A stretch of 64,000 nt of DNA from a virus, in the IMG/VR virus record IMGVR_UViG_3300047284_000228, positions 46,787 to 110,786 of that record; one strand, 5' to 3'. The position numbers were made by a program, and so were the translations under genes. The notes under the pieces were generated by a model. It had not been told where the DNA came from. It did not search any database and saw only the letters and a list, made by a program, of their open reading frames with translations. Below, one piece after another: positions 1 to 64,000 of the stretch. Position 1 is the first letter of the stretch, and every line of letters starts with the position of its first letter.

Positions 1-2868
1 TCCGGTAGTGTAGGATGTTCCTGCATTGGAGAAAAATAATTTTTGAATTCCTGTTGTATTATCTACGAGAGCTTGATAGACATCTGCTTCGTAGTATCTG
101 TTTGTTATTTTTGCTGTTATAGGTGATTCGGAGATATTGTATCCTTCAGATACCGCTCCGAAGTCACCGTAGGAACAGTTTCCGTTAGTTCCACGAATTT
201 TTCCGCCATTAGTGGCCAAATAACCAATATGGTTATAATATGTAAACACAGAAACACATTCTGTTTTTCCGGTACCGTTAGCCCATACTCCAATACCATC
301 GCTGATAACCTGGGTAAAGTCGTTAGAAACCATAGTTTGATTTCCGCCACTATGAATATCACCGTCGATCTTGAATCCGATACATCCCGTACCAAAGTTA
401 GTAACGTTTTGTACGTACGGCGATTTAGTACCTACCCATGCAGTTGTATCTGCTGGACCGTATCCTGGATCAAGACTAACGAATGCTCCGGCTGAAGGTC
501 GTTGTGTTCCATAGATATTTGCCGAACCAAGTGTGCCTTCTAATCCCATAAGGGTTAGATTTCTTAAACCAGATCCGTCTCTCATTAAAAACATATTGCT
601 TTCTTTGTTTCTTGAATATGTTGATCCGTTAATAAAGAAAGTCGATGTTTCTATGGTCTTGTAATTACCGGGATAGATTAGATCATATGCGATAGAATTA
701 AGTATTGTAGATATATCCTGCTCTAGTCTAGCGGGCAAAGCAGTCTGTGTTGAATCTAAATAATTAGCTTCTAAATATAGTAATGTTTCGTTTAATATAA
801 ATTCGTGATTATTTTCAATCTGATCATAGGCAGCTAGTTTATCTAGATTCGTTGTAACTGTATTAGTGCCTGTGATAGCAACGTTTAAGAAATTATCTAC
901 TCTATTTCTAAAAATTTCTAACAGAGTTCCTAGAGTGTTAACTTCGGATATCGTAGCCGATGTGCCGCTGAAGTCTTGTGCTATATCACCGTACAGATCA
1001 ACATTCGGAAATCCTAAAATTTCTTGTCCGACTGTTAGTTCTCGAACTACTCTAGATAATAGAGATTCTAATCTATTAGCAGCCGCGAGTATTAATGTGA
1101 TATACGATTCATCAAATAAAGTATTGACTGGTTTAACTGTTGTTGATCTGAGTTCGTCACCTACTATGGCAACAAAAGCAGGTATACGAATAGGCAGTAC
1201 TTCTTCATAATCGCCTGTTCTTACAAATATAGTAGCATACCCTGTCACTTGTTCACAGGCATAACGTATTGTTTTCCACGGATTTTCGGGAGATGTACCT
1301 GCGCTAGGTATATCTTCACCAAAGTTTGCAACAAAATAAACCTTTTCTGTATTTTGTAATAATTGCCAACTGTTTTCGTTACTGACTGCTGTGAGGACTT
1401 TTCCTTGCGAACCAACAGGCAATGCTTTATACCCAATAGTGCTACCATCTTCTGTGGCTCCGTAGGTTCTAATATCACCAATATTTTTTAATCTATTGAT
1501 CCTGTTGCCGTCGGTAATTTTTGCCCAGTATCTTCCTTCTAGTGTAGAACCCATTTCGCCGTCGTCATCAGGACGATTTCCTGGATCGGAAATGTGTTTA
1601 TCTTTGCATCGATAAGAACTAGAAACCCATACGACCGTATCTCCGGCCATATAGGTAACACCTTCGGTCCATACTCCTCTCCAATTAATTCCGGGAATTA
1701 TAAGATCCCAATATGTGGAATTAGTAGTACTACCGTCATCAAAAAAATCTGGATCTTGGGCTATGTTGTCTAAAATACAAGCATAAAGATTACCGCCTCG
1801 TCTTACTACATCGCCCAGTTCGTAATTAGTAAATGAATTCCAGGATCCTTGTATCTTGGAACCTTGAAACAATAATTGCCAAGTTGAAGTCGAAGTGCTG
1901 GGAGTTAGATTTGAATGTAAGAATGTGTTATAATATAAATTACCGCCGTAAGAAACAACATCTCCTGGCTGATATAATGTCGTAGAATTCCAGACCACAT
2001 CATATTCTTGTCCGGGAATATACATGTCAAAGTATATGGTAGATATAACCGATCCAGAAATATGAAAAGTATTGTTCTTATAAAGATAAGATCCATATTT
2101 TACAATGTCACCTATTTTATAGATAGTTAATGTAGTCCAGTTTCCTTTGTAGTCAATTCCTTCGTTGACCACTGACCACTTGGCCTGATCTGCAGGTAAT
2201 CCCAGTTCGACTACACTTGTAGAAGTATGGGCTATATCACAGTTGTATACATAGCCGCCGTATTTTACTAGATCATTTGCTTTATATCTAAAATTTGTAG
2301 TCCAGTTACCTTTCCAATCTTCTGCTATTGATACCTCGTTCCAAAATCCTATGTTTGATTCTAGTCCCTGAGAAATATCTCCTGCAGATTCATGGCTGGT
2401 ATTACATCTATAGATCTTTCCGCCGTATCTTACAACATCGCCGATTTTATAATAGGTTTCTGTCTGCCAATTTATTTTCCACTCTTGAGAATTTAATAAA
2501 ACCGTCCAATTAACGGACTGATCTGGAAATCCGGTTTCGTCTTCAGCAGATGTATGATCATTGGTACATACATATATTACACCGCCAAGTTTTACGATAT
2601 CACCGATTTTATAATAAGTTTCTGCGGTCCATTCGCCTAACCAGCTAGTTCCGTCTGCCATTAACTCCCACTTTGGTTCTAAGGCGGGAGGAATATCTGA
2701 ATTATAAAATTCTAGATCATAATAAAAATCAGGATTAGCAACGTGTGTTGCTAGACAGTTGTAGACCTTACCTCCGAAGCTGATAACATCGTCTGGGTTA
2801 TAACGTCCGTAGGCTGTCCACTCGCCTTTCCATGTATGTTTGAATCTACTTAATTTAAAATCTGCCAT
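1..2868 (-). CDS. Large tailspike/fibre-like virion protein, 3' end outside window
   Basis: The reading frame is open on the minus strand from ATG 2868 to the left edge, giving 956 residues without a stop; I translated it by hand. Residues 1 to about 430 hold eight repeats of the pattern Y-x(2)-GD-x-V-x(2)-GG-x-x-Y-x-C-x(4)-H (for example YKIGDIVKYG), which resemble carbohydrate-binding module 5/12 repeats. From about residue 510 the sequence changes to a right-handed beta-helix style: NPWKTIRYACEQ near residue 528, followed by IFVRTGDYEE and IPAFVAIVGD, as in pectate-lyase-like tailspikes. The inferred role is host-surface polysaccharide binding and possibly cleavage. No catalytic residues can be assigned. 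It is the last gene read in a minus-strand block of fibre and decoration genes. The carboxy terminus is missing. Confidence 0.8.
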   Translation of the reverse strand, partial: MADFKLSRFKHTWKGEWTAYGRYNPDDVISFGGKVYNCLATHVANPDFYYDLEFYNSDIPPALEPKWELMADGTSWLGEWTAETYYKIGDIVKLGGVIYVCTNDHTSAEDETGFPDQSVNWTVLLNSQEWKINWQTETYYKIGDVVRYGGKIYRCNTSHESAGDISQGLESNIGFWNEVSIAEDWKGNWTTNFRYKANDLVKYGGYVYNCDIAHTSTSVVELGLPADQAKWSVVNEGIDYKGNWTTLTIYKIGDIVKYGSYLYKNNTFHISGSVISTIYFDMYIPGQEYDVVWNSTTLYQPGDVVSYGGNLYYNTFLHSNLTPSTSTSTWQLLFQGSKIQGSWNSFTNYELGDVVRRGGNLYACILDNIAQDPDFFDDGSTTNSTYWDLIIPGINWRGVWTEGVTYMAGDTVVWVSSSYRCKDKHISDPGNRPDDDGEMGSTLEGRYWAKITDGNRINRLKNIGDIRTYGATEDGSTIGYKALPVGSQGKVLTAVSNENSWQLLQNTEKVYFVANFGEDIPSAGTSPENPWKTIRYACEQVTGYATIFVRTGDYEEVLPIRIPAFVAIVGDELRSTTVKPVNTLFDESYITLILAAANRLESLLSRVVRELTVGQEILGFPNVDLYGDIAQDFSGTSATISEVNTLGTLLEIFRNRVDNFLNVAITGTNTVTTNLDKLAAYDQIENNHEFILNETLLYLEANYLDSTQTALPARLEQDISTILNSIAYDLIYPGNYKTIETSTFFINGSTYSRNKESNMFLMRDGSGLRNLTLMGLEGTLGSANIYGTQRPSAGAFVSLDPGYGPADTTAWVGTKSPYVQNVTNFGTGCIGFKIDGDIHSGGNQTMVSNDFTQVISDGIGVWANGTGKTECVSVFTYYNHIGYLATNGGKIRGTNGNCSYGDFGAVSEGYNISESPITAKITNRYYEADVYQALVDNTTGIQKLFFSNAGTSYTTG

Positions 2869-2871
2869 TTA

Positions 2872-3240
2872 TTAATCCTCTGATGCTCCAGAATCGTAAG
2901 TGTATCCGTTGTTTATTCTAGCTACTAATTGTCCTTCGTTATCTATATAGTAAAATATAGCTCTGTCGTCCCAACGATATTGTTGATATTTTAAGTTTTC
3001 GAATACAGTATTATGATTTACATCAATTCCTTCATAGAAATCAACTCCAGTTTCGAGATCATTATAATTACCCGCTTCATCCCCTGGACGATTTAGTTCA
3101 ATAGCATCGTTGCTTTTTAATTGATCATTTCTTTGTAAAAATAAACTTCCGTTTTCATTTTTTCTTAGACCATAGAAAAATCTAGGAGTATCTCCTAATC
3201 TTGTGTACGGATCATTGCCTAGTACATAATTATTATTCAT
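2872..3240 (-). CDS. Small virion-associated protein, unknown function
   Basis: This 122-residue protein starts at ATG 3240, with a Shine-Dalgarno-like aaggag just upstream, and stops 3 bases before the large tailspike-like gene. The sequence is polar and rich in Asn, Asp and Tyr, including NDPYTRLGDTPRFFYGLRKN and DDRAIFYYIDNEGQ. It has no signal peptide, membrane segment or catalytic motif. Its tight spacing inside a run of fibre genes suggests a structural or fibre-assembly role. I do not recognise the family with certainty. Confidence 0.75.
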   Translation of the reverse strand: MNNNYVLGNDPYTRLGDTPRFFYGLRKNENGSLFLQRNDQLKSNDAIELNRPGDEAGNYNDLETGVDFYEGIDVNHNTVFENLKYQQYRWDDRAIFYYIDNEGQLVARINNGYTYDSGASED

Positions 3241-3250
3241 TTGTAACTCC

Positions 3251-3583
3251 TTAGCTTATTTCTACGTAACTTACAACCACATCGATGCTGTCTGCGGTAT
3301 CGCTGACTATTCTTAGGCCTGAAGTTTCTGGCAGGATTAATTTTTCGCCGTTGGTGATGATTTTTACCGCAGAATTAGGAGCTACTGTTAATCCTTTGAC
3401 ATAATATGCCTGTTCGCTATCTTCGCTGATTACATAAACATCTACATTTACTGTATCATAATCAGTGACATTAGCAATGTTACAGCCAATTACTGTTGAT
3501 CTAAATCCTACAGGTGTCTGTACTACATCTACCGGTGTTGTTCCTATATTTTTATTAACTGCGTGTTTGAATGTTGTAGGCAT
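3251..3583 (-). CDS. Small beta-rich structural protein
   Basis: This 110-residue protein alternates hydrophobic and polar residues throughout, as expected for a beta-sandwich (STVIGCNIANVTDYDTVNVDVYV; LTVAPNSAVKII; IDVVVSYVEIS). It is similar in length and style to the product of 6405..6773, which also places a V/T-rich strand around an 'N-x-T-x(2)-D' turn and an 'LTVPAGE'/'LTVAPNS' segment. The two are probably paralogues. It lies 10 bases from one neighbour and 3 bases from the other, so it is part of one late transcription unit. The likely role is fibre or capsid decoration; this is inference. Confidence 0.72.
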   Translation of the reverse strand: MPTTFKHAVNKNIGTTPVDVVQTPVGFRSTVIGCNIANVTDYDTVNVDVYVISEDSEQAYYVKGLTVAPNSAVKIITNGEKLILPETSGLRIVSDTADSIDVVVSYVEIS

Positions 3584-3586
3584 TTT

Positions 3587-4639
3587 TTATCCTAGTGTTA
3601 ATGCAAATCGTATTGCGATGTCTGTGGCGGCGGTTTCTGATACCGCACCAATCGTACCGGCCGGACTAGCCCAAGCAGTGCCGTCCCAAATTTCTAAGGC
3701 TTTTGAATCTGTATTGTATCTGGTCATACCTTCTACTGCATAAGCAGTAGGTCTGTCCCCTGCTGTACCTTTTGGAGGAACAAAAGCGTTAGTACCGGAG
3801 ATAACAAAGTAGCCTGTACCAGATTGGTCAAGCTGTGTAATAGATCCGCTGACTGTGTTTGTGATCAGATTGTTTCTAATCGCAAAATTTCCTAATCTCA
3901 CAGATCCTGCACCATTGCCTTCTAAAATTAGATCCTGTCCAGTAGTAGTGTTAATGCGGTTATCTATGAGTTGTAGATTACCGATGTTAAATTCTGTAAG
4001 ACTTAGGTTAGTAGCGAACAGATTAGTAGAATAAATATTTCTCCATCTGTTACTAGGGCTACCTATATCGTAGGTATTGTCTGTTTCAGGAATAAGGTTA
4101 CTGTTTAGGCTAGCATTGATAGTAACGGTGTCGGCGATACTATCGCCTATGATCAAATTTCCGCCTATGGTAATATTACCCGTGGCATTGATATTGCCTG
4201 TTACACTTAGATTTCCTGTAATATCAGTAGGTGCTTGTATATCCACAATACCTGTACCATTAGGTCTAAGTTCTAGATTAGAATTAGAAACTATAGTAGC
4301 GATCGTGTTTCCTGAAATTTCTATATCGTTTACGATCAGTCTAGAATGATAGATCGTAGCCTCGCCGCCGGAAGCAGTAAATGTTATTGAGGGAAGATCG
4401 CTGGAAATTGTATTGCCGGTTATAGTAAGATTACCTATGTCAAATTGATTGGTAACTTCAAGGTCTGTGACTCTTGTGGATCCAGCAACATCTAATGTGT
4501 ATTGAGGAGAAGAAGTTTTCACTCCAATGCGCGAATTCGTAACGTCCAGATAGAGAAGGTCGGTCTCAAAGGCTAGGTCCACACCATCTCTGATGAGATT
4601 GGCCTTTAAGAGCGGACCGGAAATTCGACCAATAGCCAT
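3587..4639 (-). CDS. Tail fibre-like structural protein, paralogue of 4789..5898
   Basis: This 350-residue protein begins MAIGRISGPLLKANLIRDG, then DLLYLDVTNSRIGVKTSSP and YTLDVAGS. That opening is shared almost word for word with the product of 4789..5898. The middle is a repetitive beta structure (GNLSVTGNINATGNITIGGNLIIGD), followed by DNTYDIGSPSNRWRNIYSTN, a motif common in phage fibre shafts. The carboxy-terminal part has YFVISGTNAFVPPKGTAGD and a W-x-G-T-A-W-A-S end typical of 'ALEIWDGTAWASP' fibre modules. It is a virion structural protein, probably a fibre or whisker. Its 5' leader is long and structured (see 4640..4788). Confidence 0.82.
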   Translation of the reverse strand: MAIGRISGPLLKANLIRDGVDLAFETDLLYLDVTNSRIGVKTSSPQYTLDVAGSTRVTDLEVTNQFDIGNLTITGNTISSDLPSITFTASGGEATIYHSRLIVNDIEISGNTIATIVSNSNLELRPNGTGIVDIQAPTDITGNLSVTGNINATGNITIGGNLIIGDSIADTVTINASLNSNLIPETDNTYDIGSPSNRWRNIYSTNLFATNLSLTEFNIGNLQLIDNRINTTTGQDLILEGNGAGSVRLGNFAIRNNLITNTVSGSITQLDQSGTGYFVISGTNAFVPPKGTAGDRPTAYAVEGMTRYNTDSKALEIWDGTAWASPAGTIGAVSETAATDIAIRFALTLG

Positions 4640-4788
4640 GCGCTCTCCTAAATACCCCGTGTTTCACGGTTAACCAATTTTGGATTTCTCCGCAGCCGCT
4701 TCGACGGCTCTTTGCTGGTTTACCACAGTTTAATCACGCAGAAATTGGTCATTTGCTGCGATTAGTAGTATTTAGTCAGATTGGGGAA
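4640..4788 (-). other. Non-coding structured leader between two paralogous fibre genes
   Basis: This 149-base stretch has no gene. On the minus strand it would be the 5' leader of 3587..4639. It holds two hairpins: CCGTG/CACGG (4657-4661 with 4665-4669, TTT loop) and AGCCG/CGGCT (4694-4698 with 4705-4709, six-base loop). An outer eight-base pairing, ACCAATTT (4673-4680) with AAATTGGT (4742-4749), encloses the second hairpin. An ACTAAATA late-promoter-like box lies just upstream at 4769-4776. No U-run follows either hairpin, so they do not look like intrinsic terminators. Confidence 0.5.
4769..4776 (-). promoter_or_regulatory. Putative T4-type late promoter (ACTAAATA)
   Basis: The minus strand reads ACTAAATA, close to the T4 late -10 box TATAAATA read by gp55. 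It would direct transcription of 3587..4639 with a leader of roughly 125 bases. It is a motif match only. Confidence 0.4.
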
Positions 4789-5898
4789 TTAACCAAAGAT
4801 GAGGGTGTAAACGTGGCCAAGTTCTTCCATAACCGCAGGAGTTACCACAGTACCACCGCCAGTAGCCACTTGCCAGATTGTACCGTCAAAACATTCTAGA
4901 TAACCTAGTTCGTTGTTCCAACGTGTTTCACCTACTTCAACGCCCAGTCTTTGAGAATTATTTCCCACAGGAATACGCATGGCGCCGGTATCGTTGATCA
5001 CTAGATAGCCCGTACCGGTATGCGAGATAGTCACGGGAGAATTTAGTAGATTCGTTATAGTGCCTTGATTGATAGAAATATTTTCTATAATGACTGTACC
5101 AGTATCTGGTAGCAGATACAGATCATCATTGCTCTGCAGGGCTTCTATCCTGTTTGCGCTATAGTTTGCTTGATCGCCTACGATTAAATTAGTGATAGTG
5201 GGATTTTGAGATCCGTTCAAGTCAACGATATAAGTATCATTCCATCTGTGGCTAGGAGATCCGATGTCATACTGATCGTCCGATCCAGGAACTATACTTT
5301 GTGTAAAATCTGGAGCAATGGTCACAGTATCTATAGGACTATCTCCGATTATAAGCTGCCCATTTAACTGCACAGTTTCTGTAGACTGTATATTTCCAGT
5401 AACTGCTAGGTTGCCTAGGATAGCTGTATCTCTTTGAAACACAACTCGTCCAGTGCCGCTGGCATTAAGCACTATATCTTCATTAAGCACAGCACCAGAA
5501 ATCCTATTGCCGTCTATGTTGATAGAAGGAGTTTCTGCACGACCAAGTTCAACATAAGCATCTACTCCTACGGGCACGATGTTAATAGGACCTACGGTTG
5601 AAGTTATAGATCCATTTGAATTAAATCTTATGTTGTCGAATGTAGCCAAAGTTCCCGAAGCTAACAAGTCTCCGGTAATTTTTCCATCACCTGTGATATC
5701 TAGAGTAAAATTTGGGGGATTAGCGTTAATTCCGATGCGTCTATTAGTTACATCGAGATATAATAGATCGTCGTCGAGCGCAGCATTTCTAAATGTAAGA
5801 TCTACCCCGTTCCTCAGAAGATTCTGAGTCAGCATAGGTCCACTGATTCTACCTATAGAATATCCTGGCGGAGTCGATGGTCCTGGCGCTGCTGGCAT
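4789..5898 (-). CDS. Tail fibre-like structural protein, paralogue of 3587..4639
   Basis: This 369-residue protein has a Pro/Ala-rich amino end (MPAAPGPSTPPGYS) followed by IGRISGPMLTQNLLRNGVD and DLLYLDVTNRRIGINANPP, the same module as in the neighbouring paralogue. Beta-shaft repeats (GNLAVTGNIQSTETVQLNGQLIIGD) and a YDIGSPSHRWNDTYI motif follow. The carboxy terminus carries GTGYLVINDTGAMRIPVGN and a C-F-D-G-T-I-W-Q module. The ten extra amino-terminal residues compared with the paralogue are the main difference. It is a virion fibre component by family style; the exact location is unknown. Confidence 0.82.
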   Translation of the reverse strand: MPAAPGPSTPPGYSIGRISGPMLTQNLLRNGVDLTFRNAALDDDLLYLDVTNRRIGINANPPNFTLDITGDGKITGDLLASGTLATFDNIRFNSNGSITSTVGPINIVPVGVDAYVELGRAETPSINIDGNRISGAVLNEDIVLNASGTGRVVFQRDTAILGNLAVTGNIQSTETVQLNGQLIIGDSPIDTVTIAPDFTQSIVPGSDDQYDIGSPSHRWNDTYIVDLNGSQNPTITNLIVGDQANYSANRIEALQSNDDLYLLPDTGTVIIENISINQGTITNLLNSPVTISHTGTGYLVINDTGAMRIPVGNNSQRLGVEVGETRWNNELGYLECFDGTIWQVATGGGTVVTPAVMEELGHVYTLIFG

Positions 5899-5907
5899 AC
5901 TATCTCC

Positions 5908-6408
5908 TTAGTTGGCAAATCCGTAATAGATAGTAATATCTTTAGCTAACGGCACCGGACTTGTAAAAACTATATAGGTATTTCCTGATCCTAGATAATT
6001 GTCAACAAGGTTAAAGTTAGTATCTGATATTTGAAAAACGTTTTCTACAAATACCAAAATATTGTTTTCTGAACTAGGTATTTGGCTTAGGGGACCAAAT
6101 GTTGTTTCTATGCCGTCTGCACCGGTAAGTGTTTGTTTTGTTATTGTAGTTGCGCCCGGTGCTCTTACCACTTCCCAAACTCCATCGATATATGCTTCGA
6201 TAGAATTCGTTGTAGTATTGTATCGAATAAAACCGTTAGCGCCGTTGGGATTTCTTACGCCGCTGAGCTGCGGGCGTTCTGCAGTAGTACCTTTAGGCAA
6301 TCTTAGTCCGCCTGTTAGGTCCATTACTGCCCTACCATAATGATTAGTAAACAGCGTATTGTCGCTGGGACTATATTTGCTGATAGTTTTTTGCTTTAAG
6401 AATCTCAT
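5908..6408 (-). CDS. Structural protein with fibre-type 'WEVVRAPG' module and carboxy-terminal beta domain
   Basis: This 166-residue protein has an early segment GGLRLPKGTTAERPQ and FIRYNTTTNSIEAYIDGVWE, a module also seen near the ends of the two larger fibre proteins downstream. The last 70 residues (LTGADGIETTF, NILVFVENVFQISDTNF, IVFTSPVPLAKDITIYYG) match a beta-sandwich unit that recurs in the 4585-residue baseplate protein: 'VxVNxVxQ', then 'IxFxxxPxxGxxIxI'. Its start overlaps the stop of 6405..6773 by four bases (ATGA type), so translation is probably coupled. Confidence 0.75.
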   Translation of the reverse strand: MRFLKQKTISKYSPSDNTLFTNHYGRAVMDLTGGLRLPKGTTAERPQLSGVRNPNGANGFIRYNTTTNSIEAYIDGVWEVVRAPGATTITKQTLTGADGIETTFGPLSQIPSSENNILVFVENVFQISDTNFNLVDNYLGSGNTYIVFTSPVPLAKDITIYYGFAN

Positions 6409-6773
6409 ACTGGTAACGAACTCACTGTGATGCTCAATAGATTAGCTGCGCTGGCTGTAGCACGGATCTGATCTCCGGAGCTAAGAACGATTCTTTCGTC
6501 GCTGAAAAATACCGTTTCACCTGCGGGTACCGTAAGATTTTTTACTATGGTATTTGTATCTGTACTAACTCCTCCGCTGACCACTAGATTAAGTGTCAAG
6601 TTCGCAGAGTTTACAGTTTCGTCTGTTAGGTTTGGAGTTCCTGTATTACAGACTATAATCGATGTTACAGCATTGGTTTGACCAGTTACGCCAGGACCAA
6701 TGGCTGCTCCTGTAGTTGTACTAGTATACACTAATGTATCACCTGTGGTAGTTAATCTTGTGCTGTATATCAT
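6405..6773 (-). CDS. Small beta-rich structural protein
   Basis: This 122-residue protein is rich in Thr, Ser and Val, with alternating strands (TNAVTSIIVCNTG, NLTLNLVVSGGVS, IVKNLTVPAGETVFFSDERIVL, ISITVSSLPV style). It is similar in architecture to the 110-residue product of 3251..3583. A four-base overlap with 5908..6408 links the two genes. No enzymatic motif is visible. It is likely a virion decoration or fibre-connector protein, inferred from context. Confidence 0.72.
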   Translation of the reverse strand: MIYSTRLTTTGDTLVYTSTTTGAAIGPGVTGQTNAVTSIIVCNTGTPNLTDETVNSANLTLNLVVSGGVSTDTNTIVKNLTVPAGETVFFSDERIVLSSGDQIRATASAANLLSITVSSLPV

Positions 6774-6782
6774 GTTTTTCTC

Positions 6783-7769
6783 TTAAAATATCATACTAAA
6801 AACCAAAGCCTTGCTTTTGCTAATAAGTTCATCTGTTTTAGTTGTGTTAACAAAATAAAGACCAGTAGTTCCTACTCCTGCGGTATTTCCATACAGTAGA
6901 CTGCCTCCACTGACTGATGCAGGTGTAGTTCCTAGATTGTTCATTTGTAGAGCATAGGTAATTTCTACCTTGCCCGTGCCGTTAGTTTCAAATTTAATGT
7001 TAGCGTTGGTATTTCTTGTTTGTATTACCGCAGCATCCGGAATCAACGGATTAAAAGGTGTTGGATCTTCTGTGTACAGAGTCAATCCACCAAACTGCAC
7101 CCTGTTGCTAAAAAATTCTGTGACGATATTATTTTCAACTACTACAGCTACTTGGCTTTCTAGTGGTTGAACAGCATATGGTCCGATAGGAAATAATCCA
7201 GTGGCAGGATTGTTTGAATCAAAGGCTGCTACTCTGGTATTATCTCGGACGATCTGGAATGTTGGATTAGTCTGAATCGCTGTGTCAACATATCTTTTGT
7301 TAGGTATATCATCGTCATCAGTGACATTCAATTCATAATTTAGTGTGCCTGCGACTTTGACTACACCTGTGCCTGTGCCGATTAGTGTTAGGTCGCCTGC
7401 GTCTGTGTCTGCATTGGTCAGGATTTCTTTGACTCTTAATCTACTGCTATTATAACCTGCGCCTTGTTTGAAATTCCAAGTATCATCGTCTTCGTCCCAA
7501 ACAAGCAGAACATCTTCTTCAGTACCTCGATCAACTTGGATGCCGGAATAACGAAGAGTTACCCCGGCTCCAGTTTCACCATCATTAACAATAATGATGT
7601 TATCTTTAATCGCTAGATTTTCGGCAGAGATAATAGTAGTATCGCCTTCTACTACTAGATTTCCAGTAACGATTGTTCTACCAACACCAGGTCCGGTGTC
7701 TAATTTAATATCAGCACCTTCGCTGGTTTTGATGTTGTAATCGCCGTTAACTTGGAAAAACTGTCCCAT
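6783..7769 (-). CDS. Virion structural protein, fibre-like
   Basis: This 328-residue protein begins MGQFFQVNGDYNIKTSEGAD, then GRTIVTGNLVVEGDTTIIS and NLAIKDNIIIVNDGETGAGV. The 'NLAIKDNIIIVNDGE' segment is the standard module found also at the ends of fibres at 52688 and 54552 ('VTIEDKNLVLAKQTG', 'VEIVDKTLTLAYGS'). A middle portion with RVAAFDSNNPATGLFPIGPYA and a beta-rich tail follow. The last residues (TGLYFVNTTKTDELISKSKALVFSMIF) resemble ends of marine T4-like structural proteins. It sits in the fibre block and has no catalytic motif. Confidence 0.78.
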   Translation of the reverse strand: MGQFFQVNGDYNIKTSEGADIKLDTGPGVGRTIVTGNLVVEGDTTIISAENLAIKDNIIIVNDGETGAGVTLRYSGIQVDRGTEEDVLLVWDEDDDTWNFKQGAGYNSSRLRVKEILTNADTDAGDLTLIGTGTGVVKVAGTLNYELNVTDDDDIPNKRYVDTAIQTNPTFQIVRDNTRVAAFDSNNPATGLFPIGPYAVQPLESQVAVVVENNIVTEFFSNRVQFGGLTLYTEDPTPFNPLIPDAAVIQTRNTNANIKFETNGTGKVEITYALQMNNLGTTPASVSGGSLLYGNTAGVGTTGLYFVNTTKTDELISKSKALVFSMIF

Positions 7770-7783
7770 GCCTACTTCCTAGA

Positions 7784-8302
7784 TTAGATAGCTGTTAAAA
7801 TTAACAAAGTTTGAGATGAGTCGTCGCTCAATGACCACTTGTAACGATTTCCGTTAAAATCAGTGGCTGTTCTAAAATTAATCTTTCTTAAAGTTACAGG
7901 ATTACCAGTAGAATTAATTCCTACTAGTGTAGCTTCACCGTTGTTTGCAGGATCGGAGTTTGTGCCTTGTACTAACTTAGCAGTTACTACAGTGTTAACA
8001 ACACCTGTGCCTGATCCGCCAACTGCGGTAGCTGTGAATACTCTACCATTGACAGCATTGTGTAGTGCGCCTGCTGCGGTAAAATCTGAGTCGCCTACAG
8101 ATTCGATCACATATTGACTACCAACTACTAGGCTTCCGTCGGCGACGTTTGTGCCATCGTCGGCACATTTAAATCTACGAGCACTTACTTGATTAACAAT
8201 GTAACCCTCATAGACTGTACCACCGGTTTTAAATCTGATAGGAATCTTTGCTGGGGATCCGCCTGTGATTCCAAAATATCTCTTACTTAACTTATTTGCC
8301 AT
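7784..8302 (-). CDS. Virion structural protein, unknown
   Basis: This 172-residue protein begins MANKLSKRYFGITGGSPAK, preceded by a strong aaaggag ribosome site. It has a repeat-like middle (SLVVGSQYVIESVGDSDFTAAGA, GRVFTATAVGGSGTGVV) of a kind common in phage particle proteins. The end reads RYKWSLSDDSSQTLLILTAI. It is the first gene of the minus-strand fibre block, preceded by a GATAAATA late-promoter box about 70 bases upstream. No function can be assigned beyond probable virion association. Confidence 0.75.
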   Translation of the reverse strand: MANKLSKRYFGITGGSPAKIPIRFKTGGTVYEGYIVNQVSARRFKCADDGTNVADGSLVVGSQYVIESVGDSDFTAAGALHNAVNGRVFTATAVGGSGTGVVNTVVTAKLVQGTNSDPANNGEATLVGINSTGNPVTLRKINFRTATDFNGNRYKWSLSDDSSQTLLILTAI

Positions 8303-8372
8303 TTGTTTTCTCCTTTAGAGTGACGTTCTAGGTCTCGCTCAGTGGCAAAACTGCGCAATCATCTAGATACTT

Positions 8373-8380
8373 TATTTATC
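8373..8380 (-). promoter_or_regulatory. Putative late promoter (GATAAATA) for the fibre block
   Basis: The minus strand reads GATAAATA, one base from the T4 late consensus TATAAATA. It lies at the stop of 8379..8666 and about 70 bases before the start of 7784..8302. It is well placed to start a late transcript for the nine or more fibre genes to the left. Confidence 0.55.
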
Positions 8381-8666
8381 AGCGGCTGAGCATAGCCATC
8401 AGTTCCAATTTACTTACTGTAGCCAGCACTCTATTAATTTCGTCTATTTCCGATTGTGCTCGTTCTAGATGAATGGTATGATGTGTACGCCTATACTCTA
8501 CTAGATGCTTACTGTAGTTAGTGATATGATTTTCAACGATGTTTTCTATTTGTTTTACATCGTGTGTGAACATTGGAAATCGGCGGCGCCAAATATTAAA
8601 TTGTTCTCTTAGTTTAGAAAAATCGTTATGCGTTTCGATCTGCATACCGATATTTAAGCCAAACAA
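8379..8666 (-). CDS. Conserved small protein downstream of gp23, unknown function
   Basis: This is a 95-residue, helix-rich, basic protein (FSKLREQFNIWRRRFPMFTHD; VEYRRTHHTIHLERAQSEIDEINRVLATVSKLELMAMLSR). A protein of this style and length next to the capsid gene is, from memory, common in marine T4-like phages. The start is uncertain. TTG at 8666 has a GGAG five bases upstream, but both lie in the gp23 terminator hairpin. ATG at 8645 avoids the hairpin but lacks a clear ribosome site and removes the MFGLNIG start. It could be a head-associated protein. Confidence 0.72.
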   Translation of the reverse strand: MFGLNIGMQIETHNDFSKLREQFNIWRRRFPMFTHDVKQIENIVENHITNYSKHLVEYRRTHHTIHLERAQSEIDEINRVLATVSKLELMAMLSR

Positions 8667-8688
8667 AAAGGCTCCGAAGAGCCTTTTT
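8665..8688 (-). terminator. Intrinsic terminator after gp23
   Basis: A perfect ten-base stem is present, AAAAAGGCTC with GAGCCTTTTT. On the minus strand the loop is TTCG closed by C-G, the extra-stable cUUCGg tetraloop, followed by a five-T run within the stem arm. It lies 28 bases after the gp23 stop. The A/T arms make it potentially bidirectional. Confidence 0.9.
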
Positions 8689-8716
8689 GAAACACTTGAA
8701 AAGTGTGTACCTTTGA

Positions 8717-9889
8717 TTAGGTGAATGATGCGTTAGCGATTGTCACACGACCTAGGTAGTCAGCTGCGTTACCTAGAGATGATGCTGTGTTTGTCAACTC
8801 AACATATCCGTAACGTGTCATAAAGCTAACTACTGGCTCAAATGTGCTAGGATCTAGAACAACACCGCTGCTCATCAATGGAATGTATGGGCAGTAGAAT
8901 GCTGCTGCATCAGATTCGCTAGAACCTTTGTAGCCAACTAGAACTGTGTCATCATCAGCGTAGGTGTTGACATAGATCTTCATCGCGCTGTTCAATGTAC
9001 CAACAAACTTGGTGTTTGTAGGTGCTTCGAATGTGCCTTCTGTTGTTCTTGCGAACGCAGAAGTTGTAGCACTCTGAAGAATTGTCAATGCTGTTGGGCT
9101 AACAACTGCCCAATTACCAGCACCACGGCGTGTACGCTGAGCGATTGTGTTAGCAACGCGGTTGATAGCAACTGCTAGAGCTGCATGCTCGTCACCAACG
9201 AATGTAGCTGTACCGCTAACTGCTGCTTGGTCAAAAGCCACTGTGTTACCTGCACCAGAAGCTAGGGTAGCTAGGCTACGTAGAACTTCTTGGTCGATTT
9301 CAGCAGTGATCTCTTGTGCTAGAGCAGCCATGATTTCTGCTTCGATGTCAATGCCTTGTTGGGCTTGTGCATCTTGAGCAGCTTCAAATGTCCAGCGAGC
9401 TGACAACTTACGTGTCTTAGCTTCAACTGTTTGCTTCAAGATTTGAATGCTTAGTCTGTTACCAGCAACACCTTCTTTGGCAGCTGTCGCATCAGCTTTA
9501 CCATTAGCGTTACCAGAATAGCCTTCAGCGATCTTGAATGGGCTTAGTGCCTCTTCACCTGCACTAGCGGATCCGCCTGCAGAGCCTGTGAAAGCATCTG
9601 AATAGCGAACACGTAGAGTGTGAATTTGGCCAACTGGGCCTGTCATTGGTTGTACACCAACTAGTTCATTAGCAATGACTGTTGGCATTACACGTCTGAT
9701 CACAGGTAGGATCACACGATTTAGGGTTGCAACGTTACCGGCGGAAGTAGCACCAGCAGTGGCAGACTCTGCCAAATACTTGCGAGTATTTTCTAGAGTT
9801 GTTGCCATAACTGTACGCTTGTTACCTTGTAGGCCTTCTAATAGTGCCTCTTTAGTCTCCGACCAGCGTGACTCGAGTAGTTGTGACAT
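8717..9889 (-). CDS. 23: Major capsid protein (gp23-like)
   Basis: This 390-residue protein carries the T4-like major head protein signature: NVATLNRVILPVIRRVMP, TVIANELVGVQPMTGPVGQI and HTLRVRYSD. The prohead protease cleavage motif (L/I)-x-E is visible as YLAE followed by SATAG, so the precursor is probably cut after Glu41. This removes the amino-terminal delta domain. The length is shorter than T4 gp23 (about 520) and fits the marine T4-like group. It forms the hexameric shell of the head. The gene follows gp22 with an 11-base gap and an aggag ribosome site, and is closed by a strong terminator. The identification is secure. Confidence 0.97.
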   Translation of the reverse strand: MSQLLESRWSETKEALLEGLQGNKRTVMATTLENTRKYLAESATAGATSAGNVATLNRVILPVIRRVMPTVIANELVGVQPMTGPVGQIHTLRVRYSDAFTGSAGGSASAGEEALSPFKIAEGYSGNANGKADATAAKEGVAGNRLSIQILKQTVEAKTRKLSARWTFEAAQDAQAQQGIDIEAEIMAALAQEITAEIDQEVLRSLATLASGAGNTVAFDQAAVSGTATFVGDEHAALAVAINRVANTIAQRTRRGAGNWAVVSPTALTILQSATTSAFARTTEGTFEAPTNTKFVGTLNSAMKIYVNTYADDDTVLVGYKGSSESDAAAFYCPYIPLMSSGVVLDPSTFEPVVSFMTRYGYVELTNTASSLGNAADYLGRVTIANASFT

Positions 9890-9900
9890 TATAGTTCTCC

Positions 9901-10989
9901 TTAAACTTTTAGTCCCGCAAGCCTGCGGATGTCAAATATTTCAGCGGTTTTTTCTTCGCTGATAGGTTGTGCCTGCTTATCGCCTGTGATTTCTTTTGCC
10001 TCTGTGAGTGCTTTCTTTGCCGGTGCTCCACCATCCATGACGGCTGGTAAGTACTTGTCGAAAGCGCCGCGTAGTTTGTCAGTTTGAACGGATTCTAGTA
10101 ATTCTTTCATTACTGTACGCTTGTCGCCGGATAGTGGCCCTAGCAATTCGCTCATAACTTCCTTGCGAGCGGCTGTATCTTTGGCAATGCGTAATTCTTG
10201 TTCACGACTTTCAACTAATTTTTGTGTTTCTGCAACAACTTTGGCTGCTTCTTCTAATTCTGCTTCTTTGGCAGCTACTGCTTTTAACAGTTTAGCTGTT
10301 TCAGATTTTTCATTGAGATGACTTGCAGCATATTCGCTGGCGAAGCTTTCAAAAATCCTACGACCAAAATCATTTTTGCGAGCAGCATCAATGTCCTCGC
10401 GTAGCTGTGTCATTTCAGACTTCAGGCCCTTAGACACTGTTTCTTCAATGATTTTTGCTGAACGGGAGATAAAATCTTTCTTGATTTCTTCAAACTTAGC
10501 CTTGCTTTCGCGAACCAAACGAACTTTGGTTTCGGCTAGGTCTTTCTTGTCTGCGTGGAACTCTGCGATTTCCTTCGCTAGAGAATCTACGATGAAAGAT
10601 TCTAATTTTGTAACATTGCTGGCCACTGACTTACGATCATCGTGAAGTTCGCTGAGTTCTTTATGTAGATTTTTCATAACAAAAGATTCTAATACCTTAG
10701 AATCTTGAGATATCTTTTCTGCATAACGAGCTCTTGCATCAATAAGACTCTGACGATCTTCAGCTAGTTCTGATAGTTCTGCCTGTAGACGGTCTGCAAG
10801 CATTCCTTCTACAGCGTCAATCATAGCTGACTTGTCATGTTCGTATTTCTGCGCAAATTCTTCACGTAACTGAGCCGTAACTTGGTCACGATTTTCTTGG
10901 ATTCTAGCTTGCCAAGCGGATTCAATTTCCGATTTAATTTCTTCGGAAATCACATTGTTCTCAAACAGTTGTTTTACGATATCTAGCAT
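9901..10989 (-). CDS. 22: Prohead core scaffold protein (gp22-like)
   Basis: This 362-residue protein is strongly helical, charged and coiled-coil-rich, with many Glu/Lys/Ala heptads (LADRLQAELSELAEDRQSLI; LAKEIAEFHADKKDLAETKV). It lies directly between the protease gp21 and the capsid gp23, the fixed place of gp22 in T4-like phages. It would form the inner core around which the prohead shell assembles and is then degraded by gp21; several L-x-E sites are available. The carboxy end has a conserved-looking segment, SGDKRTVMKELLESVQTDKL, repeated in form near the start of gp23 (GNKRTVMA). Confidence 0.95.
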   Translation of the reverse strand: MLDIVKQLFENNVISEEIKSEIESAWQARIQENRDQVTAQLREEFAQKYEHDKSAMIDAVEGMLADRLQAELSELAEDRQSLIDARARYAEKISQDSKVLESFVMKNLHKELSELHDDRKSVASNVTKLESFIVDSLAKEIAEFHADKKDLAETKVRLVRESKAKFEEIKKDFISRSAKIIEETVSKGLKSEMTQLREDIDAARKNDFGRRIFESFASEYAASHLNEKSETAKLLKAVAAKEAELEEAAKVVAETQKLVESREQELRIAKDTAARKEVMSELLGPLSGDKRTVMKELLESVQTDKLRGAFDKYLPAVMDGGAPAKKALTEAKEITGDKQAQPISEEKTAEIFDIRRLAGLKV

Positions 10990-11006
10990 GTGATTCTCCT
11001 ACTTGG

Positions 11007-11636
11007 TTATTTGAGCCCTCTGATGATTTTCACCAGATTCTCTGCTAAGTATTTCTGAGCCTTTGGATCGCCTTGAACTTCTTGTGCTATTTTAAATGCC
11101 TGATATCCACCTGTGTTATTCATAAGGTGTTCATAAACTGGGGTTGGGTATGCTCCCGGGGCGGAAGGTTGCGCTACAATGTCAACTGTGATAATTTCAA
11201 AACCTTGAACATTGCCACCTGAATCCACTTCACCGGAACCTCTACTACTTACACCCAACTTAACTCCCGACGTGAGCATAGTTTCAATTAACTTGCCCAT
11301 AGGTGTCGGGAGGATTTTAAGTTTTCCGTAGCCGTTAGGACCATCCATCCACATCTTGGTAATCATGTGTGAAACACGATCAAGATTGATTTTTAAATCC
11401 TGCGGGTGATCAACTTCTCCTAGAACGGAGTATCCGCCAGCGATCTGTTCATTGAGCGTTTTGACAGCCCTGCCAATTTCTTGAGAAGAATAAACACGCT
11501 GGTTCTGATTACGGATATCTCCTTGGATGCAGATACCGTTCAGATGCAGCGATTTTTTATCGCCTTCACCTTCGCTCTCTAATACAATCTTGGCCTGGTC
11601 GAAACTCAAATGTTCTGATAGGTAGTTTTTCACCAT
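11007..11636 (-). CDS. 21: Prohead core protease (gp21-like)
   Basis: This 209-residue serine protease of the herpesvirus-assemblin-like fold matures the T4-like head. The probable catalytic His is H77 in GEVDHPQD, and the probable Ser is in LGVSSRGSGEV (S130/S131). The segments NGICIQGDIRNQNQRVY and FEIITVDIVAQPSAPGAYP are typical of the family. It cleaves gp23, scaffold and internal proteins after (L/I)-x-E. It sits between the acidic core protein and gp22, with short gaps, in the canonical order. Length fits T4 gp21 (212). Confidence 0.96.
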   Translation of the reverse strand: MVKNYLSEHLSFDQAKIVLESEGEGDKKSLHLNGICIQGDIRNQNQRVYSSQEIGRAVKTLNEQIAGGYSVLGEVDHPQDLKINLDRVSHMITKMWMDGPNGYGKLKILPTPMGKLIETMLTSGVKLGVSSRGSGEVDSGGNVQGFEIITVDIVAQPSAPGAYPTPVYEHLMNNTGGYQAFKIAQEVQGDPKAQKYLAENLVKIIRGLK

Positions 11637-11645
11637 TAAGTCCTA

Positions 11646-12563
11646 TTATCTACGACCACGGAAAAGACTTGCGGTATCGGTCTTGCCTGCACTACCGCCT
11701 GCTCCAGAAAACTTGCCTTCGGCTTCGCCTTTCTTTTCAGCGCCATGGCCTGGCTCTTTCTTAGAGAAAGCACTGCCTGCTTTGCCGCCTGGAACATTGA
11801 TATTACCTGCGTTATCTTCTTTTGGGGTTCCTTTTAGCAATCCAGAACCTTTTAATTGTCCTTGGTTAGCTAGAACACCTGCTTCTTCTTTGCTGCCTAG
11901 AATGTTTGCTGCGGTACCGCCCATGTCGTTCTTACCAGCTACGATGCTCTTAGCATTTAGGCTTGGTTTGTCACCTTGTGCGCCAGTTCCTACTAGAGAA
12001 CCTTCGCCTGCGCCTTTCTTTTCGGCGCCATGACCGCCTGCAACTTTTTCTACGTATTCACGAACTGTTTCTAAGTCCATGTCGTCTTTCATTTCTTCTT
12101 CGCCGCCCATGTCGTCGCCCATGTCGCCGCCTTTGAGTTCATCAAACTTAGCTTGTAGTTCGTCAACGATAGCGTCTAAGTCTTGGAAAAGTTCTTCTTC
12201 AGACTTTTCACCTTCTTCGCCTTCTTCTTCGTCTCCCATGTCTAGTTCACTTTCTAGATCATCGGTTGGGTCGCCGCCCATTTCATCATCGGCTTCAATA
12301 GCGATATCATCGAAACCTTCTTCCATATCTTCGTCGTCTTCGCTTTCAGATGCTTCGTCGACTTTTTCGTCTTCAGCTTCTTCGTCTTCAGCTGCTTCAT
12401 CAACTTCTTCGTCCTCTTCGTCGGACATTTCTGCTTCGATCAAACCTTCGTAGATTTCGCGTGATTTTGCAACTACATATTCGTGGAATAATTCTTCTGC
12501 TTTGGCCTGATTATCGTTAACCAGGTTCTCGAGCATTTGCTCAAGTAATGATTTATCTGCCAT
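11646..12563 (-). CDS. Acidic prohead core protein (gp67/gp68-position)
   Basis: This 305-residue protein has a helical start (LLEQMLENLVNDNQAKAEELFHEYV) resembling small T4 core proteins. A long Asp/Glu-rich block at about residues 45-155 follows, then a Gly/Lys-rich low-complexity tail with GHGAEKKG repeated twice. It occupies the place of T4 genes 67 and 68 between portal and protease, so a prohead core role is likely. It is much longer than T4 gp67 (80 residues). A late-promoter box (AGTAAATA) lies 36 bases upstream. The functional call is by position and amino-terminal style only. Confidence 0.75.
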   Translation of the reverse strand: MADKSLLEQMLENLVNDNQAKAEELFHEYVVAKSREIYEGLIEAEMSDEEDEEVDEAAEDEEAEDEKVDEASESEDDEDMEEGFDDIAIEADDEMGGDPTDDLESELDMGDEEEGEEGEKSEEELFQDLDAIVDELQAKFDELKGGDMGDDMGGEEEMKDDMDLETVREYVEKVAGGHGAEKKGAGEGSLVGTGAQGDKPSLNAKSIVAGKNDMGGTAANILGSKEEAGVLANQGQLKGSGLLKGTPKEDNAGNINVPGGKAGSAFSKKEPGHGAEKKGEAEGKFSGAGGSAGKTDTASLFRGRR

Positions 12564-12598
12564 GTTGTATTCTCCTTCAAGATGGTTAGGCTGTGAGT

Positions 12599-12606
12599 TA
12601 TTTACT
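12599..12606 (-). promoter_or_regulatory. Putative late promoter (AGTAAATA)
   Basis: The minus strand reads AGTAAATA about 36 bases upstream of 11646..12563, in the only sizeable gap of the head operon. It could add late transcription of the core protein, gp21, gp22 and gp23. Confidence 0.45.
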
Positions 12607-12626
12607 ACACTTTTATTAAAAAGGTG

Positions 12627-13268
12627 TTAAATGGTACTTTTTTGAAGATTTTCCGTTTTGTAAATACAACCCGGATAAATTTTTTCAAAATCTTCATAGT
12701 TCATGTGTTTGAGATTTCTATGATGAGGTCCTAGCTGATCAGGAATAAATGCATCTCCCTGTATGACCCGTACAAAATTAATATTCTTATGATCTCGTAT
12801 GGTTCTTTCTGTTTGTGTCAGCCAGTTTCCGTGAAATGTTGCAGGATCTGTGCTTTTTTTATAGTTAAAAGTATTGGCGTATACATTGTTAAATCTGCCG
12901 TTGATCCCTGCATAATCAAAGCCAAATATATAAATTTCGCGGTGCCCGTGGTCGCAAGCCAAGGAAAGAGCGGTAGGACCCGAACTCCATCCTTTATGTG
13001 GATTAAAGAAGTTTACATGGTGCTTGGTAGACACACCTTTGTTAGGATTTGTCCAAACTGAACAACGTTTATGATAGCCGCTGGCTATGATTTCGTTGAC
13101 CATTTTCACGTCTACAGCTATCAAATAGTGGGGCTCAAACTCTCTATACATGGCATTACATGCATAGACAGTACCTTTGTCTAGGAGATTTTTGTGATTT
13201 AACTGTAGTCTACTAGTGCCGTTACCTAGTACGAATGCGGTGTTATTCGGCTGTTTGCTGTGCTTCAA
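12627..13268 (-). CDS. Sialyltransferase-like/DUF115-like protein in the head operon
   Basis: The product is about 213 residues. It has a nucleotide-sugar-enzyme look: AFVLGNGTSR near the start, then GTVYACNAMYREFEPHYLIAVD, WSSGPTALSLACDHGHREIYIFGFDY. This pattern (GNG-S, N-A, D, SSG-A-x(2)-A, G-x-D) recalls the CST-II-type sialyltransferase and MptE/DUF115 families. Catalysis is unproven. The frame has no ATG at its 5' end: TTG at 13268 (MKHSKQPNN, GGA upstream) is chosen, and TTG at 13295 is possible. Either way it overlaps the end of 13243..13491. Confidence 0.65.
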   Translation of the reverse strand: MKHSKQPNNTAFVLGNGTSRLQLNHKNLLDKGTVYACNAMYREFEPHYLIAVDVKMVNEIIASGYHKRCSVWTNPNKGVSTKHHVNFFNPHKGWSSGPTALSLACDHGHREIYIFGFDYAGINGRFNNVYANTFNYKKSTDPATFHGNWLTQTERTIRDHKNINFVRVIQGDAFIPDQLGPHHRNLKHMNYEDFEKIYPGCIYKTENLQKSTI

Positions 13269-13491
13269 CTGGAGTTCCGTACATTTGTTTAACAAATTCC
13301 AGCTCTGAATCTCGCTCGTATTCGTGGGCTTCGCTTTGCATTCTCAGTTGATTTATTTGTCTAAGTGTTAGACGAATCTTTCTTGTATCGCTTTTTTCAA
13401 TCACAGATTTGTCCTTGCTGTTGTCGTAGCGACGATCCACAGCAAAATCATTGTTGTTGTCATTGAAATAAAGGAATTCAAGTAGAAGCAT
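13243..13491 (-). CDS. Conserved small protein downstream of portal, unknown
   Basis: This 82-residue protein begins MLLLEFLYFNDNNND, followed by RKIRLTLRQINQLRMQSEAH and ELEFVKQMYGTP. A small gene of this type after gp20 is, from memory, conserved in marine T4-like phages. The helical middle could mediate protein contacts. It starts 10 bases after the gp20 stop, and the next gene starts inside its last 26 to 53 bases in another frame. The role is unknown; a head assembly role is suggested by position. Confidence 0.8.
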   Translation of the reverse strand: MLLLEFLYFNDNNNDFAVDRRYDNSKDKSVIEKSDTRKIRLTLRQINQLRMQSEAHEYERDSELEFVKQMYGTPVEAQQTAE

Positions 13492-13495
13492 AGTG

Positions 13496-13503
13496 TATTT
13501 ATT
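13496..13503 (-). promoter_or_regulatory. Putative late promoter (AATAAATA) at the gp20 stop
   Basis: The minus strand reads AATAAATA, overlapping the gp20 stop codon and ending only four bases before ATG 13491. If used, the transcript would start close to or past that ATG, so it may serve the genes further downstream. Confidence 0.35.
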
Positions 13504-15202
13504 ATTGTGCGGGTTCTTGAGCCGGAGCTGCCTCGGCGCCTGCTTCTGCGCCTGCTTCTGGCGCTTCTACTGGTGCTTCGGCGGTTTGTGTAGCAGCTTC
13601 TGCACCTAGTCCTGCAGGACTTACGCCAATACTTCTCATTTGGCTAGCTGCATCTAAAGAAGGCTTAAGATTTGAACCGTTCTCTTCTCTCCAGAGGCGT
13701 TCGTTTTCTTTGATTTCTTCTTCAGTTAGACCTAGGAATCGTTTTAGAGCGAATCGTTTGCTGAGGTGTGCGATTTCTTGCAGTTGTGCAAAGGTAGCTG
13801 CCCTAGCTGTATCTAGTTCTGATTGTCTGTATGCTGCAAAATTCTGTGGAGGATTAAACTTTAATTCAAACAAACTAAAATCTATATTAATACCGTTGTT
13901 GTTCAACCAAAGTTTAAATTCTTGATCAAAAGTTTCTACGATCATCGACTGTAGTCGCTCACAGTACTTGTTAAAACGTAACTCTTGTATGTAGGCAGTA
14001 CCTACTTTGCCATCTGATACAGTATTAGCCTGTTCATCTATGGCTGTAGGAAGATATGAAGCAGGTATGCGCAAAGCCCTAAACAATTTGTTAGTAAAAT
14101 AACGAAGATCTGTAATTTCTCCAAGATTCGTACCTCCGGGTAAGGTTTCTACTTTACTGCCACGGCCTTCTGCTGTCTGCGGAAAGAAGTAATCTTCTGA
14201 AACGCTTAATGGATTATAACTAGCATCAACCATGTTTTGGCCGCCGCCGGTCGAGCTAGGAATTCTACGTTGATGGATTTCATTTTTAACACGCTCGACA
14301 AATGCCATGGCCATGTGCGCAGGCATGTTACCTACGTCAACATAGAAAATCCTACGTTCTGGAGCACGTTGAATACGATAGATAATGATAGCATCTTCAA
14401 GTAGTTCTTTCTGCTTGTAGACCTTGAACACTGATTCTAGCAACGAATTACCAAAAGGATAGTTGTTGTCTAGGCCCTCTGAAAGACTGATATGCACGAT
14501 ATTTTTTGCATCTACGGCTATTTCGTTAGTGCCGTTTTGGAATCTCGTTCCTGGTGGTCGTGCAGCATCACCGACCATACCGCGACCAAATCCACCGCCT
14601 GTGGTATATGAGCTAGTTCCGCTAGGTGCAGTGTTTGTGGTGTTATGAGGTGTTGTGGCTATAAGGTCTTTGAAATTAAAGTTGATATCTTTGATCACAT
14701 ACTGCTCAGGAACCTTACCTTCCGATTCATTAACGATAATTTTAGTCACTTTTGAAGCATCTACGAACAACCACTTCATAGTCTGCGGATCTTTGACAAA
14801 GAAACAATCGCCATACTTGAATGCATTTCTAACTATGCGGAATATTCTAGTTTCGAACTGCTGTTGTTTACTCCACTTCTGTAGACTTTCTTTTAGAAGT
14901 TTAGTTTCAGTGGATGTTGGTTGTCCTCTGAAAAATAAATGGAACGCTGTGCTATTTTCTTTGTCTTTCTGTGTGCAGAATTCGGTTAAGATATCTAGGG
15001 CAGCATTGACTTCCGAGTCCATGTCCATAGTATCGTACTGCATATAACGCTCAACACGATTTGGTGCGCCGGCATATACATCGGGCAAGAAACTTGAATA
15101 ATTAGCTCGAGCCGGTCCTGGACGTCCTCCGTTACCTACAGGACTATAGGAAGATTTTTGGTTATCTAAATTAACAGGAGTAAAATATTTTTTCCAAGAC
15201 AT
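13502..15202 (-). CDS. 20: Portal vertex protein (gp20-like)
   Basis: This 566-residue portal protein forms the dodecameric ring at the unique head vertex through which DNA is packaged and ejected. Family signatures visible are APNRVERYMQYDTMDMDSEV, ALDILTEFCTQKD, FKYGDCFFVKDP, IYRIQRAPERRIFYVDVGNM, AFVERVKNEIHQRR and SYLPTAIDEQANTVSDGKVG. The length agrees with T4 gp20 (524) plus an Ala/Glu-rich carboxy-terminal tail of about 35 residues, which is unlike T4. It heads the run of morphogenesis genes gp20, core, gp21, gp22, gp23. The identification is secure. Confidence 0.97.
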   Translation of the reverse strand: MSWKKYFTPVNLDNQKSSYSPVGNGGRPGPARANYSSFLPDVYAGAPNRVERYMQYDTMDMDSEVNAALDILTEFCTQKDKENSTAFHLFFRGQPTSTETKLLKESLQKWSKQQQFETRIFRIVRNAFKYGDCFFVKDPQTMKWLFVDASKVTKIIVNESEGKVPEQYVIKDINFNFKDLIATTPHNTTNTAPSGTSSYTTGGGFGRGMVGDAARPPGTRFQNGTNEIAVDAKNIVHISLSEGLDNNYPFGNSLLESVFKVYKQKELLEDAIIIYRIQRAPERRIFYVDVGNMPAHMAMAFVERVKNEIHQRRIPSSTGGGQNMVDASYNPLSVSEDYFFPQTAEGRGSKVETLPGGTNLGEITDLRYFTNKLFRALRIPASYLPTAIDEQANTVSDGKVGTAYIQELRFNKYCERLQSMIVETFDQEFKLWLNNNGINIDFSLFELKFNPPQNFAAYRQSELDTARAATFAQLQEIAHLSKRFALKRFLGLTEEEIKENERLWREENGSNLKPSLDAASQMRSIGVSPAGLGAEAATQTAEAPVEAPEAGAEAGAEAAPAQEPAQ

Positions 15203-15215
15203 TAATTAATTTCCC

Positions 15216-18200
15216 TTAAGCAGCACTATAAAGGTCACCGCTTTGAGCTATGTTTCGTTGAACAGATAGTTGGCGTTCGTTAACTTCATTGACACGACGT
15301 GTTAAAGAAATCAAAGTATCCATCTTAGTATTTAACGCAGATAGCAGTCCCGCAGGGGTATCTTGGCTTCCAACCGTGCCTGTTCCTGGTACTGCTTTTC
15401 CTTCACGTCTAATCCTTTCCTGTTCAGCTGCCACTGTATCTGCTGGTTTATTTTGGGCTAGAGCTGTTTGTGTGGTAGTAGCAGCCGGTGTAGTTGTTGT
15501 TGCCGGTGTTCTAACTTGAGCCAATGCCTGCGATGCATCCGGAGCCACAGGAGCTCCTGCTATGCCTGCCATTTGAGTAGAAAACTTATCAACTTTGGCA
15601 GAAATTTCTGCACCGATGGCTCCTTTCTTTCTAATGTCTCCACCTGCGATCTGACTTGTAGCTAATAGATTAGCCTGCTCTTGGGTCATGTTAGCGGTGT
15701 TTATACCTAGCTTGCTGGCCATACTAGTTTGGCCTTTTTTCATATACCAAGCCGATACCTGTGCTGCAACTTCTGGATTGTTGACTAGATCTGGATTCTG
15801 TACCAATCTATCGTCACCATAGATAGCTTTTGATGCCGCAGCATAATTGTTTTTGCCTGTGAGTTGAATAAAACCTCGTCCGCGGAATTTGAAGCCATCT
15901 CCGGGCTCAGTGTTGCCCATTTGTTGGCCTAGTTTAGTACCGGCACCATACATCATTTCGCCCATCTTTGATGGATCTTTTTTGATTGCATCTAGTTCTG
16001 CATCGGTTTTTCCTGCGGCTCTCGAACCAAAAATCTTTCTGATACGATCATTAGAGGTACCGCCATAATTCATGTTCTCAGAAATACTCTTGCCGCCAGT
16101 TTCCTTCATAACGTTGCCCAATGTAGCAGCGATATATTTTGGATCTGTGATGCCTTGTTTAATTAGGGCAGCTTTGACCAATTCCATGTTTTTCTTTTGG
16201 TCTTGGTTTACAGGCGGTGGTGCAGTAGATGTGCCAGTTACGGGCGCAGTAGTTGTAGTTCCTGGCTGCTGTTGTTGTTGTGCTTGACCTTCCATTCTCT
16301 TCTTCATGCTGTCAAACATTTTTTGAGGAGAACTAAAATCAATAGGTGGTGGAGCAGCAGCGGCAGCGGCTGCATTGGCTTCGTTCGCACTAGCGGCACT
16401 TGCTCCAGCTTTAGCTTCTTGTGCTTTTTGTTCAGTTAATTTTTTACTGGCTTCAAGCTCTTTTTCTTTTTGTTCTTTGAGAGCTTTTTCTTGTTTATAT
16501 TTGTCACCAGCTTCTTTTCTACGTTGATCTCTAGCTTTTTCTTTTTCGTCTAATTCAGTCTGCTCTTCTTTGATTCGATCTCGCATGGCTTTGATAGTAT
16601 CACCGCCGCCAAAAAACTTAGCAACTTTTTCTGCTATAGCTAACCATATATCTGTATAGAACAGTGCAAAGCGTTTTAGATTATCTCCTATGGCTTCAAA
16701 TACATCACTGAACGACCATCCTGCTTCTTTGACCTTATCTGAAATCCATTGGAATCCTTTATACAGAGCCCAACCTGCTGCGACCAATGCTAGTATAGGC
16801 AGAGCTACTGCCAGTGCTGCACCCGCCATTGCTGCTAATGGAGCTAGTGAAGCTGTAACTCCTAGAGTTTGCAGTGCTTGGACAACGTTATGTGCAAATA
16901 TAGCTGCTTTTAATATAGCAAATAGAGCTATCAATGGTGTTGCTACTAGCACGATCGTTTCAAAATTACGTGCCATCCACTGGAATGCTGGTACAACATA
17001 ACTTATTGTAAAATCCGTAAGCATGGTAAATGCCTGCATCATCGTATCAAGTAGACCGCTAGTGGCTAAGAATTTTGTAAACGTGTTACTAGTCTGGGCG
17101 ATCTTTTCTTGATATTCTTTTAATTTCGCAGGATCTAAACCTTCAGCCTGTAATTGTTTTTCTTTAGCAGCTCTTTCTGCGGCAGCTTTTTGTTGTTCTG
17201 CCTGTACCTGGCCTAGAGTTTTTTGATTAGCTGCGGCATCCATAGCACCTACATAGAAACGCTTACTGGCTTCGTCCCCATATAGCGCCATGTTTTCTGC
17301 TACGCCAGATTTGGTAAAATTAGTTACTTCTTGTTTATAAGCTGCATTGATCCTTGCTGCTTGATCTGCTCCCATCTTACCCGTGGTACGGATCTGTTGG
17401 TTCAACTGCATCATATTACGGGCAGATTCTGGTAAGAAAGCCAGAGCTTTCTTACCTGCTTCAGATGTTGCTGTACCTGTAGCAATAATTTCTTTCATGC
17501 CTTCCTGATGTTCAGCAGGTATACTGTCCATTAGGTTCTGCAAGTTTCGTTGACTGTCAGCGTCTAACTTGCTCATGATGTTTCTAAACTGAGAGTCTTT
17601 TAATCTTGCTTCTCTTTCTTTTTCTAGATCTGCACGATTCTTACCGGTGAGCTTAGTAAGTGCATCTAAGTCTTGTAGGTACGCTCCGGTCTGTGCTACC
17701 AGTTGAGAATTACTCATCCCTTGTAGTTTACCTGTAGCGGCCAGCTGAGCAGAATACTTGGCGAATCCTTCATTAATCTGCTCTGTACTATAACCCATCC
17801 TAGCTAGATCATTGCCCAGCGGTGAGTTCTTGATGGTTTTTCCTAGCTGTGCTAATCTCTTAGCACCTTCTTCCGATGTACCACCTAGCAGAGCCAGCTG
17901 TTGGCCATTCCTAGCGATGATCCCAGAGAATTGTTCAAATGTTAGACCTGCTGCGGTAGCAGAATCTATCATTGTAACAATGCTGCCACCAAAGTTCGCA
18001 CCTACGCTGGCACTTTGTTGAAAGGCCTTGTAGGTTTTTTCTGCTGCGCCAGCTACCGCACCAAACACTCCTGCTAGCACACCCCCGACTATAGGGATAT
18101 TGTTCATGGTCTGTGCAGCAGCACTCATGCTGTTGCCAGTATTGGCTAATGCAGACATGAGATTTGTCATGCCTAGAGCAACACCAGATACTGCCGAACC

Positions 18201-18560
18201 TAGAGTAGCTAGGCTGCTCATTGTCTGCTGCATCTGCTTCAGTTCTTTAGCAGAAAACAGACCTTTCTTTTTCTCGTGTTCTAGAGCTTTTTTCTTTTCT
18301 TCAGTTTCGTCGCGTTGAGCTTTTTGTAACGCCTCGGATTCTTCTTTTTGTTTTTTACTGGCTTTGGCTAGTCTTTCTAATTCTTTTTCTAGCTCTTTGA
18401 GAGTCTTTGGATCCATTCCGCCGGCGCCGGCCTTGCCTTGCTTGGCCATGGCCGCAGTTTGCGCCAGCATAGCAGCCAAAATCTGCTTGAGCGTGATTTC
18501 AGTTGCTGCATTATTGAGCTGTATTGGTTGCCCGCCGAGATCGCCAGTTACGTCTGCCAT
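15216..18560 (-). CDS. Tape-measure-like virion protein with GH19-type hydrolase domain
   Basis: This 1114-residue protein starts with helical coiled coil (about residues 50-110). An Ala/Gly-rich region follows, then a long helical section and hydrophobic membrane-like stretches at about 535-605 (ALAVALPILALVAAGWAL). A second Lys/Glu/Ala coiled coil precedes a domain at about 785-985. That domain has VMKETGGKS (Glu820), FRGRGFIQLTGKNNY and YGDDRLVQNPDLV, the pattern of family 19 chitinase-like lysozymes (HETGG and GRGxxQLTG). This is the layout of tail tape-measure proteins carrying a wall hydrolase. The T4 tape measure is gp29, but I see no direct match. It lies between the portal and gp26, 13 bases from gp20. 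Confidence 0.85.
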   Translation of the reverse strand: MADVTGDLGGQPIQLNNAATEITLKQILAAMLAQTAAMAKQGKAGAGGMDPKTLKELEKELERLAKASKKQKEESEALQKAQRDETEEKKKALEHEKKKGLFSAKELKQMQQTMSSLATLGSAVSGVALGMTNLMSALANTGNSMSAAAQTMNNIPIVGGVLAGVFGAVAGAAEKTYKAFQQSASVGANFGGSIVTMIDSATAAGLTFEQFSGIIARNGQQLALLGGTSEEGAKRLAQLGKTIKNSPLGNDLARMGYSTEQINEGFAKYSAQLAATGKLQGMSNSQLVAQTGAYLQDLDALTKLTGKNRADLEKEREARLKDSQFRNIMSKLDADSQRNLQNLMDSIPAEHQEGMKEIIATGTATSEAGKKALAFLPESARNMMQLNQQIRTTGKMGADQAARINAAYKQEVTNFTKSGVAENMALYGDEASKRFYVGAMDAAANQKTLGQVQAEQQKAAAERAAKEKQLQAEGLDPAKLKEYQEKIAQTSNTFTKFLATSGLLDTMMQAFTMLTDFTISYVVPAFQWMARNFETIVLVATPLIALFAILKAAIFAHNVVQALQTLGVTASLAPLAAMAGAALAVALPILALVAAGWALYKGFQWISDKVKEAGWSFSDVFEAIGDNLKRFALFYTDIWLAIAEKVAKFFGGGDTIKAMRDRIKEEQTELDEKEKARDQRRKEAGDKYKQEKALKEQKEKELEASKKLTEQKAQEAKAGASAASANEANAAAAAAAPPPIDFSSPQKMFDSMKKRMEGQAQQQQQPGTTTTAPVTGTSTAPPPVNQDQKKNMELVKAALIKQGITDPKYIAATLGNVMKETGGKSISENMNYGGTSNDRIRKIFGSRAAGKTDAELDAIKKDPSKMGEMMYGAGTKLGQQMGNTEPGDGFKFRGRGFIQLTGKNNYAAASKAIYGDDRLVQNPDLVNNPEVAAQVSAWYMKKGQTSMASKLGINTANMTQEQANLLATSQIAGGDIRKKGAIGAEISAKVDKFSTQMAGIAGAPVAPDASQALAQVRTPATTTTPAATTTQTALAQNKPADTVAAEQERIRREGKAVPGTGTVGSQDTPAGLLSALNTKMDTLISLTRRVNEVNERQLSVQRNIAQSGDLYSAA

Positions 18561-18586
18561 TTAGTAAAATCCATGAAAACTGCGCA

Positions 18587-18594
18587 TATAAATA
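18587..18594 (+). promoter_or_regulatory. Late promoter (TATAAATA) for gp26
   Basis: This is an exact match to the T4 late -10 box on the plus strand, 34 bases before the gp26-like ATG at 18629. It faces the minus-strand box at 18610-18617, so the two late transcripts would overlap at their 5' ends. Confidence 0.75.
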
Positions 18595-18609
18595 TATGAG
18601 TAGATAAAT

Positions 18610-18617
18610 TATTTATC
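18610..18617 (-). promoter_or_regulatory. Late promoter (GATAAATA) for the tape-measure/head block
   Basis: The minus strand reads GATAAATA within a perfect palindrome, GATAAAT-T-ATTTATC (18603-18617). It lies about 50 bases upstream of the tape-measure-like start at 18560. It may drive the whole minus-strand unit through gp20 and gp23. Confidence 0.6.
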
Positions 18618-18628
18618 GGGGAAAAAAT

Positions 18629-19495
18629 ATGATGGACCAATCCAATCAGCAAGTAAAGAGGGTGTCTAATCCTCTAGCAAATTATTTTAGACAACCAAAG
18701 TTATATATGAGATTACCTAGCCAGGGGAACTTTTATCCGCCTGGTTCTTTAGATGTGAGTCAAAACGAAGAATACGCTGTGTATGCCATGACAGCCAAAG
18801 ATGAGTTGATGTTTAAAACTCCCGATGCTCTCATGAACGGTCAATCTACTGTAGAAGTTATCAAGAGCTGTATTCCAGCGATCAAAGAACCTTGGCTCAT
18901 GCCCAGCATCGATCTAGATGCATGTCTTATCGCTATTAGGATCGCTACCTACGGCGAAAGCATGGAAATTAGCAGTACCTGTCCTAGCTGTAGTCATTAT
19001 AATGATTATCAACTGAATCTTCTCGGTTATCTTGAAGAAACTTATAAGTTTAGATATGCTTCTGAATTATCTGTAGGTCCGCTGACTATCCATTTAAGAC
19101 CCTACAGCTACAAAGAAATTACCAAGACTGCTATCAAAACTCTAGAACAACAAAAAATCTTCGAAGTGGTTAATGATCCTAACATGAGTGACGAAGAAAA
19201 AATTGAACGATTTGGAGAAAGTTTTGTCAAGTTAACTGAACTTACTGTTGATGTAGTAGCAGGCTGTATCACACGAATCTCCACACCGGATGGTGATGTG
19301 ACTGATCAACAGATCATTTTAGACTTTATGGAAAATGCAGACAGTACTGTGTTTAACACGGTCAATGATCATATCAGAGATATGAAAGAACTTATGGAAC
19401 TCAAAGCGCAGGATGTTGAATGCGCAGAATGCAAACATCACTGGACTGTGACTGTAAGTATGGATCAGACAAATTTTTTCGCCAAAGGGTCTTAA
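18629..19495 (+). CDS. 26: Baseplate hub subunit (gp26-like) with Cys4 zinc-ribbon pattern
   Basis: This 288-residue protein has the marine T4-like gp26 opening: NPLANYFRQPKLYMRLPSQG, FYPPGSL, VYAMTAKDELMFKTPDALMNG, VEVIKSCIPAIKEPW. It carries two CxxC pairs, C118/C121 (CPSC) and C265/C268 (CAEC), which could bind one zinc. T4 gp26 is about 208 residues. The last codons contain the slippery heptamer TTTTTTC, and a second ORF in the -1 frame runs on from it. Such an arrangement next to a tape-measure gene recalls tail assembly chaperones. A late promoter lies upstream. The gp26 name rests on family memory and gene order. Confidence 0.85.
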   Translation: MMDQSNQQVKRVSNPLANYFRQPKLYMRLPSQGNFYPPGSLDVSQNEEYAVYAMTAKDELMFKTPDALMNGQSTVEVIKSCIPAIKEPWLMPSIDLDACLIAIRIATYGESMEISSTCPSCSHYNDYQLNLLGYLEETYKFRYASELSVGPLTIHLRPYSYKEITKTAIKTLEQQKIFEVVNDPNMSDEEKIERFGESFVKLTELTVDVVAGCITRISTPDGDVTDQQIILDFMENADSTVFNTVNDHIRDMKELMELKAQDVECAECKHHWTVTVSMDQTNFFAKGS

Positions 19496-19707
19496 CACTG
19501 CCTCAGTCTGAGATCCTTGAATTTGTAAAACAAATAGAAAAAGAGGCGCTGTCTATCAAAAAAGATCTTCTCAAGATCTGTTGGTATATGCGAGGTATGA
19601 GCTATTCTGATGCTATGATGCTCAGCTATGAAGAAAGAAACATCATAGGCGAGATCATCAAAGACAATCTTGAAACTACTAAGAAAACAGGTTTACCTTT
19701 CTTTTAA
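19420..19707 (+). CDS. gp51-position hub assembly ORF, possibly read by -1 frameshift
   Basis: The open frame yields about 70 well-formed residues: LPQSEILEFVKQIEKEALSIKKDLLKICWYMRGMSYSDAMMLSYEERNIIGEIIKDNLETTKKTGLPFF in outline, helical with a conserved-looking ICWYMRG and a TTKKTGLPFF end. ATG codons exist only at 19420 and 19429, deep inside gp26, and the residues they add look non-native (MRRMQTSLDCDCKYG). No ATG, GTG or TTG lies between 19432 and 19590. Candidate explanations are a -1 frameshift at 19474-19480 giving a 359-residue fusion, or a CTG start at 19498 with AAAGGG upstream. In T4, gene 51 follows gene 26. Confidence 0.7.
   Translation: MRRMQTSLDCDCKYGSDKFFRQRVLTLPQSEILEFVKQIEKEALSIKKDLLKICWYMRGMSYSDAMMLSYEERNIIGEIIKDNLETTKKTGLPFF
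19474..19480 (+). other. Candidate -1 ribosomal frameshift site T TTT TTC
   Basis: The gp26 zero frame reads AAT TTT TTC GCC here, matching the X-XXY-YYZ slippery pattern. A -1 slip continues as CGC CAA AGG into the downstream ORF up to 19707, with the zero-frame stop only 13 bases later at 19493. No convincing stimulatory pseudoknot is visible by eye. Confidence 0.45.
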
Positions 19708-20687
19708 CTTCTTCTGAACAGACTAAAGTTTTCAGTTAGACTAGCTTTGGTTCTAACAATGCTGTCAGAAGTTGGTCCCATAATTCTTGCGCGATCTGCA
19801 TCGATTTCGGCCTGACTAGGACCTGCTGGTTTCTTGGCAGGTTTTCTTTTATTTGGCTTGGGCTCTGCTGCCGCAGGTGCTGTCGTAGGTTTAGCAGCTG
19901 GTGCTGCATTTGGATTACCTGGTTTAGCAGTATTAGTTTTACTTACCGGAGCATTTGCCATCGTGTTAGGTTGTTCTGCTCCCCCTTTGGCTAACTGTCC
20001 GACCATTTGTCCCATTGCACTTGCACCAGCATCGGCCGCTGGTGCTGCTGCAGGTTTGGCTGCTGGCTTCTTAGCAGCGGGTCTTTCCATGGCTGCTTTA
20101 ACTTTTGGATCAGCCTGGAGCATGGTTACGATTTCTTTTTTCTGTTCAGGTGCCAATGACGACACTGCTTTTTGTGCCTGAGCATATGCTGTATCAGATT
20201 TAGGTTCGTCTAAAGTTGGTTCTACTCTGCCGGCAGCAGCATCAGCGCCGCCTGCGGCTGCTGTGGTTAGTTTACCAAATGTGCTCTTAGGTGCAGCTTT
20301 GGTAGCTTTTGGTGCAGATGCTGTTCCAGTATCGGCTGCAGGTGCTGCACTACCTCCCCCAGCAGCTGGTGCTGCTCCACTACTGCTACTACCACCGGTT
20401 GCGGCTGTCTTAGTAGTACCTCCGCTTTGAGCTGTATTGCCCGTATCTGCGGCTGTGTCTGCTTCATCATCGTCACCGGCTGCGGCCACGGTAGATTTGC
20501 CTCCACGATAGCCTTTCATAAAAGCTGATCCTAGTCCGGCAACACCGCCGGCCACAGATCCCACCGCCTTGGCAGCAGTTCCTGCAACCTTGCCTACACC
20601 TTGACCAATCTTGTTAAGGATAGGGCCTTCCTGTAACACTGACAGTTCTTGTTGTTGGCTTTCGTTTAATAGTTCATTGATTTTCAT
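19704..20687 (-). CDS. Candidate internal head protein, Ala/Pro/Lys-rich
   Basis: This 327-residue protein begins MKINELLNESQ, which resembles the capsid-targeting peptide of T4 internal proteins (MKTYQEFI-x-E). The LNE motif fits the gp21 cleavage rule (L/I)-x-E. A short Gly/Ala-rich hydrophobic part (about residues 28-60) is followed by long Ala/Pro/Thr/Lys low complexity, with a small helical island (AQKAVSSLAPEQKKEIVTML). The composition fits a packaged, DNA-associated protein. It overlaps the downstream end of 20684..22207 by four bases, so the two are translated together. Its stop interlocks with that of the convergent gene at 19707. The function is inferred. Confidence 0.72.
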   Translation of the reverse strand: MKINELLNESQQQELSVLQEGPILNKIGQGVGKVAGTAAKAVGSVAGGVAGLGSAFMKGYRGGKSTVAAAGDDDEADTAADTGNTAQSGGTTKTAATGGSSSSGAAPAAGGGSAAPAADTGTASAPKATKAAPKSTFGKLTTAAAGGADAAAGRVEPTLDEPKSDTAYAQAQKAVSSLAPEQKKEIVTMLQADPKVKAAMERPAAKKPAAKPAAAPAADAGASAMGQMVGQLAKGGAEQPNTMANAPVSKTNTAKPGNPNAAPAAKPTTAPAAAEPKPNKRKPAKKPAGPSQAEIDADRARIMGPTSDSIVRTKASLTENFSLFRRS

Positions 20688-22207
20688 TTGATGTCCTCTG
20701 CGGCCTGCGGTAACAGTCTTTCTCTGTCTGCGGCGATTTCTGCTGATTGTTTCATACCTTTGGCGCCACCTAATAGGTATTTTAACAATCTTGCCTTGCG
20801 GTCCACAGGTAATTTTGCTACCAGTTGTTTTACTGTTTCTAGATCTGCTAGAGCCTTGCCTGAGCCGGGTGCTGGTAGTTTCATTGAAGCATAGACACTC
20901 TTGATCATTTCAGTGTCAATGTTTTGTTTGGCAAGAAAATCTGCTAGCTGATCCGAATCTGTAGGACTGCCTGCTTTCTGCCAAGCAGAATTTAGTTTGT
21001 CTGCTGTGATTTTTGTGGTTAGATTTCCTGCTTTCTTAGAAACCCAGTTAGCTGCACCTTTAACCATGTCCATGGGACCTTCGTTGAGCTGTTCTGCAGC
21101 AATCCTATTGAATACCAAATATACTTGCCCTTCACTGAGAGGTCTAGATTGTAGGTAAACACTCTCTTTCTTTTCTTTGCCGCCAGCGACACCAGCAGCA
21201 GCCACAGCACCCTGAGACACTGCCTGTAGTCCTTCTTTGGCTGCTTTGATAAAATTAAGCAGCGAATCATTTTTAATAAGTTCTTGTCTACTGATTTCTA
21301 GGGCACTTGCGATTTCTTGTTTATATTCTGCGCTGTTGATGATCTTGGCTACATTTTCTAACTGCTCAAAACCTTCGTTGGCAGCGTCACCGCCCATCCT
21401 TAATAGGGTTTCTGCTGATCTCACAGCACTGGCCATTTCAGGATCTACGATAATATCGATGCCCTGTATTTCTCGTGTCCACTCCATGCCTGGAGCAGTG
21501 ATTGTTTTAGTAGCACCAAACGATACCTGTTCAAATCCTGCATTCTCAGGACCAAATGGAAGAGATTTAATCCTAATACCTTCAGCGAATTCGCCCAGCA
21601 TTTCAAATGCCTTGCCGGATAGATAACCAAATACTGCGGTCTTAACACCTTTACCAATGGCTGTGGAAAGTTTTTCGCCCTTGAGCAGTTCTACAGAACC
21701 TCTCAGTACTTGACCAGCGATAGCGCCACCGACAGGTCCACCTGCCAACGAAGCGATGGCTGTTAATACACCGACAATGGCCGCAGTTTTTCCGGGATTG
21801 GCCTTGGCCCATTCTCCCATACCTGCGACTTTCTGTGATAGATCAGGAAACTTCTTGCTGATAGTGGCCTTGAGATCTTCAAACTTTTGATCAAAAGCCT
21901 TAACTGGTGTGGTGTCCTGTAACCACTTACCGATGTTATTGATGATCGCATCTGCTTTCTTGGCAACATCAACTCCTTTGCCTAATAGAGTCCTGTTTCC
22001 TCCAGCATCAGTGGCTGCTTTTTCCACACCACCAAATATGCCCTGTATCTGTTGAGGTGTTAGACTAGCTTCGATTAAAGGCTGTAGTTCTTTAACAATC
22101 CCCTCGACAATCTTACGTTGTTGTTGATCAAGACCTTGACAAGACTCCACTAGTACTCTACGAGACTCCGTCAGATGATTTTCAACAAGGATATTATTAA
22201 TTTTCAT
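20684..22207 (-). CDS. Candidate internal head or ejected protein
   Basis: This 507-residue protein begins MKINNILVENHLTESRR, with LVE and LTE as two possible gp21 cut sites, and shares the MKIN start with the next gene. Features in order: a helical amino half; a membrane-like Gly/Ala segment at about 145-175 (TAAIVGVLTAIASLAGGPVGGAIAG); a helical middle; and a repeated-looking SEGQVYLVFNRIAAEQLNEGPMDMVKGAANWV. A Lys/Leu-rich end with LPVDRKARLLKYLLGGAKG follows. A membrane-active segment in a packaged protein would suit ejection into the host. A T4-type late box lies upstream at 22228-22235. No homologue is recognised with certainty. Confidence 0.72.
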   Translation of the reverse strand: MKINNILVENHLTESRRVLVESCQGLDQQQRKIVEGIVKELQPLIEASLTPQQIQGIFGGVEKAATDAGGNRTLLGKGVDVAKKADAIINNIGKWLQDTTPVKAFDQKFEDLKATISKKFPDLSQKVAGMGEWAKANPGKTAAIVGVLTAIASLAGGPVGGAIAGQVLRGSVELLKGEKLSTAIGKGVKTAVFGYLSGKAFEMLGEFAEGIRIKSLPFGPENAGFEQVSFGATKTITAPGMEWTREIQGIDIIVDPEMASAVRSAETLLRMGGDAANEGFEQLENVAKIINSAEYKQEIASALEISRQELIKNDSLLNFIKAAKEGLQAVSQGAVAAAGVAGGKEKKESVYLQSRPLSEGQVYLVFNRIAAEQLNEGPMDMVKGAANWVSKKAGNLTTKITADKLNSAWQKAGSPTDSDQLADFLAKQNIDTEMIKSVYASMKLPAPGSGKALADLETVKQLVAKLPVDRKARLLKYLLGGAKGMKQSAEIAADRERLLPQAAEDIK

Positions 22208-22227
22208 GGTTTGAATCCAATATTGTT

Positions 22228-22235
22228 TATTTATT
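22228..22235 (-). promoter_or_regulatory. Putative late promoter (AATAAATA)
   Basis: The minus strand reads TTAAATAAATAAAC here, containing AATAAATA about 21 bases before ATG 22207. It would drive the two candidate internal head protein genes. Confidence 0.5.
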
Positions 22236-22344
22236 TAAGAAACGAGCTTGCGCTCGTTTTGCGTTTTCGCTTACGCTCAACGCAATTTTTTCTTTCTTAG
22301 GATTTTTTCCGCGAAGCGGAAAGTTTAGCATTATCCAGATTTTA

Positions 22345-22497
22345 ATGGTCACACTTAGCCCAGCTAAGGGCCAAGAGTACATTATCCGAGTTCGGCAAGT
22401 CACACAGCGTTATGGCATTACAGAGGCGGTTGTCCGGTACCTCGAGCCACGTCTTTACACAACGGCGGCCTACAACAATACGCTATCACTGCTGTAG
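22345..22497 (+). CDS. Possible small ORF in the GC-rich island (doubtful)
   Basis: ATG 22345 to TAG 22495-22497 encodes 50 residues: MVTLSPAKGQEYIIRVRQVT, then QRYGITEAVVRYLEPRLYT and a short tail. The RQVTQRYGITEAVVRYL part could form a helix-turn-helix. An intrinsic terminator follows the stop within five bases on the same strand, which supports a small plus-strand transcription unit. Against it: no ribosome site, and codon use unlike neighbouring genes. Treat as a hypothesis. Confidence 0.25.
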   Translation: MVTLSPAKGQEYIIRVRQVTQRYGITEAVVRYLEPRLYTTAAYNNTLSLL

Positions 22498-22501
22498 ACG
22501 T

Positions 22502-22524
22502 GCAGGTTTTCCCTGCTCTTTTTG
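22502..22524 (+). terminator. Intrinsic terminator in the island
   Basis: The stem GCAGG (22502-22506) with CCTGC (22512-22516) encloses a TTTTC loop. It is followed by TC and then TTTTTGCCTTTTT. The U-run lies on the plus strand, opposite to all flanking genes, so it would end a plus-strand transcript from the island. Confidence 0.55.
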
Positions 22525-22688
22525 CCTTTTTATCCTATTCAAACAACCAAATCGCAGGGCTTACAAGCGATCTTCATCCCGAAGGGTAGTGGTTGAGCAC
22601 CTTAGCGGCAAGGTTTTCCGTCCCTGTGACCACGATTGACCAGGTATAGAGCGCACGAATTTGGGCCTGCGCTAGCCAAAAACCGCTG

Positions 22689-23123
22689 TTATTTTGCCTT
22701 TTTATGTTCTTCGAGGCGCTGTCTAAGTATGTTTGATCCGCCGACTCTGACGTTTATAATGCCATTATAATAGTCATCTGTTTCTAAAACTCTGCGTTCA
22801 AACTGCTCTCTAGCCTCTAGATATGACATTTCTGCCTTGGATTTGCAAAGGTAAAGTATTTCTCTTGTGAAGTTTTCCGGACCTAATGCTTGGACGTCTG
22901 CTTGTAGCCTATCAGAAGAACCCCAGTAATCGCGCCAATCGCTTTCAACTACTGATCTTCTTTTAAGTTTTTTGCCTTTGAGAGGTGGTTTTGTGCGCTT
23001 AAACTGTGCTAGTTTTTTGCCTATGTATTTCTGTCCGGTGGTGAGATTTGTAATAAGATAAACAAAGCCAATATAGCCTTCGGGTATTTCTTCTACGGGT
23101 TGATTTTGATATGTCCACAGCAC
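22689..23123 (-). CDS. GIY-YIG-type putative endonuclease
   Basis: This 144-residue protein starts at GTG 23123, directly after the stop of the upstream gene. The early segment YIGFVYLITNLTTGQKYIGKK matches the GIY-YIG core (here GFVYLI ... KYIGK), with ESDWRDYWGSSDRL and ARE-Q-F-ER supplying the usual later helix and an acidic residue. The family cuts DNA or acts as a homing nuclease (T4 Seg type); catalytic completeness is unproven. From memory, similar proteins occur beside gp46/gp47 in marine T4-like phages. It is last in the gp55-gp47-gp46 operon. Motif quality is good, role uncertain. Confidence 0.82.
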   Translation of the reverse strand: MLWTYQNQPVEEIPEGYIGFVYLITNLTTGQKYIGKKLAQFKRTKPPLKGKKLKRRSVVESDWRDYWGSSDRLQADVQALGPENFTREILYLCKSKAEMSYLEAREQFERRVLETDDYYNGIINVRVGGSNILRQRLEEHKKAK

Positions 23124-23354
23124 TCATTTAGTTACCTTGGGGGGTCTGCCTAGCATGCCTTTTCTGGATTTCTTACGTTGCTTTCTTTTTTCTTGTATTT
23201 CTACTCGCCTTTTTGATGCCTCGTTACGTATTTCTGATAGCCAATACCTAGCTTTGATGCCTGCCTCATCTGAATTTCTGTACTCAAAACGATCTTGCCA
23301 TTTAAAATACTGCTGAAATGCTTCGATCATTTTATCATGACTTTCAGTGGTCAA
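23124..23354 (-). CDS. Conserved small basic protein after gp46, unknown
   Basis: This 76-residue protein is helical with a basic tail (EIQEKRKQRKKSRKGMLGRPPKVTK). GRPPK resembles an AT-hook, a minor-groove DNA-binding motif, so nucleic-acid binding is plausible. The start is TTG 23354, overlapping the gp46 stop as TTGA, with GGAG eight bases upstream. ATG 23330 is the alternative. It sits between gp46 and the GIY-YIG gene without spacing, so it is likely co-expressed with recombination functions. Confidence 0.78.
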   Translation of the reverse strand: MTTESHDKMIEAFQQYFKWQDRFEYRNSDEAGIKARYWLSEIRNEASKRRVEIQEKRKQRKKSRKGMLGRPPKVTK

Positions 23355-25129
23355 TCTAATATCTCCACATCGTTACTGTAACTGGTAAATCCGTTTTCTT
23401 TGATGACCTTTAATACATGATTTACTCGATTTGTCAGGTCGTCTCGATGGCTGATCAAGAAAACATTCTTATCACGTTCTCTAGTCATCCTCTTGAGTAC
23501 AGCGATACTTGATTCGACACCACTGGCGTCCATGCCCGAGTCTACTAGTTCGTCGATAAACAGTAGATTGATGCTGGTATATAAATTTTCCCATACATCT
23601 CTAAATGCCCAGCTTAGACTTAGGATTAATCTATTACGTTCACCTCGACTCAGATTATCGAAATCTAGGTCTTGTCCTAGTTGTGTAATGGTCACAGTTA
23701 GATCATTCTGGAATTCTACGATATGGGGTAGTCCGATCTTGTCTAGATAATAGGTTAGACGCTGATTTAAAAATGCTAGATTCTGGTCAATGATGCGCTT
23801 ACGGACAAAACTATCTTTGTTGGTCAACAATTTATGCAGGAATTCTTGATGATCTTTAACTCTAGTCAATTCGTTGACAGAATTCCAGTCGATTTCTTGT
23901 ACGGCAGTTTTGCGTAGCTCGTCGATCTGTTCACCGTAGGGATTAGATTCTGCTTCTTTGATACTAAGGTCTCTTTCTAGACTTTCTAGAGTGTTCTTAT
24001 GATTCAGTGCTTCCTCTAGGCTGTTATAAATCACAGTAGGACATGCACCGAGATCTCCCAGCAGTCCGAGAGCTTCGTTGAGTGTAGCTAGTTCTGTTTC
24101 ATATTCTTTGATCAAAGCTAGACTATCTTCGACTTGTTTGGATTTAGCAGTGACCATATCTTCATGTTTATGATCGTGTATGTCCTGACCGCAGGCATGG
24201 CACTTATGTTCAGCTAATAAGACCAGTTCTTTTTCTAGCTTTTCTAGCATACGCTGTTCTTTGTCCAATGTCGATGTCTGTTTAGCGATCAATGCAGTAA
24301 GACTGTCTTTCTCTTTTTTGTTTTTTGACCAATCCGAGAGATTTTTTTGATCTAGTATTTCTTGATCGATGTCTATGTTACTGAGACGGTCTATGCTTTT
24401 TCTTAGATTTTCAAGACTTGACTCTTTTTGATCTTCCCAGATCTTCTGCTTTCTCTCTAGAGCTTCGATGCTTTGTTGTATACGATCGTTGGATGCCTTT
24501 ACAGTTTCAATCCTTGTGTTTTCGGTTGAGATAGCATCTTTGGTATGTTTGATCTGTTCTTTGAGGTTTTCTGCTTTTTCACTGAGCTGTGTGATTCCTA
24601 ATAGCTGCTCAATGATAGATCTTTGATCCGCAGCCTTCATACTAAGGAACGGTTCGGTATAAGTGTTGAGAGCAACTAAATGTTTGAACATCTCGTGGCT
24701 CATAGAAAACACTTCTTCGATGGACTTCTGTGTTTCTCTGCTGTCTCCCTGCGACTCGTCTAGGTCTTTAAGTTCCTGTTCTTCTCCGTTGATACTAAAT
24801 TTTAAAAGATTAGGTTTGCGTCCACGTTCGATGTGATACTCAACTCCGTCTTTTTCAAAGGTCACAGTGACCAACATACCTTTGCTGTTGATCTTATTGA
24901 TAAGATTATCGCGCTTGATGTTGGTTAGGGCTTGACCGTAGATAGCATAGCTCAGTCCGTTGATGATTGTAGTTTTGCCTGTTCCGTTGCGGGCGCCAGA
25001 GTCATCACCTCCTAGATCTAAATTTTCACCTAGGACCAAGGTCAACTGCCCACGGTCAAAGTCGATAGCCTGGGTTTGATTACCCACGCTCATGAAATTT
25101 CTTACAGTTAGATTCTTTATCTTGATCAT
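23351..25129 (-). CDS. 46: Recombination endonuclease subunit gp46 (Rad50/SbcC-like ATPase)
   Basis: This 592-residue SMC-type ATPase pairs with gp47 to resect DNA ends in phage recombination-dependent replication. Visible motifs: Walker A ARNGTGKTT (about residues 46-54); Q-loop area; coiled coils flanking the zinc hook C310-H-A-C313; ABC signature LSRGERNRLIL; Walker B LLFIDELVDSGMD; and the H-loop FLISHRDDL. The amino end FMSVGNQTQAIDFDRG is family-typical. The length agrees with T4 gp46 (560). It overlaps gp47 by four bases (ATGA type). The identification is secure. Confidence 0.97.
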   Translation of the reverse strand: MIKIKNLTVRNFMSVGNQTQAIDFDRGQLTLVLGENLDLGGDDSGARNGTGKTTIINGLSYAIYGQALTNIKRDNLINKINSKGMLVTVTFEKDGVEYHIERGRKPNLLKFSINGEEQELKDLDESQGDSRETQKSIEEVFSMSHEMFKHLVALNTYTEPFLSMKAADQRSIIEQLLGITQLSEKAENLKEQIKHTKDAISTENTRIETVKASNDRIQQSIEALERKQKIWEDQKESSLENLRKSIDRLSNIDIDQEILDQKNLSDWSKNKKEKDSLTALIAKQTSTLDKEQRMLEKLEKELVLLAEHKCHACGQDIHDHKHEDMVTAKSKQVEDSLALIKEYETELATLNEALGLLGDLGACPTVIYNSLEEALNHKNTLESLERDLSIKEAESNPYGEQIDELRKTAVQEIDWNSVNELTRVKDHQEFLHKLLTNKDSFVRKRIIDQNLAFLNQRLTYYLDKIGLPHIVEFQNDLTVTITQLGQDLDFDNLSRGERNRLILSLSWAFRDVWENLYTSINLLFIDELVDSGMDASGVESSIAVLKRMTRERDKNVFLISHRDDLTNRVNHVLKVIKENGFTSYSNDVEILD

Positions 25130-26136
25130 AATTCTTTGTAAATGTCTACTAATAGACCCTTGTCATAGGTATCGCTTTCGATAGCATTGATCTGATTCAG
25201 AACGATCGTGTCTACTGATTCAAATTGAATATCTATCGCTACCTGTGAAGTTTCAATTTCTACTTTTTCTGGAATCAACATCAATTCTCGCAGATTATAC
25301 TGCGGAATAAACTGCTCTTTGATGAAATTTGCTTCTTCGAAAGTGATAGGCAGATCTATGGTCACCCGACAGTGCATTTTTTCTTTGAGTAACTCGTCTG
25401 GGCGATCGATGATCTGGCTTAACTTGTATATTCTATAAACAGGCTGACCGGGCCAAGTTCGATACTCTGGCACACCACCCCATTCTAAGATCATCATGCC
25501 ACGCTCGTCGTCACCTGCGTCTGCATAATTGTGCGGAAATGCATTGCCTATATAGACGATATTAGCAGCCTGTTGTCGTTTGTGAAAGTGCCCTGTAAAC
25601 ACATAGTCTTGATTGACAAAGTGAGAACGTTGAATAGTACCGTGATCGGGCATCTGTACCATGGCATTCATGTAAAAGCTAGGTAATTCTAGATGTCCAA
25701 AGATATATCGACTTTTAATGTTAGGAATATCTTTCCATTCGTCGGCTACTAGCCAGGGCATGATAGTGACATTGCCCTGAGTAAGTGTATCTTTGATGGG
25801 AACGATGTTAGGAAACAGCCGCATAAACTCGATAGAGTTAATTTCACGTTTGTCCTTATAGAACAAGTCGTGGTTTCCTAGAATAAAATACACTTTCTCA
25901 AAATTTTGACTTAGTCTTTCTAAGTTTGACACAGTATAGTTCATAGTACTCACGTCAGTGGTACTGCGATTGTGATGCCAATCACCTAAGAAGATACAGG
26001 TTTCTGCGCCTTCTGCTCGAGCAGTTTCGCAAAACCATTTTACAAACTCTTCACAATCGATATTGTGAGTACGACTACCTGATTTCAACCCAAAGTGTAT
26101 GTCAGTAAAACAGGCTACTTTTTTGAAAAGATTCAT
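25126..26136 (-). CDS. 47: Recombination endonuclease subunit gp47 (Mre11/SbcD-like nuclease)
   Basis: This 336-residue metallophosphoesterase carries the five Mre11 signatures: D12-x-H14 (FTDIHFG), D52 (FLGDWHHNR), N88-H89-D90 (FILGNHDLF), FGHLELP and FTGHFHKRQ. These residues bind two metals in the active site. It works with gp46 to process double-strand ends. The length agrees with T4 gp47 (339). It lies 30 bases after gp55 and overlaps gp46 by four bases, so the three are one operon. Confidence 0.97.
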   Translation of the reverse strand: MNLFKKVACFTDIHFGLKSGSRTHNIDCEEFVKWFCETARAEGAETCIFLGDWHHNRSTTDVSTMNYTVSNLERLSQNFEKVYFILGNHDLFYKDKREINSIEFMRLFPNIVPIKDTLTQGNVTIMPWLVADEWKDIPNIKSRYIFGHLELPSFYMNAMVQMPDHGTIQRSHFVNQDYVFTGHFHKRQQAANIVYIGNAFPHNYADAGDDERGMMILEWGGVPEYRTWPGQPVYRIYKLSQIIDRPDELLKEKMHCRVTIDLPITFEEANFIKEQFIPQYNLRELMLIPEKVEIETSQVAIDIQFESVDTIVLNQINAIESDTYDKGLLVDIYKEL

Positions 26137-26166
26137 AATATATTATAACACTATTAATTGACTATA

Positions 26167-27006
26167 TCAATCCCAATCACTACCATCTACAGGAGCGGTA
26201 TTCACAGCACCTGCTCCACTGCCCGAGTTTTGTCTGGTCCAACTTGGGTTCATACCATTCATTTCAAGAATGTCGTCTCGAATGTTTTGGTTGCGTTTTT
26301 CGATGTTGATAATTCGCACGAATGAATTAGTAACAGCAGCGGTATAATAAGCAAAAGGATTATCGGATTTAGATTCATCGAACTGTAAGCCTATCTGAGT
26401 TAACTGTAGAATAGCCTGTCCACGCATTTCGTCGTTGTAGGTGTAGCCTCGAACGTTGCCTCTAGTAGCATATCGTTCGCAGAGTTTTAGGAACATACGA
26501 GCTAGATTGTTGGTCATCTGACCGTGTTCTTTGTTAAACGATCCTGTGTTTAGATCTCCCTTCCAGTGGCTCTTACCTACACAGATTAGGTTATCGTTAT
26601 CATCAAACTTCCAGTGTTGGAAAGGAGGAAAGTTTACTTTATCGTGGCTGTCTGCGGTATTCTTAAGAGTTTTCTTACGACCAGGAGCCAGCGGAATATG
26701 TTCGAATGTCATGATTCTAAACACTAGATCGTGTTTGGAAATTTTCTTATAGTCTATTTCGTGTTCCTTGGCTGATGATTTTTTGCCGGTTTTTTGAGCC
26801 GCTTCGTGTGCCTGCTTACTAAGTTTAGCTGCTTTATTTCTTTTAGCTTCGGCTATGGTTCTAATATTGATCTTGGCTAGATTAGGAAGAATAATATCGT
26901 AATCAGCGTAGATCGGATCCGTAAAGGTACAGAAGGTATTTTTGCTTAGATGTATTTCTCTTAGTAAATCTTTGTTAGTTAGGTATTTTATTTTTTGTTC
27001 TGTCAT
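26167..27006 (-). CDS. 55: Late transcription sigma factor gp55
   Basis: The product is about 279 residues and belongs to the T4 gp55 family of very small sigma factors. The family core is visible: ARMFLKLCERYATRGNVRGY, YNDEMRGQAILQL, DESKSDNPFAYYTAAVTNSFVRIINIEKR, corresponding to the part that binds core polymerase and the TATAAATA late box. An amino-terminal extension of about 150 residues, including a Lys/Ala-rich linker, makes it longer than T4 gp55 (185). ATG 27006 is chosen; an upstream in-frame TTG at 27024 has no ribosome site, while GGAG lies 12 bases before the ATG. It should read the late boxes listed here. Confidence 0.92.
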   Translation of the reverse strand: MTEQKIKYLTNKDLLREIHLSKNTFCTFTDPIYADYDIILPNLAKINIRTIAEAKRNKAAKLSKQAHEAAQKTGKKSSAKEHEIDYKKISKHDLVFRIMTFEHIPLAPGRKKTLKNTADSHDKVNFPPFQHWKFDDNDNLICVGKSHWKGDLNTGSFNKEHGQMTNNLARMFLKLCERYATRGNVRGYTYNDEMRGQAILQLTQIGLQFDESKSDNPFAYYTAAVTNSFVRIINIEKRNQNIRDDILEMNGMNPSWTRQNSGSGAGAVNTAPVDGSDWD

Positions 27007-27023
27007 ATACTCAGTATTCTCCA

Positions 27024-27086
27024 ATAGTTAATATAGTAGCACATTTTGTCAAGAATAAATAGTGTAAACTAGGAAAATTTTGTCAA
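27024..27086 (-). promoter_or_regulatory. Tandem sigma70-type early promoters for gp55-gp47-gp46
   Basis: The minus strand carries TTGACAAAAT twice, at 27086-27077 and 27052-27043, 34 bases apart. Each contains a perfect -35 hexamer. CACTAT lies 16 bases after the first and AACTAT 17 bases after the second; these are weak -10 matches. The first copy abuts the start codon of the plus-strand gene at 27088. They probably give early or middle expression of the nuclease and sigma genes. Confidence 0.5.
27054..27061 (+). promoter_or_regulatory. Late promoter (AATAAATA) for the baseplate operon
   Basis: The plus strand reads AATAAATA 27 bases upstream of ATG 27088, between the two minus-strand TTGACA boxes. 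It would start the long late transcript covering the baseplate genes. Confidence 0.65.
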
Positions 27087-27087
27087 A

Positions 27088-28191
27088 ATGGCGTTATCAA
27101 TCAATCCTCTGGCTAAATTAGTCAACAGCGTTTCGTCGCAAGTAGGAGCAGCAGCACAGTCTGCGCAGTCATCTCTGGCAGCAGCAGATACTTCGGCTCT
27201 TAAAGCCAACGTAGATGCCACTGTGGGAAGACTCTCGGGCGAAATCGGCAGCGGACTCAACGGAGCCACCGCAGCCGCTAATACTATGATGGGCAATGCT
27301 GCATCAGCATTAAAGGGCGTAGGAAGTCCAATACAGAGCCTAGCATCAAACGCCACAGGGGGAAGTAGTGCTTTGGGATCACTAGGCGGGGTTGCCGGAG
27401 CGGTCAGCAATGCTGGAGCTGCTATAGGTGCTAGTTTGAACAAATTAGGTTTGGCCAGTGGTGGTTTAGGTGGCGGCCTAGCTCAACTTGCCACAGGCAT
27501 ATCTTCTGCGGCTGGAATGATAAACAATCTTTTAAGTATGGCTAGAGGAAAAAACCTACCTAGTGGTGCAGAATTATTTAATCAGCAAGGTGCGTTTGTC
27601 GAAGTAAAACCGGGCACAGCCGATGACTGGAGAGTAAAACTCAATTGTAATTTTGGTTTGTTCGGCACAGCCTTTTCAAGACTGTCGGCGACCAACGGTT
27701 TTGTTTGGCCTTATCTCCCTACCATCACCGTTGCCAGTAAAGCCAATTATACCCAGATAGATCCTATACATAATCTACAACCTTTCTATGCATATAAGAA
27801 CAGTCAGATAGATGACATACAGATCAGCGGAGAGTTTTCAGTTGAAACAGAGCTAGATGCTCAGTACTGGATACAGGGCACCACCTTTTTAAGAACAGCT
27901 ACCAAGATGTTTTTTGGTCAAGGACCTAATGTAGGAAATCCTCCGATCATTTGTAATCTCACGGGCTATGGCGCTAGAGTCTTTAATTCAGTTCCGGTTA
28001 TCATAAAAAGTTTTAGCGTAGATTTCAAAGATGATGTGAATTATATCAAATGTTCTCTAGACGGTGCTAACACCTGGGTGCCGATCATGAGCACGATCTC
28101 TGTTACTGTTGCGCCTATCTATAACAGAACAAAGTTGCGTAGATTCTCTCTGAATGATTATGCTGCTGGAAAAACCGTAGGATATCTATAA
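27088..28191 (+). CDS. Baseplate tail-tube cap/initiator (gp48/gp54-like)
   Basis: This 367-residue protein has an Ala/Gly/Ser-rich first 150 residues, then a tube-like beta domain: GFVWPYLPTITVASKANYTQ, QPFYAYKNSQIDDIQISGEF, FLRTATKMFFGQGP, PPIICNLTGYGARVFNSVPV, WVPIMSTISVTVAPIYN and a FSLNDYAAG end. In marine T4-like phages this pattern belongs to the gp48 cap; gp54 is its T4 relative, and the two share a tube-like fold. Length fits T4 gp48 (364). It leads the plus-strand baseplate operon, two bases from gp53. Which of the two T4 names applies is uncertain. Confidence 0.8.
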   Translation: MALSINPLAKLVNSVSSQVGAAAQSAQSSLAAADTSALKANVDATVGRLSGEIGSGLNGATAAANTMMGNAASALKGVGSPIQSLASNATGGSSALGSLGGVAGAVSNAGAAIGASLNKLGLASGGLGGGLAQLATGISSAAGMINNLLSMARGKNLPSGAELFNQQGAFVEVKPGTADDWRVKLNCNFGLFGTAFSRLSATNGFVWPYLPTITVASKANYTQIDPIHNLQPFYAYKNSQIDDIQISGEFSVETELDAQYWIQGTTFLRTATKMFFGQGPNVGNPPIICNLTGYGARVFNSVPVIIKSFSVDFKDDVNYIKCSLDGANTWVPIMSTISVTVAPIYNRTKLRRFSLNDYAAGKTVGYL

Positions 28192-28192
28192 T

Positions 28193-28492
28193 ATGGCAGT
28201 CTACAAAAAAACATCACCGTATTTTACAACCAAGCAAAATAATCTTTATCTAGAACTATTGGCTATACGACCAGTACCGGCCGAGGCAGACGATTTTCAA
28301 TACGTTATAGAGGGACAGTATAAACATAGACCAGATCTTTTAGCCTATGACTTATACGGTAATTCTAATCTGTGGTGGGTATTTGTTCAAAGGAACATGG
28401 AAGTTCTTAGAGATCCCATATATGATTTTGAACCCGGGGTTACTATATATTGTCCTAAAAAATCAAACTTAGAAAAGTTTATCGGAGTCTAA
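28193..28492 (+). CDS. 53: Baseplate wedge subunit (gp53-like)
   Basis: This 99-residue protein has the gp53 core: QYKHRPDLLAYDLYGNSNLWWVFVQRN, then DPIYDFEPGVTIYCPKKSNLEKF, a LysM-like fold. It corresponds to the amino half of T4 gp53 (196 residues), as is usual in marine relatives. It joins baseplate wedges in T4. It lies one base from the genes on both sides, inside a continuous operon. Confidence 0.92.
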   Translation: MAVYKKTSPYFTTKQNNLYLELLAIRPVPAEADDFQYVIEGQYKHRPDLLAYDLYGNSNLWWVFVQRNMEVLRDPIYDFEPGVTIYCPKKSNLEKFIGV

Positions 28493-28493
28493 C

Positions 28494-30824
28494 GTGTCGA
28501 TATTCAGAGACATAGGCCAGAAAGTAGGCAATCTTTTGATGCCCTCTGGCAGACCAATACTTGACATACCTACAGTTCCAAATATTTTACAAGGTAATGC
28601 ACAGGCTATTACTGGACAGGTGTCTGCTGCTACCGCAACCATTGATCCAAAGAACATTGACAATGTTGTTCAAGATTCCGGAAAGACCCTAGCGGTAACT
28701 ACTTTTGGTCTTTACAAAACCTTGTCGGGAAAAACCACTGCTGGTTCAGGACCTCCCTATGAGAATGTATTAGAGCAATTCGCTTCCTATGTACCTTTAT
28801 GGACTCTGAGCTGCCTCGAACCAAATCAGTTTAATGATCCTACTACCTATAGAGGAAATCCGTCTGCTTTAAAAAATGTAGTATTTTCTTCTGCAGGAAG
28901 ATTTGACGAAAAGCGTGTGGCCACTGCCTACGGAACACCTGAATATTTTGTAGATAATTTTGTACTACAGGCACAGCTTGGTGGCTCAGCAAAGACGGGT
29001 AATACCAACGTTTCTAGTTTTTCTTTTGAAGTCTATGAACCTTATTCATTAGGATTATTTTTACAAAGTCTACAGGCAGCGGCCATCGGTGCCGGGTATC
29101 CGTCCTACCTTAATGATACTCCGTATCTGCTCAAACTAGAATTTTTAGGATATCAAGACAGCGGCGCTGTTTTTGGCTCTACAGAAGATCTGGCAAAATA
29201 TTTTACAATTAAAATTACCAAAGCTGAGTTCACTGTTAATGAGGGTGGCAGCAAATATAAAGTTGAAGCAGCACCTTTTCATCATCAAGGTTTCAGCGAT
29301 GTTATTAATAATATTCCTACAGATTTAAAATTAACAGGAATGAAAGTGTCTGAAGTCTTATCTTCCGGACCGCAGAGTCTTATCAATGCGTTGAATCAGT
29401 TGCAATTAGAAAACGTTAACAAAAAACAAGCAGAAATACCAGACCTATACGAAATAGTGTTTCCTATCGATGCCTCGGATAAAGTAGGATTAGACGGCGG
29501 ATTATCGACCGAAGTATTAAAAGCCATGGCAGATCCTAAAAAGCCTGTGACACAGAGGATAGCAGTCCAAGCCAGAGAAGCCGCAGCTGGAACTTTTGGC
29601 CAAGGAGTCATAGGCAGCGCCAGTATGGGATTTTCAGAGACATCTGGCGGAAACTATAATTTTAAACTTGAAGGTGACATAATAGATGAAAAGACCGGTC
29701 GTATCGTACGAGATAGGATGACCATTGATCCCAAGCAGCGAGAAATACAATTTCCTCAGGGTTCAAAGATCACCGAAATAATCAAGTACATCGTCTCGGC
29801 ATCTGAATATTGTGTAAAGAGTCTAAAAGGCGAAAATATCAAAGACGGTATGGTAGATTGGTTCCGGATAGATGTGCAAATACAGTTACTTGATTTTGAC
29901 AGGATTCGAAACGTAAAAGCAAAAAAATATGTTTATAGGGTAGTTCCTTTTAAAGTCAGCGCCACTACCTATCAGAACCCAACAGCACCGGCATCGGGGC
30001 AAGACAAACTAGAAAAAATAATTTGTAAAAGATATGACTATCTTTACACAGGTCAAAACAATGATATTTTAAGGTTTGATTTAACCTTTAATGGAATGTT
30101 CTATACGGGAATCATGCCTAGGCCGCCGCAGGAAAATGCCAATGTGGCAAATAAGGATGTGCAAAATCCCGCACCAGAACCGACGCCAACAGCGGAGATA
30201 GAAACCGGAGACGCCCCAAGTAGCTCGACTAGCCAAAACGGCTCGCCGCCGGTCAAGCCCGATCCAAATTTAAATGCTCCGTCGTTTAGTGGGGACAAGA
30301 CTGTAGAGCAGATTGTGGCAGATGCTTTTAATAAGTCTTTTGCTGCCAGCAGCGAAATGACTAGTGTAAAAATAGAAATACTAGGCGATCCTTATTTCCT
30401 TAGTGATAGCGGTATTAATTCTAACTATCTGGCCGAGTACGGACCTAATTCACAGATAACCGCTGACGGATCTATGAACTGGGAAGGCAGTCAGATATTT
30501 GTCTATATAACATGGAGAAATCCTTTAGAACCAAATCTCGGAACCACAGGGCAGGGAGGATTGTATAATTTTCCCAACGGCGGAGCAGTAACACCGTTCA
30601 GCGGAATATATCACGTAAAGAGTGTGGAAAATAAATTCAGTAACGGAACTTTTACACAAACTTTAGATCTAGCTCGCCAGGTTAATCAGGCACTTGATTA
30701 TGTTGGTCAAGAAACAGTTAATAAACAAAATCAGGTCATGTACGATACATCGAAAGTAGCACCTGAAAAAACCACACCAACAGATGATCCAGCTACACAA
30801 ACTTCAGGGAGTATGATGGCTTAA
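28494..30824 (+). CDS. Baseplate hub protein (gp27-position), large
   Basis: This 776-residue protein starts at GTG 28494, one base after gp53. It is soluble and beta-rich (VSSFSFEVYEPYSLGLFLQSL; YLLKLEFLGYQDSG; FTIKITKAEFTVNEGGSKYKVEAAPFHHQGF; YRVVPFKVSATTYQNP). A Pro/Ser/Asp-rich linker lies at about residues 555-610, then a last domain (IEILGDPYFLSDSGINSNYL; IFVYITWRNPLEPN; IYHVKSVENKFSNGTFTQTL). The late part looks like the LysM/gpD-type hub domains, and it directly precedes gp5, the place of T4's gp27 partner. T4 gp27 is 391 residues. The hub role is inferred from fold cues and context. Confidence 0.75.
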   Translation: MSIFRDIGQKVGNLLMPSGRPILDIPTVPNILQGNAQAITGQVSAATATIDPKNIDNVVQDSGKTLAVTTFGLYKTLSGKTTAGSGPPYENVLEQFASYVPLWTLSCLEPNQFNDPTTYRGNPSALKNVVFSSAGRFDEKRVATAYGTPEYFVDNFVLQAQLGGSAKTGNTNVSSFSFEVYEPYSLGLFLQSLQAAAIGAGYPSYLNDTPYLLKLEFLGYQDSGAVFGSTEDLAKYFTIKITKAEFTVNEGGSKYKVEAAPFHHQGFSDVINNIPTDLKLTGMKVSEVLSSGPQSLINALNQLQLENVNKKQAEIPDLYEIVFPIDASDKVGLDGGLSTEVLKAMADPKKPVTQRIAVQAREAAAGTFGQGVIGSASMGFSETSGGNYNFKLEGDIIDEKTGRIVRDRMTIDPKQREIQFPQGSKITEIIKYIVSASEYCVKSLKGENIKDGMVDWFRIDVQIQLLDFDRIRNVKAKKYVYRVVPFKVSATTYQNPTAPASGQDKLEKIICKRYDYLYTGQNNDILRFDLTFNGMFYTGIMPRPPQENANVANKDVQNPAPEPTPTAEIETGDAPSSSTSQNGSPPVKPDPNLNAPSFSGDKTVEQIVADAFNKSFAASSEMTSVKIEILGDPYFLSDSGINSNYLAEYGPNSQITADGSMNWEGSQIFVYITWRNPLEPNLGTTGQGGLYNFPNGGAVTPFSGIYHVKSVENKFSNGTFTQTLDLARQVNQALDYVGQETVNKQNQVMYDTSKVAPEKTTPTDDPATQTSGSMMA

Positions 30825-32272
30825 TGGCACAAGAAAAACGCAGTCCGGTAAAAGAAGACGAAGGTAAATTACCTTCGGGGATTCTACTAGCAAAAGTAGT
30901 AGGATATCTTGACCCCGCCTTTATGGGCGGGCTTGAAGTGACGCTGTTACGAGAAAACGGAAATTCGATTGGTAACTTAAATCAAACATATTCTATAAAG
31001 TATTCTTCTCCCTTCTACGGAGTTACTGCCTACGAATATCTAGGAATGAATAAACCGGACTTTCAAGACACACAAAAAAGTTACGGAATGTGGTTTCCTA
31101 CAGTAGAGATAGGAACCACAGTTTTGGTTGTGTTTGTTAACGGAAGTGCTGATTCAGGATTTTTCATAGGCTGTGTTCCTGGTAGGTTTATGAATCAAAT
31201 GATTCCTGCTATCGGAGGAACCACAGATGTTGAGCTTACCGCTGATCAAAAAAAGAAATATGACACCACGCAACCGTTGCCTGTAGGAGAGTTTAATCGT
31301 AAGGCTAACGAACAAGAAAAGAGCTTGGCCGTAGACAAGATTAAAAAGCCTGTTCATCCTGTGGCTGATAGATTTTTAGAACAAGGATTGTTAGAAGACG
31401 ATGTTAGAGGAGTGACAACATCCTCTAGTAGGAGAGGAGTACCTAACGCAGTTTTTGGTATATCGACTCCGGGACCGTTTGATAGATCGGACGGAGCTAA
31501 AAAGCAGTTTATCGGCAAACAACAGAGCAAGAGTCCTATTCCAGTACCGGTAGGCAGATTAGGCGGTACTACCATAGTAATGGATGATGGTGACGATAGG
31601 TATCAGAGAAAGAAAAAACCCTGGGAAGGCGGTGTTGAATATGCAGATACTGAAAATAAAGAAAAGGGCGATCCTGATATTCCCTACAACGAATATTTTA
31701 GAATCAGAACTAGAACAGGTCATCAGATATTATTCCATAATTCCGAAGATTTAATCTACATAGGTAATGCCAGAGGAACTGCGTGGATCGAATTAACCAG
31801 TAACGGTAAGATTGATATTTTTTCTGAGGACAGTATCAGTATACACACTGAAACAGATTTGAACATTAGAGCAGACAGAGACATAAATCTAGAAGCAGGT
31901 AGGAATGTTAATATCAAAGCAGTTTCGGGTAGTTTTCATGCCGAAGCAGGAAAAGAATACAAGATATATGCAGCCGCCGACGGAAGGCTCACAGCAGGAC
32001 TTGCAACCAGCATAGTCAGCGGAGGCGCTATATTACAGACCGCGGCTCAAATACATCTAAACGGACCTCCGGGTGTACCCGTAGTTCCTCTTTCCACCCA
32101 TGATAATATCGTTACCAGCTCTAGTGAAAAGTGGGAAGGTAAAAATCGCTACGCGGTTAAAGATCCTCTGAAAAGTATTATGAAGCGTGTTCCTATGCAC
32201 GAACCCTGGGCCCTACATGAAAATCAAGCACCGGATCTACTAACACCGGACAATACAGATAGAGAAGCATAA
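30824..32272 (+). CDS. 5: Baseplate hub/puncturing needle gp5, lacking the lysozyme domain
   Basis: This 482-residue protein has an OB-like amino domain (GILLAKVVGYLDPAFMGGLEVTLL; SPFYGVTAYEYLGMN; YGMWFPTVEIGTTVLVVFVNG). A polar linker (about 135-285) follows, then GHQILFHNSEDLIYI and a VgrG/gp5 triple-stranded beta-helix (about 290-410) with repeating DISIHTETDLNIRADRDINL-type octads. T4 gp5 has a lysozyme domain between OB and helix; no such domain or catalytic Glu motif is visible here. It forms the central spike. It overlaps the upstream gene by one base and gp25 by one base. Confidence 0.88.
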   Translation: MAQEKRSPVKEDEGKLPSGILLAKVVGYLDPAFMGGLEVTLLRENGNSIGNLNQTYSIKYSSPFYGVTAYEYLGMNKPDFQDTQKSYGMWFPTVEIGTTVLVVFVNGSADSGFFIGCVPGRFMNQMIPAIGGTTDVELTADQKKKYDTTQPLPVGEFNRKANEQEKSLAVDKIKKPVHPVADRFLEQGLLEDDVRGVTTSSSRRGVPNAVFGISTPGPFDRSDGAKKQFIGKQQSKSPIPVPVGRLGGTTIVMDDGDDRYQRKKKPWEGGVEYADTENKEKGDPDIPYNEYFRIRTRTGHQILFHNSEDLIYIGNARGTAWIELTSNGKIDIFSEDSISIHTETDLNIRADRDINLEAGRNVNIKAVSGSFHAEAGKEYKIYAAADGRLTAGLATSIVSGGAILQTAAQIHLNGPPGVPVVPLSTHDNIVTSSSEKWEGKNRYAVKDPLKSIMKRVPMHEPWALHENQAPDLLTPDNTDREA

Positions 32273-32706
32273 TGGCAAAATTATATAATAAAAAATCAGT
32301 AGCATCTGTGAATGCATCTGTTAGTGATAGTCTAGCAGCTTTTACCTATAAGGGATTTAATTCTTCTGAGACTAAAAAAGGTTACAAGAGCTACGATATG
32401 GATTTGGTCAAACAAGACATTATAAATCATTTTTATATCCGTAAGGGAGAAAAGTTAATGAATCCGGATTTTGGTACGGTGATCTGGGATTTATTATTTG
32501 AACAATTCACTGAAGAAGTTAAAAAATTAATCACAGATAACGTTGAAGAAATAATCAACTATGATCCTAGAGTAACTGTGAATTCTGTGTTAATAGATAG
32601 CACAGACATGGGAATTAGGATAGAAGCTAACGTCACTTATCTACCGTTTAACATTAACGAAAACATGGTTTTTAACTTTGACAGAGCAAATAATATCATT
32701 AACTGA
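32272..32706 (+). CDS. 25: Baseplate wedge subunit (gp25-like)
   Basis: This 144-residue protein contains the gp25 core IRKGEKLMNPDFGTVIWDLLFEQFTE and carboxy part VNSVLIDSTDMGIRIEANVTYLP. In T4 and other contractile systems gp25 nucleates the sheath at the baseplate. The 'P-D-F-G' replaces the typical EPR-like site (R-P-E-F-G). Length fits T4 gp25 (132). It is followed by a 41-base gap with a late-promoter box before gp6. Confidence 0.92.
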   Translation: MAKLYNKKSVASVNASVSDSLAAFTYKGFNSSETKKGYKSYDMDLVKQDIINHFYIRKGEKLMNPDFGTVIWDLLFEQFTEEVKKLITDNVEEIINYDPRVTVNSVLIDSTDMGIRIEANVTYLPFNINENMVFNFDRANNIIN

Positions 32707-32722
32707 GCAGTTAATTTTTACA

Positions 32723-32730
32723 GGTAAATA
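32723..32730 (+). promoter_or_regulatory. Putative late promoter (GGTAAATA) before gp6
   Basis: The plus strand reads GGTAAATA 17 bases before the gp6 ATG. It matches the TAAATA core only. It may boost transcription of gp6 and the giant gene after it. Confidence 0.4.
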
Positions 32731-32747
32731 CGTGATAGGAACAGGTT

Positions 32748-35700
32748 ATGACCACAACTTCTAGACAAAATAATTTAATTCTAAACGAGGACTGGACTAG
32801 GATATATCAGACATTTAAAAATGCTGATTTCAAATCCTACGACTTTGAAAATCTTCGTAGAGTCATCATCTCCTATTTTAGAGAAAATTATCCAGAAGAC
32901 TTTAATGATTACATAGAAAGCAGCGAATATTTGGCTCTTATAGATGCTATTGCATTTTTAGGACAGAGCCTGGCCTTCCGTATTGATCTAGCATCTAGAG
33001 AAAATTTTATCGAACTAGCAGAGCGCAAGGAAAGTGTTCTACGCCTTGCTAAGATGCTGAGCTATAATGCGAAACGAAATATCAATGCCAAGGGTCTTTT
33101 AAAATTTGATACTGTTAGTACCACAGAAAACATCTTAGACAGTAACGGTAAAAATCTATCCCAGCAGACAATTATCTGGAACGATCCAACCAATCAAAAT
33201 TGGGCCGAACAATTCGTTACTGTACTAAACGCCGCCATGGCAGACAATACAGAATTTGGTCGTAGCCAAGGTTCGGCAGTGATTGAAGGAATACAAACTG
33301 AACAATATAGGTTTAGGACTACATCGACAGATGTTCCTATTTTTACGTTCAGCAAGGTAGTGGCAGGGCGAAACATGACCTTTGAACTAGTCAGCACTAG
33401 TTTTAAAGGTAAGGAAGAAATCTACGAAGAATCACCAACTCCCGGAAATCAGCTAGGATTTGTTTATAGAAATGACGGTCGCGGAGGCACCAGTGCCAAT
33501 ACCGGATTTTATCTAATGTTCAAACAGGGTTCTCTTGAACTAGCTGATTTTTCTATAGACATTCCCGCTACTAATGAAATAGTAGCCGTGGATGCTAATA
33601 ATATCAACAATGACGACGTGTGGTTGTTTGCCCTAAGTGCTGCCGGAGTGCAGTTAGATGAATGGACCAAAGTATCGGCCTTGACAGGTAGTAACATTGC
33701 CTATAATAGTGTAACTTCCGACATAAGAAATATCTACACAGCTATCACTAAAGAAAATGACAGAGTTGATCTAGCGTTTGCTGACGGAGTATACGGTAAC
33801 TTACCTCAGGGAAATTTTAGAGTCTATTATAGAACCAGCAACGGTCTATCATATCAAATAGCACCCTCCGAACTACGAGGTATCACTATAGCTATACCGT
33901 ATGCTAACAAACAAGGTGTAAGTCATACACTAACCATAACACTGGGATTAAAATACACAGTAAGTTCCTCCGCACCTAGCGAGTCTGTTGATGCTATTAG
34001 ACAAAATGCACCGGCACAGTATTACACACAAAATAGAATGGTTACGGGAGAAGACTACAATCTAGCCCCGTTGACGGCTTCTCAAAATATTTTAAAAATT
34101 AAATCTATTAATCGAACTAGCAGTGGCATTTCTCGGAACTACGAAATAATTGATGCCAGCGGAAAGTATTCTTCTGTGAATGTTTTTGCCGATGACGGCA
34201 TCGTATACAAAGAAGAAATAGAAAGATCATTTGCTTTTAAATTCACTAACAGAATAGAAATTCTAAACTTTATCAGAAGCACCATAGAAGAAACTGTTAA
34301 CGACACTGACGTATATAATTTTTACCTTACAAAATTTGATAAGATTTTGTTTACAGATCAAAATACAATATGGAACATGGCTACCTCTGATGTGAATCTG
34401 TCCACAGGATATTTTTACAATAGTTCTGATGTTAATCTTATTTTGAAAGTAGGAACTTATACTACCAGTACATTAAAATATCTTTTGCCAGGCGCATTGA
34501 TTAAATTTGTTCCGCCTGCGGGGTTTGCCTTTAAGAGCGGCAAGATAGTCCCAGCAGACATCGGTGATCCTCAACAAAATGATAGTATATGGACCAAGGT
34601 AGTAAGAGTTACCGGAGACGGAACCAACGGCAATCTAGGAATTTTAAATTCCGGATTAGGTGCAATACAGTTTAGTGATATCGTTCCTACAGGAAGTATA
34701 GCATCCAGAATAGTACCCAAGTTTACTACAAACCTATCCTCTGCATTAGAAAATGAAATGACTAATCAGATGTTTAGTAATTTGAATTTTGGAATTAGAT
34801 ATAGTATTACAGACGGCGAATGGAAATTAATTACCGCTGCTAATTTAAATTTGCTCAGTAGTTTCAGTTTAGGTAAAGCTGGAGATTCAACTAACAATAA
34901 CCTAGACGCATCGTGGTTGATATCGTTTGTTAAAGAAGCAGATGAATATGTGATAAGAGTCAGAGGATTGGATTATATTTTCTCAAGTTTAGAGCAGAAT
35001 CGATTTTATTTTGATGCCAAGGCAAAGACCTACGACAGCAAAACAGGAAAAGTAGTCTATGATCAGATCAAGATTTTAGGGATCAATGCCGACAGTAATC
35101 TTTTACTACCACTTAAGTCTGATATACAGTTTAAGATCGATGATTCGATCAGATTTGACGACGGCTACGAAAGCACAGACTCTATCAAGATCACATTCTT
35201 TGACTCGGATGACGATGGTGTCATAGATAATCCTGATTCTTTTGAAAAAGTAGTAGGGGCCGATTTAGATTTAAAATATTTGTTTTTCCAAACGGTCGCT
35301 GATGACCTAGGCAATAAGATCAAACAGTATATTGATAATTCTGCTGGAGATATCCTAATCGTACAAAAAGAAAGTTTGGTTAATTTAACTGACCAAACAA
35401 CCTACTACGACGGTCGTCTGATTTATTTTTGGGACAACGATGAAGATCAAATCAAACGAGTTGATAGAAGTACCAATACATTGATTTTAGAACCAACTTA
35501 TTCTGCAGCCATAGGCAGAGCCAAACTCAAGTTCCAATATATTCATAACGCTATGGTAGACAGAAGAATTGATCCGAGCTCAAGTAACATCATAGATGTA
35601 TACATTCTGACTAGAAATTACGATACACAGTTTAGAAATTATCTAGCAGGAGTCGCTACAGAACCAGAAGCTCCGAATAGCGATAGTCTAAGAATTAGTT

Positions 35701-36158
35701 TTGGATCAAAGTTAAATCTTATTAAAACTGTAAGCGATGAAATAATTTATCATCCTGTAGAATATAAGGTCTTATTTGGATCTACCGCGGATGTTAAACT
35801 ACAGGCAAAGTTTAAAGTAGTTAAAAATCCAAATAAATTAATCAACGATAACGATTTAAAAGTAAGAATAATAACTGCGATTAACGAGTTTTTCGATATT
35901 AATAATTGGGACTTCGGTGATAGATTTTATATCAGTGAATTAATAACTTATGTAATTAATACTGTCAGTCCTGACATATCTAATATGATAATCGTACCTA
36001 GACAGCCAACTCAGAGTTTTGGTAGTCTATTCGAAATACAAAGTAGGGTCGATGAGATTTTCGTTAGCGGTGCTACAGTGGACGATGTAGAAATCGTTAC
36101 TGCTATTTCCGCATCCGAAATAAGAGCTCAGGCAAATTCAATAGTATCGAACACATAA
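32748..36158 (+). CDS. 6: Baseplate wedge subunit (gp6-like)
   Basis: This 1136-residue protein has the gp6/baseplate J-like start: NEDWTRIYQTFKNADFKSYDFENLRRV, ESSEYLALIDAIAFLGQSLAFRIDLASRENFIELAERKESVLRLAKML. Its carboxy part includes VEYKVLFGSTADVKLQAKFKVV and a last segment DISNMIIVPRQPTQSFGSL typical of wedge proteins. T4 gp6 is 660 residues, so this form has about 470 extra, mostly beta-rich middle. It forms the wedge core dimer that holds the inner baseplate ring. It lies one base before the giant gene. Confidence 0.93.
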   Translation: MTTTSRQNNLILNEDWTRIYQTFKNADFKSYDFENLRRVIISYFRENYPEDFNDYIESSEYLALIDAIAFLGQSLAFRIDLASRENFIELAERKESVLRLAKMLSYNAKRNINAKGLLKFDTVSTTENILDSNGKNLSQQTIIWNDPTNQNWAEQFVTVLNAAMADNTEFGRSQGSAVIEGIQTEQYRFRTTSTDVPIFTFSKVVAGRNMTFELVSTSFKGKEEIYEESPTPGNQLGFVYRNDGRGGTSANTGFYLMFKQGSLELADFSIDIPATNEIVAVDANNINNDDVWLFALSAAGVQLDEWTKVSALTGSNIAYNSVTSDIRNIYTAITKENDRVDLAFADGVYGNLPQGNFRVYYRTSNGLSYQIAPSELRGITIAIPYANKQGVSHTLTITLGLKYTVSSSAPSESVDAIRQNAPAQYYTQNRMVTGEDYNLAPLTASQNILKIKSINRTSSGISRNYEIIDASGKYSSVNVFADDGIVYKEEIERSFAFKFTNRIEILNFIRSTIEETVNDTDVYNFYLTKFDKILFTDQNTIWNMATSDVNLSTGYFYNSSDVNLILKVGTYTTSTLKYLLPGALIKFVPPAGFAFKSGKIVPADIGDPQQNDSIWTKVVRVTGDGTNGNLGILNSGLGAIQFSDIVPTGSIASRIVPKFTTNLSSALENEMTNQMFSNLNFGIRYSITDGEWKLITAANLNLLSSFSLGKAGDSTNNNLDASWLISFVKEADEYVIRVRGLDYIFSSLEQNRFYFDAKAKTYDSKTGKVVYDQIKILGINADSNLLLPLKSDIQFKIDDSIRFDDGYESTDSIKITFFDSDDDGVIDNPDSFEKVVGADLDLKYLFFQTVADDLGNKIKQYIDNSAGDILIVQKESLVNLTDQTTYYDGRLIYFWDNDEDQIKRVDRSTNTLILEPTYSAAIGRAKLKFQYIHNAMVDRRIDPSSSNIIDVYILTRNYDTQFRNYLAGVATEPEAPNSDSLRISFGSKLNLIKTVSDEIIYHPVEYKVLFGSTADVKLQAKFKVVKNPNKLINDNDLKVRIITAINEFFDINNWDFGDRFYISELITYVINTVSPDISNMIIVPRQPTQSFGSLFEIQSRVDEIFVSGATVDDVEIVTAISASEIRAQANSIVSNT

Positions 36159-36159
36159 T

Positions 36160-39100
36160 ATGGCACAAGAATTTTTTCCAGAAAGCGGATTACCTATTAG
36201 AAGAACAGTAGAACTTCTACCTAGTATCTTTCAAACCGAAAGCAATAGTAAATTTCTATCGGCAGTATTGGATCCTTTGGTCCAGCCAGGAACATTACAG
36301 AAAACTGTGGGATATATCGGCAGAAGGTATGGCAAGACCTATGTACCTACCGACATATATCTAGATACTGACAATACTCTGCGCAGTCGATATCAGTTAG
36401 AACCTGGAGTAACTGTTAAAGAAAATAACAGAGTAACTTCCTTCTACGATTATCTAGATTTTAAAAATCAAATTAAATTTTTCGGAAATTTAGAAGAATA
36501 CGATGCTATAGTTACTAGCCAAGATCATTATACTTGGACTCCGCCGATTGACTGGGATAAGTTTGTTAACTATAGAGAATATTATTGGGTTCCTGCAGGC
36601 CCTCCTCCAGTGACCATTGCAGGACAAGCCCAGAGAATTGTCAGTACCTATAGAGTAGCTCTTGGTACAGGCAGTGTGTTTATTTTCACGCCGGACGGTA
36701 TGTCTAATAACCCAACTATTACTTTGTATAGAGGACAGACATACAAATTCCAAGTTAGTGTTCCCGGACACGGCTTTACTATCAAGACCAATGTTGACAT
36801 AGGAAGATTAACATTTGATCCTAATAGAAATTATACTCCAGGCGAGCTAGTGGTATTCGATGAAAAGTTATGGAAAGCTAAAACAAACATTTCTTCTACT
36901 GACGGAAGCACCATAGACGAAAATAGTCAGGATTGGGAATATGTCGAGGATGTTGGTATCGCCAGTCAGTTTGATTATAATACAGGAGTTACAAATAACG
37001 GTGCCGAACGAGGAACAGTTACTTTTGAAGTTCCTATGAATGCTCCCGATGTACTGTTTTATCAAAGTACCACAGATATAAACAGGGTTGGTAGATTTAT
37101 CATAGCCGATGTCGACACCAATACAAAAATAGATGTCGAAAAAGAAATTCTAGGTAAAGTAACCTATACCAGTAGTAATGATGTTACATTAACTAACGGC
37201 ATGATAATCTATTTTTCAGGAAAGGTCAGCCCTGAAAAATATTCAAATTTAGATGATAAGTGGTTAGTTGAAGGTGTAGGAAAAAAAATCACTCTTACGA
37301 AATTCACTGATTTAATCGTATCTGCTAGCCTAAGCGGCAACAACATAGACGAAATATTATTTGATAACGGTGGATTTGACACACAACCGTTTGATGATGC
37401 AACAGCATATCCTGCTAAAAAAGATTACCTTACCATTAATAGATCTAGTGTAGATTCAAATCCTTGGTCGCGATATAATAGGTGGTTTCATAGAAGTGTA
37501 TTAGATTATTCTCATACATTTAACGGTTCGAGTTTTGAAGCCACTGAAGATTCTCGTGCTAAAAGACCAATTGTAGAATTCAAAGCTAATCTACAGCTTT
37601 TTAATCATGGTGCCCTAGCTAAACAGACAGTAGACTACATCGATGATTTTACCAGTGACGTGTTTTCTACAGTAGAAGGTAGCAGCGGTTATCTTGTAGA
37701 TGGCGAAGCTTTGTTTGAAGGAGCAAGAGTATTGGTCACTGCCGATACTGATAGCCTGGCCAATAATCAAATATATGTAGTACATTTTATTACACACAAT
37801 GGTTCAAAACAGATCAATCTAAAGAAAGCCGCAGACGGCGATTCAATAATCAACGAATGTGTACTGATTAGACGAGGAGTTAAAAATTCTGGCCTAATGT
37901 ATCATTACAATGGTACTACCTGGATAAAGAGTCAAGAAAAAACAAGTTCTAATCAAGAACCGCTTTTTGACTTATTCGACGACAATGGAGTTTCTTTCTC
38001 TGATATTGACACGTATCCGGTATCGACTTTTGCTGGAACTAGAATTTTAGGTTATCAACAAGGCTCCGGGGTAGTAGATACGGAATTGGGATTTTCTCTA
38101 TCTTATCTTAACATTGAAAATGTCGGAGATATAAAGTTCAGTTACGATTTAGATTATCAAGATTTTAATTATAAAGTTTTAGATACACGATATACTAAAA
38201 AATACAAGACAGGATTTTATAAATTTAATCCTGATAATCAATACGGAAACGGTTGGATTTTATTAGACAACGAATATTCTCAACCTATAATAGATACTAC
38301 AGTTGTAGACGAGATTACTGATACGATTGTTTCAACCGCAGTAGATTGGAGTAATGTACAAGAATCTCAAATTAGAAAAATTGTATTTTATAAAAATGGA
38401 ATCAGATCTAGAGTTTCTTGGCAGCGACAAGACAACAGGTTTATTTTCGAAGAAAAATTTCAAGTCAACGATACTGTAACAATCAAGATTTTTGCCGATC
38501 TAGATCCGGCCACTGGGTATTATGAGTTGCCATTGGGTCTTGAAAAAAATCCCCTCAACGACGAAATTGAGTCTTTTACTCTGGGCCAAGCTTCGGATCA
38601 TGTGTTAACAGGTCTAGATCTAACAGATAATTTCGAAGGGTTATTCCCTGGAAAAAACAATCTAAGAGACTTAGATGATTTTCAAAATAGATGTAATAGA
38701 TTCTTAAAACATAGTAATGTTTCTCCTTTGTCTGTTCTCAGTCTATGCGACAAAGAAGTTAATATTATCAAATCTATACAATACGCTAAAAAAGCCTATA
38801 CAGATTTTAAAAATACATTTATCGACCTAGCCTATAATCTGTATTCTGATCAGGAACCGAGAGATTTTGTTGATCAGATATTAGAAGAAATCAGTAAATC
38901 TCAAAACTCATCAAGACCATTTTCTGAATCTGATATGGTAGGCAGCGGAGCTTTTACATCTATTGATTATACTGTTGAAGATACAGGAATTAAAACATTT
39001 GCTTTGTCGAGTAAGTTTGATCTAGACACACTCAGTTCTAGAGCAGTATATGTTTATCGTAATGGAGTACAGTTATTACATGGTACACAGTACGAATTTA

Positions 39101-42100
39101 ATTCTACATTTGGTTTTATTAATTTAACGATAGAGTTGGCAGAAGGCGATGAGATACAGATCAGAGAATATGTTTCTTCTTATAGTAACTATATTCCTCC
39201 AACACCAACAAAATTAGGTCTCTATAAAAAGTATACTCCTATGAAGTATCTAGACGATACATTCATATCACCTAGAGAAGTCATACAAGGACACGACGGA
39301 AGCCTTACGGCGTCGTATGGAGATTTCCGAGATGATTTATTATTAGAATTAGAATATAGAATTTATAATAATATTAAACAAAAATATGATGAAAATATTT
39401 TTGATAATGATCTAGTATTAGGCGGATATTACGGAAATTCTCTCTACGATAAACCCTCAGTTGATAGTATAGTGTCGTTGGAATTTTTAAAATGGATCGC
39501 TGATACTAATATTGATTATATCAACAATCTTTATTTTGACAGCGAAGAATCATTTACCTATACCTACTCAAATATGACAGACCCTACCGGTACTAAAAAC
39601 CTGCCCGGTTACTGGAGAGGAGTATATAAATGGTTCTATGACACAGACAGACCTCATCTGTGTCCTTGGGAAATGTTAGGTTTTTCGGAAAAACCAACAT
39701 GGTGGGAAAGTGAATATGGTCCCGCACCTTATACAAAAAATAATCTGATACTTTGGGAAGATCTACGTGACGGTATAATTCGTCATGGAAACAGAGCAGG
39801 AACATACAAAAGATATCAGCGACCGTCTCTTATAGGACATATTCCCGTAGATGGTGACGGTAACTTAGTAAGCCCTCTTAATTCTGGACTAGCAACCAAT
39901 TTTACGTTGTTTAATAATCAAGGATCGTTCGACCTTGGTAGTGTTGCCCCAGTAGAAGCAGCCTGGAGATCCAGTTCAGAATGGCCATTTGCTTATATAA
40001 TAGCCTTATGTCTGTTAAAACCTTTTGAATATATCACAGACAATTATAATAAATCTGAAATAGGTCTTAACGTTTTAGGACAGACTATTAATAAAAACAC
40101 AGGTACGTTTTCAACAATTTCAGATATTATTTTTGAAAATTCATCGACTAAGATTGTTTCTGGTCTAGTAAACTATGTTGCAGATTATCTTAAGAGTAAA
40201 ACAACTCCTATAGATGTACTCAAAGATAAGATAACACATATTGATGTAAATCTCAGTACACGACTTTCTGGTTTTGTAGATCAAAGTCAACAGAAATATC
40301 TACTAGATAGCAAAAATCCAAACTCGTCTACGAGTAATATTTTTATTCCTCAGGAAAATTACGATATAATCTTTAATGTAAGTTCTCCTATATTTTCTTT
40401 AGTATACAGTGGTGTAATCTTAGAAAAGACTACACAAGGATGGAGACTACAGGGATATGATAATAAGAATCCGTTCTTCTACTATTACGAGGCATTGACT
40501 TCTCAGTCAGATCCCATTATATCGGTTGGAGGTGTCAGCGAAAGCTTCTTAAACTGGAGCGAAGAAAAATTTTACGGCAATGGTGTTGTTGTCAAATACA
40601 ATAATAATTATTATAGAAGTTTATCGAGTCATACCAGTACTACTGTATTTGATAAAACATTATGGAAGCAACTTCCTGATCTTCCTTTAAAAAATGCTGT
40701 CCAAGCATTTAGAAGAAACAAGTTCAACAGACTGTCTCTAAGGAAAATGCCTTATGGTCGTATTATGTCTAGGATCCAAGAAGTGGTTGATTTCTTATTA
40801 GGATATCAAGAATATCTAATAAGCATCGGATTCGTATTTGATGGGTATGATGCAGCAACACAGAGCACTGCTGACTGGTTCACATCTGTAAAAGAATTCA
40901 TGTTCTGGACCAAGCATAATTGGAGCAACGGTTCACTATTAACACTGAGCCCTAGCGCAGCAAAAATAACCGCCGAAGTTTCTATAGGTGTTGCGGACAA
41001 TTTCCTAGACAGTTTCTACGATTATCAAATATTGAGAGAAGACGGAACTCCGTTGCAGCCTAATTTTATTAATGTGGCCAGAGATCATAAGCAACTAGTA
41101 TTATCCACAGTTGATACAAATGCAGGAATTTATTTTATGAGAGCAAATTTTGTTCTCAAAGAGCATGTGACTGTATTTGATGATCGAACAGTTTTCAACG
41201 ATGTTATCTACGATAAGCCGACCGGATATCGCCAGATGAGAATTAAGAGTCGAGGTTTCCGAACAGTTGATTGGGACGGTGACTATACCAGTCCAGGATT
41301 TATCTTTGATAATGTAAAAATAGAAACCTGGAGACCGTTCACTGATTACAGATTAGGCGATATTGTCGCATACAAATCTTATTATTGGGTCAGCAAACAA
41401 AATCAATTAGGCTCTGAAAATATCGATGAGACAAAGTGGTCAAAATTAGATTCTGTTCCTACTAAAGGATTAGTCTCTAACTTTGATTATAGAATTAGTC
41501 AGTTCGGTGACTACTATGAAGTTGAAGCAGACGGAGTAGGTTCAAGTCAGAGAGATCTAGCTAGACACGCTATTGGCTATCAGTCCAGAGAATATTTACA
41601 AGCTCTAGCCGAAGACGAAGTTAGTCAATTTAGAATCTATCAAGGCTTTATCAGAGAAAAAGGCACAGCTAATTCCATAGTTAAAGTGTTCGATAAGTTG
41701 AGTCGTAGCAAAGACGATAGTATCGTACTGAACGAAGAATGGGCTTTCAAGATCGGAGAGTTTGGCGGCACCGATCAAACAAAAGAAGTTGAGTTTTTAA
41801 TCACTAAAGACTCATTAGTAATTAATCCTCAGCCGGTATTGGTTGTATCATCTAAGAGCAACGTGATCGTTGATCAAAATCTTAGAATTGATCCTTCGAT
41901 GTTTACCATTAGGTCAAAAACATTTACTACTGACATTAATCCTGTTGAGTTCTATAAAGGAACTTCCCGTTCTGCCGGCTATGTACATAAATCAGATGTT
42001 GACTATGTTGCAGCGAACAGAGACGGAATTCTTGACATCGATATTTCGCAGGTCAATGACGGAGCCCATATCTGGATTACATTTGACAGATATACATGGA

Positions 42101-45100
42101 CAGTGCTGAGATATAATGAAGAGTTATCTCTTAGAATAGTAGCAGTCGAAAAAGTTGACTCGGATGTAAGAGTTACAACAAATAGATCTCATAATTTATC
42201 TGTTAATGATATTGTTGGAATTACCAAAGTTCTTAATCTCACAGGTTTTTATAAGATAAAATCTCTAACGGCAAATACATTTACGGTGACTCCCACATCG
42301 ACAGATAATCCAGAAATCGAAGATAGCACTCATGCTGTTATAGGTCTGCTAACAGAAGCAAAGTTTGATAATTATTCTAACCTAGATCCTCAATTACTAG
42401 CTATGTTACAGAACGGAGCAAGATTGTGGATCAACGATAACGGTAGCGAACAGTGGGAAGTTATTGAAAAAACTAAACAATATAAATCTTATGAACTTGA
42501 AGACTATGGTATAACTGCGCCTTTAAATCTAGGATCGACTGTTTTATACGTAGAACAAAGAAAACATGTAATTACCAGCATCCCAACATCCAACTTTGTG
42601 ATGGTCTATTCGGACCGATCAGGGATCAACGGGTCGCTGCTATTAAATCAAATTATACCTCCGGCAGACGGTTTTGACACAGCAGTGAATGATGTATTTG
42701 GTCAAGTACTAGCAGTATCTCCCGACGGACTATGGTTAGCTGTCGGCACACCTATGGCCAGTGCCGTTCCTAGTAAATTTAGAGGCGAATTAACTTCTTC
42801 TAGTTATCTTGCCGGCGATGTAGTACTACATCGAGGAAAACTCTGGGAAGCCGTTAACAATATTGATTCGGGTGACGGCAGCACTATTAATTTTACCACA
42901 GAAGACTGGCAACCCGCTACTCTGGTAGAAGCATCGGCAGTAGGACTAGGCACTGGATATGTCAACCAAGGAATGGTTTCTCTTTATAAGTTCCAAAACG
43001 GACAGTGGGAAAATCAGATCAACATTGTAAGTCCTAGACCTCGTACCTACGAACTATTTGGTAGTGATATTAAGATAGCAGTATCCGGATCGAGATATAC
43101 TATGGCTGTTTCTGCCAAAGGTTCTTTGTGTGATACACAGATTGGGCCTAGTACCGGTAAAGGAAGGGTTTACCTATACGAGTTTGATGGTGTAGAGTGG
43201 AAACATTATGAAAATTCAAATTATCTTGGCATCTACGGACCTTATGATCCAATAGTATCTCCCTACACTGAATACCCCGCCGGCAGTATAGTATGGTCAG
43301 AAGGAAGTCTATGGCAGGCCATTGCAGATAATATCTATGACGGTAGCTCGATTACTTTAAATTCTACAGATTGGATTCGACTAGACCAGATAGCCACCGA
43401 TAACTCATTACCTACAAACGTGTCATTAGATGACGACGGATCTACTCTGGCTCTTGGTCTGCTAAACGAATCTCAATTAGCTGAACTAGTCAAAGACGGA
43501 GACCAGTTCGGACATAGTCTAGCTATGTCTAGGGACGGTTCAATATTAGTGGTTGGTATACCCAACGGCGACGCACAATATTTTGCAAACTACAAAGGAA
43601 TATGGAGTCCTTACCAGCAGTATGTATCCGGTGATGTTGTTAGATACCAGGATAGTTACCATATTTTATTAGACGACAATTCTCTTGACGGATCGTCAAA
43701 TACCAGTCTCAATGAAAGACCCGACGAAGGCGAACCATGGAGCAACGTTGGCGATAGTTCAGTAACCAGCACAGGAAAGATTTTTATCTATCAGAAGAAT
43801 AGTCTAGGTGTATACGATCTTATTCAGACTATAGCCGCATCTAATCTAAACGACATTAACGACAGCACAGTCGCAGATGCAGAAATAAGCTCCGGGGATC
43901 AATTTGGATATGCAGTTGATATAGATGCATCCGGTACAACTATCGTGGTCAGTAGCCCTCTTGCAGATATCATTAAACAAAATCAGGGTGCAGTTTATGT
44001 GTTTAAGAAAACAGGTGCTGCTGAAGTACAATTTAGATTAAGTCAAAAATTACAGAGTTTTGAAAGCTATACCAATGAATATTTTGGATCAAGTGTTTCG
44101 ATCAGTGCAGCCACTGAGCGTGTGGTAGTTGGTGCAAAAAATTCTGGTTATGATCTGATCACAACATTCGATTCAGGATCCACCACATTTGATAGTAGAA
44201 GAACATCTTATAGCACTAGGTTGGGATACCCTGGACAAGTTTATGTATTTGAAAGAAAGGATCAAGGATATCTACTAGCAGAAAAATTAGAAGCTGATTT
44301 TGTTTCCTTCGAATCTTTTGGTCATGCTGTTGATTGTACCAGTTCTGTGGTCGTAGTAGGATCACCGACCTATAAGGTGGAAGATATTGAAGTGGGTATG
44401 ATTAGACTATTTAAGAAAGACCCTTCAGTCAATAGTCTTAAGATCATACGTCAACAAACTGCTCAAGTTGATCTCGATGCTATTAAAAATATAGAGATCT
44501 ATGACGATAAGAAAAATGTAAAATTAGCTGACCTAGATATAGTCGATCATTTTAAGTTAAAAACATTATCGTTGGCAGATCAAGACATTAGGTATAAGAC
44601 TGTATATGATCCTGCGATCTATATGGTAGGCGACGATACAGTAACCATAGACGAATCACAGGCATGGTTTGAAGATCAGGTAGGCGAAGTATGGTGGGAT
44701 TTAGATTCTGTAAAATTCTTAAATTACGAACAAGATGATTTAAGCTATCGAGTCGGCAATTGGAATGCTCAAGTTGAAGGCTCTAGGGTCGACGTCTATG
44801 AATGGGTGGAAACACCATTGTTACCTTCGGAGTGGAGTATATTAGCCGACACTGTAGAAGGCCTAGCTGAAGGAATTTCAGGCCAGCCAAAAAATGCAGA
44901 TGACACGGTATACAATGTAAAGATTTTAACTAATCCTTCTACAGGAAATCCTACCAATACCCTATACTATTATTGGGTAAAAAACAAAACTACCCTGCCT
45001 ACCAATGCCGACAGACGCATGTCTGTAGCATCGATTAGTTCTTATATCTCCAATCCAATAGGCACAGGTATTCCTTTCGTAGCGATTTTAGACACAGACA

Positions 45101-48100
45101 AGTTTGCATTTTATAACTTTAAATCTGTATTAAACAGCGATACTGCGAAAATCAATATTGAATTTAATCTGGCGAAGACCAATATAAATCCTGTACACAA
45201 AGAATATCAGCTATTAACAGAAGGAGTAGCAGACTCATTACCTGCAGATAGTTTAGAAAGGAAATGGCTAGACAGTCTTGTTGGCTTTGATGACGCAGGA
45301 AATACTGTACCCGATTTTAATCTATCAGAAAATCAAAGATACGGTTTAAGTTTTAGACCTAGACAAACTATGTTTGTTAACAGAGCTAAAGCCCTAAGAA
45401 TCGCCATCGATAACATTAATTCTGTTTTAGAAACCAGACCTTTTACTGATTTGATTAATTTTGTTAATCTTAACAGTACTGATCCGTTACCCAGTGAAGA
45501 ATTAAATGAATACGATATAGCCGTTGATGAATATATTGATTTAGAACAGGTCGGAACGGCTAAGATTAAGTCAGCAGAATTTAGAGCTAATATAATCAAC
45601 GGCCGGATCGATACGATTGATATTGTTGATCCGGGTTTCGGATATAGAACAGTTCCTTTCATAGAAATCGAAGGAACCGGAACCGGAGCCAAAGCCGCTG
45701 TTACTTTAGATAGTCAGGGTCGAGTAGTTTCATGCACGGTATTGATCAAAGGTAAAAAATATACCTCTGCAATAGTTAAAATCAGACCTTTTACTGTCCT
45801 GGTAAGAAATGATTCAACCGATAAAAACTTCTGGAGCTTGTACGGTTGGGACCAGTTGAGAAAAATATTCTATAGAAGAAAGTCTCAAGGTTTTAACACT
45901 AGTTTATATTGGGAATATATAGATTGGTGGACAGAAAACTTTGATGAAAAATCAAAGATATTCAAAGAAATTAATTATTTCTATGAAGAACCATCTGTGA
46001 ATATTCTAACAGGATCTTTACTAAGAGTAAAGGAATACGGTTCTGGTGGCTGGGCAGTATTACAGAAAACTGAAAAAGGTCAAGGATCGATTTTAGAAAA
46101 TTATAATTTAGTAGGTAGACAGAACGGTACAATTCGAATTAAAGAAACTCTGTATGATGCGGTCACAGCCTCTTTAGGCTACGACAATATAGGCCCTTAT
46201 GATTCTGTGTTATATGATCTTCAGCCAATCAAAGAGTTGAGATCAATTCTTAAAGCAGTTAAAGAGGATATTTTCGTTGACGATCTCAGCGTTGAGTGGA
46301 ATAAATTATTTTTCAGTTCTGTGAAATATTCCTATGCCGAACAGCAATATATTGATTGGGCTTTCAAGACCAGTTTCTTAAATGCGATTCATAATGTAGG
46401 AGATCTAGATCAACGTCCAAATTATAAAAACGACAATCTTGATCAGTTTAGAAGTTATATAGAAGAAGTTAAACCTTATAGAACTACTGTAAGAGAATAT
46501 ACATCTAGATACACAGAAAAAAATAACTACGGATCGGCTCTAACAGACTTTGATCTTCCGGCTGCATGGTCAGTTCGTGACGGAAAAATACTACCAGTAT
46601 CATCGTCTTATAATAGGTTTGACGAATATCCCTGGAAGTCATGGTTAGAGAATAACGGATTTTCTATAATTGAAATCGCAGTATCGAAACCGGGTTCGGG
46701 ATATAAAACACCTCCTAAAGTATTGATCGAAGGCAATGGAACGGGTGCTTCGGCTACTGCTTTTATTTCTAGCGGAAAAGTATCTGGCATACGAGTAGAT
46801 AATCCCGGAATTGGTTATACAAAAACTCCTACCATCTTGCTGGTAGGCGGTAATGGAACCAGTCAGGATGTCGCTAAAGCTTCTGCAATTCTAGGCAACA
46901 CCAAGATAAGGAGTTTTGATCTAGGAATCAAATTTGATAGAATAGCTAAACAAGGTTTGTATAATACGTTTACTACTTCGCAGACATTCACCGCTACTGG
47001 ATATAGTGCAGTGTTTAATCTAAATTATGCTCCTAGTATAGATAAAACTAAGATTTCTATAATTAAGAACAATCAATTAGTCTTGCCAAATGAGTATGAA
47101 ATAAATCTTTACAAGACAGATGAAGGTGGTTTTACTCTGTTAAAAGGCAAGATAAGGTTCTTTATCGCACCAGCAGCAGGCGATGTAATTGTTGTTGACT
47201 ACGAAAAGAATGACGAAATATTAGACAGCATCAACAGAATAGAAAAATACTATTCACCTACTGCTGGAATGATAGGTAAAGAAATCAATCAGTTAATGAC
47301 AGGAATTGACTACGGCGGAGTACAGATTCAAGGTACAACTTTTGACGTAACCGGCGGCTGGGATGCTCTTCCATGGTTTACTGATAACTGGGATAGTGTT
47401 GAAAGTAATTCTGATTTTTACTATGTAGCAGATGGCAGTACTACTTTCGTTGTCTTACCATATGTGCCTGAAAACAATCAACCTATTTCTATATACTTAA
47501 AACGAGTATATGAAAATAGACCAACTAGGATAGACGATCCTTATTTCTTGGAATATGATGGGTCTACGCCTCAGCCAAACGGTAGAGTAACCGTGCCCGA
47601 TACTGCATTGATACCTACATTCATTGGAGACGGATCTACAAATATTGTAGAAATACATGATTACATTAGTACTTCTCCGGGCGATACACTGATATTTAGA
47701 AAATTGGAAAGTGACGGATCAGTTACAATTACCGATGTTAATTTGTTAGATACTAGGATCAGTGGAGGATCGTTATCTGCGATCGGCGGAGCATACGTGA
47801 CTGCGGCAGGCCTAACTCCAGAAGAAATTGTCATAGATGGAGATAAGTTTGTAACACCAGAAAACACACCTGCACCAGAAGAAAATCTTCCCGGGCAGGT
47901 CTTAGATAGCCTAAGTTTCAAAGTCTTTACCATCACCAGTCCCGGTGCATCTGCGCTTCAAAACAAAGTGCTTATAGGTGACGGACAAACATTAGTCTAT
48001 GATATAGGTTTGACTATTTTTGAAGCATCGTCTGTCATGGTCTATGTTGATAAAATCAAACAAGAATATGTTGGAGATAGTTCAGTAAGTTACTCGATAA

Positions 48101-49917
48101 ACTTTATCAACAACACCATTGAATTTAATAATGCTCCGCCTGCGGGATCTATCATTGAAATTATTTCCATAGGAATCGGCGGTATTCAATTATTAGATTA
48201 TCAGGAATTTGTTGCCGACGGGACAACTAATTTATTTTTAACCAAAGCCTTGTATGAGCAGACATTTTCTATTTTAGTCACAGTAGACGGTCAAGCAGTG
48301 GATGTTGGATTTGCAAACAGCAGCGATTTTATCGAAGCAAGAGACAAAACCTTGGTACAATTTGGAACAGCGCCTGGATTTAGAAAGGTAATAAAGATCA
48401 TCTGCTTTGGTGCATCTGCAGAAACAGATTCTACCTATACTCCGTTTACTAGAGTTAATAGGCAAGCTATCTCTTATGACGGAAGTACTAGGTCATACGA
48501 ACTAGATACGTTTGTGATTTTATCTCAAGCATCTGCTGTTTCTAATATTCTTGTTGAAGTAAACGGAAGAATATTAAACGGAGTCGACAATACATATGTG
48601 GTCTACGATGGCACTAATAATAATATAGAAGTTGGTGTAGACCCAGACGAAGCTATTGGTACTATCGTTTCTGGATCTATCAAGGTTTATATTAATAACG
48701 TACTACAACGATTTGTTATTGATTATACCTACAACGGTAATCAAAATTTAATCAACGTACCGTCTACACGTCTACAAATAGGAGATGTGATCACGGTAAT
48801 TACAGACACTAGGGCAGAATATTTTATCGACAATAATAATATAGTTTTTAGTCCTTCTTTAGCGTTGACTCAGACAGATGAAATCCTAGTGACCTGGTTC
48901 AGCGAATATGCGACTATGAATCTTGTATCTGACGAATATACTGGAGGACAGATAAATTATAAATTAGCTAGACGTCCAGTAGATGTAAATTATCTTTGGG
49001 TTTATAAAAATGGATATCGTCTTACCAAAGACCGAGACTACTATCTCGATCCTGTAAGATCAGTTGTTTATTTTAACGATGTCACTATTAACGCCGATCA
49101 AATAAAAATTGTTCAATTTGGAAACATCGTCTATGAATTGCCTAGGGCATTTGAAATCTATAAGGATATGTTTAACAACTATCATTATAAGAGATATTCC
49201 AAATCAAATAATATCCTATTAGCTAAAGATCTAAGTTACTTTGATACCTCAATGGAACTAACAGACACCACCGGATTATCTATTCCTGATCAACTGAGAA
49301 ACATACCGGGCGTGATCATTATTAACAATGAGAGAATAGAGTATTTTAATATTCAAGGTAATATCATCAGTCAACTACGCAGAGGCTGCCTAGGAACAGC
49401 GATTAAAGAATCGCATGCTGCCGGAAGTTATGTGATCAATGTCGGGGCTGACGACACATTGCCATATTTAGAATCTCAAGAAAAAACAGATCTTGTCAGC
49501 GATGGTAGCAGTTTAATCATAGGACCATTGGATTTTACTCCTAGAAATTCCAACAGATCATCTTGGACACGTATTTCTATTCCCGACAACTATTATCCTT
49601 GCGATGAAATCGAAGTGTTCGTTGGCGGTCGTAGATTGAGAAAAGATTCAGTTAGTTTATATGATCAGACATTAGGAGCTACCAGTCCTACTGCAGATTT
49701 CGTCGAAGAAGCTGAGTTTTCAGTAGATGGGATCACACCGTATGTGAGATTGACAGAAAAAGTTGCTGCAGGAACTAGAATTTCTATTATTCGAAAAGTA
49801 GGAAGAGTTTGGTACGAACGAGGACAAGTAACCGCAAGCAAGGGCGTAAGTTTGTTATCTAACGACACCCCTATAGCTAAATTCATAGCAGCCAAGTCCA
49901 CAGAATTACCAGAATAA
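36160..49917 (+). CDS. Giant baseplate protein (gp7-position), 4585 residues
   Basis: The opening SGLPIRRTVELLPSIFQTES, LDPLVQPGTLQKTVGYIG and WTPPIDWDKFVNYREYYWVP matches the large wedge protein that follows gp6 in marine T4-like phages. T4 gp7 has 1032 residues. Inside I see six carbohydrate-module-like repeats (near residues 226, 1473, 1730, 2218, 2373, 2488), six FG-GAP-like blades (about 2170-2740) and two long Gly-rich 'GxGY-x-PP-x-V-x-I-x-GNGTGA' units (near 3150 and 3510). A series of beta-sandwich 'VYVNG-x-Q ... PPAG-x-I' units fills the last 1000 residues. It is probably wedge plus peripheral adhesin. The T4 gp7 link rests on order and the amino end. Confidence 0.85.
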   Translation: MAQEFFPESGLPIRRTVELLPSIFQTESNSKFLSAVLDPLVQPGTLQKTVGYIGRRYGKTYVPTDIYLDTDNTLRSRYQLEPGVTVKENNRVTSFYDYLDFKNQIKFFGNLEEYDAIVTSQDHYTWTPPIDWDKFVNYREYYWVPAGPPPVTIAGQAQRIVSTYRVALGTGSVFIFTPDGMSNNPTITLYRGQTYKFQVSVPGHGFTIKTNVDIGRLTFDPNRNYTPGELVVFDEKLWKAKTNISSTDGSTIDENSQDWEYVEDVGIASQFDYNTGVTNNGAERGTVTFEVPMNAPDVLFYQSTTDINRVGRFIIADVDTNTKIDVEKEILGKVTYTSSNDVTLTNGMIIYFSGKVSPEKYSNLDDKWLVEGVGKKITLTKFTDLIVSASLSGNNIDEILFDNGGFDTQPFDDATAYPAKKDYLTINRSSVDSNPWSRYNRWFHRSVLDYSHTFNGSSFEATEDSRAKRPIVEFKANLQLFNHGALAKQTVDYIDDFTSDVFSTVEGSSGYLVDGEALFEGARVLVTADTDSLANNQIYVVHFITHNGSKQINLKKAADGDSIINECVLIRRGVKNSGLMYHYNGTTWIKSQEKTSSNQEPLFDLFDDNGVSFSDIDTYPVSTFAGTRILGYQQGSGVVDTELGFSLSYLNIENVGDIKFSYDLDYQDFNYKVLDTRYTKKYKTGFYKFNPDNQYGNGWILLDNEYSQPIIDTTVVDEITDTIVSTAVDWSNVQESQIRKIVFYKNGIRSRVSWQRQDNRFIFEEKFQVNDTVTIKIFADLDPATGYYELPLGLEKNPLNDEIESFTLGQASDHVLTGLDLTDNFEGLFPGKNNLRDLDDFQNRCNRFLKHSNVSPLSVLSLCDKEVNIIKSIQYAKKAYTDFKNTFIDLAYNLYSDQEPRDFVDQILEEISKSQNSSRPFSESDMVGSGAFTSIDYTVEDTGIKTFALSSKFDLDTLSSRAVYVYRNGVQLLHGTQYEFNSTFGFINLTIELAEGDEIQIREYVSSYSNYIPPTPTKLGLYKKYTPMKYLDDTFISPREVIQGHDGSLTASYGDFRDDLLLELEYRIYNNIKQKYDENIFDNDLVLGGYYGNSLYDKPSVDSIVSLEFLKWIADTNIDYINNLYFDSEESFTYTYSNMTDPTGTKNLPGYWRGVYKWFYDTDRPHLCPWEMLGFSEKPTWWESEYGPAPYTKNNLILWEDLRDGIIRHGNRAGTYKRYQRPSLIGHIPVDGDGNLVSPLNSGLATNFTLFNNQGSFDLGSVAPVEAAWRSSSEWPFAYIIALCLLKPFEYITDNYNKSEIGLNVLGQTINKNTGTFSTISDIIFENSSTKIVSGLVNYVADYLKSKTTPIDVLKDKITHIDVNLSTRLSGFVDQSQQKYLLDSKNPNSSTSNIFIPQENYDIIFNVSSPIFSLVYSGVILEKTTQGWRLQGYDNKNPFFYYYEALTSQSDPIISVGGVSESFLNWSEEKFYGNGVVVKYNNNYYRSLSSHTSTTVFDKTLWKQLPDLPLKNAVQAFRRNKFNRLSLRKMPYGRIMSRIQEVVDFLLGYQEYLISIGFVFDGYDAATQSTADWFTSVKEFMFWTKHNWSNGSLLTLSPSAAKITAEVSIGVADNFLDSFYDYQILREDGTPLQPNFINVARDHKQLVLSTVDTNAGIYFMRANFVLKEHVTVFDDRTVFNDVIYDKPTGYRQMRIKSRGFRTVDWDGDYTSPGFIFDNVKIETWRPFTDYRLGDIVAYKSYYWVSKQNQLGSENIDETKWSKLDSVPTKGLVSNFDYRISQFGDYYEVEADGVGSSQRDLARHAIGYQSREYLQALAEDEVSQFRIYQGFIREKGTANSIVKVFDKLSRSKDDSIVLNEEWAFKIGEFGGTDQTKEVEFLITKDSLVINPQPVLVVSSKSNVIVDQNLRIDPSMFTIRSKTFTTDINPVEFYKGTSRSAGYVHKSDVDYVAANRDGILDIDISQVNDGAHIWITFDRYTWTVLRYNEELSLRIVAVEKVDSDVRVTTNRSHNLSVNDIVGITKVLNLTGFYKIKSLTANTFTVTPTSTDNPEIEDSTHAVIGLLTEAKFDNYSNLDPQLLAMLQNGARLWINDNGSEQWEVIEKTKQYKSYELEDYGITAPLNLGSTVLYVEQRKHVITSIPTSNFVMVYSDRSGINGSLLLNQIIPPADGFDTAVNDVFGQVLAVSPDGLWLAVGTPMASAVPSKFRGELTSSSYLAGDVVLHRGKLWEAVNNIDSGDGSTINFTTEDWQPATLVEASAVGLGTGYVNQGMVSLYKFQNGQWENQINIVSPRPRTYELFGSDIKIAVSGSRYTMAVSAKGSLCDTQIGPSTGKGRVYLYEFDGVEWKHYENSNYLGIYGPYDPIVSPYTEYPAGSIVWSEGSLWQAIADNIYDGSSITLNSTDWIRLDQIATDNSLPTNVSLDDDGSTLALGLLNESQLAELVKDGDQFGHSLAMSRDGSILVVGIPNGDAQYFANYKGIWSPYQQYVSGDVVRYQDSYHILLDDNSLDGSSNTSLNERPDEGEPWSNVGDSSVTSTGKIFIYQKNSLGVYDLIQTIAASNLNDINDSTVADAEISSGDQFGYAVDIDASGTTIVVSSPLADIIKQNQGAVYVFKKTGAAEVQFRLSQKLQSFESYTNEYFGSSVSISAATERVVVGAKNSGYDLITTFDSGSTTFDSRRTSYSTRLGYPGQVYVFERKDQGYLLAEKLEADFVSFESFGHAVDCTSSVVVVGSPTYKVEDIEVGMIRLFKKDPSVNSLKIIRQQTAQVDLDAIKNIEIYDDKKNVKLADLDIVDHFKLKTLSLADQDIRYKTVYDPAIYMVGDDTVTIDESQAWFEDQVGEVWWDLDSVKFLNYEQDDLSYRVGNWNAQVEGSRVDVYEWVETPLLPSEWSILADTVEGLAEGISGQPKNADDTVYNVKILTNPSTGNPTNTLYYYWVKNKTTLPTNADRRMSVASISSYISNPIGTGIPFVAILDTDKFAFYNFKSVLNSDTAKINIEFNLAKTNINPVHKEYQLLTEGVADSLPADSLERKWLDSLVGFDDAGNTVPDFNLSENQRYGLSFRPRQTMFVNRAKALRIAIDNINSVLETRPFTDLINFVNLNSTDPLPSEELNEYDIAVDEYIDLEQVGTAKIKSAEFRANIINGRIDTIDIVDPGFGYRTVPFIEIEGTGTGAKAAVTLDSQGRVVSCTVLIKGKKYTSAIVKIRPFTVLVRNDSTDKNFWSLYGWDQLRKIFYRRKSQGFNTSLYWEYIDWWTENFDEKSKIFKEINYFYEEPSVNILTGSLLRVKEYGSGGWAVLQKTEKGQGSILENYNLVGRQNGTIRIKETLYDAVTASLGYDNIGPYDSVLYDLQPIKELRSILKAVKEDIFVDDLSVEWNKLFFSSVKYSYAEQQYIDWAFKTSFLNAIHNVGDLDQRPNYKNDNLDQFRSYIEEVKPYRTTVREYTSRYTEKNNYGSALTDFDLPAAWSVRDGKILPVSSSYNRFDEYPWKSWLENNGFSIIEIAVSKPGSGYKTPPKVLIEGNGTGASATAFISSGKVSGIRVDNPGIGYTKTPTILLVGGNGTSQDVAKASAILGNTKIRSFDLGIKFDRIAKQGLYNTFTTSQTFTATGYSAVFNLNYAPSIDKTKISIIKNNQLVLPNEYEINLYKTDEGGFTLLKGKIRFFIAPAAGDVIVVDYEKNDEILDSINRIEKYYSPTAGMIGKEINQLMTGIDYGGVQIQGTTFDVTGGWDALPWFTDNWDSVESNSDFYYVADGSTTFVVLPYVPENNQPISIYLKRVYENRPTRIDDPYFLEYDGSTPQPNGRVTVPDTALIPTFIGDGSTNIVEIHDYISTSPGDTLIFRKLESDGSVTITDVNLLDTRISGGSLSAIGGAYVTAAGLTPEEIVIDGDKFVTPENTPAPEENLPGQVLDSLSFKVFTITSPGASALQNKVLIGDGQTLVYDIGLTIFEASSVMVYVDKIKQEYVGDSSVSYSINFINNTIEFNNAPPAGSIIEIISIGIGGIQLLDYQEFVADGTTNLFLTKALYEQTFSILVTVDGQAVDVGFANSSDFIEARDKTLVQFGTAPGFRKVIKIICFGASAETDSTYTPFTRVNRQAISYDGSTRSYELDTFVILSQASAVSNILVEVNGRILNGVDNTYVVYDGTNNNIEVGVDPDEAIGTIVSGSIKVYINNVLQRFVIDYTYNGNQNLINVPSTRLQIGDVITVITDTRAEYFIDNNNIVFSPSLALTQTDEILVTWFSEYATMNLVSDEYTGGQINYKLARRPVDVNYLWVYKNGYRLTKDRDYYLDPVRSVVYFNDVTINADQIKIVQFGNIVYELPRAFEIYKDMFNNYHYKRYSKSNNILLAKDLSYFDTSMELTDTTGLSIPDQLRNIPGVIIINNERIEYFNIQGNIISQLRRGCLGTAIKESHAAGSYVINVGADDTLPYLESQEKTDLVSDGSSLIIGPLDFTPRNSNRSSWTRISIPDNYYPCDEIEVFVGGRRLRKDSVSLYDQTLGATSPTADFVEEAEFSVDGITPYVRLTEKVAAGTRISIIRKVGRVWYERGQVTASKGVSLLSNDTPIAKFIAAKSTELPE

Positions 49918-49920
49918 ATA
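49913..49920 (+). promoter_or_regulatory. Putative late promoter (AATAAATA) overlapping the giant gene stop
   Basis: The plus strand reads AATAAATA across the TAA stop of the giant gene, only seven bases before ATG 49928. Transcripts from it would favour the second in-frame ATG at 49949 as the real start of the next gene. Confidence 0.45.
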
Positions 49921-49927
49921 TACTATT

Positions 49928-50599
49928 ATGACAAAGCCAGAGACAAATATGCCCAAAATTAAAGAATCGGAACAAGCGAAAAGCACCGAAAAACGCCCTA
50001 ACGAAGTCGGAGGATTCCACTTTGAAGGGCATATTAAGATTTTCGATCCAAACACCAAAGAAGTTTTTATAGATAAACGTAATGCTATCCATTACGAAAA
50101 TATGAGTATAGCTATGGTAAACGCCTTATCTAATCAAGGACAGGGTACTATCTACGAAATGGTGTTTGGCAATGGCGGAACTACAGTAGATCCGACCGGG
50201 TTGATCACATATCTAACTCCTAACACCGTAGGAATCAACACAAGTTTATATAATCAAACTTATAATAAAATCGTTGATCAAAATGCAGACGAAAACATAG
50301 ACCCTGTTAGAAACAAAATGGAAATCCGACATATCAGCGGAGCGACCTATAGTGATATATTAATTTCTTGTATTTTAGACTACGGTGAGCCCGACGGTCA
50401 AGAAGCATTTGATAATAGTCAAACAATGAACGGAGATTTTGTTTTTGATGAACTAGGATTAAAATCTTTTAATCCTAACGGCGACGGAAAACTGCTGACA
50501 CATGTCATCTTTCATCCTGTACAGAAATCTTTAAATCGTTTAATACAAATAGATTATACGATTAGAATTCAAAGTTTAACAAGTTTTGCTGAGGTATAA
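49928..50599 (+). CDS. Virion structural protein, unknown
   Basis: This protein is 223 residues from ATG 49928, or 216 from ATG 49949 (MPKIKESEQAKSTEKR). Neither has a clear ribosome site; the promoter position favours the second. After a charged start come GGFHFEGHIKIFDPNTKEVFID, AIHYENMSIAMVNALSNQGQG and YEMVFGNGG, then a beta-rich carboxy part ending LIQIDYTIRIQSLTSF. The gene lies between the baseplate giant and the first fibre paralogue, so a baseplate-fibre connector is possible. I recall similar proteins in marine T4-like phages but know no function. Confidence 0.75.
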   Translation: MTKPETNMPKIKESEQAKSTEKRPNEVGGFHFEGHIKIFDPNTKEVFIDKRNAIHYENMSIAMVNALSNQGQGTIYEMVFGNGGTTVDPTGLITYLTPNTVGINTSLYNQTYNKIVDQNADENIDPVRNKMEIRHISGATYSDILISCILDYGEPDGQEAFDNSQTMNGDFVFDELGLKSFNPNGDGKLLTHVIFHPVQKSLNRLIQIDYTIRIQSLTSFAEV

Positions 50600-50601
50600 A
50601 G

Positions 50602-52677
50602 ATGCCATATATTGTAAACTTTACAGATAAAGATAATAAGTTACCGATTACGGTATATGATAACACCTCTAGTACGGATACTAGTCTTACATTTCCGGGA
50701 AGAAACGTAACAGGATACGGCCAGACTATCGCCGAAAACTTTTTAGCTGTACTAGAAAATTTCGCTAAAAGCACTCCGCCAGTAAATCCGGTTGAGGGAC
50801 AGTTGTGGTACGATTCTTCAGAAGCAGTCTCCTCGCTACAGGTGTTTGATGGCACCACTTGGAAAGCAGCATCTCAGATACAAAAAAGTGTTGTAGAACC
50901 TGCAGTGGCATCTTCCAAGGTCGGAGAATTATGGGTTGACACTACTAATCAACAGTTATATGTGTTCTCCGGAACACGATGGATTCTAGTAGGACCTAAT
51001 TTTTCCACAGGGTTAAGAAGTGGTCCTTTGGTCGAACAAATCATAGATTCTGATAATATCGCTCGAGTTGTTTTAACCTTTTACATAGAAGATATTCCAG
51101 TTATTATATTCAGTAAGGATAGTTTTACTCCTAAGGTTTCAGTAAACGGTTTCATTACTATTCGTTCTGGTATGAACTTAACCAGTAATGAAATTGGTAC
51201 AGGCGGTCTCGATACTAAAATCTGGGGAACTAATACATCTGCTGAGTCATTAACAATCAATAATGTAGAAATAGCAGCCAGTAAATTTTTACGTTCGGAT
51301 GTGGTAAACACAACCGAATTCGGTATTAACGTTAGAAATAACCAAGGTATCACTTTGGGAGTTAATGGAACTTTTAGTATTTCTAACAGTGACATAGCAG
51401 GAAAGATTTATAATTCTAGTCCCGGTTCTAGCATCGATCTTCAAATTAATAGAGATGGAATTCCAAATACCATTCTAAGAGTTTTAGAAAACACAGTTGG
51501 TATCAACGTACAGGCACCAACAGAAGCTTTAGATGTTGATGGTAATATTAAGTCTAACGGCGCTATTATTTTAACAGATACAACTGCAAGCACGAATTTT
51601 GAAAACGGAACGTTTATAACTGCTGGTGGAGCTGCTATTGCTAAAAATTTACTAGTCGGTGATGGAATCAAGGTTACCGGAGTATCCGAATTTAACAATG
51701 TTCAACCAGAATTTACTGACACACATGATTTAGGTTCAGATTTGAAAAGGTGGAAAACTGTACGTGCTAAAACTGTAATAGCTGAAACTCTTGAGGGGGT
51801 TTTATCTGGAAACATTACAGGAAACTCGGCAACATCTACTAACCTTAAATTTGTTACCACATTCAAAATGGAGGGTGACGTTACCTCTCCTAGCTTTACC
51901 TTTGATGGACAAGTAGGCGGATTAACAAAAACTTTTAATACTACGCTAACCTCTGCGCTGATTAGTTCTAAAAACGAACCTCTGCCAAATCTATCAAAAA
52001 AGAACGACTATGTGTTAGTCTACAGATCATCAGAGGGACTATTAAAACAAACTAGAAATACGTTTGTAGGAGACCTTGCAGTTCCTATTGGAGGAATATT
52101 ACCTTATGCGGGCACAGAAGCCCCCTATGGTTATCTACTCTGCGATGGTAGTGAAATTGAAAAATCGAAATTTCCAGATTTGTTTGACGTTCTAGGAACG
52201 AGATATAATACTGTATCTTTAAATGGTGTAGGAACATTTAGGTTACCTGATCTTAGAGGTAGATTTCCTCTGGGCAAGGATAACATGGATAATAACAATA
52301 CTGTTCCTAACTCATTGGGTAGCTATATTGATGCAGGCGGCGGAAACATAGACAGAGTCGCGGGTACAGCACCGGACAATCTAGGAGACAGTGGAGGACA
52401 AAGTTCGAACATCTTAACAACCAGCAACTTGCCAGAACACGAGCATAATATGAAAGGATCCACAGGACAACAATATTATGCAACACGAGTAGATAGTTCT
52501 ATTCCTAGTGATACTGGATCTTTGTCTGAAAGAGGTCCAACAACGGTTGGACAGAGTCAATATATACCTTCATCGGGGGGAGTAAAGACTTCTGCGGCGC
52601 TGGGACAAGCATTTTCGGTTATGAATCCGTTCTTAACATTGAACTACATTATTCGTTCAGGCCCACCGGCATTCTAA
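50602..52677 (+). CDS. Tail fibre with collar domain (gp12-like), tandem paralogue 1
   Basis: This 691-residue protein shares its amino module with the next three genes: NVTGYGQTIAENFLAVLENF, GQLWYDSSEAVSSLQVFDGTTWK, GELWVDTTNQQLYVFSGTRW. A beta shaft follows. The carboxy part is a phage tail collar domain: PIGGILPYAGTEAPYGYLLCDGSEI, then TFRLPDLRGRFPLGKDN and LPEHEHNMKG, with the His pair typical of metal-binding fibre heads. T4 gp12, the short tail fibre, has the same collar family. It probably binds host receptors. It lies two bases after the upstream gene. Confidence 0.9.
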   Translation: MPYIVNFTDKDNKLPITVYDNTSSTDTSLTFPGRNVTGYGQTIAENFLAVLENFAKSTPPVNPVEGQLWYDSSEAVSSLQVFDGTTWKAASQIQKSVVEPAVASSKVGELWVDTTNQQLYVFSGTRWILVGPNFSTGLRSGPLVEQIIDSDNIARVVLTFYIEDIPVIIFSKDSFTPKVSVNGFITIRSGMNLTSNEIGTGGLDTKIWGTNTSAESLTINNVEIAASKFLRSDVVNTTEFGINVRNNQGITLGVNGTFSISNSDIAGKIYNSSPGSSIDLQINRDGIPNTILRVLENTVGINVQAPTEALDVDGNIKSNGAIILTDTTASTNFENGTFITAGGAAIAKNLLVGDGIKVTGVSEFNNVQPEFTDTHDLGSDLKRWKTVRAKTVIAETLEGVLSGNITGNSATSTNLKFVTTFKMEGDVTSPSFTFDGQVGGLTKTFNTTLTSALISSKNEPLPNLSKKNDYVLVYRSSEGLLKQTRNTFVGDLAVPIGGILPYAGTEAPYGYLLCDGSEIEKSKFPDLFDVLGTRYNTVSLNGVGTFRLPDLRGRFPLGKDNMDNNNTVPNSLGSYIDAGGGNIDRVAGTAPDNLGDSGGQSSNILTTSNLPEHEHNMKGSTGQQYYATRVDSSIPSDTGSLSERGPTTVGQSQYIPSSGGVKTSAALGQAFSVMNPFLTLNYIIRSGPPAF

Positions 52678-52687
52678 GGTACTTAAT

Positions 52688-54526
52688 ATGGCATATACAA
52701 TTAATAAAACAGATGGAACAATATTAGCAACGGTCGCAGACGGACAGGTCGATAATCTTTCTTCTGACATAACTCTTATAGGAAAAAACTACAGCGGGTT
52801 CGGCGAATCATTAAATGAAAATTTAATCAAGATATTAGAAAACTTTTCTAATTCGGCAGCACCGACTCACCCCATACGAGGCCAGATCTGGTTTGATACT
52901 TCTGAATTAAAACTTAAAGTGTACAACGGTAATGGTTTTGTTCCTGTAAGTTCAGCTACAATTTCTAGTTCGCAGCCGCTCACACTAGGTGTGGGAGATA
53001 TGTGGTTTAATGATGTAGATAAACAGTTATATTTCTTTGATGGTACAAATACGATCCTATTAGGCCCTGATTATTCAGCAAGTCAAGGACTTAGTGGTCT
53101 TAAGGTATCAAACATACTTGATACACTAAATCAAAACAGAGTTATTACTTTACTCTACACTAATGGAATTCTTTTAGGAATATTTTCTAAAGATACATTC
53201 ACTCCAAAATTACCTATAGAAGGATTCAGTGGAAATATACAACCAGGTTTCAATTCTGGAACACTAGCCGGTCTAAAATTTAATGTTACAGCGACTAATG
53301 CAGAACAACTAGGTAATCAGCCGGCCAGTGCTTATGTTCGAAACGATACTTCGAATATTATTAACGGACAGATTATTATTTCTTCCAATCTTGGAGTTAT
53401 CATCGGTGATGCCAACCAAGGACAGTTTCAAGTTCAAGATGGTAACTTGATCATCGCGAATATTGCTTCGAACAAGAATATGGTTCTTAACGTTAGAAGA
53501 GACGTTATTGCTGAACCTGCTTTTGAAATTGAATCTTTGCCTAGACGTGTTAACATATATGAGGATTATCCAGACAGTGAAGTCTTTATGGGGGGAAGCC
53601 TTACAGTTGACGGCGATCTAACAGTAAACGGTGATATGATCACTGTCAATACTAGCACCGTAACAATTGAAGATAAAAATTTAGTTTTAGCAAAACAGAC
53701 CGGTATAACTCCTACAGATGCGAATGCCGCAGGCGGCGGCCTTATTTTACAAGGTGCATCAAGTCATGTGATCTTATGGCACGATGTTGGACAGGCAGCA
53801 ACATCGGCTTCATCAGAAGCCTTATCTGCTGGTTATAATGATTCTCTCCCTGCACTAGCAAGTCAGGCATGGACCAGCACAGAACATTTTAACCTTGCAT
53901 CCGGTAAAGAATTTAAAATCAATGGAGTAACTGTTCTTTCTTCGACATCTTTAGGAGCAGGAATCACAAGCATTCCTGGGGTAACATCTTTTGGTCCGCA
54001 GACACAGTTTACAGTTGATAATATTTTTATGGATGGAAATACTATCCAAGTCACTGCTGCTAACACTGATCTAGTTCTTAACATAAATGGTACAGGAACG
54101 TTAAATTTAGGCAGTAAGAAAATTTCAAATGTATCGGATCCTACAACAGCACAGGACGCAGCTACAAAAGAATATGTCGATAACGTTACACAGACTAGAT
54201 CTTTGGCCTTTACTTTTGATATTTCGGACGGTATTTCGAATTCTGGAATCGCAGCATGGATAGAACAAATAGCACCTGTTGCTGAATATAGAAACGGAAC
54301 AGTAGCTAGAGTATTATGTTCATTGCTAGTAAACAATTCGACTAATTTAGAAATTAATCCGTTAACCGCAACAAGTTCTACAGAATTTGTCACTCCAACA
54401 GGAACAGCTTTCGGTTTGAATAACATCAGTTTTTCAACTGCTACCATCGCTGCTCCTAGCCTTTCTGTTTCGAGAATTGTTAAGACCTATCAAATTATCA
54501 GCGGTGCATGGACGTTTATATCATGA
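52688..54526 (+). CDS. Tail fibre, tandem paralogue 2
   Basis: This 612-residue protein starts MAYTINKTDGTILATVADGQ, then GKNYSGFGESLNENLIKILENFSN and GQIWFDTSELKLKVYNGNGF, the shared fibre amino module. The middle has GSLTVDGDLTVNGDMITVNTSTVTIEDKNLVLAKQTG. After that comes ISNVSDPTTAQDAATKEYVDN, a motif widespread near the ends of phage fibres. The last 130 residues are a beta-rich tip unlike those of its paralogues. The gene is part of the fibre array, 10 bases after the previous stop. Confidence 0.86.
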   Translation: MAYTINKTDGTILATVADGQVDNLSSDITLIGKNYSGFGESLNENLIKILENFSNSAAPTHPIRGQIWFDTSELKLKVYNGNGFVPVSSATISSSQPLTLGVGDMWFNDVDKQLYFFDGTNTILLGPDYSASQGLSGLKVSNILDTLNQNRVITLLYTNGILLGIFSKDTFTPKLPIEGFSGNIQPGFNSGTLAGLKFNVTATNAEQLGNQPASAYVRNDTSNIINGQIIISSNLGVIIGDANQGQFQVQDGNLIIANIASNKNMVLNVRRDVIAEPAFEIESLPRRVNIYEDYPDSEVFMGGSLTVDGDLTVNGDMITVNTSTVTIEDKNLVLAKQTGITPTDANAAGGGLILQGASSHVILWHDVGQAATSASSEALSAGYNDSLPALASQAWTSTEHFNLASGKEFKINGVTVLSSTSLGAGITSIPGVTSFGPQTQFTVDNIFMDGNTIQVTAANTDLVLNINGTGTLNLGSKKISNVSDPTTAQDAATKEYVDNVTQTRSLAFTFDISDGISNSGIAAWIEQIAPVAEYRNGTVARVLCSLLVNNSTNLEINPLTATSSTEFVTPTGTAFGLNNISFSTATIAAPSLSVSRIVKTYQIISGAWTFIS

Positions 54527-54528
54527 TT

Positions 54529-54536
54529 AGTAAATA
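54529..54536 (+). promoter_or_regulatory. Putative late promoter (AGTAAATA)
   Basis: The plus strand reads AGTAAATA 16 bases before ATG 54552, in the 25-base gap after the second fibre. It is one of a series of TAAATA boxes placed before individual fibre genes. Confidence 0.45.
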
Positions 54537-54551
54537 TTCAAGGGGCGATGT

Positions 54552-56642
54552 ATGGCATATTTGATTAATAGGTACGACGGGACAGAACTTGTAGTCTTAG
54601 AAGACGGTACATTAGATACCACTACGAGTATTGGACTGTTAGGTAGAAACTACACAGGCTACGGTGAAGTCCAAAATGAAAATTTTCTTCATCTACTAGA
54701 AAATTTCGCCAACGGTGAGCCTCCGACACGACCGTTGTCGGGCCAGGTTTGGTATGATACCTCAAATAAAACATTAAATGTCTATGATGGAAATGTGTGG
54801 GCACCGGTTGGATCTGCTGCTTTTTCAACTACAGAACCCGAGGGCTATGATGGTAGTCTATGGTATAAGACCACAACAGATCAACTATATGTTTACGACA
54901 CTGGCGTATGGAAACTCATAGGGCCCGAAGCAGTTGAAGGATTTGGCCCAACTAAAATAAGATCTAGACAGATTTTTGATACTACTGGCATCGGCCATGC
55001 TATTTTAGAAATTATCGCAGACGATCTAACAATAGCTATTGCATCTGCGGATTCTTTTACTCCCGGTGAAATAAATTTATTGCCTGGATTCCCTACTATT
55101 ACCGGCGGGTTTAATGTAACTAATTACAGAAGTTTTATTGGTAACGTTGTAGGTAATGCAAGCTCTGCTGGTAAATTAGAGCCCGGAAGAAATATTAATG
55201 GAGTTTTCTTTAATGGAGAAAACAACATCACTATCAAAGCCAGTACTACCGCTAACCTAACAGCGGGTGAGTATCTTAATGGATCTAACTTTGATGGATC
55301 ATCTGCAACAACATGGAGTGTTGATGCTACACCTAGTAATTTAATCGGAACTGTAGTAGCCAGAGACAGTGCTGGCGATTTTTCAGCAGGTACTATAACT
55401 GCTGACCTAGTAGGTAATGTTCAAGGTGATGTTGTTAGCGCGGGTACAAGTACATTCAATACAGTTGTGGCTGCTGAATTTATAGGAGCTACCTTGACAG
55501 GTAATGCCTTTACAGCGACAAAATTAGCTACTCCTAGAAATATAAATGGTGTTGCCTTTGATGGCAGTCAAAATATCACAGTTCCGGCAGCGTCAAATAC
55601 ATTAACCGGAACATCATTGGCATCAAATGTGGTAAGTTCTGCACTGACTACACTCGGAACTTTATCTTATATCAATCTAAGCGATAGCGGATCGATTAAT
55701 GTGGGAAATCCTGGCGGAACGGCTCCTTTAAAGATTTATTTAGATTCGACAACACCCACTATAAGATCTACCACAGGCACACTTAACTTAGATCTAGGAT
55801 CTTCGGGGCCCGATATTTCATTTATCAACGCTGCTACTGCTCTGTTGCAGGGAGCAGAAAACACAGCGACTCTAGTACCAAGCGGCACCGCCGTTAATCT
55901 TGGTACAGCTTCGTCCGGATTCAACAAGGTATATGCTGCTTCTTATTACGGCACAGATCTAAGAGCGGGTTCACTTTATCCTAGTACAGGTGGTTCTACA
56001 ATAACCGCTAACGGAAATTTTGTAGTTACAGGAAACTTTACAGTACAAGGAACTACTACTACAGTATCTTCAACTGAGGTAGAGATAGTTGATAAAACCT
56101 TAACCCTTGCCTATGGATCTGCAAATAGTTCGAGCGCCAATGGTGCTGGAATATTCGTTGCTGGAGCAAATGCGTCCTTTGTTTATGCGTCTTCCGGAGA
56201 CAAATGGGTGGCTAATAAGGACATAGATGTAGGTGCTAGTAGTTTTATAGGTACAGCTACATCCGCTAGATATGCAGATTTGGCAGAAAAATACCTCTCA
56301 GATGCAGAATATGAAGCAGGTACAGTTTTAGAATTCGGCGGAGATCACGAAGTTACTCTAGCAGAGGATGAAAGTCGACGAGTAGCAGGTGTAGTTTCCA
56401 GCAATCCTGCATATCTAATGAACAGCGAATTACAGGGAAAACATGTTGTAGCGATAGCCTTACAGGGTAGAGTACCCTGTAAAGTTCGTGGTACGATTCG
56501 CAAAGGAGATATGCTAGTTAGTGGCGGCGATGGCTATGCTAGACCCGCAACAGATCCCAAAATAGGCACGATCATCGGTAAATCTTTGGAAGATTTTGAC
56601 GGTATTTCGGGTACAATCGAAGTAGTAGTAGGCAGGATTTAA
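54552..56642 (+). CDS. Tail fibre, tandem paralogue 3, with shared carboxy domain
   Basis: This 696-residue protein opens MAYLINRYDGTELVVLEDGT, then LLGRNYTGYGEVQNENFLHLLENF and GQVWYDTSNKTLNVYDGNVW, the array's common module. The shaft contains repeated GNVxGD/G-type turns. The carboxy 130 residues begin TSARYADLAEKYLSDAEYEAGT and continue through AGVVSSNPAYLMNSELQG and VALQGRVPCKVRGTIRKGD. The same domain ends the next paralogue. It resembles carboxy-terminal chaperone or autoproteolytic domains of phage appendages (Peptidase_G2 style); this is uncertain. It probably binds receptors. Confidence 0.86.
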   Translation: MAYLINRYDGTELVVLEDGTLDTTTSIGLLGRNYTGYGEVQNENFLHLLENFANGEPPTRPLSGQVWYDTSNKTLNVYDGNVWAPVGSAAFSTTEPEGYDGSLWYKTTTDQLYVYDTGVWKLIGPEAVEGFGPTKIRSRQIFDTTGIGHAILEIIADDLTIAIASADSFTPGEINLLPGFPTITGGFNVTNYRSFIGNVVGNASSAGKLEPGRNINGVFFNGENNITIKASTTANLTAGEYLNGSNFDGSSATTWSVDATPSNLIGTVVARDSAGDFSAGTITADLVGNVQGDVVSAGTSTFNTVVAAEFIGATLTGNAFTATKLATPRNINGVAFDGSQNITVPAASNTLTGTSLASNVVSSALTTLGTLSYINLSDSGSINVGNPGGTAPLKIYLDSTTPTIRSTTGTLNLDLGSSGPDISFINAATALLQGAENTATLVPSGTAVNLGTASSGFNKVYAASYYGTDLRAGSLYPSTGGSTITANGNFVVTGNFTVQGTTTTVSSTEVEIVDKTLTLAYGSANSSSANGAGIFVAGANASFVYASSGDKWVANKDIDVGASSFIGTATSARYADLAEKYLSDAEYEAGTVLEFGGDHEVTLAEDESRRVAGVVSSNPAYLMNSELQGKHVVAIALQGRVPCKVRGTIRKGDMLVSGGDGYARPATDPKIGTIIGKSLEDFDGISGTIEVVVGRI

Positions 56643-56656
56643 AAGATATTATTTCC

Positions 56657-56664
56657 GATAAATA
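56657..56664 (+). promoter_or_regulatory. Late promoter (GATAAATA)
   Basis: The plus strand reads GATAAATA 23 bases before ATG 56687, in a 44-base gap between two fibre genes. Spacing and match are good. Confidence 0.6.
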
Positions 56665-56686
56665 ACTATTATAATGGAGTTGATCG

Positions 56687-58441
56687 ATGGCATATCAAGT
56701 AGACAGATATAATGGAACGTTTTTAGTCTCTGTAGACGACGGAACCATTGACACCACTACTGATCTACGATTTGTAGGTAAAAACTACGCCGGATACGGT
56801 GAAGTACAGAACGAAAACTTCCTACATTTATTAGAAAATTTTTCAAATACTTCTGCCCCACCTAAGTCTATAACCGGACAGGTTTGGTACGATAGCGGCA
56901 ATAAAAAACTACGTTTCTATGATGGAACTAGATTTAGAACAGCCAGCGGCGCAGAAATAGGACCCACTGCTCCCACAGGCCTTCAAATTGGAGATATGTG
57001 GTTCGACACCAGTGCAGAGCAGTTGTACACATATAACGGCACAGAATTTATCCTTATCGGACCAGAAGCAGCTCCCGATTTAGGTGCAAGTACAGTTGCT
57101 AGCCAAGTAGTTAAGGACAATGTCGGAACTAATCACACTATTGTAAAGATATTTTCCGGCGGCGAAGTGATTGGTATAGTAAGTAAAGATGCATTTACTC
57201 TAGATAGTGGTATTAATCCTATTACTGGATTTACAGTAGTTAAAAAAGGATTTAATTTAATCAATACTAACGGTAGCACCGGTGTAACCAGCACTGATCA
57301 TTATTTCTGGGGCACAGCATCTAACTCTGCAAGGCTAGGAGGATATCTAGCCAGCGACTTTGTGAGATTAGGAGAAGTTGCGTTTGAACAAGAAATATCG
57401 TTCAACGATGCGGGTTTTACTCTAGGCGATCAAAACGATATAAGATTTAGAGTAGAAAACGGCGACGAGCCAGTCATTGAAAATCGCTTGGGCAATACTA
57501 TCTCGATGAGAATACGTGTCAGCGACAGCGATCTTAGAAATGTTGCAATTTTTACATCTACAGCGATATTACCAGGAACCACTGATTTTTTTAATATAGG
57601 TAGCAGTTCTAGCAAATATGCTAATATGTATGCAACTACCTTTATCGGTAATGTCACAGGAGATCTTACAGGTAATGTCACAGGTATACACAAAGGTAAT
57701 TTAAAAGCTGCCGATGATACAGTAGCATTTAACGCTACTACTCAGACATTCATTGGTAGCTTTACAGGAACCTTAAACGGTAACGTTATTGGATCTGTAA
57801 CAGGTACCGCATCAAATGCAACTACATTAAATAGTCTAATCGGAGAATTAGGAGCAGTTGCGACATCCATCGCACTAAGAGATACTTCTGCTAATATTAC
57901 CGCTAATAGATTTATTGGAATCGCTGATAAAGCAGATAAATTAAAGATAGATGATTCAGCAGTAGATGATTCGAGTGCATATAAATCTGCAAAGACCACA
58001 GCTTCAGCAGATACGATAGCAGCCAGAGACGGTTCAGGAAATCTAACAGCTACCCTGTTTAACGGTACAGCCACAGCAGCTAGATATGCTGACTTGGCAG
58101 AGAAGTATCTACCGGATGCGGATTATGAAATTGGAACCGTGATGGTAGTAGGCGGCGAAAAAGAAGTTACTGCTAGCTCATGGGGCGATCGTGCTATTGG
58201 TGTGATCAGTGCGAATCCTGCATTTATGATGAATAAAGATTTAGAAGGCGGTGTTTACGTGGCGTTAAAGGGTCGTGTTCCGGTCAAAGTTGTCGGAGCA
58301 GTAAAGAAAGGTCAACGACTAATAGCATCTAACAATGGTTGTGCTTCTGCGGCAGTACCGCATACTAATGATGCTTTCGCTATCGCGCTTGAAAGCAGCG
58401 ACGATACATCCGTTAAATTAATTGAAGCTGTTGTATTGTAA
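56687..58441 (+). CDS. Tail fibre, tandem paralogue 4, with shared carboxy domain
   Basis: This 584-residue protein starts MAYQVDRYNGTFLVSVDDGT, then GKNYAGYGEVQNENFLHLLENFSN and GQVWYDSGNKKLRFYDGTRF. The shaft contains FIGNVTGDLTGNVTGIHKGN. The carboxy end, TAARYADLAEKYLPDADYEIGT, VIGVISANPAFMMNKDLEGG-like and KGRVPVKVVGAVKKGQ, matches paralogue 3. The tip-proximal middle differs, which is where specificity is expected to vary. It is about 110 residues shorter than paralogue 3. Confidence 0.86.
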   Translation: MAYQVDRYNGTFLVSVDDGTIDTTTDLRFVGKNYAGYGEVQNENFLHLLENFSNTSAPPKSITGQVWYDSGNKKLRFYDGTRFRTASGAEIGPTAPTGLQIGDMWFDTSAEQLYTYNGTEFILIGPEAAPDLGASTVASQVVKDNVGTNHTIVKIFSGGEVIGIVSKDAFTLDSGINPITGFTVVKKGFNLINTNGSTGVTSTDHYFWGTASNSARLGGYLASDFVRLGEVAFEQEISFNDAGFTLGDQNDIRFRVENGDEPVIENRLGNTISMRIRVSDSDLRNVAIFTSTAILPGTTDFFNIGSSSSKYANMYATTFIGNVTGDLTGNVTGIHKGNLKAADDTVAFNATTQTFIGSFTGTLNGNVIGSVTGTASNATTLNSLIGELGAVATSIALRDTSANITANRFIGIADKADKLKIDDSAVDDSSAYKSAKTTASADTIAARDGSGNLTATLFNGTATAARYADLAEKYLPDADYEIGTVMVVGGEKEVTASSWGDRAIGVISANPAFMMNKDLEGGVYVALKGRVPVKVVGAVKKGQRLIASNNGCASAAVPHTNDAFAIALESSDDTSVKLIEAVVL

Positions 58442-58453
58442 CAAGGATAATAT

Positions 58454-59371
58454 ATGGCAATTGGTGATTTAATTTCTGCAACAGATTATAATTCTATTAG
58501 AACTAACATAGTTAAGGTAATGAGTTCTTCCTTTTCGGGGTCTGAAGCTAGCTACGGTTACGGTCAATCGATATTCAGTTCTGCAGTAACAGTTGGAAAT
58601 CAGATTACTAAAACTCAATGGGATCAGTTGAGATATGACATTTATAATGCTCTACTTCACCAAACAGGAACAGCCCCGACATCGATGGTTACAGTACAGA
58701 CCACAGATGTTATAAGATACGGCGCAGGAAATCCAAATACACAATATAGTTCTTTGGCGTTAACAGCTCAATCCAATAGATTTGATCTCGGTGCTGGACA
58801 ATTTGTAACATCTGCACTAGGAAGCCAATCAACGTCTTCTTCCTGGTCAAGCTCTTTGTCATGCACTGTTACTGTAACTTTTTCGGATGCTGAAAAAGCA
58901 AGAAATTTTTTCAATGCTGGCGGCAAGATTAGATTTTCTAGTTCAAGAACAGGCGGAACTTCAGTAGCTCAAAATACTGCCTGGAGTAACCTTCTGTCGT
59001 CTGCAGGTGTACAGGCTTTTGGTGCCAATACCGGTGCAGTTAACTTTTACAATCTAACATCTAGTTATCAGCAGTTTTATAGTCTATCATCTAGCAGTCC
59101 ATACAGTGCTAATAGTTGGAGGTTAGAAGCCTTGTGCAACGCAGCTAATAACTCTACTGGCACAGCTAACATCATAACTTTTCGAGTTACTTGGATAGAT
59201 AATTATACTGATCCAGGCCCTGGAGGTCCAGGAGATAGCGTTGATGGTACATTATCTTTAGCAGTAGATTCTGTTAGAGCTTATGGAGTACTACAACCTA
59301 CTGGAACAGCAGGTAGTTTCTCAGTCGACGGCCCAGCATCGACTGTTATTTCTTCAATTTCCGGCAGCTAA
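58454..59371 (+). CDS. Structural protein at the end of the fibre array
   Basis: This 305-residue protein begins MAIGDLISATDYNSIRTNI, continues with QITKTQWDQLRYDIYNALLHQTG, and has a Ser/Thr/Asn-rich beta body (SWSSSLSCTVTVTFSDAEKARNFFNAGG; KIRFSSSRTGG). A Gly/Pro hinge (DPGPGGPGDSVDG) precedes a short last domain. The 'SDAEKARNFFNAGGKIRFS' segment recalls conserved proteins of marine T4-like phages. It probably belongs to the fibre apparatus. It starts 12 bases after the fourth paralogue and has an aaggat ribosome site. Confidence 0.78.
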   Translation: MAIGDLISATDYNSIRTNIVKVMSSSFSGSEASYGYGQSIFSSAVTVGNQITKTQWDQLRYDIYNALLHQTGTAPTSMVTVQTTDVIRYGAGNPNTQYSSLALTAQSNRFDLGAGQFVTSALGSQSTSSSWSSSLSCTVTVTFSDAEKARNFFNAGGKIRFSSSRTGGTSVAQNTAWSNLLSSAGVQAFGANTGAVNFYNLTSSYQQFYSLSSSSPYSANSWRLEALCNAANNSTGTANIITFRVTWIDNYTDPGPGGPGDSVDGTLSLAVDSVRAYGVLQPTGTAGSFSVDGPASTVISSISGS

Positions 59372-59395
59372 ATTTTACCCACCTATATCAACCCA

Positions 59396-59403
59396 CATAA
59401 ATA
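59396..59403 (+). promoter_or_regulatory. Late promoter (CATAAATA)
   Basis: The plus strand reads CATAAATA 25 bases before ATG 59429, flanked by an inverted repeat CACAT/ATGTG (59394-59398 with 59404-59408). It should start the transcript for the glycosyltransferase-like gene group. Confidence 0.6.
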
Positions 59404-59428
59404 ATGTGCGTATTTTATAGGAGACGGT

Positions 59429-59779
59429 ATGGACGAGCGTCTAAAAAAGGCGTTAGATTTTTCCAATTATAGACAGTCGTTGTCTATACAAAGAAAAACT
59501 CTAAAAGAAAAAATTAATGCCAAATTAACCTATGGTTGTCACGGCGGTCTATTTAAGATAGATCGATCTCTAATCGTTTTTGTTCAGATGTTGATTGATC
59601 AGAATAGAACCGAAAACGTTCCTCTGATAGATCAAAACGATAATCCTATCCTAATTCCCGATCTTCTAGAATTCAGAGACGAAATACTTGATAGATATTT
59701 TACATCTACGTACGAGTATTACGAAGAATATCAAAAAATAAAGAATAGCAGAACGGTTGAAAAATTACTAGATCTATGA
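59429..59779 (+). CDS. Conserved small protein, unknown function
   Basis: This 116-residue protein is helical and charged: MDERLKKALDFSNYRQSLSIQ, then LTYGCHGGLFKIDRSLIVFVQ, DLLEFRDEILDRYFTSTYEYYEEYQKIKNSRTVEKLL. Proteins with this MDERLKKAL-DFSNY opening are, from memory, common beside fibre genes of marine T4-like phages. It is preceded by a strong aggag site and a late promoter. Its stop overlaps the start of the first glycosyltransferase-like gene by four bases. No enzymatic motif is seen. Confidence 0.82.
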   Translation: MDERLKKALDFSNYRQSLSIQRKTLKEKINAKLTYGCHGGLFKIDRSLIVFVQMLIDQNRTENVPLIDQNDNPILIPDLLEFRDEILDRYFTSTYEYYEEYQKIKNSRTVEKLLDL

Positions 59780-60636
59780 ATAAAGGCGTATTGATTTTCG
59801 CTCATAACAATCCGAATGTAGATTATGGTTTGATGGCAATCATAGCAGGCGGATTAGCAAAAAAAAATTTAAAAGTTCCTGTGAGTTTAGTCACTGACAA
59901 ACATACACGAGCATGGATGCAAGAGTCGGGATCATTGGTCAAAGCGGAAGAAATTTTTGATAAGATCATCGAAGTAGAAAAACCCGTAACTAAAAATTTT
60001 AGAAAACTTCACGACGGTTTCGATAGTCAAAATGTTCCTTTTGAAAACTCTAACAGATATTCGGCATGGGATCTAACTCCGTACGATAAAACTCTGTTAA
60101 TTGATTCTGATTATTTAATTTTTTCAAGCAATTTAAACGAGTACTGGGACATAGATGCTCCTATCCTTATGGGGGAGACTATAAATGATGTTACCGGTGA
60201 ACGTATGGGTATATTAGATCAGCGGGTCTCCGAAACAGGAATTCATATGTTTTGGGCTACTACGGTCATGTTTGATAAAAGCCAAGAAAGCAAATTCTTT
60301 TTTCAGTTGGTAAATTTTATCAGAGACAATTATAGATATTATGCTGATCTATTTAGGTTTGATCCTAGACAGTTCAGAAACGACATAGCATTTAGTGTAG
60401 CACGTCATATCATGAGCGGATATGAAACTGATCAAATATATTCACTACCGCCTGTGCGTTCGGTCTACGATAAAGATATTTTATTATCTGTGACAGACAG
60501 TAAACTATTACATCTTATAGACAAACCTCTTGATTGCGGCAGTTTTTGGGCCGCTGTTACCAAAGACGTTGACATACACGTTATGAATAAGCAAAGTATC
60601 ATTCGAAACAAAGAAAGACTATTGGAAATTATATGA
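59776..60636 (+). CDS. Glycosyltransferase-like protein (GT-A fold, DSD)
   Basis: This 286-residue protein opens MNKGVLIFAHNNPNVDYGLMA and has VPVSLVTDKHT, then YSAWDLTPYDKTLLIDSDYLIFSSNL. DSD is the probable metal and nucleotide-sugar binding DxD. The overall order (early beta strand, DxD near residue 110, FWATTVMFDKS, later RNDIAFSVA) fits a GT-A family 8-like fold. The substrate is unknown; glycosylation of fibre or host surface is possible. It shares layout with the next gene, so the two may be paralogues. Four-base overlaps on both sides indicate coupled translation. Confidence 0.78.
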   Translation: MNKGVLIFAHNNPNVDYGLMAIIAGGLAKKNLKVPVSLVTDKHTRAWMQESGSLVKAEEIFDKIIEVEKPVTKNFRKLHDGFDSQNVPFENSNRYSAWDLTPYDKTLLIDSDYLIFSSNLNEYWDIDAPILMGETINDVTGERMGILDQRVSETGIHMFWATTVMFDKSQESKFFFQLVNFIRDNYRYYADLFRFDPRQFRNDIAFSVARHIMSGYETDQIYSLPPVRSVYDKDILLSVTDSKLLHLIDKPLDCGSFWAAVTKDVDIHVMNKQSIIRNKERLLEII

Positions 60637-61475
60637 ACTTTGGTTATTTGATAATCGTTTCAGCCCATCAAGATATTGATTATCTAAAATGTGCTTATGC
60701 TGCGGCTTTGAGTATTAAGAATACTCAGAAAGAAGGATATGACAAAGTAGCATTGGTCATAGATGATAAATCTCATCTAGAAAAAATAAAAAGTCCTTGG
60801 GTATTTGATCATGTTATTCAGTGGGACGAACAAACTTTTTGGAATGGAAGATCTTGGATGGATCAACTGTCACCGTTCGAGCATACAGTATGTATTGATG
60901 CTGATATGATTTTTCTCAGAGATTATAGCCATTGGGTAGATTATTTTATAGAAAATTGTGAATTGTATGTCTGTAATAAGTCTTTTACCTATAGGGGTGA
61001 GATAGTTACTGATGATTTTTATAGGAAGACATTTACTGCCAACGAGTTGCCTAATTTATATTCTTTTTATACATTTTTCAAGAAAGACAGCGAGCTATCT
61101 AGAGATTTTTTTGAACTAGGAAGATATATAATTTCTAATCCTTTAGAATTTAAAAATATATTCTTAGATAAATTCAAACCTAAAATAGTAGGCACTGATG
61201 AAGCATTTGCACTAGCAGCAAAAATCTTAGATATTACCAGCGATGTGTCTTATGATTTAGACTTTCCCAAAGTAGTTCATTTGAAACCGATGGTGCAGAA
61301 CTGGCCATGGTCCGCAGATCGAGTTACAGAACATGCAGGATTCTATCTTAAGCCTAACGGTGAGTTAAAAATAGGCAATTACAATCAAACAGATCTAGTT
61401 CACTATGTTGAAAAAGATTTAGTCACTGACGAAGTAATTAGTTTGTTAGAGGAGATCGCATGGAACAAGAACTGA
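60633..61475 (+). CDS. Glycosyltransferase-like protein (GT-A fold, DAD)
   Basis: This 280-residue protein begins MNFGYLIIVSAHQDIDYLKC, with KVALVIDDKSH, then WMDQLSPFEHTVCIDADMIFLRDYSHW, where DAD is the probable DxD motif. Later come PNLYSFYTFFKKDSELSRDFFEL and GTDEAFALAAKILDI, the latter resembling the acidic D-E-x-A-F motif of GT-A enzymes, then VVHLKPMVQNWPW. It is similar in plan to the preceding gene. Its stop overlaps the next gene by 16 bases. The substrate is unknown. Confidence 0.8.
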   Translation: MNFGYLIIVSAHQDIDYLKCAYAAALSIKNTQKEGYDKVALVIDDKSHLEKIKSPWVFDHVIQWDEQTFWNGRSWMDQLSPFEHTVCIDADMIFLRDYSHWVDYFIENCELYVCNKSFTYRGEIVTDDFYRKTFTANELPNLYSFYTFFKKDSELSRDFFELGRYIISNPLEFKNIFLDKFKPKIVGTDEAFALAAKILDITSDVSYDLDFPKVVHLKPMVQNWPWSADRVTEHAGFYLKPNGELKIGNYNQTDLVHYVEKDLVTDEVISLLEEIAWNKN

Positions 61476-62050
61476 TGGATTTTGATGAATGGATCAAAAT
61501 ACAGGAATCTACTCCTACCGAATATTGTGCTGTGTTCAACGACGACGGCTTTGTTGTGTCAGTTATTCCTTACAAAGGTAATATTGATTTTACAGGAAAA
61601 ACAAAAATAGACGAGGACGAAGCACAACTAATCCTATCAGGTAAAGAAAGTTTATTTTCATATCGTGTTGATGTTCCTACGAAGAAATTTTATAAGTTAA
61701 GCAAATTCGCTACACACAATCTTACCAAGATCGATGATGTTCTGCATAGGATAATTGAGAAGCAATGGTCAAACATACAAGATCCAGATGTCAGTGTGAA
61801 ATATATTGAAAAAGAAAATGAATTGATTTTTTCAATAGATCCTAAGCACACAAAATTTATCTGGTCGGGCGAAACTGAAATGATATTTTTGCTAACTGGT
61901 TACAACGATCCTAATATTCTGATGCAGATGATCAGTGTTAGAATAGGCGATCTTATTGAAAATCCTAAGCATTTTAAAATAAGTCCTACTGAAAAATTCA
62001 GTGTATATACAAGAAGAATTTTTGATAACTATGTGTTTGAGAAATTATGA
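61460..62050 (+). CDS. Unknown protein in the glycosyltransferase group
   Basis: This 196-residue protein starts at ATG 61460, chosen because gaggag lies just upstream although it overlaps the previous gene by 16 bases. Sequence: MEQELMDFDEWIKIQESTPT, then CAVFNDDGFVVSVIPYKGNI, ISVRIGDLIENPKHFKISPTEKFSVYTRRIFDNYVFEKL. It is mixed alpha/beta, acidic, and has no catalytic or membrane motif. The ends of the gene overlap both neighbours, which argues for a joint function with them. I do not recognise the family. Confidence 0.75.
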   Translation: MEQELMDFDEWIKIQESTPTEYCAVFNDDGFVVSVIPYKGNIDFTGKTKIDEDEAQLILSGKESLFSYRVDVPTKKFYKLSKFATHNLTKIDDVLHRIIEKQWSNIQDPDVSVKYIEKENELIFSIDPKHTKFIWSGETEMIFLLTGYNDPNILMQMISVRIGDLIENPKHFKISPTEKFSVYTRRIFDNYVFEKL

Positions 62051-62925
62051 AAGCTGTTGAATTAGACGTATTCTTTTTAAGTTACGATGAACCAAATGCT
62101 GATCTTCATTACGCAGATCTGTGTAATAAGGTTCCTTGGGCAAAACGTATCCACGGCGTTAAAGGATCCGATGCTGCTCATAAAGCCGCAGCAGAAGCAT
62201 CGGAGACCGATTGGTTGATCACTATAGATGCAGATAACATCGTAGACAGTAAATTCTTTAATTTAGAATTAGATTTTTCTGATCCTAAGATACAGGTATA
62301 CAGTTGGCTGGGTAGAAATAAACTCAACGGTCTGTTATATGGCAACGGAGGAGTTAAGATATGGAAAAAAGATTTTATTCTTAACATGAAAACTCACGAA
62401 GCCAGCGACAGCGACCGAGCTCAAGTTGATTTTTGTTGGGAAGATGGCTATGTTCAGTTTAAAGAATGTTATAGCGAAACAGTGATCACTGGCAGTCCTT
62501 TTCAAGCATGGAGGGCAGGTTTTCGTGAGGGTGTAAAGATGACATTGCTAGATGGTGTACGTATTCCAGCAGATGAAATTAAAGAGCGTATCTGGTGGCA
62601 TAATTTACATAGATTAAAAATCTGGTCCACAGTCGGCACCCACGAAGAAAACGGTAGATACGCTGTGCTTGGTGCTCGTATGGGAACATGGATGACTAAT
62701 TGTACAGATTGGAATTATGTCGATGTTCGTGATTTTGAAATATTAAAGAACATCTACGAACAAAATGTTAATCACACATTTGTAGAAGAAGATGCGCAGG
62801 ATTTGGGAATTAAGATTAGGCAACAATTAGGAATAGATTACCCCTGGCTTGATCCCGCACAGAGCAAATACACTCTTGAATTGTATGACGAAACTATAAA
62901 ATTAGCGAATACATATCTCAAATGA
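62047..62925 (+). CDS. Glycosyltransferase-like protein (DAD)
   Basis: This 292-residue protein begins MKAVELDVFFLSYDEPNADLHY, with VPWAKRIHGVKGSDAAHKAA, then ASETDWLITIDADNIVDSKF, where DAD is the likely DxD. YSWLGRNKLNGLLYGNGGVKIWKKDF, FCWEDGYVQFKE, SPFQAWRAGFREGVKM and a WWHNLHRLKIWSTVG helix follow. The 'DVFFLSYDEPNA ... AKRIHGVKG' opening is a recognisable marine T4-like family, usually called a glycosyltransferase. It overlaps the preceding and following genes by four bases each. Confidence 0.8.
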   Translation: MKAVELDVFFLSYDEPNADLHYADLCNKVPWAKRIHGVKGSDAAHKAAAEASETDWLITIDADNIVDSKFFNLELDFSDPKIQVYSWLGRNKLNGLLYGNGGVKIWKKDFILNMKTHEASDSDRAQVDFCWEDGYVQFKECYSETVITGSPFQAWRAGFREGVKMTLLDGVRIPADEIKERIWWHNLHRLKIWSTVGTHEENGRYAVLGARMGTWMTNCTDWNYVDVRDFEILKNIYEQNVNHTFVEEDAQDLGIKIRQQLGIDYPWLDPAQSKYTLELYDETIKLANTYLK

Positions 62926-64000
62926 TTTACGACATATTTTATGTAAGCAAAAGTAAAATTAATAACAACGACTGGTTACAGTTTCGTTCAAGATTTCCTT
63001 CTGCTCAGAAAATCGAAGATGTTGATTCTTTTGAAAAAATAAAAAGAAGAGCCTTTACAAAATTCTTTTGGGTAGTATGGGACGATGTAGTCGTTGCTGA
63101 CGATTTCATTTTTGATTATAGGGTAACCGAATGGGATGAAAAGTATGTTCATGTATGGTTGAACAATCGGTCATATGACGGCATTTCACTCTGTCCTAAA
63201 GATAGTAATATATCGAAAAAAGAATTCGATCATAGATTTTTCATTGAAAAGAAAGAGATATCCGTGATCGCTTCGTATCCCAAGGTGTACGACATATTCT
63301 ATATCGATACCTATGACGAATATCAACACGCACTAGCTAATTCAACCACCGAAATGTTCTGGGGTATCTGGAAAAATATTGAGATAATCAGCGATAATAT
63401 TTTTAAAACATATTTTAGTCATCATAATAATTATGATAGAAACGAAAATCATATGTTTAAGAATTTCTGCAATGATGTTGAATCGTATGTGGGCGGTGTA
63501 GTGCTTTTTTCAAAAAATAAAAAAGTTTCTAAAAAAGAAATAGACTACAGATTTCTAATCAATAAAAAAGAATACGACCTGACAGTAAGCAGATCTAGAT
63601 ATCCTAGATATGTTATCAATACATATGACGATTATTTAAAAATAACTAACACAGAAAAGCAGCCGCTATTTTGGTGTGTGTGGCCAGATATAGAAATATT
63701 AGATAGTACAATTTTTGATTTTTATTATGATCCCTTTGACGGCGAGTTTGATTATGATAGATCAGTCAATCACATATTTAAAAATATTTGTGGTCGAGAA
63801 GAATCTTATATTAGCGGTCTCGCTTTGATGTCAACAAAGAGCATTCTGTCTCGGAAAGAATTTGATCATAGATTTTTTATTAATAAAAAAGAACACGACC
63901 GTTTGGTTAGCAAGACCAAACAATTTGACAAATTTGAAATTGAAAATTATGAAGATTATCTAAATGTGCTACAGAAATCTTCAACCGAGATGTTTTGGAT
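62922..64000 (+). CDS. Repeat protein resembling degenerate GT-A domains, 3' end outside window
   Basis: ATG 62922 overlaps the stop of the previous gene as ATGA; the frame is open to the right edge (359 full codons, read by hand). It repeats a unit of about 100 residues: (T/S)-x-x-FW-x-(V/I)-W-x-(D/N)-(V/I)-x-(V/I) at about residues 45, 143, 247 and 354. Each of the first three is followed by an aromatic stretch, then S(K/R)KE-(F/I)-D-(H/Y)-RF(F/L)I-x-KKE. The first unit starts YDIFYVSKSKIN ... RFPSAQKIEDV, like the start of the preceding glycosyltransferase. At the DxD place it has WDD, WKN or WPD, so catalysis is unlikely. It may bind glycans or scaffold the enzymes. Confidence 0.75.
   Translation, partial: MIYDIFYVSKSKINNNDWLQFRSRFPSAQKIEDVDSFEKIKRRAFTKFFWVVWDDVVVADDFIFDYRVTEWDEKYVHVWLNNRSYDGISLCPKDSNISKKEFDHRFFIEKKEISVIASYPKVYDIFYIDTYDEYQHALANSTTEMFWGIWKNIEIISDNIFKTYFSHHNNYDRNENHMFKNFCNDVESYVGGVVLFSKNKKVSKKEIDYRFLINKKEYDLTVSRSRYPRYVINTYDDYLKITNTEKQPLFWCVWPDIEILDSTIFDFYYDPFDGEFDYDRSVNHIFKNICGREESYISGLALMSTKSILSRKEFDHRFFINKKEHDRLVSKTKQFDKFEIENYEDYLNVLQKSSTEMFW

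Follow-up and report, generated by a model that had tools for sequence, protein, structure and literature searches.

The wedge core of the T4 contractile tail includes gp7, whose counterparts gpI and TssG lie in the core of related injection machines. In T4 the gp7 gene comes next after that of gp6 and encodes 1032 residues. The protein does the gp6 binding, in a (gp6)2-gp7 arrangement common to TssF/TssG (PMC6300606), so some gp7-like partner is expected. Jumbo phages of the RaK2, Atu_ph07 and PA5oct types have a much larger and little-studied protein, which databases and papers already record under the name ‘virion structural protein’ (PHROG 10938) without further analysis; the gene itself is thus not new. 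One published example is AP-J-162 gp58, a 4455-residue ‘structural protein’ beside a 1198-residue baseplate wedge protein (PMC11242549). Phage structural proteins of about 5,000 residues are also known elsewhere, as in the tape measure protein of phage P23-45 with 5,002 residues (PMC10770324).

We analysed a window of 64,000 nucleotides (positions 46,787 to 110,786) from an IMG/VR virus record of 110,786 bases in total (IMGVR_UViG_3300047284_000228). The window contains a single intact, ATG-started frame of 4585 codons with zero internal stops, encoding a protein with a predicted mass of 515 kDa and pI of 4.73; the chance of an equally long open frame at the same base composition is about 10^-149. 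At the same place an independent IMG/VR metagenome contig (L008) carries an ORF that is likewise 4585 residues long, with 84.8% amino acid and 76.8% nucleotide identity. Comparison of the two (NG86) gives a dN of 0.098 against a saturated dS of about 3.3, or a dN/dS of about 0.03, and the low ratio recurs in each 500-codon block that is computable, which indicates strong purifying selection along the entire frame. The equal length, the high identity and the low ratio together make this a real gene. The long single frame reported in an earlier sequence-only reading therefore stands, and a sequencing or frameshift error concealing stops is ruled out.

The protein matches PHROG 10938 in four stretches along its core (hmmscan, E=0, 1024 bits), and this family was found in every RaK2-, Atu_ph07- and PA5oct-type jumbo phage checked, with lengths of 3323–4555 residues: 4555 in Phosso, 4449 in Atu_ph07, 3857 in PA5oct, 3807 in SCTP-2, 3771 in Vibrio 2.275, and 3323–3342 in 121Q, RaK2, GAP32, XbC2 and Munch. 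A tblastn search with the giant protein hit 61 jumbo-phage records at 25–31% identity, and the portal protein of the window is closest to those of PA5oct, Phosso and Atu_ph07 (about 49–50% identity). The named relatives (RaK2 gp465, GAP32_230, CBB_236, PA5oct gp355, Atu_ph07 gp180 and AP-J-162 gp58) are homologous along the core and lie in the same place after a gp6-like gene, but are only 25–33% identical; the window lineage differs in its larger number of CBM5/12 units (six) and in an FG-GAP region that the models used do not find in these relatives. Scans of IMG/VR gave at least about 590 related stretches, reducing to at least 191 non-redundant proteins. The 105 complete ones range from 2242 to 6282 residues with a mode near 4.6 thousand, though some of the shorter are probably frameshifted assemblies. 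The window protein is thus typical of its family in size, and we rejected the idea that it is an exceptional outlier. The longest relatives (L119, L136 and L130, which are complete, and L225, which is open) run to 6,190–6,282 residues in single frames with added material at other sites, and the three complete ones have just one CBM-like unit each. We also considered a tape measure protein, but the giant gives no tape-measure match, and unlike that of P23-45 it is beta-rich, modular and encoded beside wedge genes; the roles of the two are unrelated as far as visible.

The genes upstream encode a 99-residue wedge-family protein, a 776-residue virion protein, a hub/lysozyme-family protein, and then the gp25-like and gp6-like proteins (Table 1); downstream lie a conserved protein of 190–240 residues and then fibre-like genes. 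The order gp25-gp6-giant is kept in the window and most relatives, and a gp6-sized ORF was found directly upstream of the giant in 172 sets, mostly with a gap of -8 to +30 nucleotides. In Salicola phage SCTP-2 (L006, 2624–11914) the ORF directly upstream instead has 3,096 residues and is not gp6-like; the gp6 family match there is about 80 kb away on the opposite strand, which means a rearranged wedge operon in that phage. The 223-residue protein downstream was considered as a candidate gp8 and rejected, as it matches none of T4 gp6–gp12.

Table 1. The giant gene, its segments and its neighbours, in window positions (aa, residues of the giant protein).
Feature	Position	Strand	Basis or comparison
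gp25-like wedge protein	32272..32706	+	PF04965 2e-9; phrog_43
gp6-like baseplate wedge protein, 1136 aa	32748..36158	+	phrog_10646 1.6e-288; phrog_219 (T4 gp6 family) 1e-17
Giant wedge-operon virion protein, 4585 aa, PHROG 10938	36160..49917	+	ORF, profile, comparison with L008
Core segment A, aa 1-150	36160..36609	+	Length near-constant in relatives; AlphaFold model of L011, first ~90 residues at low confidence
Plug-in site 1	36610..37215	+	Domain common to cyanophage ‘tail fiber connector’ proteins; 46-480 aa in relatives
Core segment B, aa 353-929	37216..38946	+	Another insertion site in some relatives
Plug-in site 2, beta module, aa 930-1003	38947..39168	+	Absent in L011; 18 short vs 150 long
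Core segment C, aa 1004-1457	39169..40530	+	Most conserved part
Plug-in site 3, CBM5/12 unit 2, aa 1458-1506	40531..40677	+	Insert in 104 relatives, without in 64
Core segment D, aa 1507-1715	40678..41304	+	164-179 long in 168 proteins
Plug-in site 4, CBM5/12 unit 3, aa 1722-1765	41323..41454	+	Insert in 135, without in 33
Core segment E and linker, aa 1766-2149 (core part 1766-2079)	41455..42606	+	Extra insertions in some relatives
Plug-in site 5, FG-GAP region, ~7 repeats	42607..44424	+	54 to 1534 aa across relatives
Core segment F, aa 2756-3127	44425..45540	+	Constant length; AlphaFold model of L011 equivalent
Plug-in site 6, Gly-rich unit 1, aa 3136-3203	45565..45768	+	Insert in 67, without in 64
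Core segment G, aa 3209-3490	45784..46629	+	Conserved FKTSF and EVKPY motifs
Gly-rich units 2-3, aa 3503-3568	46666..46863	+	Between segment G and the C-terminal array
C-terminal variable array, beta-sandwich modules (aa 3607-4330) and C-terminus	46978..49914	+	Poorly conserved outside lineage
Conserved downstream protein, 223 aa, phrog_11259	49928..50599	+	Profile match

Relatives of the giant have been found in virions. CBB virions yielded 21 unique peptides (7.72% coverage) of CBB_236 (3340 residues), a homologue of the window protein (PMC5259590, Table 4), and PA5oct gp355 carries an annotation note of ESI-MS/MS detection in the virion. Peptide data of this kind fit an intact chain or fragments alike. 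Gene order and mass spectrometry of the relatives’ virions together support a particle component encoded in the baseplate-wedge operon. Thus of the original assignment as an enlarged T4 gp7 in the baseplate, the placement among wedge genes and in the particle is upheld and the identity as gp7 is not. The category given to PHROG 10938, head and packaging, counts, as a database label, against the wedge reading.

The protein alternates between core segments and sites at which modules are inserted. The non-repetitive core totals about 2,300 residues, and segments C, D, F and G are almost constant in length (coefficient of variation 0.01–0.05 in 126–168 proteins). Occupancy across relatives is bimodal at sites 2, 3, 4 and 6. 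In a compact relative (L011) the insertion points hold only 1–33 residues, mostly loop in AlphaFold models. Mean identity to the window protein is 51% for the core vs 43% for the modules.

All four kinds of repeated module named in the sequence-only reading are present. A family-specific model finds six CBM5/12-like units (aa 215–263, 1458–1506, 1722–1765, 2201–2252, 2367–2410 and 2476–2529), the first (36802–36948) borne by the site 1 domain, which looks cupredoxin-like by eye, and the last three set in FG-GAP loops of site 5. Pfam CBM_5_12 itself matches three stretches (E=1.2e-11), and the A2 profile reaches only E=0.009 against the chitinase A1 domain; complete relatives have 0–7 CBM-like units. 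About seven FG-GAP repeats lie between aa 2178 and 2753 by the family model, several of them individually weak, and Pfam FG-GAP_2 matches three stretches (E=5.7e-16). Besides the Gly-rich units there are beta-sandwich modules at aa 935–1005 and 3607–4330; the latter belong to an array in the C-terminal 1,000 or so residues, and some are recognisably related to the site 2 module. The extra length had been ascribed to such modules, and they do explain part of it, but the core left after their removal is still more than twice the size of gp7. That adhesin domains have been absorbed agrees with the occupancy counts, by which adhesin-like modules are gained and lost between relatives.

By position, directly after the gp6-like gene, the part played by gp7 in the wedge is the most likely role of the giant. 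We think it probable that it serves as a wedge scaffold where T4 has gp7, with a core bound to the gp6-like protein and displaying exchangeable adhesive modules. As a virion protein of the wedge, it would use its core of some 2,300 residues to join the gp6-like protein or ring where gp7 does so in T4. This core would act as a chassis, with the CBM5/12-like, FG-GAP, Gly-rich and beta-sandwich modules set into surface loops and the C-terminal end, facing outward around the baseplate as adhesive elements of low specificity or as structural ones. If it were present in six copies, as gp7 is, the baseplate would gain about 3 MDa, and peripheral baseplate arms, as first proposed, are plausible. Chitin-binding domains are found in the CBM5/12 family, and FG-GAP repeats build integrin-type propellers, so reversible binding of glycans or surfaces near the baseplate may reasonably be expected, or the two kinds of module may be purely structural.

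The closest competing explanation is that the giant is a true but highly diverged T4 gp7 orthologue, of the gpI/TssG lineage, which kept the gp6-binding trifurcation and helix bundle and gained insertions. It would fit the shared slot and the conserved helices in the core seen in the AlphaFold models. When each segment of the giant was aligned by hhalign to six gp7s, however, the probability was below 1% throughout, while the same profile–profile method detects the gp6-like neighbour against only two gp6s (E=3e-4). The core alone would also be more than twice as large as all of gp7. The two model halves, which together span the conserved core, come from L011 (31% identical to the window protein): residues 1–1195 with pLDDT 83.9 and pTM 0.80, and residues 1205–2404 with pLDDT 80.6. 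In Foldseek searches of the PDB with both halves, the matches listed have a TM by query of at most 0.08 and do not include gp7, though the second model has a pTM of just 0.50; matches to endosialidases and ubiquitin E1 (TM at most 0.17, rmsd above 12 Å) were treated as spurious. Among viral predicted structures (BFVD) the first half matches well only its own family (TM 0.5–0.86), including the Atu_ph07 structural protein, and again gp7 is not among the fold matches listed. Profile searches of the PDB with the giant yielded a chitin-binding domain, a marginal match to a tube protein and nothing else. Membership of the gp7 family is therefore not supported, and we regard a diverged orthologue as unlikely.

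The two families exclude each other across the genomes tested. PHROG 219 (gp6) and PHROG 10938 are present in all seven complete jumbo genomes and PHROG 964 (gp7) in none of them, and T4 shows the reverse, with gp7 and without PHROG 10938. Nor was gp7 found in six further IMG/VR records of up to 453 kb. The gp7 profile (phrog_964) has no match in the giant protein or in G000, where the first-look filter of the genome search also missed the gp6 family, though hmmscan detects it. In the seven complete genomes gp8 was not found, save for one marginal 28-residue match, and gp10 gave a match in PA5oct alone among the jumbo genomes tested. On these searches we rejected the idea that T4 gp7 or gp8 is hidden elsewhere.

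A broader proposal, which we put forward tentatively as having perhaps one chance in three, is that in this T4-related jumbo clade an unrelated giant scaffold of novel fold took the place of gp7, and perhaps of gp8, and that its six or more loop sockets swap adhesive domains, so that the baseplate rather than the fibres varies the contact with the host surface. A clade that keeps gp6 and gp25, apparently without gp7 and gp8, and has an unrelated-looking protein of 2,200–6,300 residues in the slot would show that the wedge core is replaceable. A constant core with variable sockets also offers a direct route to asking how baseplates acquire and drop adhesive domains. The open-access literature searched has no description combining the apparent absence of gp7 and gp8, an unmatched core fold and socket-like insertions, which is not proof of novelty.

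The giant might instead be mainly a protein of a tail-fibre or adhesin network anchored at the baseplate, with the wedge core supplied by others such as the 776- or 223-residue neighbours. The adhesin-like modules, and their matches to cyanophage tail-fibre and connector proteins, are what one would expect of such a protein. Its most conserved part is nevertheless the non-repetitive core, compact relatives do without most modules, and separate fibre-like genes lie downstream, all of which makes this explanation improbable. Slightly less probable still is that the giant is a precursor whose cleavage gives several virion proteins, as its size and modularity and a weak Peptidase_G2-like autoprocessing domain in the downstream fibre genes might suggest, given that no protease domain was found in the giant and its relatives remain single long ORFs.

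Several other genes in the window deserve mention. Four successive fibre-like genes on the same strand (50602–58441; 691, 612, 696 and 584 residues) have a related N-terminal region of about 90 residues (phrog_15511/14394/8309) and different C-termini, likely a shared anchor carrying exchanged tips; a Phage Tail Collar domain occurs in one of them and the weak Peptidase_G2-like domain in another. They are followed by six successive genes (58454–62925, plus strand) that match nothing in Pfam and PHROG families weakly at best; at the equivalent place Phosso and Atu_ph07 have radical-SAM genes. On the minus strand, a protein of 1114 residues among the structural genes (15216–18560) has a GH19/endolysin-like domain near its C-terminus and is far above the usual endolysin size. 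A 222-residue gene between the portal and head genes (12627–13295, minus strand) has a weak PHROG match to alpha-2,3-sialyltransferase (E=2.5e-4).
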